In this document: one piece after another, positions 1 through 33,634 of the stretch
How the letters are laid out: every line of letters begins with the position of its first letter
Numbering within the stretch: the first letter of the stretch is position 1
Virus record (IMG/VR): IMGVR_UViG_3300006751_000064
Location: 1 to 33,634 of that record
DNA from: a virus
Length of the DNA stretch: 33,634 bases
Direction: 5' to 3' (one strand)
The notes under the pieces: model-generated
Seen by the model: the letters and a program-made list of their open reading frames with translations, nothing else
Databases searched by the model: none
Told to the model about the DNA's origin: nothing
Translations under genes and position numbers: made by a program

Positions 1-12
1 GAGGACAACTAA

Positions 13-150
13 ATGAAACTTATCAGACGCACATCCTTTCATCAATTTGTTACATTAGACTCACCAATTAATTGCTTATATGTTAAAGTAATTGATACAA
101 AAACAGGACATAAAGTAATGGTCAAAAACCCACAATTCATCCCCAACTGA
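13..150 (+). CDS. Hypothetical 45-aa protein
   Basis: A short open frame starts after a GAGG ribosome-binding-like run at 1-4 and ends by overlapping the next start codon (stop 148-150, next ATG at 150). The product is slightly basic (begins MKLIRR) with a central alternating hydrophobic stretch that could form a small beta fold; no motif is recognised. The TAA at 10-12 may be the stop of a gene lying upstream of the window. It is the first of a run of tiny same-strand genes, as found in the early or accessory regions of T4-like cyanophages. The function is unknown; the case for a real gene rests on the RBS, the stop/start overlap and the packing. Confidence 0.55.
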   Translation: MKLIRRTSFHQFVTLDSPINCLYVKVIDTKTGHKVMVKNPQFIPN

Positions 151-338
151 TGTATAATAACTATAAACATGTTGCCTCAGTTTCTGAACAAACAGTATGG
201 CAAACTACAAATCCTCATTGGATAGTTAAGGAGTATTTTACACCAGAAGAAGTTAACACATTACTTGCATTATTATCCATTCCCGATTATACTAAAGATG
301 AAACAGATCTCTATAATAAGTTACACAAATTGTTATGA
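150..338 (+). CDS. Hypothetical 62-aa protein
   Basis: The frame starts on the last base of the previous stop codon and ends in an ATGA overlap with the next frame (335-338), an arrangement typical of translational coupling. The product has a tryptophan-containing N-terminal half and a leucine-rich amphipathic stretch around residues 30-45 (FTPEEVNTLLALL), probably a helix. There is no Shine-Dalgarno sequence, so expression would depend on readthrough from the upstream gene. I recognise no family. The length and setting fit small phage early proteins. Confidence 0.55.
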   Translation: MYNNYKHVASVSEQTVWQTTNPHWIVKEYFTPEEVNTLLALLSIPDYTKDETDLYNKLHKLL

Positions 339-526
339 TATTTCCCTTAGACACTTACATTCATTTAACACAATCTCAAAAACCAATGACAACGAAAACA
401 GCACAAGATTACATCAATGAGATTAACATTCAAAGACAAAAACCATTAGAAGAACAAACAAATGATTTGATAAATGCAGTTGCTATATTCTTAGTTGCAT
501 TAGACAATTACATTAGAGAGGTATAA
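335..526 (+). CDS. Hypothetical 63-aa protein
   Basis: The frame begins in an ATGA overlap with the previous stop. A second in-frame ATG at 386 would give a 46-residue product (MTTKTAQDYINEINIQ...) that looks more like a compact helical protein, so the true start is uncertain. The C-terminal half (LINAVAIFLVALDNYI) is a hydrophobic amphipathic helix. No family is recognised. Three bases separate the stop from the next ATG, continuing the packed run of tiny genes. Confidence 0.5.
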   Translation: MIFPLDTYIHLTQSQKPMTTKTAQDYINEINIQRQKPLEEQTNDLINAVAIFLVALDNYIREV

Positions 527-529
527 GAA

Positions 530-718
530 ATGAACAACAAATTAACCCCAGAAGAAGCACAACAATTGATGAATGATTTGATGGATATTTGTGTACAACA
601 GTCATCACAATCAGTAGGTCTATTAGAGGTAATATTAGATCAGTATTTGTGGAGTTTAGATGATAGTGAAGTAGATCAATTAAGAGAGATATTGAGTAAA
701 GAATTCCAATACAATTAG
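530..718 (+). CDS. Hypothetical acidic helical 62-aa protein
   Basis: The ATG is preceded by AGAGAGG at about 515-521, a good ribosome-binding site, so the start is well supported. The product is acidic and rich in Leu, Gln and Asp (NKLTPEEAQQLMNDLMD near the N-terminus, SEVDQLREILSKEF near the C-terminus) and should be largely helical with two or three helices. No family is recognised. The stop is followed directly by the ATG of the next gene, so the two are probably co-translated. Confidence 0.6.
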   Translation: MNNKLTPEEAQQLMNDLMDICVQQSSQSVGLLEVILDQYLWSLDDSEVDQLREILSKEFQYN

Positions 719-874
719 ATGTCTTTAAGAGATATAATAGGAGAACCAAAAAGAGATTGGACTAATAAAGAGTGGTTACAATATGCACAGATAATGTATC
801 ACTCTCCTTGGATAGATGTTGTGGAAAAAGAATATTGGAAGGATACAATAAAGAGACTAAGTAATCCACAGTAA
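719..874 (+). CDS. Hypothetical 51-aa protein
   Basis: The ATG follows the TAG of the previous gene without any spacer. The product is mixed-charge and rich in tryptophan (four W in 51 residues) and begins MSLRDIIGEPKRDW. No motif or family is recognised. It is the last gene of the packed run; a 332-bp non-coding region full of repeats follows. A longer open frame on the opposite strand runs across this gene, but this reading is preferred because of strand, packing and the stop/start junction. Confidence 0.5.
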   Translation: MSLRDIIGEPKRDWTNKEWLQYAQIMYHSPWIDVVEKEYWKDTIKRLSNPQ

Positions 875-880
875 TCACAC

Positions 881-917
881 AGTTTTCCACATTTAGTAGA
901 GTAATCTGTGGAAAACT
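881..917. repeat. 11-bp perfect inverted repeat
   Basis: AGTTTTCCACA (881-891) and its exact complement TGTGGAAAACT (907-917) are separated by 15 bases. No T-run follows, so this is not an intrinsic terminator. Each arm contains the DnaA-box-like nonamer TTTTCCACA, giving a head-to-head pair. Confidence 0.85.
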
Positions 918-943
918 AACATAAATGCCTTTGAAAATGCCCT

Positions 944-951
944 TATAAATA
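944..951 (+). promoter_or_regulatory. T4-type late promoter octamer TATAAATA
   Basis: Exact match to the T4 late promoter -10 element. It lies between two DnaA-box-like motifs and about 256 bases before the next gene, much further than the other late octamers in this window, so its activity is uncertain. Confidence 0.35.
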
Positions 952-1125
952 TGTACCTGTTGTTTATAAGTTTTCCACAAGGGTGTTAATAAGTGCTGTG
1001 TAATTGTGTGATTAAGTGTTAGTTTTGTAGTCATCTTGGCGAGCAGATTATAACACAAACTCTCCGAAATGTACAGACCCACGAAATAACACTTAATACC
1101 CCACACAGTTTTATTCACAATCCGT

Positions 1126-1133
1126 CATAAATA
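1126..1133 (+). promoter_or_regulatory. Late promoter-like octamer CATAAATA
   Basis: The same octamer as the well-placed elements at 29686 and 31993. It lies just upstream of the sigma-70 promoter at 1145, so the gene at 1207 could have both an early and a late start. Confidence 0.35.
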
Positions 1134-1144
1134 CGCATATTGAC

Positions 1145-1173
1145 TTGACAGTTTTCCACAGTCATTCTATAAT
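1145..1173 (+). promoter_or_regulatory. Consensus sigma-70 promoter
   Basis: TTGACA (1145-1150), a 17-bp spacer, then TATAAT (1168-1173): a perfect match to the bacterial consensus. The spacer contains TTTTCCACA at 1152-1160, so a protein bound there would occlude the promoter. It points at the 53-residue gene starting at 1207. Such promoters are expected for early genes of T4-like cyanophages, which use the host polymerase. Confidence 0.85.
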
Positions 1174-1206
1174 ACAATAGTAACACTAACCAACACCTAA
1201 TCTCTC

Positions 1207-1368
1207 ATGTCTTCTTATCACATAGTAGAGACACAGAAAAGATATAGAATTACACTAGATTTGTCAGTTGAAAGTGACTTTAATCCTCATGATATTGATT
1301 TCGAAAAGTTATTTAAATTGAATGGTGATTACGAGGATGTTTCTGTCTACGTAGAGGACTTAACTTAA
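1207..1368 (+). CDS. Hypothetical acidic 53-aa early protein
   Basis: The ATG lies about 33 bases after the -10 box of a consensus sigma-70 promoter, making this a likely strongly expressed early gene. The product starts MSSYHIVETQKRYRITLDL, is acidic (pI clearly below 7, many D and E in the second half) and looks like an alternating beta-strand N-terminus followed by a helix (HDIDFEKLFKL). No family is recognised. A second repeat-bearing promoter region follows at 1369-1498, so it is probably a single-gene unit. The small size, acidity and strong promoter suit a host-takeover peptide, but that is inference. Confidence 0.65.
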   Translation: MSSYHIVETQKRYRITLDLSVESDFNPHDIDFEKLFKLNGDYEDVSVYVEDLT

Positions 1369-1498
1369 CAGTCCTTTAGTGTTACATAGTAGACACACAG
1401 TTATTGACAACGACTGTGTGATATGTTATGATAGTTAAGTAACACACAGTACACGCACAGTTTATAACACTCATGCATGGTCAATTAGCGATGCGTTG
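1369..1498. promoter_or_regulatory. Second repeat-bearing early control region
   Basis: 130 bp without a gene. It contains CACACAGT at 1394-1401 and 1443-1450, the inverse ACTGTGTG at 1413-1420, and a sigma-70 promoter at 1404-1432. The repeat words are those of the 875-1206 region, so both regions probably answer to the same regulator. Confidence 0.65.
1404..1432 (+). promoter_or_regulatory. Sigma-70 promoter with operator-like palindrome
   Basis: TTGACA (1404-1409), 17 bases, TATGAT (1427-1432): one mismatch from the bacterial consensus. The -35 box lies between the arms of an 8-bp inverted repeat (CACACAGT 1394-1401, ACTGTGTG 1413-1420), the layout of a repressor operator. It points at the gene pair 1499-1773. 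Confidence 0.75.
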
Positions 1499-1642
1499 AT
1501 GATGCGTATTGGACAGGTATTTGATGCCTTGTGTGTTAGGCGGGCGGCGGGCGTTGTTAAAAAAGCAAGAGACCCTAACCTACAGAGGCGACAAATCGAG
1601 AGAGATATATCAATATGTAAAAATTTTTGGAGGCCAGAATGA
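1499..1642 (+). CDS. Hypothetical basic 47-aa protein
   Basis: The frame starts at a tandem ATG ATG about 67 bases after a sigma-70 -10 box and ends in an ATGA overlap with the next gene. The product is strongly basic (RRAAGVVKKARDP near the middle, LQRRQIERDI after it), probably helical and possibly nucleic-acid binding, although no motif proves it. Codons 14-18 include a 15-base run of only G and C (1539-1553), very unusual for this AT-rich genome. The start is uncertain: no clear Shine-Dalgarno is visible and the ATG at 1502 is equally possible. Confidence 0.5.
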   Translation: MMRIGQVFDALCVRRAAGVVKKARDPNLQRRQIERDISICKNFWRPE

Positions 1643-1773
1643 GTCAATTTAGATCCACAAATAAAATCTCACCCTATTGGAATTTCAAAAGAGTAGTGAG
1701 TGCTGGGATATCAATTTATGTTGGTAAATGGTTTATTATTACGATGCTTATGTTAATATATTCACGTTTATAA
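1639..1773 (+). CDS. Small membrane protein, 44 aa
   Basis: The ATG is five bases after a GGAGG ribosome-binding site (1629-1633) that lies inside the previous gene, and it overlaps that gene's stop as ATGA, so the start is well supported and coupling is likely. Residues about 20-42 (ending GKWFIITMLMLIYSRL) form one hydrophobic segment, suggesting a single-pass membrane peptide with a polar, basic N-terminus. No family is recognised. Single-pass mini-proteins are common in early phage regions, where some alter the host envelope; nothing here shows the target. Confidence 0.6.
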   Translation: MSQFRSTNKISPYWNFKRVVSAGISIYVGKWFIITMLMLIYSRL

Positions 1774-1822
1774 AAAAAAATTGCTGTGACCAAAAAACGC
1801 CTTATTACTTTTTTATCTTATT

Positions 1823-2362
1823 ATGTTTGATGATATATTTGCTATTAAGGTTGCCCGAATAAGGGTAAGTGATTGGGAAAAGAAAAAGAATAAAATATTA
1901 AAGAATGCAGGGGAGTTAATACATGAGAAACATCCAAAGGGAGAATTTTTAGAGACAAATTTTGCGGAAGCCAAAAGATGGGATGATAGGATGAATGTTA
2001 TGGAGATACTCGACGATGAACTAAGTGAATTTATGATAGGATGTGGGGGAAGAGTATTACTAAATGGGTCTTGGTTAGAGAGGAGTACTAAGGGTATGTC
2101 TCATAGTATTCATAATCATGGTGCATTAGGATATTCTGCTGCCTGTTATGTTTGCTATGATTCAGAAGTACATACGCCTACTCAATTCATTGCACCATTT
2201 AATAATCCAATTGATGGTATGGTTACTCAGTATGAACCAGATGATATAGAGGAAGGAGATCTAATATTATTTCCATCATATTTACATCACTATACAAAAC
2301 CTAACTTATCAGATAAGGAAAGGATTGTATTATCATTTAATTTACATTGTATTACTACATAA
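1823..2362 (+). CDS. 2OG-Fe(II) oxygenase-like protein
   Basis: A 179-residue protein with the signature of the small phage 2-oxoglutarate/Fe(II) dioxygenase fold. Candidate iron ligands are H97 and H99 in SIHNHG, followed by a beta-strand run (ALGYSAACYV). A C-terminal block reads EEGDLILFPSYLHHYTKP, with the distal histidine at H155 or H156 and R167 as candidate 2OG-binding residue (ERIVLSFN). An HxH pair in place of the classic HxD occurs in members of this family group. Such enzymes hydroxylate protein or small-molecule substrates; the substrate is unknown. It leads a group with a 78-residue protein and a second oxygenase-like protein. No good RBS is visible; the start is the first ATG. 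Confidence 0.75.
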   Translation: MFDDIFAIKVARIRVSDWEKKKNKILKNAGELIHEKHPKGEFLETNFAEAKRWDDRMNVMEILDDELSEFMIGCGGRVLLNGSWLERSTKGMSHSIHNHGALGYSAACYVCYDSEVHTPTQFIAPFNNPIDGMVTQYEPDDIEEGDLILFPSYLHHYTKPNLSDKERIVLSFNLHCITT

Positions 2363-2377
2363 AGAAACAGAGGTTTT

Positions 2378-2614
2378 ATGCAAGAGTTTGAAGATATAAC
2401 TTATCACATATATGCAAAAGATAGATGTTTATATCACAGTTTAAACGAAGAAGAATTTGAAGAGAAGTGGCAGTTATTAAATGTAATGATAGAGTTAATT
2501 AGTAGTGATTATAATAAGGATGATTTATCATATACTAAGTTATCTGGTAAAGTAGGATATGGAGGACCTGGGAAAGTATTATATACAGAACCAAGTGGTG
2601 ACCATTCTTTTTAG
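2378..2614 (+). CDS. Conserved-looking 78-aa protein
   Basis: The start is set by AGAGG at 2369-2373, four bases before the ATG. The product opens with MQEFEDITYHIYAKDRCLYH and contains EEEFEEKWQLLNVMIEL, a likely amphipathic helix. It ends with a Gly/Pro-rich tail (YGGPGKVLYTEPSGDHSF). I have an impression of similar small proteins in marine T4-like phages but cannot name a family or function. Its place between two oxygenase-like genes suggests a shared process, or simply a shared cassette. Confidence 0.7.
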   Translation: MQEFEDITYHIYAKDRCLYHSLNEEEFEEKWQLLNVMIELISSDYNKDDLSYTKLSGKVGYGGPGKVLYTEPSGDHSF

Positions 2615-2624
2615 GTAATAGGAT

Positions 2625-3245
2625 ATGAGTTTTGATAATTATGGTTCAGATTTCATTGGAGTTGTTCCTCCTATTTTTAAGTATGAGAATGCATCTGAAT
2701 TAAATCCTAGATTATATGATATAATTTCTAGATTTGAAAGTTTTCCTGTAATTGGACCTAATGGAGAATCTGGTGGATCTAAAAGTGCTGAGGTTAATTT
2801 ACATAAGAAAGGTATAGGGGAAATTAATGTATTGTTATCATGGATTAATGAGTTAATACCAAAGGTTGCACATTATTATTCAATTCCAGAACATATTCCA
2901 TTTGATAAAGAAGATTATATAGATGTTATTGATCATGGGGGAGGGAAGTATAATTTTAATATAGATTCATTTAAGTTAGTACATTGTTGGAGTGTATTGT
3001 ATAATAAGGGAGATGGTGTAGAGATTCATAATCATTTTCCTTATGCGATATCTTTTGCTTATTATGTTAATACACCTAAAGGTTCTTCTTCTATAATTAT
3101 TGAAGGAGAAGAGATAAAACCAGAGAGTGGGGAAGTTATATTTTTTCCTGGTAATGCATTTCATAGTGTTCCTTTGAATAATGTTAATGGAAGATGTGTT
3201 ATAGTAGGTAATGTAATGTATGAGAATATACTTGACGAATACTAA
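2625..3245 (+). CDS. Second 2OG-Fe(II) oxygenase-like protein
   Basis: A 206-residue protein with the same ligand arrangement as the gene at 1823, although clearly diverged. H135 and H137 occur in VEIHNHFPYAISFAYYVNTP, then ESGEVIFFPGNAFHSVPL with distal histidine H180, and R190 as candidate 2OG-binding arginine in NGRCVIVGNV. The N-terminal 110 residues (PPIFKYENASELNPRLYD and following) form the usual helical lead-in. The gene is very AT-rich. It lies 10 bases after the 78-residue gene. Its TAA stop is part of a CTAAATA late-promoter-like word serving the next gene. The reaction type is likely; the substrate is unknown. Confidence 0.72.
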   Translation: MSFDNYGSDFIGVVPPIFKYENASELNPRLYDIISRFESFPVIGPNGESGGSKSAEVNLHKKGIGEINVLLSWINELIPKVAHYYSIPEHIPFDKEDYIDVIDHGGGKYNFNIDSFKLVHCWSVLYNKGDGVEIHNHFPYAISFAYYVNTPKGSSSIIIEGEEIKPESGEVIFFPGNAFHSVPLNNVNGRCVIVGNVMYENILDEY

Positions 3246-3248
3246 ATA
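3242..3248 (+). promoter_or_regulatory. Late promoter-like CTAAATA over a stop codon
   Basis: CTAAATA overlaps the TAA (3243-3245) of the preceding gene and lies about 35 bases before the glycosyltransferase start. GATAAAAT follows, as it does after the similar element at 19813. Confidence 0.45.
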
Positions 3249-3283
3249 AACTGATAAAATAAGCTGAAGCGAGTATTTAAAGT

Positions 3284-4057
3284 ATGGCTAAAGGATTTAA
3301 AGTAAAAACTGTTGCACCAAAAACTAAAGAACCCGAATGGGATATTGATGCAATTAAGGAGCGAATGAGAGGAAAAGCAATTGTCTTCTGTTTACCTGGA
3401 AGAGGTTGTTCTTATATCTTCCTAAAGAATTTTGTACAATTATGCTTTGATATGGTACAAAATGGGATGAGTATTCAAATATCACAAGATTACTCATCAA
3501 TGGTAAACTTTGCACGTTGTAAAGTATTAGGTGCAAATGTACTAAGAGGACCAAAGCAAATCCCTTGGGATGGAAAACTCACATATGACTACCAACTCTG
3601 GATTGATAGTGATATAGTTTTTGATACATCGAAGTTCTGGCAACTATGCGATCTAGCTCTTCCCGCCGAAGGTAAGGGTGATGAAAAAGAGATTGCTGCT
3701 GGTTGGTATGCTACTGAGGATGGATCAACTACTTCTATTGCTCACTGGTTGGAAGAGGACGACTTCCGTAAGAATGGTGGAGTAATGAACCACGAAACCG
3801 TCGAGACAATGGGTAAGCGTAAGAAACCATTTACATGTGATTACACTGGTTTTGGATGGGTACTTATCAAGAATGGTGTTTTTGAGAAACTCGAATACCC
3901 TTGGTTTGCTCCTAAGATGCAAGTCTTTGAATCGGGTGATGTACAAGACATGTGTGGAGAGGACGTATCGTTCTGTTTAGATGCACAAGATTGTGACTAT
4001 GAGATCTGGGCGGATCCTCGGATACGTGTAGGGCACGAAAAAACTCGTGTTATTTAA
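3284..4057 (+). CDS. Putative GT-A glycosyltransferase
   Basis: A 257-residue protein with the layout of a small GT-A fold enzyme. A Rossmann-like opening (residues 31-45, KAIVFCLPGRGCSY) comes first. A DxD metal/nucleotide-sugar motif follows at D108-S109-D110 (LWIDSDIVF). Then comes TGFGWVLIKNGVFEKLEYPWF (188-208), an acceptor-side block seen in phage glycosyltransferases. GEDVSFC at 225-231 supplies the candidate catalytic acid, and a terminal histidine (H251) is a candidate metal ligand. It probably transfers a sugar to phage DNA, virion protein or host surface glycan; none can be chosen from sequence. The second half is much richer in GC than the genes before it. Confidence 0.75.
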   Translation: MAKGFKVKTVAPKTKEPEWDIDAIKERMRGKAIVFCLPGRGCSYIFLKNFVQLCFDMVQNGMSIQISQDYSSMVNFARCKVLGANVLRGPKQIPWDGKLTYDYQLWIDSDIVFDTSKFWQLCDLALPAEGKGDEKEIAAGWYATEDGSTTSIAHWLEEDDFRKNGGVMNHETVETMGKRKKPFTCDYTGFGWVLIKNGVFEKLEYPWFAPKMQVFESGDVQDMCGEDVSFCLDAQDCDYEIWADPRIRVGHEKTRVI

Positions 4058-4059
4058 CT

Positions 4060-4209
4060 ATGGGATCTATTAAACATATGGCGACAACGGAATTATGGGA
4101 CCTTGCTTCTAAGGTCCTCACCGAACTCTCTCGAAGGGATGAAGTCTCTTATAGGATAAAAGCAACGGATGAGTCATTTGCGGAGAAACTCGCGTCTCTT
4201 ACATCATGA
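4060..4209 (+). CDS. Hypothetical 49-aa protein
   Basis: It starts two bases after the glycosyltransferase stop and overlaps the next start as ATGA. The product (begins MGSIKHMATTELWDLASKVL) is a mixed-charge, probably two-helix protein without recognised motif. A second in-frame ATG at 4078 would give a 43-residue product. The gene is about half G+C in its first part, clearly above the neighbouring oxygenase genes. Function unknown. Confidence 0.5.
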   Translation: MGSIKHMATTELWDLASKVLTELSRRDEVSYRIKATDESFAEKLASLTS

Positions 4210-4292
4210 CTATCGCGTCGTGGCTCGGTTTATTCTTTGTTGTTAGTGTATGTTACGGCATATTCTATATGAATCTTTATAATCCACATTAG
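4206..4292 (+). CDS. Single-pass membrane mini-protein, 28 aa
   Basis: The ATG overlaps the stop of the previous gene. Residues 3-22 (IASWLGLFFVVSVCYGIFYM) form one complete hydrophobic transmembrane segment with a short polar tail, NLYNPH. Its stop is fused with the AGGAGG ribosome-binding site of the next gene. The length is very small, but the junctions on both sides support a real, coupled gene. Function unknown; a membrane peptide is the only safe statement. Confidence 0.5.
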   Translation: MTIASWLGLFFVVSVCYGIFYMNLYNPH

Positions 4293-4301
4293 GAGGTATT
4301 A

Positions 4302-4448
4302 ATGGCTAAAGTTGGTGGTGGTATGGTGTTGTCTGATTACATTCAAACAACACCGAAGAAAACTCGACAAGGGAACGGAAAACATACCAAAGTATCCGCG
4401 ACCTCTCGTAACAAAAAACGAAAAATATATCGGGGACAAGGCAAATAA
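4302..4448 (+). CDS. Basic 48-aa protein
   Basis: It begins five bases after a perfect AGGAGG (4291-4296), the strongest ribosome-binding site in the window, so the start is certain if the gene is real. The protein opens MAKVGGGMVLSDYIQTTPKK and ends in a lysine/arginine-rich tail (SRNKKRKIYRGQGK), with no hydrophobic core. It resembles a small basic protein I associate with T4-like cyanophages, but I cannot name it. Nucleic-acid binding is plausible from charge alone. The gene is followed within ten bases by an intrinsic terminator, so it closes the operon. Confidence 0.7.
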   Translation: MAKVGGGMVLSDYIQTTPKKTRQGNGKHTKVSATSRNKKRKIYRGQGK

Positions 4449-4455
4449 TACCTAT

Positions 4456-4499
4456 AGTGTCTAAATAGCATCAAAGTGTGCATTTAGACACTTTTTTTT
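4456..4499 (+). terminator. Intrinsic terminator
   Basis: An 11-bp perfect stem (AGTGTCTAAAT 4456-4466 with ATTTAGACACT 4482-4492), a 15-base loop and an eight-T run (4492-4499). It ends the operon of 3284-4448. The left arm contains TCTAAATA, the word used as a late-promoter-like element at 19813. Confidence 0.9.
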
Positions 4500-4526
4500 A
4501 TCTAATCGCAAACAGGGGAGTCTCAA

Positions 4527-4688
4527 ATGGAATCCAAAATGCTTAGAGAGATCGCACATGATGTTCTAACACCTAAAAAAGGCGACAAAATAGAAACATC
4601 CCAAGATTTTTACGAAAGATTGGACGATCCAGAGGAGGATAATGCCTTCGATATTGAAAGTTATGAGGTTATTACGGAATACCGTTAG
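4527..4688 (+). CDS. Hypothetical acidic 53-aa protein
   Basis: The start is supported by AGGGGAG at 4514-4520. The product begins MESKMLREIAHDVLTPKKGD and becomes strongly acidic in the middle (LDDPEEDNAF) before ending EVITEYR. It is isolated between the terminator and the late promoter of the baseplate operon, so it is either transcribed through the terminator or from an unseen promoter. No family recognised. Confidence 0.55.
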   Translation: MESKMLREIAHDVLTPKKGDKIETSQDFYERLDDPEEDNAFDIESYEVITEYR

Positions 4689-4695
4689 AAACCTT

Positions 4696-4703
4696 AATAA
4701 ATA
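4696..4703 (+). promoter_or_regulatory. Late promoter AATAAATA before gp25
   Basis: Fits the NATAAATA late element of T4-like cyanophages. It lies about 25 bases before the gp25 start and heads the gp25-gp6-gp7-like operon. Confidence 0.65.
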
Positions 4704-4728
4704 AGTTATATTCTTATATAATTGTCAT

Positions 4729-5130
4729 ATGCCTGCACAAAGGGTAACCAAAGCATTTAAAGATGTAAGTATGTCATTTAAGTATAACCCCTTAAGTGGT
4801 GATTTAATTGCTTTGAAGAATGAAAATGCTATTTCTCGTTCAATACGGAATATAGTAATGACTACTCCAGGCGAAAAGATTTTTGATCCTAATTTTGGTT
4901 CTAATATTAGTGATATTTTATTTGAAAATGTAGATGAAGTGTCTGCTATTTCAATTCGTGACGAAATTGAGAATTCTATCAAGAATTATGAACCAAGGGT
5001 TGAATTAATAGATGTGATTGTTGATCCAAACTACGATAATAACCAATTTGATGTATTAATTGCTTATCAGATCGTTGGTATTGACCTTCCACCTACCCAA
5101 TTAGAATTTGCGCTGCTCCCAACAAGATAA
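4729..5130 (+). CDS. gp25: Baseplate wedge subunit gp25
   Basis: At 133 residues it is almost the length of T4 gp25 (132). The hallmark block is present: PGEKIFDPNFGSNISDILFE around residues 47-66, then RDEIENSIKNYEPRVELIDV, matching the remembered T4 segment with FDPEFG, LFEN and NYEPR. gp25 belongs to the lysozyme-like EPR family found in contractile tails and type VI secretion (TssE). It binds the gp6 wedge and the start of the sheath. It is first in its operon, behind a late promoter, with no Shine-Dalgarno. Its TAA stop directly precedes the gp6 ATG. Confidence 0.95.
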   Translation: MPAQRVTKAFKDVSMSFKYNPLSGDLIALKNENAISRSIRNIVMTTPGEKIFDPNFGSNISDILFENVDEVSAISIRDEIENSIKNYEPRVELIDVIVDPNYDNNQFDVLIAYQIVGIDLPPTQLEFALLPTR

Positions 5131-7062
5131 ATGCCTCTTTTAAATTTCACAAGTCTGGATTTTGACCAGATTAAAGATATACTCAGAAATTATTTACAAG
5201 CTAATTCGAATTTCACGGATTATGACTTCGAAGGGTCTAATTTGGCGGCAATTTTGGACGTTTTAGCATATAATACCTACATTACTTCATATAATGCTAA
5301 CATGATCTCTAATGAGGTCTTCATTGATAGTGCAACTTTAAGAGAAAACGTTGTTGCACTTGCTAGAAACATCGGATATATCCCCAGATCAAGAAAAGCA
5401 TCCACATCAAAGATTAAATTCACTGTAGAACCAGGTATTACACCTCCACCATCAACTATAACACTAAAAAAAGGACCAGTTACGAGTACTGGTAACCAAT
5501 ATGGTGGTGATTCCTTTGTTTTTGGTATAACTAAGGACATTTCTAAACCAGTTATTGATGGAGTTGCCTATTTTTATGATGTAGAGGTGTCTGAAGGCAC
5601 ACTTGTTGAGCAAATGATGGAATTTAAGTCAAGTAATGCTAATCAGAGGTTTATTTTATCAAATGCAGGCATTGATCTTGAAAGTTTACAGGTTTATGTA
5701 AGACCAAGTTCAACTTCTTCACTATTATCCACGTATACTAGACAAGATAGTCTGTTTGATGCCGCAAGTTCGACTGCAATTACTGGAAAATCGCTTATAT
5801 ACTACATTCAGGAGATAGAAGACGAGCAATATGAGATTATTTTTGGTGATGGGATTTTCGGAAAGGCACTAGAAGACGGAAATATCGTTGAAGTTGCTTA
5901 TATTTTAAGTAATGGGTCCGAAGGAAACGGTGTTTCTAATATGAGTTTCAGTGGAAGACTAACTTATAACAGAAATGCATTAGAAAATGTCGTTACAAGC
6001 GGAATTTCATTAATTACTGCCAATAATCCATCGAGTGGTGGAGAAGAAATAGAGAGTATTGACTCTGTTAAGAAGTATGCACCCCAAATTTATGCTACTC
6101 AGAACAGAGCATTAACTGCAAATGACTACGAAATTCTAATTCCTGCTAAAATTTATCCTGAAACAGAGTCAATTTCGGTATTTGGCGGTGAAGAATTAGT
6201 TCCACCACAATATGGAAAGGTTTTTATTAGTATAAAACCCCGAACAGGTGATTTTGTACCTAATGCAATTAAAGAAAACATCAAAAGAGACCTTAAAAAG
6301 TATGCTGTTGCTGGAATTGTACCAGAAATCTTAGACCTTAAGTACCTTTATCTTGAAGTTGATAGTAATGTTTACTACAATTCAAGTCTTGCTCCAAATC
6401 CTATGTTCGTTTCTTCAACGATAATGAACAATATTAACAAATATGCTCAATCAGCAGAGATGAATAAGTATGGAGCAAGGTTTAAATACAGTAAATTCTT
6501 GAAAATTATTGACCAAGGACATGAAGCAATCACTTCTAACATTACTACAATCCAAATAAGAAGAGATTTGAGGTTAGCAATCGACCAATTTGCTGAATAT
6601 GCAGTCGATTTTGGTAATAGATTCCATATTGCTTCTATGGATGGATATAATCTTAGGTCTAGTGCCTTTAGAGTACTGGATTTAGAACCCGAAGTTTACT
6701 TATATGATGTTCCAAATGCTGATAAAAAGACCGGAAGTATTAATTTATTCTCTTTAGACTCTCCTGGATCGACTACTCCAACAATTCAAAGACAAAATAT
6801 TGGGTTAGTTGACTATACAAAGGGTCGTATTACGTTAAATCCAATCAACATTACCTCTGGAAAAGAGAAAGATAACCAGCAAATTCTGGAAATTTCAACA
6901 ATTCCTGAATCAAATGATGTTATTGGATTACAGGATCTTTATTTGCAACTAGATAGTAGTAATGTAGAGATGATTGTTGATGAAATTGCCTCTGGCGCAG
7001 ATCCATCAGGTTCAACTTACACTGTTACCCCAAGTTATAACAAGAGCAAGATTGTAAGATAA
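5131..7062 (+). CDS. gp6: Baseplate wedge subunit gp6
   Basis: A 643-residue protein, close to T4 gp6 (660), directly abutting gp25. The conserved N-terminal block LNFTSLDFDQIKDILRNYL (residues 4-22) leads into SNLAAILDVLAYNTYITSYN and ENVVALARNIGYIPRSRKA. This is the baseplate J-like family pattern shared by contractile-tail wedges. The middle has a beta-rich insert with FGDGIFGKALEDG (about 247-259) and ALTANDYEILIPAKIYPE, also typical of the family. gp6 dimers form the ring that joins the six wedges around the hub. No SD is present; translation probably follows from gp25. The C-terminal region (residues 530-643) is beta-rich. Confidence 0.95.
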   Translation: MPLLNFTSLDFDQIKDILRNYLQANSNFTDYDFEGSNLAAILDVLAYNTYITSYNANMISNEVFIDSATLRENVVALARNIGYIPRSRKASTSKIKFTVEPGITPPPSTITLKKGPVTSTGNQYGGDSFVFGITKDISKPVIDGVAYFYDVEVSEGTLVEQMMEFKSSNANQRFILSNAGIDLESLQVYVRPSSTSSLLSTYTRQDSLFDAASSTAITGKSLIYYIQEIEDEQYEIIFGDGIFGKALEDGNIVEVAYILSNGSEGNGVSNMSFSGRLTYNRNALENVVTSGISLITANNPSSGGEEIESIDSVKKYAPQIYATQNRALTANDYEILIPAKIYPETESISVFGGEELVPPQYGKVFISIKPRTGDFVPNAIKENIKRDLKKYAVAGIVPEILDLKYLYLEVDSNVYYNSSLAPNPMFVSSTIMNNINKYAQSAEMNKYGARFKYSKFLKIIDQGHEAITSNITTIQIRRDLRLAIDQFAEYAVDFGNRFHIASMDGYNLRSSAFRVLDLEPEVYLYDVPNADKKTGSINLFSLDSPGSTTPTIQRQNIGLVDYTKGRITLNPINITSGKEKDNQQILEISTIPESNDVIGLQDLYLQLDSSNVEMIVDEIASGADPSGSTYTVTPSYNKSKIVR

Positions 7063-7065
7063 CAC

Positions 7066-10000
7066 ATGGCAACCAAAAGAGTTCAACTTAACAAGATTGT
7101 AAGGGATCAGATGCCCTCTCATATTAGAGAGGACAACCCTTTAGTTGGTGAATTTTTAAGTCAATATTATCAGGGCCAAGAATATCAAGGTGGTCCGTTA
7201 GATATAATTCATAATCTGGATTCTTATATTCAGTTAAACAAGTCAGGAAGTCTTGTTGGATTCACAACAATTATGAATCCGGTTGGACTATTTGATACGG
7301 AAATCAGTGTTAAGAGTACTCAAGGATTTCCAGATAGTTATGGATTAATTCAGATTGATGATGAGGTTATTACATATACAGGAATAGGAACTACTGCATT
7401 TAAAGGATGTGTTCGTGGTTTTAGTGGAATTACTTCATTCAGAAACCCAGATGAACCTGAAGAATTTATTTTTACAGTTTCTGCAGCATCAACTCATGCA
7501 GTTGGAGTTGGAACTTCTGGTGGTCAAGTATTAAATTTAAGTTCAAGATTTTTAGAAGAATTTTTAAGGAAGTCTAAGCAACAATTCTTACCAGGATTCC
7601 AAAAAGATTTAAATCCATCACTAAATCAAGCTCAGTTTATTCGACATTCGCAAGATTTTTATAATGCCAGAGGAACTGATGAAGGATTCAAAATTATGTT
7701 TAAAAGCCTCTTTAATGAAGAGGTTGATATCATCAGACCAGCAGATTATGTAATCTCACCATCTGATGCTAATTATAGGAAAACTCGTGATATGATCGTG
7801 GAACCCATTCAGGGGGACCCGAATGACTTAGTGAACAAAACGCTCTTCCAGGACCCTGTAGAGAACCTCTCACGGGCATATGGACCTATCTCTATGGTAG
7901 AGAGGATTAGGGTTGGTCTTTTAACAGATACTTATTATAAGATAAGTGTTGATGCGTCTTTTGGTACTAAGGATGGATCTACTGAACTACTATACGGTAC
8001 ATTTGGTGTACATGCTAATTCTAGAGCAGTTGGATCTGTTAGTGTAGGGCAGACATATATTGACGTTGATTCTACCATTGGATTTCCCCAGAAGGGTGGT
8101 TTAACCTTTAAGTATAAAAATGGTACTACTGGGATATGTACATACTCTTCAACAAATATTACTCAGTTCTTAGGAGTCGCTGGAATAACGACTACAATCA
8201 AGAATACAGAACCTATTAAGCAAAATGCCTTTGCCTATGCTTTAGGGCAAGCAGACAGCACTGCAGGGGTCTCTACGGACGGTTTAAGAGTAAGAATCAC
8301 ATCAGTACTACATGACGTAGAAGTACCAAAGACCTTTTATCAGAAGAAAGGATCTAGGATTAAATTAAAGTCTTTAGGAAAGGTTGCACATATAGATGAT
8401 CATAAGTCAAATAATTGGATTTATAATATTTCACCAAGATATAATGTTAATACAATAACTCTACAAGATGCTTCTAACAATACTTATGAAGTAACAACTG
8501 AGGATTTCCATCGAATTAGAATTGGTGATGTGTTAACTGTGAACACTAAGGATAGTTCATTAGACACTACCTATACTGTAACTGACGTAATGAGTAATCT
8601 CATTTTACGTATCAGGGGTGCTGCTATAGGCAATTTGTCTGCAGTAGACAGTATAACAAAAACTATTAAGAAACCTACTTCAACTTTACATCCACATTTA
8701 AACAATTATACTGCAAATATTCAGAATGTTTATATTACAGAAGTTGGATATGCTCATACACAATATACTACAAAGAATTTAGTAGCATCTAATTCACTAC
8801 CATCCTTTAGTGATTCTACTTTAGAACCAAATACTCAAAAAATTACTCTTTCTGGTACTTTTAATGGTTCTGATACGATTATTGGTATAACAACCGGTAC
8901 TCATGATCATAACTTCTTTACTGGAGATGCAATTTACTATACACCACAGAAAGCAGCAAATGGAACCATTATGAGTTTCATGTTTGATGGTGGTAATGGT
9001 GGAGAAGGTCTTTATTTTATAGAAAGAATTAATCATAACGACATAAAGTTAGCAAAATCAAATTCCAACCTTTATGATGGAAATTATGTAACAATATCAC
9101 AAGCGACTGTTCAAACTACTGTCACAAATAATACTTTTGAGAAGTATGATTTCCATAATAAGCAAGTTTTACCACAAAAACTCTTAAGGGAATTTAGTAT
9201 TCCTGTTTATGATGGAAAGAAATATGAAACAACCATTGGTTATAATGGAATGTTGATTAATGGTGTTGAGGTTATAAGTTATAAGTCAAAAGATCTAGTT
9301 TATTACGGAACACTTAAAAATATCAATGTTACTGGTGGTGGATACAATTATGATGTTATGACTCCTCCATTCTTAGCTGTTAATGATGGTGTTGGAGTAG
9401 GTGCTACTGGTTATGTCTCAACTAAAGGAAGTTTTGCAGAAATTAGAGTTCTAGACCCTGGATTTGATTATACGGAAGTTCCTACAATATCAATTAGTGG
9501 TGGTAATGGAGAAGGTGCCACCGCAGAATGTAAGGTATCAACTGTACCTCATCAAGTTGTCTTTAATGCAGGTCCTCTTTCTCAAACAGTTGCTATAACC
9601 ACTACTGTAGTTAAGAATAGTCTTGGAATTAATACTGAGGGTAATTACAACGTTGGATTTTTAACATATCACAAATTCCGTAATTATGAGAGAGTTATAT
9701 ATGATACATTTGGAGAGAAAGCACTTTCTGGATTTGACACAGGAGCATTTTATTATGTTAACACAACTCAACCTGATGGAACAGCTAATGCTAATGGAAC
9801 TTGGGTTGGTAATACTGGTTATACGTGGTATGAAAATAAAACTGTAAGATTACACACAGATTTAAATGAGTGTATCGCTGGTGTTAATACATTACCGTTT
9901 AATGGTTTTGGTGAAGGCAACCATGTATTAAGATCTTTAAATGGAAAAGCACAAGTAACTAGTATTAAGGTTACTGATCCAGGTGAAGGATATGAGAATA

Positions 10001-13000
10001 AGCATAAGACTTGTGGACCAACTGGTATTAATACCGCACTTGATATTATAACAATATGGAATCATGATTATAAATCTGGAGAAGTTATTGAATATAAATC
10101 AGATCCTGATGGTGTTTCTATTGAAGGTCTTTCTAGCGATAAAGAATATTATGTTAATGTTCTGGATCAGAACTCATTTAAACTATCTACGGTTGGTATA
10201 GGAACTACTGTAAAAGATTTCTATTATAAGACCAAGCAGTATGAAAATTTAAGATCTGTTGGGTTAGCAACTCATAATTTCAATTATCCTCCAATTAAGG
10301 TAGAAGTAAGTGGAATTGTTGGTATTGATTCAATAGAAGGAAAAACTTTCGAATGTATTCCTCAACCACTTGTTCGGGGAGAGATTACGTCTATTCATCT
10401 AACTGATAATGGTGTTGGATATGGTGCTTCTGAGATATTGAATTTCAATAGGCAACCACGAATTGATATGTACACTGGAAGAAACGGTGAGTTAATGCCA
10501 ATTGTACATAATGGAGAAATTATTGACGTTGCTATTAATAATAGAGGTGATTCTTATAACACTCCACCTGCAATTTCTGTTGTTGGTGTTGGAACTGGTG
10601 CTGAATTGGTCCCAGAAATTGTTGATGGTAAAATTGTAAATGTTAAGATTAACAAAAAGGGAGTTGGTTATGGTGTATCTACAACTGCTCTTAATGTAGA
10701 ACCAGCTGGAGAATATGGAATTTTCCTTGCAGATCTTGATACATGGCAAGTAAATGAGGTTCAAAAGAACTATGCAAACATTGATGGTTCTGATGTTTTC
10801 TTAGAAAAAGCATTAAGAGGTAATCAGGAACTAGAATGTTCATATGCATATGCACCTAGGAGTTTAAGAAAGGTCATTTACCAAAATGATGCCGTAGGTG
10901 ATCAATTATATGGTATAGAAGATTTATCCCTTTTAAATGGATTAACGGAAGAGGATAAGAGTAGGCATTCTCCTATTATTGGTTGGGCTTATGACGGTCT
11001 TCCAATTTATGGTCCTTATGGATATGAGAATAGTAGTGGTGGCGGTATTACACAACTTAGATCTGGATATTCCGTAGATTATAAGGAACACAGACCTCCT
11101 CTCGGTGTTTTTCCAGCAGAATTCTTCTTAGAAGACTTTACTTGGAATAGTTCAACTGATGAAAAGTATCTTGATGAGAATAATGGACGATATGGTATAA
11201 CTCCTGAATTTCCAAAGGGAACATATGCATATTTCTCTACATTCGACACTACACTAACATCGGGCAACTTACCATCAGGTGCTCCTGATCCTTTTGTTAA
11301 TTATAAGAGACCTGCTTTCCCATATCTACTTGGAAAGTATTATGGTGCTCAACCAAATAATTTTAATACCTTATCAAGGAATAACCAAGAAGAAATTAAC
11401 TTAAATCAAACCTCTTGGGTTAGAAATACTGAACCTTATGAATTATTACAAGATGATAGTTATTATGATTATGTAAAACAATCTTATAAGTACATAGATC
11501 AGGAAACCATTGTTAAGTATGCGGAAGAAGGGTCAATTGATAAAGTTGGAATTGTTACTGGAGGAAAGAATTATGCAATTGGCGATCAACTTATTTTTGA
11601 AGATAAAGTTGCTGATAACTTTGGTGCAGTAGCGAAAGTTTCAAAAGTTGTTGGACCAGGAATTGGGACAATAAAAGTAACTAATACTAAGTTGGTAAAT
11701 ATTGAACTTTATCCTTCTGATAGGGATAAGTGGTTTGTTGGATTCCATACAACACCAGTAGGTATTCAGAATAATGATTTGGTCTATCTTGCTGGAATTA
11801 ATACTACAAATTCTGGACTTGCTGGTAGAAGTTTTAAAGTTGGAATTTCATCTGGTCAATGGATTGTAACACGAGCAATCGGTACAATAGCGGCTACAGG
11901 AATTGTTACTTACTTTAATATTGCGGGTGCTTTACCTAATCCAAATGATAAATTAAATACTCAAGAAATAAGAGAAAATGATATTTTAAGAATCGGTGCA
12001 GGTACTACTACAGTATCAACTGATATTGGTTATCAAGAACAAGTTAAAGTATTAAAAGTTGATAAGCGCAGTTCCAGAATCAGAGTCTTAAGACAATATA
12101 ACGATACGGTAGGAATTGCTCATACTATTAGAACAGTTGTAAATGAAGATCCTAGGTGTTTCTTGATTAATGCTGGATTTAGTACATCATTTGATGGCAA
12201 TATTCAACATGAATATTACTTTGATCCAAGAGAATCTGTTGGATTAAGTACAGTTGCTGGAGTTGGAATTGGAACTACTACAATTATTGAAAATCCTGGT
12301 GGTGGAAGATCCAAAGTTTTCCTTCCTGCAAGATCAATTTATCTACCAAATCACAAATTAAATACTGGTGATCAAGTATATTATAATAGAAATACTGGAA
12401 ATTCTATAGGTATTGCTACAAATGCTTCTAATACTGGTAGTGTTAATCCATATACAACAAATCTTCCTGAAAATGTACCCCTGTTTGTTGCAAGACTTGG
12501 TGATGATTATATTGGATTATCAACAGTTAGAGTAAGTATTGGTAATTCAGGTGGTACGAATTCTTATGATACTTATGTTGGGGCTGCTACATCAACCAAA
12601 GATCAAGGTTTACTTTTCTTCTTAGGTATTGGAACGGGTAGATATCATAGTTTGAGTGTGAAATATGCAGATACTGTAATTGCAGGTATAGAGAAGAATT
12701 TAATAACAGTTTCTACTGCTGGTACTCATGGATTAAGTCATTACGATGATGTCTATCTTACCGTTGATGCTGGAATTTCTACAAATGTACCAATCAAATA
12801 TAATAAAACAAATAGAAAGTTAATTGCTAGAACTTTAGATTTTACTGCTTCTGGTATTACAACTGCTACTGCAGAAGAGGGTGTTGTATCTGCAATTGAA
12901 ATCTTGAAGCATGAATTGCATACTGGAGAAAGAGTTATTCATACCTCTACAGATCCTGCTGATGGATTAATAAATGACGAAGAGTATTTTGTATATGTTA

Positions 13001-16000
13001 TCAATAAGGATAAGATTAAATTATGTGGTAGTAGATTCCAAGCATATCAGAGAAGACCTAAATTTATTCCCATTCAGGGTTCAAAATCTGGAATGCTTAA
13101 TGTGGTTAATCCACCATTAGAATTCTATAAGAATGGTACCGTAACCTTTGATCTATCAGATTCTTCTTTGTCTTATACTCAAGGAGCAACGGTATATCCT
13201 GCGTTCTCTTTCCATCTTTATAAGGATTCAAACTTTGTTCATGAATATGATAGTAATGAGATGGAAACAACATTTAATGTTGTTAGAACAGGTACAGTGG
13301 GAATTGACGGTAAGTTAACATTAACGGTTAATCAATATACTCCAAAAGTACTTTATTATAATTTGGTTGCAAATACTTCAGTAGACAATCTTCAAGTCAA
13401 TAAAGAACTTGTATTAGATACAAAGATTGAAGGAAATAATCTTATTTCAATTAAAGGAAGTCGTTATGCTGGTCAATTTAGTATTCTTGCTACTTCTCCC
13501 AATACTTTTGAATATGATATAAAGCAGTATCCTGAAGTTCCTGAATATACTGCTCCTTCTTCTAAATTAGACTACGAAACAACTTCAAAAACTGCTTATG
13601 GTTCTATTGGATATGTTGCTCTTGCTGATAAGGGAAGAGGATATAAGAGATTACCTGGAATTACAACTGTAAGTACTAAATCAGGATCAGGTGCTCTTTT
13701 AGAAGCTTCTAGTGAGACAATTGGAAAAATTAAGACTACAGAGATAGAAAATATTGGTTTTGATTATCCATGTGATTTCACAATGAGACCACAATCGAAA
13801 CTTCCTCAGATTATTAAGATTGAAGCACTATCTGGACTTAAATTTGTTGGTATTACCTCTTATGGTAGAGGATATAATCAACCACCAGCATTAGTTGTTC
13901 TTGATGGTGTTACTAGGAAGAAAATTGATGATGTTGACTTAAGATATAATTTGGAGACACCAGATGAACCTGGATATGTTGATATCATTCAAAACACTTA
14001 TGGATTATCTAATGTAACTCCATTCATTGTTCCTGTAAACAATCCAAATGGAATTAGAGTCACTAATCTTGTTTATGATTCATCAACTGATAAAGTAACG
14101 GCAACATTAAAGGTTGCATACAGTATTCGTGACAATTTTCCAATCGAAATAGGAGATAAACTATTTGTAGAGAATGTTAGTGTTGGTATTGGTTCGACTG
14201 GTCAGGGATATGACTCACAGTACTACGATTATCAGGCATTTGAGGTTGAATCTGTTCATCCAAATCTAGGTAATGTTGGTATTGTAACGTATAGTATGAA
14301 TGGTTTAGTTCCATCGGGTGCAATACCTGGAAACTTTAATTCTGCGTTATCGTCTGGTATACTGGTTCAAGAGAAATTCTTCCCACAATTTAATCCTCAA
14401 TTAAAACCCAATGTCTTTAATGCTAATGAGGTTGTTAAATCTGAAAGTAGTACTGGTCCAGTACAGGGTCTTGCATATGAGTGGGATGCTGCAAGTAGAT
14501 GGTTGACTGTTGAGGCTTCTAATGATTTTGAAGTTGGTAAGTTAATCGAATCTTTGGACTCTGGTGCTAAAGGAATTATTAAAGAAATTGTTCTCACATT
14601 TGATACAAATTATCTTCTGGATTACTATTCTTTAGTTGATAATGGTTGGGAATATAATACTGGATTCTTAAACGATCCTTTACAGAAAGTGCATGATAAT
14701 GAGTATTATCAGAGTTTCTCATATGCTGTTAAATCTAGAGTTTTCTATGATAAGTGGAAAGATATTGTTAATACTTTAAATCATACTGCAGGATTCCAGA
14801 AGTTTAGTCAACTCCAAGTTGAATCTAAACTTCCTGATGGAAATGCAACGGATTTGCGGGTTGGACTTGCTGGAACTGTTACCGGTATTATAAATCTTCA
14901 GAATGAAGAGAGTTTGCATAATATTAATAGTTTTGACCTAGTTACAGAGAATTTAAAAGATAGGGATCCTGCTGCTGGATTCTTCTCAGATGAAGTTACC
15001 TTCCAGAATCGTATTCTAATTGATTACGCTGAATCTGTTGGAAACAGGGTTTTAAAAATAGATGATCTGAGTCCACAATTTAGAAGTAGACCACGACTAG
15101 AACCTTGGATGGAAGTTGGTAGATGGGATATTTCCAATAATAAAGAAAATAGGTTTATTGTTTATATACGAGATAGGTTATTTACCCAAGAAAGACAAAT
15201 AATGATGGTCAATGCATTGTACGATCCTCTTAGTGGATATTCAATGTCTAACCAATATGGTGCTGTTGATACTGTGGTTGATTTGGGTCAAATGGATACT
15301 GTTGTTGATGGCGATGAAGCAATTTTACAATTCCATCCAAGAAAGTACGAATTTAACAATTATAATGTAATTTCTTTATCATACAATTTAGATGAACTTG
15401 GACTCACAACTTCTTTAACAGCAGTTGGTAGTACTACAATTGGTTCATCAGCAACACCTCCAGGAGCACTGGTTAGCATTGGCGCATCGGTTGTTCTGGG
15501 ATCAGGTGGAACAGAAGTAGAAATTTGTACAGTTGGTACAGCATCTACTACTGGTATTGCTTTAACTACTACTGCTGCTGGTACCCAACAGAATCAATTA
15601 TTTAATCCTAGATCTGCTAAGATTATTGTTTCTGTAGCAACAACTAACGATACTGCTGAATATACTGAAATAAGTATGATTCATGATGGTACGAATGTAG
15701 AATGGCATGATTATGGGCAATTAAGCATTCATTCTAGAAGAGATCCATTAGTTGGTGGTTCTTTAGGAACTTTCCGACCATACTTAGTTGGAGTTGGAAC
15801 TACTGCGTCATTAAGAGTTGGATATACACCAAATGCAGGCATTCAGACTGCATGGGTTAATACAATGACTATCGGGTTCTCATCAGAATCATTTACTGGA
15901 ATAGGAACATATGGACTGAAGAATGGTCAAATGATTTCTAAATCTACTTCAATTGCTTCTGCTGGTGTTGGTCAAACTGTTGGTATTGCGAGTTATATTA

Positions 16001-19000
16001 ACGAATTTGATGGTGCATATTGTATCGTTCAGGTTAAAGATACAACTAATGATAGATATGAGTTCTGCGAAGTTATGATGGTAGACGATGATACAAGTGT
16101 CTATCTAACTGAGTATGGAAATTTACAAATTGGTTCAGGTGCATTCCTTGGAATAGGTACTATTGGTGGAAAGAGAACAGGTACTGTTTCGGAATTAACT
16201 TATACTCCACCTGCTAATACTGCAGTAGAAGTTAAGACCTTTATTAATGCACTTAAAGTTGAAGAAAATTCTGCAGATCCTGCATTAGTAGAACTGCAAA
16301 GTGGTTCTATTAGAAGTGGATTTGATATCTATGATGGAACTTTCTATAGTAAAAAGACAGAATTTGATATTTTACATGGTGGTAATGAAGTCTTTAGAAG
16401 GAATTTTAATGCAGTTGATACGGAAATTATTAGTTTAACCAATAATACAATTGCTCTTCCAGATCATTATTTTGTATCTGGCGAAGAAGTTGTATATACG
16501 GTTAAAGATTCTGGAGAAGCAACAGGTATTGGTACTACTGGAAAGGCTATTGGAATTGCTGCTACGTATTTCCCTGGTATTGGGGCAACGTTAACATACT
16601 TACCATCATCAGTTTTTATTATTAAGAAGAGTGAAAGTTCAATTCAATTCGCAAGAAGTGCTCAAGATGCACTAGTAAATCCACCAGTTCCTATAGATTT
16701 CACAACAGTTGGTATTGGAACTTCTCATAGTGTTAAATCTAGGAATGGAACTGAAAATACAAGAGCATTGATAGCGATTGATAATATTATTCAGTCACCT
16801 ATTGTATCAAGTGGTATTGCTGCTTCTTTATCACAAGACCTTGGTGCTTCCGAAGATGTTGCATATTTCACAGGAATAACATCTTTCTATAGTGGGGATG
16901 ATGTCAAAGTTGATGATGAGATGATGAAAATCGTCCAGATTGGTTATGGATCCACTAATGGGGTTAAAGTTCATCGTCATTGGTTAGGAACTAATATTGT
17001 AGGACATTCATCTCATGCGAAAGTTACCAAACTTTCTGGTGATTATAATATTATTGGAAATCAACTTAGTTTCTCTGATGCACCGTATGGTAACGAACCT
17101 CCTGTAGGATATTCAACAAGTCGTCCTAATGATAGAGATTGGGTTGGGATAACAACATACTCTCATTTCAGTGGAAGAGTCTTTATGCGTTCTGGTGTTA
17201 AAGGATCTGATTATGATGCTTATACTACCAATTATGTACTTGATGATATTTCTCAACAATTTAATGGTCAACGTAAGACTTTCTCATTAGAAGTAGATGG
17301 AAGTACTGTTACTGGAATTTCAACACAGAATGGTATTGTTCTAGTTAATGGTATATTACAAGGTTCTGGAGATTTGAGTGATTATACTTTATCTGAGATT
17401 TCTGGAATTACCTCAATTACATATACAGGAACTGCTGCTTCTGTGCAGTATGATGTAAATAACGCCAATATTCCTGTTGGTGGTCTTATTGTTTCAGTTG
17501 GTTCAACTGAAGGGTTTGGTTACCAACCATTAGTTAGTGCTGGTGCAACCCTCCACTTCAATAACATAGGTGTTGTTACTGCTGTTAGTATTGGTAATAG
17601 TGGATCTGGTTATAGAGTACTGCCAGGTAATGTTGGGGTTGGATCAACTGCACCAGGTGGTGTTGGTATTGCAACAGTTGTTAAAGTTGGTGTTGCTCTT
17701 TCCACTACAGGTAATCCAACAATTCAATATATTGGAACAGCAGCGGTTCATAATGGTGCTGTTGTAAGTATTGCTATTACTCAAACTAATCCAATTTCTG
17801 GAATAGGTACTCAAAATCCAGGAACAGTTGGAACGGGTCAGTCAACATTTAATGCAATAATAGATAATCCAATACCTTATCAAGATATTCCTCTTTGGTA
17901 TAGTTCTTCTTCACCAACTGGTGGTATTGGTACCTTAGCAAGAGCTAATGTTAAAGTTAGTCAAGGATCTAGTATAATCGATTTTGAAATTACAAGTCTT
18001 GGATATGGTTATGGTGCTGGTCAGATATTAACATTACCGACAAGAGATACTTCTCCTGGACTTGCTTATGCAGATGGACAATGTGTTGTAGGAATTCCTA
18101 CAGTATCTGGTGGAACCGTTAGCGAATTTAAGTTAACCTTAGAGAAGGTTAAGCATGATGAATTTAATATGTGGACTATGGGAGAACTTGATGCACTTGA
18201 TGATTTTTCAAGTTACTTTGATGGTGCTAGAAAATCGTTCCCAATTACTTTAGGTGGAGAATCATATGCTATTCAAGGAAGAAAAGGATCGAATATATCG
18301 ATTCAAGAAACTATTATTCTTACTATTAATGATGTTCTACAGGTACCTGGTGAAGGATTCGTCTTTAATGGTGGTGCAAGCATAACTCTTAGTGAAGCAC
18401 CAAAAGTAGGAGATACTTGCAGATTCTTCTTCTATAGAGGAACTGGTGGTGAAGATGTGAAGGATAGAGATATTGTTGAAACAGTTAAGATGGGTGATGA
18501 TCTAGTATTATCATATGATCGTAAGTTTAATGGTACACGAGATCTTCTTCAGTTCCCAAGAACTGTTTCAGAAGTTAAATCTTCTGACCAGGTTGATACT
18601 AACCAGTACTTTGGATATGGATTAGGGGATGATGATACTGAAGTAAGACCTGTTAATTGGATGAAGCAACTTGAAGATAAGTATATTGATGGAAGAATTG
18701 TTCGTAAAGATCGTCCTCTACAAGAACCGAATATCTTCCCAACCGCATATCTAATTCAACCTATTGGTGTTGGATCTACAGCGGTTTGGGTTGATAATTG
18801 CAAACCAATGTTTGATCCTGAGAATGAGAACCCAATTAATAGAGATTTCCAGAAGGATATTGAGATTGTAAATGCAAGTAGTCATTATGATAAGTTTGCA
18901 GGTGCAGCTGGAACGTCAGTAGTTTCTGCTGCAGGTACTGTGTCCTCGATTACTTTATCGACTGGTGGTAAAGGGTATAGTATTGCTCCAGAAGTTAGAA

Positions 19001-19794
19001 TTTCTACTCCTACTGGTATAGGAGGAACTCCTCTTGCTGGTATTGGAACAACTGCTAGAGCAACTGCAACTGCAACTATTGATGCAGATGGAGTTGTTAG
19101 TGGAATTACTATTACTAGTCCTGGACTTGCATATACTAATTTGAGTGTTCCTTCAGTAGTAATTTCTGCTCCAACATATGTTAGAGAAGAAAATACTCTT
19201 GATTCATATAGTGGTGATTATGGAATTATTTCTGGAATTGGTACAACATCTTATACGGGTGTAACTACGGGTATTACCTTTGATTTGTTTATTCCTCAAC
19301 TTTCTCCATTGAGAAATGATAAGATTACAAGTCCTGATGCAATTACGGTATGTGGTCTACAGACTGGTCACTTCTTTATGCTTAACGGAACTAATCTTGG
19401 TAGCGGTGTTACATCTATAGATGCCGCAGGTAATTATGTTGGTGTTGGAACAACTGCTCTTGATAATGTATATGAAGTTGCGCACTACACTGGAATAACT
19501 ACTGTTGGATTTGGTTCAACAGTTCCTGGACCATTGTTAAGGGTAACCACAAGAGTTCATGGATGGAATGGATTAGATGTTGTTGTAGGATGTTCTTCTA
19601 TGGGTCAGGGTATTAGTAGTTCCTTTATAGGCGAATATAGTTGGGGTAAACTCCAATTTAAGGGTAGAATGAGATCAATAGCATACCCAGTTTCTTTGGT
19701 TGATGGTATTACAGGAATCCAAACAGGACCTCAAATTAAGAGGAAGATTGCACTGAAAGCAACGAATTACGTTGATACAGTATTAGATTCTTGA
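7066..19794 (+). CDS. gp7: Giant gp7-like baseplate wedge protein, 4242 aa
   Basis: The largest gene here, about four times the 1032 residues of T4 gp7. It is identified by position between gp6 and gp8 and by residues about 160-250. There FYNARGTDEGFKIMFKSLFN and the following EEVDI resemble the conserved C-terminal part of T4 gp7 (the FYSTKG...LFKVLYNEEVEI stretch). The rest is marine-phage material: GGxGY beta repeats at about 750-825, 1109-1205, 2182-2280, 3504 and 3960-4037; a YHYH domain at about 1215-1440 with GWAYDGLPIYGPYGY at 1306-1320; two FNG/NGxxQ modules near 3392 and 3709; and many GIGTT words throughout. It should be an oversized peripheral wedge protein that may reach beyond the baseplate. 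It has no internal frameshift and no SD. Confidence 0.8.
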   Translation: MATKRVQLNKIVRDQMPSHIREDNPLVGEFLSQYYQGQEYQGGPLDIIHNLDSYIQLNKSGSLVGFTTIMNPVGLFDTEISVKSTQGFPDSYGLIQIDDEVITYTGIGTTAFKGCVRGFSGITSFRNPDEPEEFIFTVSAASTHAVGVGTSGGQVLNLSSRFLEEFLRKSKQQFLPGFQKDLNPSLNQAQFIRHSQDFYNARGTDEGFKIMFKSLFNEEVDIIRPADYVISPSDANYRKTRDMIVEPIQGDPNDLVNKTLFQDPVENLSRAYGPISMVERIRVGLLTDTYYKISVDASFGTKDGSTELLYGTFGVHANSRAVGSVSVGQTYIDVDSTIGFPQKGGLTFKYKNGTTGICTYSSTNITQFLGVAGITTTIKNTEPIKQNAFAYALGQADSTAGVSTDGLRVRITSVLHDVEVPKTFYQKKGSRIKLKSLGKVAHIDDHKSNNWIYNISPRYNVNTITLQDASNNTYEVTTEDFHRIRIGDVLTVNTKDSSLDTTYTVTDVMSNLILRIRGAAIGNLSAVDSITKTIKKPTSTLHPHLNNYTANIQNVYITEVGYAHTQYTTKNLVASNSLPSFSDSTLEPNTQKITLSGTFNGSDTIIGITTGTHDHNFFTGDAIYYTPQKAANGTIMSFMFDGGNGGEGLYFIERINHNDIKLAKSNSNLYDGNYVTISQATVQTTVTNNTFEKYDFHNKQVLPQKLLREFSIPVYDGKKYETTIGYNGMLINGVEVISYKSKDLVYYGTLKNINVTGGGYNYDVMTPPFLAVNDGVGVGATGYVSTKGSFAEIRVLDPGFDYTEVPTISISGGNGEGATAECKVSTVPHQVVFNAGPLSQTVAITTTVVKNSLGINTEGNYNVGFLTYHKFRNYERVIYDTFGEKALSGFDTGAFYYVNTTQPDGTANANGTWVGNTGYTWYENKTVRLHTDLNECIAGVNTLPFNGFGEGNHVLRSLNGKAQVTSIKVTDPGEGYENKHKTCGPTGINTALDIITIWNHDYKSGEVIEYKSDPDGVSIEGLSSDKEYYVNVLDQNSFKLSTVGIGTTVKDFYYKTKQYENLRSVGLATHNFNYPPIKVEVSGIVGIDSIEGKTFECIPQPLVRGEITSIHLTDNGVGYGASEILNFNRQPRIDMYTGRNGELMPIVHNGEIIDVAINNRGDSYNTPPAISVVGVGTGAELVPEIVDGKIVNVKINKKGVGYGVSTTALNVEPAGEYGIFLADLDTWQVNEVQKNYANIDGSDVFLEKALRGNQELECSYAYAPRSLRKVIYQNDAVGDQLYGIEDLSLLNGLTEEDKSRHSPIIGWAYDGLPIYGPYGYENSSGGGITQLRSGYSVDYKEHRPPLGVFPAEFFLEDFTWNSSTDEKYLDENNGRYGITPEFPKGTYAYFSTFDTTLTSGNLPSGAPDPFVNYKRPAFPYLLGKYYGAQPNNFNTLSRNNQEEINLNQTSWVRNTEPYELLQDDSYYDYVKQSYKYIDQETIVKYAEEGSIDKVGIVTGGKNYAIGDQLIFEDKVADNFGAVAKVSKVVGPGIGTIKVTNTKLVNIELYPSDRDKWFVGFHTTPVGIQNNDLVYLAGINTTNSGLAGRSFKVGISSGQWIVTRAIGTIAATGIVTYFNIAGALPNPNDKLNTQEIRENDILRIGAGTTTVSTDIGYQEQVKVLKVDKRSSRIRVLRQYNDTVGIAHTIRTVVNEDPRCFLINAGFSTSFDGNIQHEYYFDPRESVGLSTVAGVGIGTTTIIENPGGGRSKVFLPARSIYLPNHKLNTGDQVYYNRNTGNSIGIATNASNTGSVNPYTTNLPENVPLFVARLGDDYIGLSTVRVSIGNSGGTNSYDTYVGAATSTKDQGLLFFLGIGTGRYHSLSVKYADTVIAGIEKNLITVSTAGTHGLSHYDDVYLTVDAGISTNVPIKYNKTNRKLIARTLDFTASGITTATAEEGVVSAIEILKHELHTGERVIHTSTDPADGLINDEEYFVYVINKDKIKLCGSRFQAYQRRPKFIPIQGSKSGMLNVVNPPLEFYKNGTVTFDLSDSSLSYTQGATVYPAFSFHLYKDSNFVHEYDSNEMETTFNVVRTGTVGIDGKLTLTVNQYTPKVLYYNLVANTSVDNLQVNKELVLDTKIEGNNLISIKGSRYAGQFSILATSPNTFEYDIKQYPEVPEYTAPSSKLDYETTSKTAYGSIGYVALADKGRGYKRLPGITTVSTKSGSGALLEASSETIGKIKTTEIENIGFDYPCDFTMRPQSKLPQIIKIEALSGLKFVGITSYGRGYNQPPALVVLDGVTRKKIDDVDLRYNLETPDEPGYVDIIQNTYGLSNVTPFIVPVNNPNGIRVTNLVYDSSTDKVTATLKVAYSIRDNFPIEIGDKLFVENVSVGIGSTGQGYDSQYYDYQAFEVESVHPNLGNVGIVTYSMNGLVPSGAIPGNFNSALSSGILVQEKFFPQFNPQLKPNVFNANEVVKSESSTGPVQGLAYEWDAASRWLTVEASNDFEVGKLIESLDSGAKGIIKEIVLTFDTNYLLDYYSLVDNGWEYNTGFLNDPLQKVHDNEYYQSFSYAVKSRVFYDKWKDIVNTLNHTAGFQKFSQLQVESKLPDGNATDLRVGLAGTVTGIINLQNEESLHNINSFDLVTENLKDRDPAAGFFSDEVTFQNRILIDYAESVGNRVLKIDDLSPQFRSRPRLEPWMEVGRWDISNNKENRFIVYIRDRLFTQERQIMMVNALYDPLSGYSMSNQYGAVDTVVDLGQMDTVVDGDEAILQFHPRKYEFNNYNVISLSYNLDELGLTTSLTAVGSTTIGSSATPPGALVSIGASVVLGSGGTEVEICTVGTASTTGIALTTTAAGTQQNQLFNPRSAKIIVSVATTNDTAEYTEISMIHDGTNVEWHDYGQLSIHSRRDPLVGGSLGTFRPYLVGVGTTASLRVGYTPNAGIQTAWVNTMTIGFSSESFTGIGTYGLKNGQMISKSTSIASAGVGQTVGIASYINEFDGAYCIVQVKDTTNDRYEFCEVMMVDDDTSVYLTEYGNLQIGSGAFLGIGTIGGKRTGTVSELTYTPPANTAVEVKTFINALKVEENSADPALVELQSGSIRSGFDIYDGTFYSKKTEFDILHGGNEVFRRNFNAVDTEIISLTNNTIALPDHYFVSGEEVVYTVKDSGEATGIGTTGKAIGIAATYFPGIGATLTYLPSSVFIIKKSESSIQFARSAQDALVNPPVPIDFTTVGIGTSHSVKSRNGTENTRALIAIDNIIQSPIVSSGIAASLSQDLGASEDVAYFTGITSFYSGDDVKVDDEMMKIVQIGYGSTNGVKVHRHWLGTNIVGHSSHAKVTKLSGDYNIIGNQLSFSDAPYGNEPPVGYSTSRPNDRDWVGITTYSHFSGRVFMRSGVKGSDYDAYTTNYVLDDISQQFNGQRKTFSLEVDGSTVTGISTQNGIVLVNGILQGSGDLSDYTLSEISGITSITYTGTAASVQYDVNNANIPVGGLIVSVGSTEGFGYQPLVSAGATLHFNNIGVVTAVSIGNSGSGYRVLPGNVGVGSTAPGGVGIATVVKVGVALSTTGNPTIQYIGTAAVHNGAVVSIAITQTNPISGIGTQNPGTVGTGQSTFNAIIDNPIPYQDIPLWYSSSSPTGGIGTLARANVKVSQGSSIIDFEITSLGYGYGAGQILTLPTRDTSPGLAYADGQCVVGIPTVSGGTVSEFKLTLEKVKHDEFNMWTMGELDALDDFSSYFDGARKSFPITLGGESYAIQGRKGSNISIQETIILTINDVLQVPGEGFVFNGGASITLSEAPKVGDTCRFFFYRGTGGEDVKDRDIVETVKMGDDLVLSYDRKFNGTRDLLQFPRTVSEVKSSDQVDTNQYFGYGLGDDDTEVRPVNWMKQLEDKYIDGRIVRKDRPLQEPNIFPTAYLIQPIGVGSTAVWVDNCKPMFDPENENPINRDFQKDIEIVNASSHYDKFAGAAGTSVVSAAGTVSSITLSTGGKGYSIAPEVRISTPTGIGGTPLAGIGTTARATATATIDADGVVSGITITSPGLAYTNLSVPSVVISAPTYVREENTLDSYSGDYGIISGIGTTSYTGVTTGITFDLFIPQLSPLRNDKITSPDAITVCGLQTGHFFMLNGTNLGSGVTSIDAAGNYVGVGTTALDNVYEVAHYTGITTVGFGSTVPGPLLRVTTRVHGWNGLDVVVGCSSMGQGISSSFIGEYSWGKLQFKGRMRSIAYPVSLVDGITGIQTGPQIKRKIALKATNYVDTVLDS

Positions 19795-19812
19795 TTTCTT
19801 TAATAATTGTTG

Positions 19813-19820
19813 TCTAAATA
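19813..19820 (+). promoter_or_regulatory. Late promoter-like TCTAAATA before gp8
   Basis: Lies in the 57-bp gap between the giant gene and gp8, about 31 bases before the gp8 start. The surrounding 11-mer TGTCTAAATAG is identical to 4458-4468. Confidence 0.5.
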
Positions 19821-19851
19821 GATAAAATTAGTATTACTAAACGTAGGTTCA

Positions 19852-21402
19852 ATGTCTGCTATTATAACTGATCAAATTCGAATATTGAATGCGAAGAATT
19901 TTGTTGCTGGTGTTTCCACCAATATTAATTCTTACTATGCCTTTGTTGGTTTACCTAATCCAACAAGTCTTCAGTCAGATTGGGATTCTGCACCGCCAGC
20001 TCCAGTGGATTCTTTTACATCGTATAATGATTATTATGATACGATGATTGCGGTTAAGAAGATAACTCCTGACGACATTAAGCAGGTTGTTCAGAAGAAT
20101 CAGTGGAGTTCTGGTACAACTTATGATCTATATCGACAGGATTATAGCATTACTAATGCTCCTAAGAACTCTGGTGGAACTACGTTATATACAGCGAATT
20201 ATTTTATTGTTAATAGTGACTATAGAGTCTATATTTGTTTGCAGAATGGAACAACACCAGAAACACCTGATGGAAAACCTTCTCTTGACGAACCAACCTT
20301 TACGGACTTAGAACCAAGAATTGCTGGTACTTCTGGTGACGGTTATATTTGGAAGTATCTTTATAGTATCAAACCAGCAGACCTTATTAAATTTGATTCT
20401 ACTGACTTTATGCCAGTTCCTGCGAATTGGGAATCTAATGTAGAAGATAGTGCTATTAGACTTAACGCTGTTGATGGTGGTATTAAAATTGTTGTTATTA
20501 AAAATAGAGGAACTGGTATTGGTACTGCTAACCAGACTTATACAAGAGTTCCAATTAAAGGTGATGGATTTGATGCAGAGTGTACTGTTGTTGTTAATAA
20601 TGACCAGCAAATTGAAAGTGTAACGGTTTCAAACGAAGGATATGGATATACTTATGGTAGTGTTGACTTAGCTGCAGGTTCAGTTCCAACACCAACCACT
20701 TCACCGACTCTTGATGTGATTGTACCTCCTCCTGGAGGGCACGGTAAAGACATTTATCGTGAATTGGGTGCTACTATGGCACTAATGTATGCACGAATTG
20801 AGAATGATGCAGAAAACCCAGACTTTATAACAGGAAACCAAATCGCTCGAATTGGTATTATTGAAAATCCATATGCATGGGGTTCAACTCAGTTGCTTAC
20901 TCTTGATAAAGCGGCTGCTACTTATGCTATGAGATTGACTGGTATTGGATACAGTTCCACGACATTTACTGGGGACAGTATAGTTACACAGACAACTGGA
21001 ACTGGTGTTACTGCTATTGGTAAAGTTATTAGTTACGATCAAATTACTGGGGTTCTAAAGTATTGGCAAGACCGTACTATGGCGGGATTTAGTACCGTTG
21101 GTGTTGCATTAACAAATCCAATTTATGGATACGACACGACAAGATTTACTGCAGACCCAGCTGCAGGTGGAGATAGGATCATCGTTGGAGGTAGTGCTAA
21201 CCTATCAATTAGCACAGCATTTGCAGGTCTCTCTACTTCAATAAATAATAGAACATATTACCTTGGACAATCATTTACTAAAGGATTGGCAAATCCAGAG
21301 ATTGACAAATATTCTGGAAATATGATTTACATTGATCAAAGACCATCTATTACTAGATCTTCTAATCAAAAGGAAGACATCAAAATTATATTGCAGTTCT
21401 AA
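19852..21402 (+). CDS. gp8: Baseplate wedge subunit gp8
   Basis: A 516-residue protein recognised by its two ends. The N-terminus (ITDQIRILNAKNFVAGV, then YYAFVGLPNP and a W-D-APP block) and the middle (DGYIWKYLYSIKPADL) match the gp8 layout. The last 30 residues (SGNMIYIDQRPSITR, then EDIKIILQF) correspond to T4 gp8 SGEMIYMENRPP...EEINILFTF. T4 gp8 has 334 residues; the extra length includes a GGxGY-type beta insert around 205-290 (SVTVSNEGYGYTYGS) before the conserved PPGGHGKDIYRELGA. gp8 dimers form part of the wedge with gp6, gp7 and gp10. The next ATG is six bases after its stop. Confidence 0.92.
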   Translation: MSAIITDQIRILNAKNFVAGVSTNINSYYAFVGLPNPTSLQSDWDSAPPAPVDSFTSYNDYYDTMIAVKKITPDDIKQVVQKNQWSSGTTYDLYRQDYSITNAPKNSGGTTLYTANYFIVNSDYRVYICLQNGTTPETPDGKPSLDEPTFTDLEPRIAGTSGDGYIWKYLYSIKPADLIKFDSTDFMPVPANWESNVEDSAIRLNAVDGGIKIVVIKNRGTGIGTANQTYTRVPIKGDGFDAECTVVVNNDQQIESVTVSNEGYGYTYGSVDLAAGSVPTPTTSPTLDVIVPPPGGHGKDIYRELGATMALMYARIENDAENPDFITGNQIARIGIIENPYAWGSTQLLTLDKAAATYAMRLTGIGYSSTTFTGDSIVTQTTGTGVTAIGKVISYDQITGVLKYWQDRTMAGFSTVGVALTNPIYGYDTTRFTADPAAGGDRIIVGGSANLSISTAFAGLSTSINNRTYYLGQSFTKGLANPEIDKYSGNMIYIDQRPSITRSSNQKEDIKIILQF

Positions 21403-21408
21403 TTAACT

Positions 21409-24400
21409 ATGGCTCAACAAACCAATTTAAACGTTTCACCATATTTTGATGATTTTGATCCAAAATCTGGATATCATAAGGTGCTTTTCAAACCTGGATA
21501 TCCTGTTCAGGCTAGAGAATTAAGTGGAATGCAGTCTATTCTGCAGAATCAACTTGAGAAGTTTGGTCAACACTTCTTTAAAGAAGGTGCAAAGGTAATT
21601 CCTGGAAATACTGCATATTCTCCAGAATATTTTGCTGTAGAACTGAATAACACTCATCTAGGAGTGCCTGTCGATTATTATATTGAACAATTAGTTGGTA
21701 GAAAAATAATTGGATTAACCACAGGTGTAACTGCAATTATTAATAAGGTCTTAGAGGCAGAGATGTCTGAAAGGGGTAATTTGACCATTTATGTTTCATA
21801 TATTTCAGCTGGTGTTGAAGATAGTTCTATAAAAGTGTTTAATGATGGGGAACTTTTAACTGCAGATAGTGACATAACCTCTGGTCCAGAGAATAATGCT
21901 TATATACCTTCAGGGGAATCATTTGCATCATGTATACCGAATGATGCAACTTCTACTGCAGCATCCTTTTCAATATCAAATGGTGTTTACTTTATAAGAG
22001 GAAATTTTGTAAATGTAGAAGATGAAACTATTATTTTAAGTCAATATGATAATTCTCCTAATGGTAGAATTGGTTTAAGAATTGAAGAAGATATTATTAA
22101 CGCTGATGAGGATGAAACCCTATCAGACAACTCTAAAGGATTTAATAACTATGCTGCACCTGGTGCAGACCGTTTAAAGATTACATGTAGTTTATATTCA
22201 AAACCGTTAGATGATTTTAATGACTCCAATTTTATTGAATTAGCAGTTATTGAAGATGGGACTCTGCAGAGTCAAACCACTAACACCAAATATAATTATA
22301 TCGCAGATGAACTTGCACGTAGAACACATGCAGAGTCTGGTGATTATACTGTAACTCCTTTTGATGTTATCGTAAAAAATTCTTTAAATGATCATCTTGG
22401 AAATAATGGTGTTTATGATGCTGGTCAATTTACTTCCGGTGGAGAATTAGCCAGTGACGATCTTGCAATATATCAGTTTGGTCCAGGTAAGGCATTTGTA
22501 AAGGGATATGAGATAGAAACAATTAGTTCTACTTATATGGATGTTCCAAAACCAAGAACAACTAAGAGATTAGAAGGTCAACAAGTTCAATATAAAACAG
22601 GAAGTACCTTATCAGTTAATAATGTTAAGGGATTGCCTACGATTGGAATTGGTAATACTTATATTGTCAGTTTAAGGAGTGAAAGAATAGGAATTGGTCA
22701 ATCTCTAAGTACAGCATCAGGTCAAGAAATTGGTGTTGCTAGGGTTTATGATTGTGCGTTAGAATCTGGTTCATATTCAACCTCAAATAATAATCAGAAT
22801 ATTTGGGATATTTCCCTTTATGATGTTCAATTATCTTCTCGTATAACATTAAATGAAATAGTTTCCCTTAGTATTCCAACTTATGTAAAAGGAAAGTATA
22901 GTGGTGCTACTGGATTCTTGAAGGATGCAGTTACTAATAGTACTTCTTTAGATATTTATGAAAAGTCTGGAGAATTTTTAGCTAATGAACCATTTGAATT
23001 TAATGGTACACCAAACAATCGGGTTGCTATTGCAGTAACTTCCTATGGAATGGGTGATGTTAAATCAATTTATGGTGGACCAGATTTAGGTAATGTTGGT
23101 TCTGCAAGTACATTTAATTCAGACACACTACAAAAACCTCATTTTACAATTGGTGGTGCTAGTATTACCGCTAGAGCACAAGCAACTGGAAAATCTGTAG
23201 TTACTAGTGAGAATCCATTATTCCCAGGAGATCTAAAAGTAAATAATATTCTTCAATTTGGTGGATTTGGAAACAATGAATCTTCATATGCAAGAATTAC
23301 TGATGTAACAACTACTAGTGTTAGTATAACTGGAGTTACAACTGTTACTGGAGTTGTAGAAGGGGAAATACCTCAGGTTGGTGCTACTACTTTGTATGTT
23401 CCAAATATGCAAGTTATAAGTACTCCAATTTCAGAGTCAACAGAGACTAGTTTATATACATTAATGCCCAAACCCTTTATTTCTGATGTTGATTTAGAAG
23501 ATGCAGTATTGACTATTAGAAAAGCGTATACTGTTGATGTAGATGGTACAAATGGTCAACTTACAACATTATTGGTTACAGACACAAATGAATCATTTAC
23601 TCCTTATGATGAAGAGAGATATGCATTTACTAGATCAGATGGTACAACGGTAGCACTTACTGACGATATGTTCTTGTTTACTGCAGGGGCTACTCAGTTG
23701 CAACTTAAGAATTTAGGATCTTCAGATATTGGGGCTACATTAATAGCAACATTAAAGAAATCTAAACCAACTGCAAAGATTAAGAGAAAGAATAGAGTAA
23801 ATTCTATTATTGTTAATGCTTCAAAACTTACACAGTCTGGTATTGGTGCAACAACTAAGAATGATGGTTTGGTTCCTGGTAATTTCCCAATAGGAACTAG
23901 AGTTCAAGATGAAAAAATTGTATTAAATTATGGAGATATTGTTGATATTCTTGGTATTTTTGAATCTAATGATGTTGGTAATGCAACTGCACCAAAGATG
24001 ATTCTATCTTCATTAACCGGTTCTTCTGGAAAAACTGAAGATTTGGTTGTGGGTGAGAAAATAATTGGAGAAAATAGTGGTGCTATAGCATATTGTGCAG
24101 AAAAGATAACTAATGCACAAATCACATATCTTACTCAGAATGAAACTGGATTTGAAGAAGGTGAAGCAGTTACTTTTGAAGAATCAAAAGTTAAAGGTAT
24201 TGTAACGACATTAGATGCACCTAGTCGGAATATAAGTGCAAACTATAGTTTTGATAGTGGTCAAAAAAGTACGTTCTATGATTATGGATTTATTCAAAGA
24301 CGAACTAATGCTAAAGCACCAACAAAGAGTTTAAAAATTTATTTCACCAATGGTTATTATGAGGATAACGATGAAGGTGATATTACAACAAAGAATTCTT

Positions 24401-27400
24401 ATGATACTTGGGATTATTCTGCTGATATTCAGACTATTAATGGTGAAAGAAATACTGATTCAATTGATATAAGACCGAAAGTTGGTACATATACTGTAGT
24501 TGAGGGTGCAAGATCACCATTAGAATTCTATGGTAGATCCTTCACTGCATCGGGAAATTCAGCTGCTAATATTTTGGCATCTGATGAATCTATTATTACA
24601 AATTTCTCATTCTATCTTGGTAGAACTGATAGAGTTTTCTTATCAAAAACTGGAAATTTCCAAATTCAATATGGTGATCCAGCAGAAAAACCAGTACAAC
24701 CTGTAGGGATTGATGACGCATTAGAAATTGCAACAATATCGTTACCTCCTTATCTTTTCATTATGGAGGATTCTACAGTTGACTTCTTATCTCATAAGAG
24801 ATATAGAATGAGGGATATTAGAGATCTTGAGAACAGAATCAAGAATCTTGAATATTATACTTCTTTGTCCATGCTTGAATCAGAAACAGCAAATTTATTT
24901 GTTCCTGATGCTGATGGTTTAAATAAATTTAAATCAGGATTCTTTGTTGATAATTTTACATCTATTAGAGCACAAGAAGATGATGTTAAATTAAGGAATA
25001 GTATAGATCCTCAAGAACAAGAAATGAGGCCACAACACTATACAAGTTCTATTGATTTGATGGTTGGACCCGTTGAAGGTATTGATGCTAGTACAGATAC
25101 TGAATTTTTAGTACCAGAAGGTACAAATATAAGGAAAGGTGCAGGTGTTGTTACACTTGATTATACTGAAAAGGAATGGTTGAGTCAGCAATTTGCAACT
25201 AGAACAGAAAGTGTTACTCCATTCTTGGTAAGTTTCTGGCAATTATCTGTAAAATTAACACCATCGTCTGATACTTGGACAGATACTGCAAGAATTAAAG
25301 CAAAAATCACTAAAACTGAAGGTAATTTTGCTGGAATTATGGCCCAGGCTCAAAATCAGTGGGGAGTTGATCCACAAACTGGTCTTAGTCCAATTTTATG
25401 GAATGCTTGGGAGACTAATTGGACAGGACAAAGGCATAATGATCGTCATGAGCAAAGGGACGTGAAAAAAACTAAGAAAAAACGGGTTATTATTAAAAGA
25501 GGATGGATTAATGGTGGTAGAGGAAGATCAAGAATACGAGATGATAAAATTACTAAAGTTAAAACCTTACAAACTACAACTAGGGATACTTATGATACCG
25601 GAGTTTCTACTAGAGATGGTATCAAAAAGATAGTTACTGAACAATGGGATAATGAATCTTTAGGAGATAAGGTTGTTAGTAGAGACATTGTTACGATAAT
25701 GCGCTCTAGGAATGTTGAGTTTAGATGTACTAAGACTAAACCATTAACACAACTTTATGCATTCTTTGATAATCAAGCTGTAACAAAATATTGTACTCCA
25801 AAACTACTGGAGATCACTATGAATAGTGGTAAATTCCGTGTAGGTGAAACTGTTATTGGGACAATGCCTGGATCTGGTGTACAACCAGAAGGTACTGATA
25901 AAGCTTTCATAAAGTTTAGAGTTGCACAGGCAAACCATAGGACTGGACCATATAATGCACCAAAAGAGGTTTATAAGAAAAATCCTTATCAATCTCAAGT
26001 TGGAGCAACTGGACTTGAAACATTCTTAGGAACACCTGGAACTGTTCAACTTAAGAGTTCTGGTAGTGCAGATATGCCTTCTACATATTCAGCAACTTCT
26101 ACAATATTGAATATTGATACATTCTCACTATCTGACCAACCACAAGGTGGTTACTTTGGATATGCTAGTACGGGGATGGAGTTAAGAGGAAATTCGAGTG
26201 GAGCTCAAGCAAAAGTTAGCAACTTGAGATTGGTATCTGATCTTAGTGCTAATCTAGTTGGAACTTACTATATTCCAAATCCAAATACGGGCAATCATCC
26301 TAAATTTGAAACTGGAGTGAGGACATTTACTTTAATTGATAATCAGAATAACGATCAAAATGATACTGATACGTTTGGTTCAGATAATTACACTGCTAGT
26401 GGAACTTTAGAAACAGTTCAAGAAACAATTATTTCTACTAGAAATGCTGTAGTTACTCAGAAAAATCACAGTGCAACAAAATCAGCTGAGAGATTTAGTG
26501 GTTCTAAAGTTATTGCGAAAGATGTTGTTATTAGTACTAGAGATAGTGTAAAGGAAGGAAAACCACGTTGGTATGACCCTCTAGCACAATCCTTCCAGGT
26601 TACAGAAGATAAAGGGATCTTTGTTACTAGTTGCGATATTTACTTCAAGACTAAGGATGACATGGATATTCCCATGACTTTCCAACTTAGAACAATGAAG
26701 GATGGTACTCCAACACAAAAGGTTATACCATTCTCCGAAATTGTTAAGAGTCCCGATCAGATTAATCTTTCATCAACAGGAACTGTTGCAACTACGTTTG
26801 AATTTGAAGCACCGGTGTATCTTGCGGGAGCAAATACAGAATATGCAATTTGTCTCGCATCGTGGTCAACGAAATATCAAGTGTTTATTTCTAGAATTGG
26901 AGAGTCTGATTTATTAACTGATGAATTTATTTCTCAGCAGCCTTATTTGGGATCACTCTTTAAATCGCAGAATGCTTCAACTTGGGATGCTTCTCAGTGG
27001 GAAGACCTTAAGTTTAAGATGCGAAGAGCAATATTTAAGACAAATGGAACTATGGAGGTTTATAATCCAGTTCTATCTGAAGGTAATGCACAAATTCCGG
27101 TATTGCAACCAAATTCTATTAACGTACAATCAAGAATGATTAGAATTGGTATAGGATCAACTCTTCAAGATACTGATCTTACTATTGGTAATACTATTAA
27201 CCAAACTGGATCCAATGCAACTGGAGATTATGTTGGAAATGCTGGTATTGGAACTAGTGCGATGGGAGTTATTAATGCTGGTTTGGGATATACTCCAAGT
27301 GCAGGTGAGTATGGATTTATCGGTGTTGGACTTACTAATGTAACATCTAGTGGCGATTATATGTATGCTGATGTATTTGTTGCTGATGGTGTAGCAGTTG

Positions 27401-29064
27401 CTGCAACAATAACTTCCTCTAGTAGCGGATTCTCTGCAGGAGATGTTCTTGGTATTGCAACAATTGGAAATTCTAATGTTGGTAGAAATGCTAGACTTTC
27501 AGTTGTTTCCATTGGTCAGACAAATGAACTACTTCTTGATAATGTCCAAGGAAACTTTGTGACTGGAGTTGGTAAAACAATGTCGTTTGTTCATCCTATA
27601 ACTGGTATTACGACACAGTTAAACTCAATGACTGGTGGAATGGTTTATCCTGAGAAGATTACTGTGGTTCAGGATGGACTACATTTTACGGTTGATCACA
27701 AGAATCATGGTATGCATCATGAACTTAATAGAGTAACTCTAGAAGAGATTGGATCGGATGTTCCTGCAACAAAGATAACTTTACCTTATAACACTAATTC
27801 TAGTTCAAATATAAGTGTTGAAACTGATGGTAATTTTGGATTATTTGAAAATGTTTCTGTTGCAACAACAAACCCAGGATTAGCAAGGATTGGGGATGAA
27901 ATTGTTAAGTATACTGGAACTTCTGGTAACACTCTTACTGGAATAACAAGAGGATCTGATAAGAGGAATTATATAAAAGGAACACCTATTGTGAAGTATG
28001 AACTTGGTGGAGTTTCTCTTTCTAGATTTAATAAAACTCATAAATTAAGTGATATCACTGATAGGGATCCAGATCCACTATCCTTTGATCATTATACTCT
28101 TAAAATTGAACAGGGCACTTTAGAAGGAGCGGGTAATGCTACTGCTGTTGATAGAAGTAGTTCTACTGCAGGTAGTAATCCAGTACTTTATTGTAATGAT
28201 ACAAAATCTGCTGGTGGATACTATACAACGGCATCACAGAACATGCCTTTCCAGATCATCAACCCAACTATTCAGAACGTAACTGTTCCAGGAACCACTG
28301 TAAGTGCGACTATGAGAACTATTTCTGCTGCTAATATGGGAGAATGTGATGGTCAAGGTGCTGATCTTCCATTCCTTGATCAAGGATATGAAGTTGTTAC
28401 TTTAGGTGCTTCAAATTATCTAACTTCTGCAAGGATGATCGCCTCTAGAACTAATGAAATAAACAATGATGTATTTGAGAATTTCCCAGGCAGAAGATCT
28501 TTTGGTATGACGATTAGGTTACAGTCATCAGATCCTAGTTTAAGTCCTGTTATTGACTTGCAGAGAATGAGTGCAATTTTAGTTTCGAATAGAGTTGACG
28601 AACCTGTGCAGGATTACATTACTGATAATAGAGTTTGTACACTGGAGGATGATCCTACGGCATGTATGTACATTTCTAAGGAGAATATTTTAGAAAGTTC
28701 TGCAACTTCTATTAAGGTTATGATGCAGGCACATATTAACCAGGATTCAGATATTAGGGCATTTTATTCAATCAGTGATAAGTCAAACTTTGAACCAATA
28801 TTCATCCCATTCCCTGGATATAAGAATTTGAATAATGCGGGTGAGGTTATTGAACTAGATAAGAGTGATGGAAACCCTGATAAGAGGGTCCCTCTTTCTG
28901 ATGCAGGTGGATTTATGTCTTCTGAATTGGCTTTTTCTGATTATGATTTCACAGCAAACAACTTACCACCGTTTACTTCATATAGAATTAAATTTGTTCT
29001 TACTTCAACAAATCAGACTTATGTTCCAAGAGTTTCCAATTTGAGAGTTATTACCCTAGCATAA
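21409..29064 (+). CDS. DUF4815 virion structural protein, 2551 aa
   Basis: The N-terminus carries the DUF4815 signature (NVSPYFDDFDPKSGYHKVLF, then GYPVQARELSGMQSILQNQ), common in baseplate or fibre proteins of marine phages. A second conserved block is near 1130-1200 (YRMRDIRDLENRIKNLEYYT, then FKSGFFVDNF), followed by a strongly basic segment at about 1345-1395 (VKKTKKKRVIIKRGW). A third is SLGDKVVSRDIVTIMRSRNVEF. The region 1950-2200 has beta modules shared with the gp7-like protein (GLGYTPSAG; IGDEIVKYTG...ITRG). It occupies the place of T4 genes 9-12 between gp8 and the neck genes, so a peripheral baseplate or fibre role is likely. It is about two and a half times the length I would expect for this family; the excess is internal. 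Confidence 0.85.
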   Translation: MAQQTNLNVSPYFDDFDPKSGYHKVLFKPGYPVQARELSGMQSILQNQLEKFGQHFFKEGAKVIPGNTAYSPEYFAVELNNTHLGVPVDYYIEQLVGRKIIGLTTGVTAIINKVLEAEMSERGNLTIYVSYISAGVEDSSIKVFNDGELLTADSDITSGPENNAYIPSGESFASCIPNDATSTAASFSISNGVYFIRGNFVNVEDETIILSQYDNSPNGRIGLRIEEDIINADEDETLSDNSKGFNNYAAPGADRLKITCSLYSKPLDDFNDSNFIELAVIEDGTLQSQTTNTKYNYIADELARRTHAESGDYTVTPFDVIVKNSLNDHLGNNGVYDAGQFTSGGELASDDLAIYQFGPGKAFVKGYEIETISSTYMDVPKPRTTKRLEGQQVQYKTGSTLSVNNVKGLPTIGIGNTYIVSLRSERIGIGQSLSTASGQEIGVARVYDCALESGSYSTSNNNQNIWDISLYDVQLSSRITLNEIVSLSIPTYVKGKYSGATGFLKDAVTNSTSLDIYEKSGEFLANEPFEFNGTPNNRVAIAVTSYGMGDVKSIYGGPDLGNVGSASTFNSDTLQKPHFTIGGASITARAQATGKSVVTSENPLFPGDLKVNNILQFGGFGNNESSYARITDVTTTSVSITGVTTVTGVVEGEIPQVGATTLYVPNMQVISTPISESTETSLYTLMPKPFISDVDLEDAVLTIRKAYTVDVDGTNGQLTTLLVTDTNESFTPYDEERYAFTRSDGTTVALTDDMFLFTAGATQLQLKNLGSSDIGATLIATLKKSKPTAKIKRKNRVNSIIVNASKLTQSGIGATTKNDGLVPGNFPIGTRVQDEKIVLNYGDIVDILGIFESNDVGNATAPKMILSSLTGSSGKTEDLVVGEKIIGENSGAIAYCAEKITNAQITYLTQNETGFEEGEAVTFEESKVKGIVTTLDAPSRNISANYSFDSGQKSTFYDYGFIQRRTNAKAPTKSLKIYFTNGYYEDNDEGDITTKNSYDTWDYSADIQTINGERNTDSIDIRPKVGTYTVVEGARSPLEFYGRSFTASGNSAANILASDESIITNFSFYLGRTDRVFLSKTGNFQIQYGDPAEKPVQPVGIDDALEIATISLPPYLFIMEDSTVDFLSHKRYRMRDIRDLENRIKNLEYYTSLSMLESETANLFVPDADGLNKFKSGFFVDNFTSIRAQEDDVKLRNSIDPQEQEMRPQHYTSSIDLMVGPVEGIDASTDTEFLVPEGTNIRKGAGVVTLDYTEKEWLSQQFATRTESVTPFLVSFWQLSVKLTPSSDTWTDTARIKAKITKTEGNFAGIMAQAQNQWGVDPQTGLSPILWNAWETNWTGQRHNDRHEQRDVKKTKKKRVIIKRGWINGGRGRSRIRDDKITKVKTLQTTTRDTYDTGVSTRDGIKKIVTEQWDNESLGDKVVSRDIVTIMRSRNVEFRCTKTKPLTQLYAFFDNQAVTKYCTPKLLEITMNSGKFRVGETVIGTMPGSGVQPEGTDKAFIKFRVAQANHRTGPYNAPKEVYKKNPYQSQVGATGLETFLGTPGTVQLKSSGSADMPSTYSATSTILNIDTFSLSDQPQGGYFGYASTGMELRGNSSGAQAKVSNLRLVSDLSANLVGTYYIPNPNTGNHPKFETGVRTFTLIDNQNNDQNDTDTFGSDNYTASGTLETVQETIISTRNAVVTQKNHSATKSAERFSGSKVIAKDVVISTRDSVKEGKPRWYDPLAQSFQVTEDKGIFVTSCDIYFKTKDDMDIPMTFQLRTMKDGTPTQKVIPFSEIVKSPDQINLSSTGTVATTFEFEAPVYLAGANTEYAICLASWSTKYQVFISRIGESDLLTDEFISQQPYLGSLFKSQNASTWDASQWEDLKFKMRRAIFKTNGTMEVYNPVLSEGNAQIPVLQPNSINVQSRMIRIGIGSTLQDTDLTIGNTINQTGSNATGDYVGNAGIGTSAMGVINAGLGYTPSAGEYGFIGVGLTNVTSSGDYMYADVFVADGVAVAATITSSSSGFSAGDVLGIATIGNSNVGRNARLSVVSIGQTNELLLDNVQGNFVTGVGKTMSFVHPITGITTQLNSMTGGMVYPEKITVVQDGLHFTVDHKNHGMHHELNRVTLEEIGSDVPATKITLPYNTNSSSNISVETDGNFGLFENVSVATTNPGLARIGDEIVKYTGTSGNTLTGITRGSDKRNYIKGTPIVKYELGGVSLSRFNKTHKLSDITDRDPDPLSFDHYTLKIEQGTLEGAGNATAVDRSSSTAGSNPVLYCNDTKSAGGYYTTASQNMPFQIINPTIQNVTVPGTTVSATMRTISAANMGECDGQGADLPFLDQGYEVVTLGASNYLTSARMIASRTNEINNDVFENFPGRRSFGMTIRLQSSDPSLSPVIDLQRMSAILVSNRVDEPVQDYITDNRVCTLEDDPTACMYISKENILESSATSIKVMMQAHINQDSDIRAFYSISDKSNFEPIFIPFPGYKNLNNAGEVIELDKSDGNPDKRVPLSDAGGFMSSELAFSDYDFTANNLPPFTSYRIKFVLTSTNQTYVPRVSNLRVITLA

Positions 29065-29065
29065 T

Positions 29066-29314
29066 ATGGATTATCAAAAAGTAAAAGAACATAAACACTT
29101 ACTTAGGGATCCAGAATCGACTCATATAATGAATACCGATTCAGTTGGATACCAACAGTATATGGCTCGTCGTGCAGCAAAAGCATCTGAAAAGAAGAAA
29201 GCAACTCACGTTGAGGGGGATTTGGATGTTATGAAAACTGATCTTGATAACCTGAAAGGTGAAATTAGTGAAATTAAGTCTTTACTCAAGGAGTTAGTCT
29301 CGAATGTCAACTAA
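29066..29314 (+). CDS. Coiled-coil 82-aa virion-module protein
   Basis: It starts one base after the stop of the DUF4815 gene. The N-terminal half is polar and basic (RRAAKASEKKKATH at 35-48). The C-terminal third has an unbroken heptad pattern: M56, L60, L63, I67, I70, L74 and L77, spaced 4-3-4-3-4-3. That predicts an oligomeric coiled coil of three heptads or more. The last 11 bases overlap the next gene. I associate similar small proteins with this place in cyanophages but know no proven role. In T4 the trimeric coiled-coil fibritin gene (wac) lies just before gene 13, so a neck or fibre connector is a reasonable guess. Confidence 0.75.
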   Translation: MDYQKVKEHKHLLRDPESTHIMNTDSVGYQQYMARRAAKASEKKKATHVEGDLDVMKTDLDNLKGEISEIKSLLKELVSNVN

Positions 29315-29690
29315 GAAGATTACGTTTGATCCAGATGCTGGTGTTGCGTATGCTGCTAATTTAGTGCTTCTTGGGGGAGCAAACTTTAAGGCTAATTTTG
29401 AAGTTGTAGATACTTCAAATGCTAATTTTGATTTCTCTGGTTATAGTGGATCGTCTCAGATGACCAAAAGTGTTGCTGTTGGATCTACTGGTTTTCCTGC
29501 TGCAACTTTTGCTGTTGGATTTACAAGTGCTGTAGGCGGTAAGTTTAACATTTCTTTAGGAGCTACTGCTTCTAGGACCTTAAATGAAGGACGATATGTT
29601 TATGATGTTATTGTTAGTTCTGGAACGACTTTCTATAAAATTGTTGATGGAACAATTTTAGTCCAACCAGGTATATCATCTGCACCATAA
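29304..29690 (+). CDS. Beta-rich virion protein, 128 aa
   Basis: The start overlaps the previous gene by 11 bases in another frame; GAGTTAG upstream (about 29291) is a weak ribosome-binding site. The sequence alternates short strands and glycine turns: ANLVLLGGANFKANFEVVD, DFSGYSGSSQMTKS, LNEGRYVYDVIVSSG, then a closing IVDGTILVQPGISS. This resembles the immunoglobulin-like N-terminal domain of phage baseplate upper proteins (BppU type) and related beta modules, as a whole-protein match in length. Its TAA is part of the late promoter of gp13. A small adaptor or decoration domain is likely; the exact partner is unknown. Confidence 0.72.
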   Translation: MSTKKITFDPDAGVAYAANLVLLGGANFKANFEVVDTSNANFDFSGYSGSSQMTKSVAVGSTGFPAATFAVGFTSAVGGKFNISLGATASRTLNEGRYVYDVIVSSGTTFYKIVDGTILVQPGISSAP

Positions 29691-29693
29691 ATA
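29686..29693 (+). promoter_or_regulatory. Late promoter CATAAATA before gp13
   Basis: NATAAATA match about 20 bases before the gp13 start. It contains the stop codon (29688-29690) of the preceding gene. Confidence 0.7.
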
Positions 29694-29713
29694 TTGATAG
29701 AGGTATAGTATAA

Positions 29714-30562
29714 ATGTCCCAACCGTCCACCAGATCAGAACTAAAGCAATATTGTCTACGACAATTGGGAGCTCCTGTGCTGGAAATTAATCTCGCTGAT
29801 GAACAATGCGAAGATTTAATCGATGATGCAGTTCAGTTTTTTCAGGAAAGACATTTTGATGGTGTCTATCCAACATTTATGAAATATCAGTTAACTGAAA
29901 CTGATATTAAGAGAGGAAGATCTCGTGGGGATCGGGATGATAATGTAGGAGTAACTACTACTACAGCAACTGCAACAATTGATGGAGGAACAACTACATT
30001 TAGTTGGACAGAGACTGGTAATTATCTGCAAGTTCCACCAGAAGTTATTGGAGTAACAAAAATATTTCATTACGATGGTTCTAACACTGTTACTAATAAT
30101 ATGTTCAGTGTTAAATATCAGTTATTTTTAAACGATATCTATTACTGGGGTTCTACTGAGATATTAACTTATGCAATGACTAAAACATATCTTGAAGATA
30201 TTAATTTCTTATTGACCACTCAGAAACAAATACGATTCAATAAGCGTCAAGATAGATTATACTTAGATGTTGATTGGGCAAATGTTACAGAAGGTGATTA
30301 TATTGTTATGGATTGTTATAGAGCAATGAATCCAAATGATTATGGAAGAGTTTGGAATGATTCATTCTTAAAACCATATTTAACTGCACTTATGAAGAAG
30401 CAGTGGGGGCAAAATCTTGTTAAATTCCAAGGAGTAAAACTTCCTGGTGGAGTAGAGTTAAATGGTAGACAAATCCTTGACGATGGAGAAAAAGAATTGG
30501 AAAGGATCCGTGAAATGATGTCTAACACTTACGAACTTCCACCGTTAGATATGATAGGTTAA
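29714..30562 (+). CDS. gp13: Neck protein gp13 (head completion)
   Basis: At 282 residues it is near T4 gp13 (309). The N-terminal block TRSELKQYCLRQLGAPVLEI, then LIDDAVQFFQERHFDGV, matches the T4 pattern (ELKDVILRRLGAP...EYHFDG). The C-terminal VKLPGGVELNGRQILDDGEK, then a PPLDMIG end, matches T4 MLPGGVTIDGQRL...PPFGILVG. gp13 with gp14 seals the portal after DNA packaging and forms the platform for tail attachment. It is preceded by its own late promoter and followed after four bases by gp14. Confidence 0.95.
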   Translation: MSQPSTRSELKQYCLRQLGAPVLEINLADEQCEDLIDDAVQFFQERHFDGVYPTFMKYQLTETDIKRGRSRGDRDDNVGVTTTTATATIDGGTTTFSWTETGNYLQVPPEVIGVTKIFHYDGSNTVTNNMFSVKYQLFLNDIYYWGSTEILTYAMTKTYLEDINFLLTTQKQIRFNKRQDRLYLDVDWANVTEGDYIVMDCYRAMNPNDYGRVWNDSFLKPYLTALMKKQWGQNLVKFQGVKLPGGVELNGRQILDDGEKELERIREMMSNTYELPPLDMIG

Positions 30563-30566
30563 GATT

Positions 30567-31997
30567 ATGGCACTTAACCCGTTTTTTCAGCAAGGTTCAT
30601 CAGGAGAACAAAGTCTCGTTCAGTCATTGATTAATGAGCAACTAAGGATGTATGGTGTTGATATACACTATATGCCTAGAAAATATGTTTCAGAAAAGAC
30701 CATATTAAAGGAAGTAACTCAGTCAACATTTGATGATGCATATCCTATAGAAGCATATATTGATAACTTTGAGGGATATGGAGATAACCCAACAATGTTG
30801 TCGAAGTTTGGTATTCAGGCAACTAATGAGGTAACGTTAATAATTTCCAAAGAAAGATTTGAAACTTATATTTCTCCCTTGATGAAGAATGAGGCAAATG
30901 TAAAATTATCTACCAGACCTAAAGAAGGGGATTTGGTTTATTTTCCATTAGGAGATCGTTTATTTGAAATCAAGTATGTAGAGCATGAAAAACCATTTTA
31001 TCAACTTAAGAATACTTATGTTTATGAATTGCGTTGTGAACTCTTCCGTTATGAGGATGAGGTTATTGATACTGGGGTTGATGAGATTGATGATACCTTA
31101 GAAGCAGTTGAAGGTGTTGATGGTGAAGAAACTTTAATTGGTTCTACTGCAACTCAAAAGTTAACTCTTGTAGGAAGTGCTGTACAAGCAACTGCTATAA
31201 CTGGGAAACTTAATGGTGGTGTTCAGCAAATATTCCTTACAAATAGGGGTAATAGTTTTACCTATGCTCCAAGGGTAGCAATATCTTCTGCACCAGCTGG
31301 AGGTCTAACTGGTATAGCAACTGCAAATTTACTTGGTGGTATTGCAGTATGTTCTGGTGCTATTGATGATCCTAATAAAAGGGTAATCCAAACAGTTAAT
31401 CTAGTAAATCCAGGTTATGGATATACTGATAATCCTTTAATAGAATTCTTTGGTGGTAGTGGCGTTGGTGCTGCTGCTACTGCTCAGATGGCGAATGGTA
31501 CTGTGGGTATTGTTACGATCACTGCAGGCGGTTCTGGGTACACTACATCACCTACAATTACCTTTACTGGTGTATCAACAGTTTCTGCTGCTGCTACAGC
31601 AATTGTAAGTACTGCTGGTACAATCTCTGCTATTCATTTAACCAACGCTGGTGCGGGTTATACTGTTCCACCAACGATGGCGATTTCTACACCAGGAAGC
31701 AGTGGTTCAGGAGATTTCTCCTTTAATGAGACTATTACTGGAGGCACAAGTGGTACTACTGCAAGGGTAAGAATTTGGAATTCTGTTACAAGTGAATTGG
31801 AAGTTTCTAATATTACTGGTAGTGGATTTAAGATAGGAGAGACACTTACAGGCGGAAGTTCTGGTGCAACTCAGGTTATACGTTTGATTGATTTAACCAA
31901 TTTTGATGACGCAGGATTTGCTGATAATGATGACTTTGAAATTGAAGCAGATGATATCCTTGACTTCTCTGAGGGTAATCCTTTCGGGCAACCATAA
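30567..31997 (+). CDS. gp14: Neck protein gp14 with a large beta-repeat insertion
   Basis: The first 170 residues are gp14: EQLRMYGVDIHYMPRKYVSE (30-50 region), YIDNFEGYGDN, FGIQATNEVTLIISKERF and KEGDLVYFPLGDRLFEI, each with a clear T4 counterpart. T4 gp14 has 256 residues; this one has 476. The difference is a block at about 205-435 of glycine-rich beta repeats (TAGGSGYTTSPTITFTG, TNAGAGYTVPPTMAIS and others). After it, the acidic tail ending DFSEGNPFGQP recalls the T4 terminus (SSPFDNDFMD). The insertion would project from the neck. The stop codon lies inside the late promoter of gp15. Confidence 0.93.
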   Translation: MALNPFFQQGSSGEQSLVQSLINEQLRMYGVDIHYMPRKYVSEKTILKEVTQSTFDDAYPIEAYIDNFEGYGDNPTMLSKFGIQATNEVTLIISKERFETYISPLMKNEANVKLSTRPKEGDLVYFPLGDRLFEIKYVEHEKPFYQLKNTYVYELRCELFRYEDEVIDTGVDEIDDTLEAVEGVDGEETLIGSTATQKLTLVGSAVQATAITGKLNGGVQQIFLTNRGNSFTYAPRVAISSAPAGGLTGIATANLLGGIAVCSGAIDDPNKRVIQTVNLVNPGYGYTDNPLIEFFGGSGVGAAATAQMANGTVGIVTITAGGSGYTTSPTITFTGVSTVSAAATAIVSTAGTISAIHLTNAGAGYTVPPTMAISTPGSSGSGDFSFNETITGGTSGTTARVRIWNSVTSELEVSNITGSGFKIGETLTGGSSGATQVIRLIDLTNFDDAGFADNDDFEIEADDILDFSEGNPFGQP

Positions 31998-32000
31998 ATA
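31993..32000 (+). promoter_or_regulatory. Late promoter CATAAATA before gp15
   Basis: NATAAATA match about 21 bases before the gp15 start, containing the gp14 stop codon (31995-31997), the same arrangement as at 29686. Confidence 0.7.
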
Positions 32001-32021
32001 TAATATACAAGGTATATAACA

Positions 32022-33011
32022 ATGTTTGAGTATTTTTATAACGAAATTTTTAGAAAGACCCTTATTTCCTTTGGTACTCTTTTTAATGACATTAGCATTA
32101 AACAAGATAATGCTGTTATAAAGGTTCCATTGGCATACGGACCAACTCAAAAGTTTTTAGCAAGATTGGAGCAATCTCCTGATTTGAGTCAGAAAGTTGC
32201 TATGTCATTACCAAGAATGTCCTTTGAATTTACTGGACTTAATTATGATCCTTCTAGAAAAGTCACAACAACTCAACAGATTACCGTAAAGGATCCTGAT
32301 AACGGGACAAATACTAAGAAAGCATATATGCCCGTTCCATATAACATGCAATTTGAACTTGCTGTTATGACGAAGTTGAACGATGATGCATTACAGATTG
32401 TAGAGCAAATATTACCATATTTCCAACCACAATATAATTTAACAGTTAAACTTGTAGAAAGTATTAAAGAGAAAAGAGATATACCAATTGTCTTAGAAAA
32501 TGTTACAATGCAAGATGATTATGAAGGAGATTATACAACACGTAGAGTTCTTCTTTATACATTAAGATTTACTGCAAAAACATATCTATTTGGTCCTGTT
32601 ACATCTGCTACTGCCGACATCATTAAAAAAGCAAGCGTCAGGTATCTTGCTGGTGGATCTAAGAGTACAGAAAGAGATATTACATATTCTGTTACTCCAA
32701 GAGCAACTAAGGATTATACTGGAGATGTTGTTACTAATCTCACAGAGGATATTGATGCAACTACTACAACAATGAATGTTGCTGATGGTACCGCAATTAC
32801 TGTGAAGAAATACATTGATGTTGATGGTGAAGAGATGTACGTTACCAAGATTACTGGTAACAAACTAACTATTGAGAGAGGTAAGGATGGTAGACTTGCA
32901 ATTGATCATTTAAATGGTGCAGAAATTAAGGGTATTGATTATACTGGAACAGAGGATAGTGATTTGGTAGAGATGGGTGATGACTTTGGATTTAGTGGTA
33001 CTATTACATGA
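32022..33011 (+). CDS. gp15: Tail completion and sheath stabiliser gp15
   Basis: A 329-residue protein with the gp15 pattern. It opens MFEYFYNEIFRKTLISFGTLF (T4: MFGYFYNSSFRR...GDLFSNI), contains SLPRMSFEFTGLNYDPSRK and the highly conserved IVEQILPYFQPQYNLTVK, then RRVLLYTLRFTAKTYLFGP. gp15 caps the tail tube and contracted sheath as a hexamer and joins the tail to the gp13-gp14 neck. It is longer than T4 gp15 (272) because of a C-terminal domain at about 236-303 with VDGEEMYVTKITGNKLTIERG, a module also seen in two other virion proteins here. The stop overlaps the gp16 start. Confidence 0.95.
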   Translation: MFEYFYNEIFRKTLISFGTLFNDISIKQDNAVIKVPLAYGPTQKFLARLEQSPDLSQKVAMSLPRMSFEFTGLNYDPSRKVTTTQQITVKDPDNGTNTKKAYMPVPYNMQFELAVMTKLNDDALQIVEQILPYFQPQYNLTVKLVESIKEKRDIPIVLENVTMQDDYEGDYTTRRVLLYTLRFTAKTYLFGPVTSATADIIKKASVRYLAGGSKSTERDITYSVTPRATKDYTGDVVTNLTEDIDATTTTMNVADGTAITVKKYIDVDGEEMYVTKITGNKLTIERGKDGRLAIDHLNGAEIKGIDYTGTEDSDLVEMGDDFGFSGTIT

Positions 33012-33433
33012 AAATGACTAATTTAGATGATGCCTTTAATGTGGAGTCAACTATCGTTCCTGCTAGGGAAAATGTTGGGATAACTCCCGAACAAAAACCC
33101 GATAGACTTACTAAGAATGATGTTGAAAAAGATTATGAGTATACTCGTGGTAATCTTTACAGTATTATAGAGAAGGGTCAGGAAGCAATTAATGGTATTC
33201 TAGAACTTGCACAAGAGAGTGAGATGCCTAGAGCATATGAGGTTGCAGGACAGTTAATTAAGAGTGTCTCTGATGCAACTGATAAGTTAATGGATCTCCA
33301 GAAGAAATTAAAGGATGTAGAAGAAGAGACAAAACAGAAAGGTCCTTCTACTGTTAATAACGCATTGTTTGTTGGGTCAACTGCAGAACTACAAAAACTA
33401 TTAAAATCTGGACTACCTGAGAAATCTAAATAA
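33008..33433 (+). CDS. gp16: Small terminase subunit gp16
   Basis: A 141-residue protein overlapping the gp15 stop as ATGA; an alternative ATG at 33014 would remove two residues. It has the T4 gp16 layout: a disordered N-terminus ending EKDYEYTRGNLYSIIEKGQE (T4: EDDYGVVRRNMHF), a central coiled-coil hairpin (LAQESEMPRAYEVAGQLIKS, then LMDLQKKLKDVEEE), and the C-terminal NALFVGSTAELQKLL matching T4 NATVFMGSPTELMDE. gp16 forms rings that regulate the gp17 packaging motor and start DNA packaging. The order gp15-gp16 agrees with T4; gp17 should follow beyond the next gene or the window end. Confidence 0.92.
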   Translation: MKMTNLDDAFNVESTIVPARENVGITPEQKPDRLTKNDVEKDYEYTRGNLYSIIEKGQEAINGILELAQESEMPRAYEVAGQLIKSVSDATDKLMDLQKKLKDVEEETKQKGPSTVNNALFVGSTAELQKLLKSGLPEKSK

Positions 33434-33474
33434 CAACGGGAGAGAAATCCCAAAGTACTTTTAGTATCCATACA

Positions 33475-33634
33475 ATGTCGGACCAGTTACCGTCACTCGA
33501 TGATCTACTCGAAGAGAGTAAACTTCCATCAGTAGACGATTTTATAAAAGAAGAAGATTTACCTTCGATTGACGACTTCGTTAACGAGGAAGATACTTAT
33601 TCACAGAAAGATAAAGAACTTAAGAAAACTAATA
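33475..33634 (+). CDS. Acidic repeat protein, 3' end missing
   Basis: An open frame that runs off the window after 53 residues. After MSDQ come three consecutive 12-residue units, LPSLDDLLEESK, LPSVDDFIKEED and LPSIDDFVNEED, then a polar lysine-rich stretch. The units share LPS-(L/V/I)-DD-(L/F). There is no Shine-Dalgarno before the ATG. In T4 the next gene would be the large terminase gp17, but nothing here resembles its N-terminus. I think similar acidic openings occur in large structural or hypothetical proteins next to the terminase genes of cyanophages, but this is only recollection. Function is left open. Confidence 0.65.
   Translation, partial: MSDQLPSLDDLLEESKLPSVDDFIKEEDLPSIDDFVNEEDTYSQKDKELKKTN

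Follow-up and report, generated by a model that had tools for sequence, protein, structure and literature searches.

A conserved cluster of cyanobacterial-type DnaA boxes in a putative replication and promoter control region of T4-like cyanophages

The viral DNA stretch analyzed here, called the window in the following (33,634 nt, IMG/VR record IMGVR_UViG_3300006751_000064), contains a compact cluster of DnaA boxes of the cyanobacterial type that recurs, together with promoter elements in a conserved order, in many T4-like cyanophages (Kyanoviridae). The reading that we favor, with a probability of roughly 45%, is that of a control region read by host DnaA, which would act as a replication origin and, in the lineage of the window, also as a DnaA-gated early promoter. 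Given that the box cluster is found at a fixed place in the genome, the virus probably lets host DnaA start or time the copying of its DNA or the expression of its genes. In the proposed mechanism, host DnaA would bind to the core of the region, a head-to-head pair of cyanobacterial-type boxes mostly separated by 14–16 bp, and would then either help to open the DNA or make use of a leftward transcript, resulting in a phage replication origin. Of two sigma-70 promoters, a conserved divergent one is predicted to fire leftward, in the direction of the pair, and the other would fire rightward into the block of genes that leads to the baseplate genes. In the lineage of the window, a box occupies the spacer of the early promoter, where DnaA may block this promoter and thereby couple early transcription to the DnaA state.

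T4-type late genes are present in the window, which matches Bellamy, S-SM2, and other cyanomyoviruses over the gp25/gp6 baseplate region; in its structural region, two open frames are very long (7066–19794, 4242 aa; 21409–29064, 2551 aa). The nonamer TTTTCCACA, the cyanobacterial DnaA box (PMC4674748), occurs in five exact copies in this 33.6-kb fragment of the phage genome, and the whole set lies inside 341 bp. The initial annotation had described a cluster of five nonamers, all of which were recovered at their places and on their strands, as well as a head-to-head 11-bp inverted repeat, which indeed exists and is formed by the first two copies of the 11-mer AGTTTTCCACA common to four of the boxes (the fourth copy spans 1150–1160 on the plus strand). 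However, the cluster as described was incomplete, a TTTTCCACA copy on the minus strand at 820–828 having been overlooked. When 600 windows were simulated under first- and third-order Markov models, they had on average only 0.3–0.7 TTTTCCACA copies, and two copies within 341 bp were never observed (0/600). Clustering of DnaA boxes beyond chance, a characteristic of oriC-type regions, was thus found in the window, in its relatives, in comparison with the simulations, and in complete genomes; the simulations and the relatives together rule out chance clustering. A count of the degenerate pattern TTWTNCACA, which had been proposed as a check, gave no enrichment over the whole window (7 found versus 6.0 expected), but six of the seven matches lie within the 341 bp. 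The plain pattern, lacking whole-window enrichment, is too loose to serve as a criterion.

Table 1. Elements of the putative control region and adjoining features (window coordinates)
Feature	Position	Strand	Basis or conservation
DnaA-type box 1, AGTTTTCCACA, left arm of head-to-head pair	881..891	+	Arm invariant in 13 aligned regions
DnaA-type box 2, AGTTTTCCACA, right arm of pair	907..917	-	Also in alignment of relatives
TATAAATA, matches NATAAATA late promoter of T4-like cyanophages	944..951	+	Sequence; consensus from PMC2984593
DnaA-type box 3, AGTTTTCCACA	969..979	+	Kept in 11/13 aligned regions, TTTTCAACA in two
Predicted divergent sigma-70-type promoter TGTACA-17-TATAAT, TG before -10	1047..1075	-	Leftward, towards the boxes
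CATAAATA, second match to late promoter consensus	1126..1133	+	Relatives retain ATAAATA or ATAA
Perfect sigma-70 consensus promoter TTGACA-17-TATAAT, 12/12	1145..1173	+	Sequence
DnaA-type box 4, in spacer of perfect promoter	1152..1160	+	Sequence, alignment, contigs
Further exact TTTTCCACA, in ORF 719-874, without AG extension	820..828	-	Membership uncertain
TTATTCACA, fits TTWTNCACA	1111..1119	+	Not conserved in alignment of relatives
53-aa gene of phrog_12516, first gene after perfect promoter	1207..1368	+	

The nonamers of the pair are 15 bp apart in the window, which falls into the peak gap class of cyanomyovirus contigs (14–16 bp). In an alignment of 13 regions, the arms of the pair, the late-promoter element, the third box, and the divergent and early promoters are kept, and the sequence between these elements is variable. 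ATAAATA of the first late-promoter element is retained in most of the aligned regions, and the −10 and start region of the divergent promoter are among the most conserved stretches of the alignment, whereas the TTATTCACA match is probably incidental. The usage of late promoters and of early sigma-70 promoters in T4-like cyanophages has been described previously (PMC2984593). After the small gene, a second strong sigma-70-like promoter (1404–1432, TTGACA-17-TATGAT, 11/12, TG before −10) leads into a conserved element at 1573. Upstream of the phrog_1574 gene, this element, CCCTAACCTACAGAGGYGACAAA (1573–1595), shows almost no variation in about 60 of 80 relatives (alignment by position of 51 distinct sequences); a GC-rich stretch lies before it, and five of 24 complete phages have it once per genome. 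The element includes a Shine-Dalgarno-like GAGGTGA without a start codon, and neither an Rfam match nor a consensus RNA fold was found for it.

Among 23 complete cyanomyovirus genomes, nine contain the head-to-head pair exactly once and, where checked, it is situated within the genes that lead up to those for the baseplate. In Syn9, S-RIM2, and S-ShM2, which belong to other genera, the pair, a stretch of about 50–70 bp, the divergent block, and the rightward TTGACA promoter recur in this order; Syn19 and S-PM2 have the pair and the divergent block, and Syn19 also has a rightward promoter-like site. The divergent block, which was read by eye in the complete genomes, is related to the divergent promoter of the window in these five phages (with a poor −10 in the Syn9 group) and is also kept in Bellamy, S-SM2, and SynMITS9220M01. 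Elsewhere in these genomes, the nonamer is found only rarely and at scattered positions, the letter-reversed pair pattern has no match in any of the complete genomes, and the T4 genome contains no such pair. The presence of the same cluster in related cyanophages, a check suggested by the initial annotation, is therefore borne out only in part, as the exact pair is absent from 14 of the 23 genomes, including Bellamy, SynMITS9220M01, S-B05, S-SM2, P-SSM2, and P-SSM4; S-SM2 has two boxes and one near-box at the same site. The pairs of Syn19, S-SM1, S-SSM5, S-RIM2, and Syn33 have a common ATGCGGA core in the gap, and three members of this group carry an extra tandem box (TGTGGAAATGTGGAAAA). In S-PM2 (NC_006820, 19231–19264), the pair overlaps annotated tRNA-Asn and tRNA-Leu genes, an annotation that may be wrong or shifted.

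The neighborhood was also inspected, without bias towards the boxes, in 80 relatives fetched via the neighboring phrog_1574 protein. TTTTCCACA was found 59 times upstream of the phrog_1574 gene (211 kb) and not once in the gene and downstream of it (424 kb), compared with 4 and 11 occurrences, respectively, for the letter-reversed control. The box cluster was present in only nine of the 32 relatives having enough upstream sequence. Taken together, the box region is widespread, but not universal.

The box in the promoter spacer has a narrower distribution. A scan of viral contigs for TTGACAGTTTTCCACA returned 31 contigs, and in 23 of these, all cyanomyovirus-like, TATAAT follows at 17 bp, resulting in the pattern TTGACA.GTTTTCCACA.7.TATAAT; in the remaining eight, TATAAT is missing at this position, and a cyanomyovirus-like gene is absent from seven of these. 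Contigs were regarded as cyanomyovirus-like if at least two ORFs were similar to Syn9, S-ShM2, S-RIM2, S-PM2, or the window. Fragments are frequent among the contigs and, because contigs within one lineage are related, their number does not equal the number of independent events. A DnaA box overlapping the core promoter, as expected for a DnaA-repressed promoter, is thus found in 23 contigs. As the box fills the spacer of a perfect early promoter, bound DnaA should also block this promoter. The dnaA and mioC promoters of E. coli are repressed by DnaA and likewise have a DnaA box overlapping a sigma-70 promoter; in contrast, the phage promoter drives a small phage gene, and its repression is a prediction.

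The geometry of the pair is shared by viruses and bacteria. At least 120 viral contigs contain the head-to-head pair, at least 98 of them cyanomyovirus-like, and the gap among the matches listed has a sharp peak at 14–15 bp and is mostly 14–16 bp; the controls gave 21 letter-reversed pairs in total and 19 tail-to-tail arrangements. These scans retrieved exact boxes only, and arm variation is not readable from them. Direct (head-to-tail) TTTTCCACA pairs with a gap of 12–13 bp (a 21–22 bp repeat) are also common in viral contigs, and 66 of the 115 direct-pair loci analyzed (about 57%) are cyanomyovirus-like. In bacterial genomes, the head-to-head pair likewise prefers a 14 bp gap. Among 27 bacterial genomes that were hand-picked from 119 pair-bearing loci, the dnaA positions being not yet known, 12 from several phyla (including G033, G041, G043, G047, G053, and G056) have the pair 0.3–2.3 kb from a dnaA domain, and in eight of these 12 the gap is exactly 14 bp (TTTTCCACA-N14-TGTGGAAAA). 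One Synechococcales genome has a pair with a gap of 12 bp whose end lies 41 bp ahead of the dnaN match, and this pair belongs to a group of six boxes within 555 bp. The occurrence of this geometry beside dnaA and dnaN indicates that the arrangement is used by DnaA-controlled regions and, judged from these positions, TTTTCCACA-N14-TGTGGAAAA is a general DnaA-box geometry.

A DnaA box-binding domain (domain IV) was detected neither in the 23 cyanomyoviruses nor in T4 (24 phage genomes), and a phage-encoded DnaA was rejected on these grounds. Together with the pairs at dnaA and dnaN, this makes host DnaA the likely reader of the phage boxes. The earlier assignment of the boxes to the cyanobacterial type is well supported by the literature (PMC4674748), by the pairs next to dnaA and dnaN, and by the conservation in relatives. 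Exact TTTTCCACA boxes in a non-coding region are also a feature of the cyanobacterial oriC beside dnaN (Synechococcus elongatus, Anabaena, Cyanothece), and the Synechococcales genome shares the head-to-head pair; this comparison with host oriC is based on the literature and one environmental genome. In contrast to cyanobacterial oriC, the phage region belongs to a lytic phage with its own replisome, adjoins phage promoters, has fewer boxes, and lacks dnaN.

Several observations count for a function as origin, namely the single pair per genome, the order conserved across genera, the promoter directed towards the pair, an unstable stretch in four genomes, and the single theta origin predicted for Syn9, as cited in PMC2984593, where its location is not given. 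The unstable stretch, 60 bp beside the pair, is among the least stable 3–5% in Syn9, S-ShM2, S-RIM2, and S-PM2, whereas the same stretch of the window, at 33%, is not unusually unstable. Counted against an origin are this lack of instability in the window, the many genomes without the pair, the small share of the unbiased relatives with a cluster (nine of 32), the phages' own T4-type helicase loader, and the lack of a GC-skew sign. Cumulative GC skew has no minimum at the site in four genomes, but the test is weak because nearly all genes are on one strand, and we regard GC skew as uninformative about the origin. T4-like phages have their own replisome and the gp59 helicase loader, and T4 initiates replication without DnaA. 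The origins of T4 are multiple, are of the R-loop type, and do not require DnaA. The cyanophage region resembles them in belonging to a T4-like phage and in having a predicted promoter that fires into the region that would be opened; it differs from T4, which has several origins, no DnaA requirement, and no such pair. In a T4-type R-loop origin, a transcript stays paired to the template and primes DNA synthesis, and for the cyanophage region a leftward promoter towards the pair is predicted from the sequence.

It is possible, although we consider it rather unlikely, that host DnaA acts at the region only as a transcription factor, repressing the early promoter with the spacer box and tuning the divergent and late promoters without starting replication, so that the timing of phage genes would follow DnaA activity. 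Such a role would fit the box in the spacer of a 12/12 promoter in 23 contigs and the interspersion of the boxes with early, divergent, and late promoter elements, and many of the bacterial pairs adjoin dnaA and could serve dnaA autoregulation. However, the spacer box is limited to the lineage of the window, and no other part is kept as widely as the pair. In Syn9 and S-RIM2, moreover, the rightward promoter lies about 140–190 bp downstream of the pair, which would be an unusual distance for a repressor site.

That another host or phage protein reads AGTTTTCCACA and the likeness to DnaA boxes is coincidental appears improbable. The phage motif does exceed the nonamer, with a preceding G in 76–80% and a following A or G in about 92–98% of the arms, and the enriched variants go beyond the DnaA consensus: enrichment was seen for TTATCCACA and TTTTTCACA, but likewise for TATTCCACA and ATTTCCACA, an only partly DnaA-like, mixed outcome that also counts against the favored reading, and the variant test was discarded as proof of DnaA specificity. 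Yet the nonamer is the exact cyanobacterial box, the pair with its gap is also found beside dnaA and dnaN, and G is the commonest preceding base in bacterial arms, too (48%).

A decoy, with boxes that titrate host DnaA as the phage copies rise and thereby stop host initiation, is very unlikely. The datA locus of E. coli titrates DnaA in this way and is also a box cluster outside oriC, and near-perfect boxes clustered in a non-coding region would multiply with the phage copy number; for the phage, only the presence of the cluster is established as a likeness. In contrast to datA, the phage region has a strict pair geometry and conserved promoters, and a sponge needs neither these nor a fixed orientation, gap, and place; moreover, the site comprises no more than two boxes in many genomes. 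No report of phage DnaA boxes titrating host DnaA was found in the openly accessible papers searched. With regard to the three functions put forward in the initial annotation (origin, decoy, or operator), the anatomy favors a combined origin and promoter control region over a pure decoy. Least probable of all is an RNA hairpin formed by the inverted repeat in a transcript: the leftward strand folds better than shuffled sequences (11-bp stem formed by the pair, z −2.9), but conservation extends to unpartnered single boxes, one of which lies within a promoter spacer, no Rfam family matches near threshold, and the arms vary in S-SM2 and in Syn19, S-SM1, and S-SSM5 without compensation in the partner, which led us to reject it.

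T4-like phages are generally regarded as initiating replication independently of DnaA and, to our knowledge, the replication start site of a cyanomyovirus has only ever been predicted (the single origin of Syn9). In the openly accessible literature searched, cyanophages and DnaA boxes appear together in only two papers, both on host genomes. The conserved DnaA-box region offers a precise place to test for the start of replication. In S. elongatus, binding of DnaA to oriC drops in the dark and in the presence of photosynthesis inhibitors, while the DnaA level remains constant (PMC6478999). Because cyanobacterial DnaA binds oriC well only during photosynthesis, phage DNA synthesis and early transcription would be tied to light if the boxes are read by DnaA; by analogy, a DnaA-read phage element would inherit the light dependence of its reader. 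A host oriC mimic dependent on host DnaA as the actual replication start of T4-like cyanophages, with DNA synthesis and early transcription tied to light via DnaA, is a speculative and on balance doubtful proposal. If the region is read by DnaA, light and phage replication would be directly linked through it in viruses that are very abundant in the ocean.
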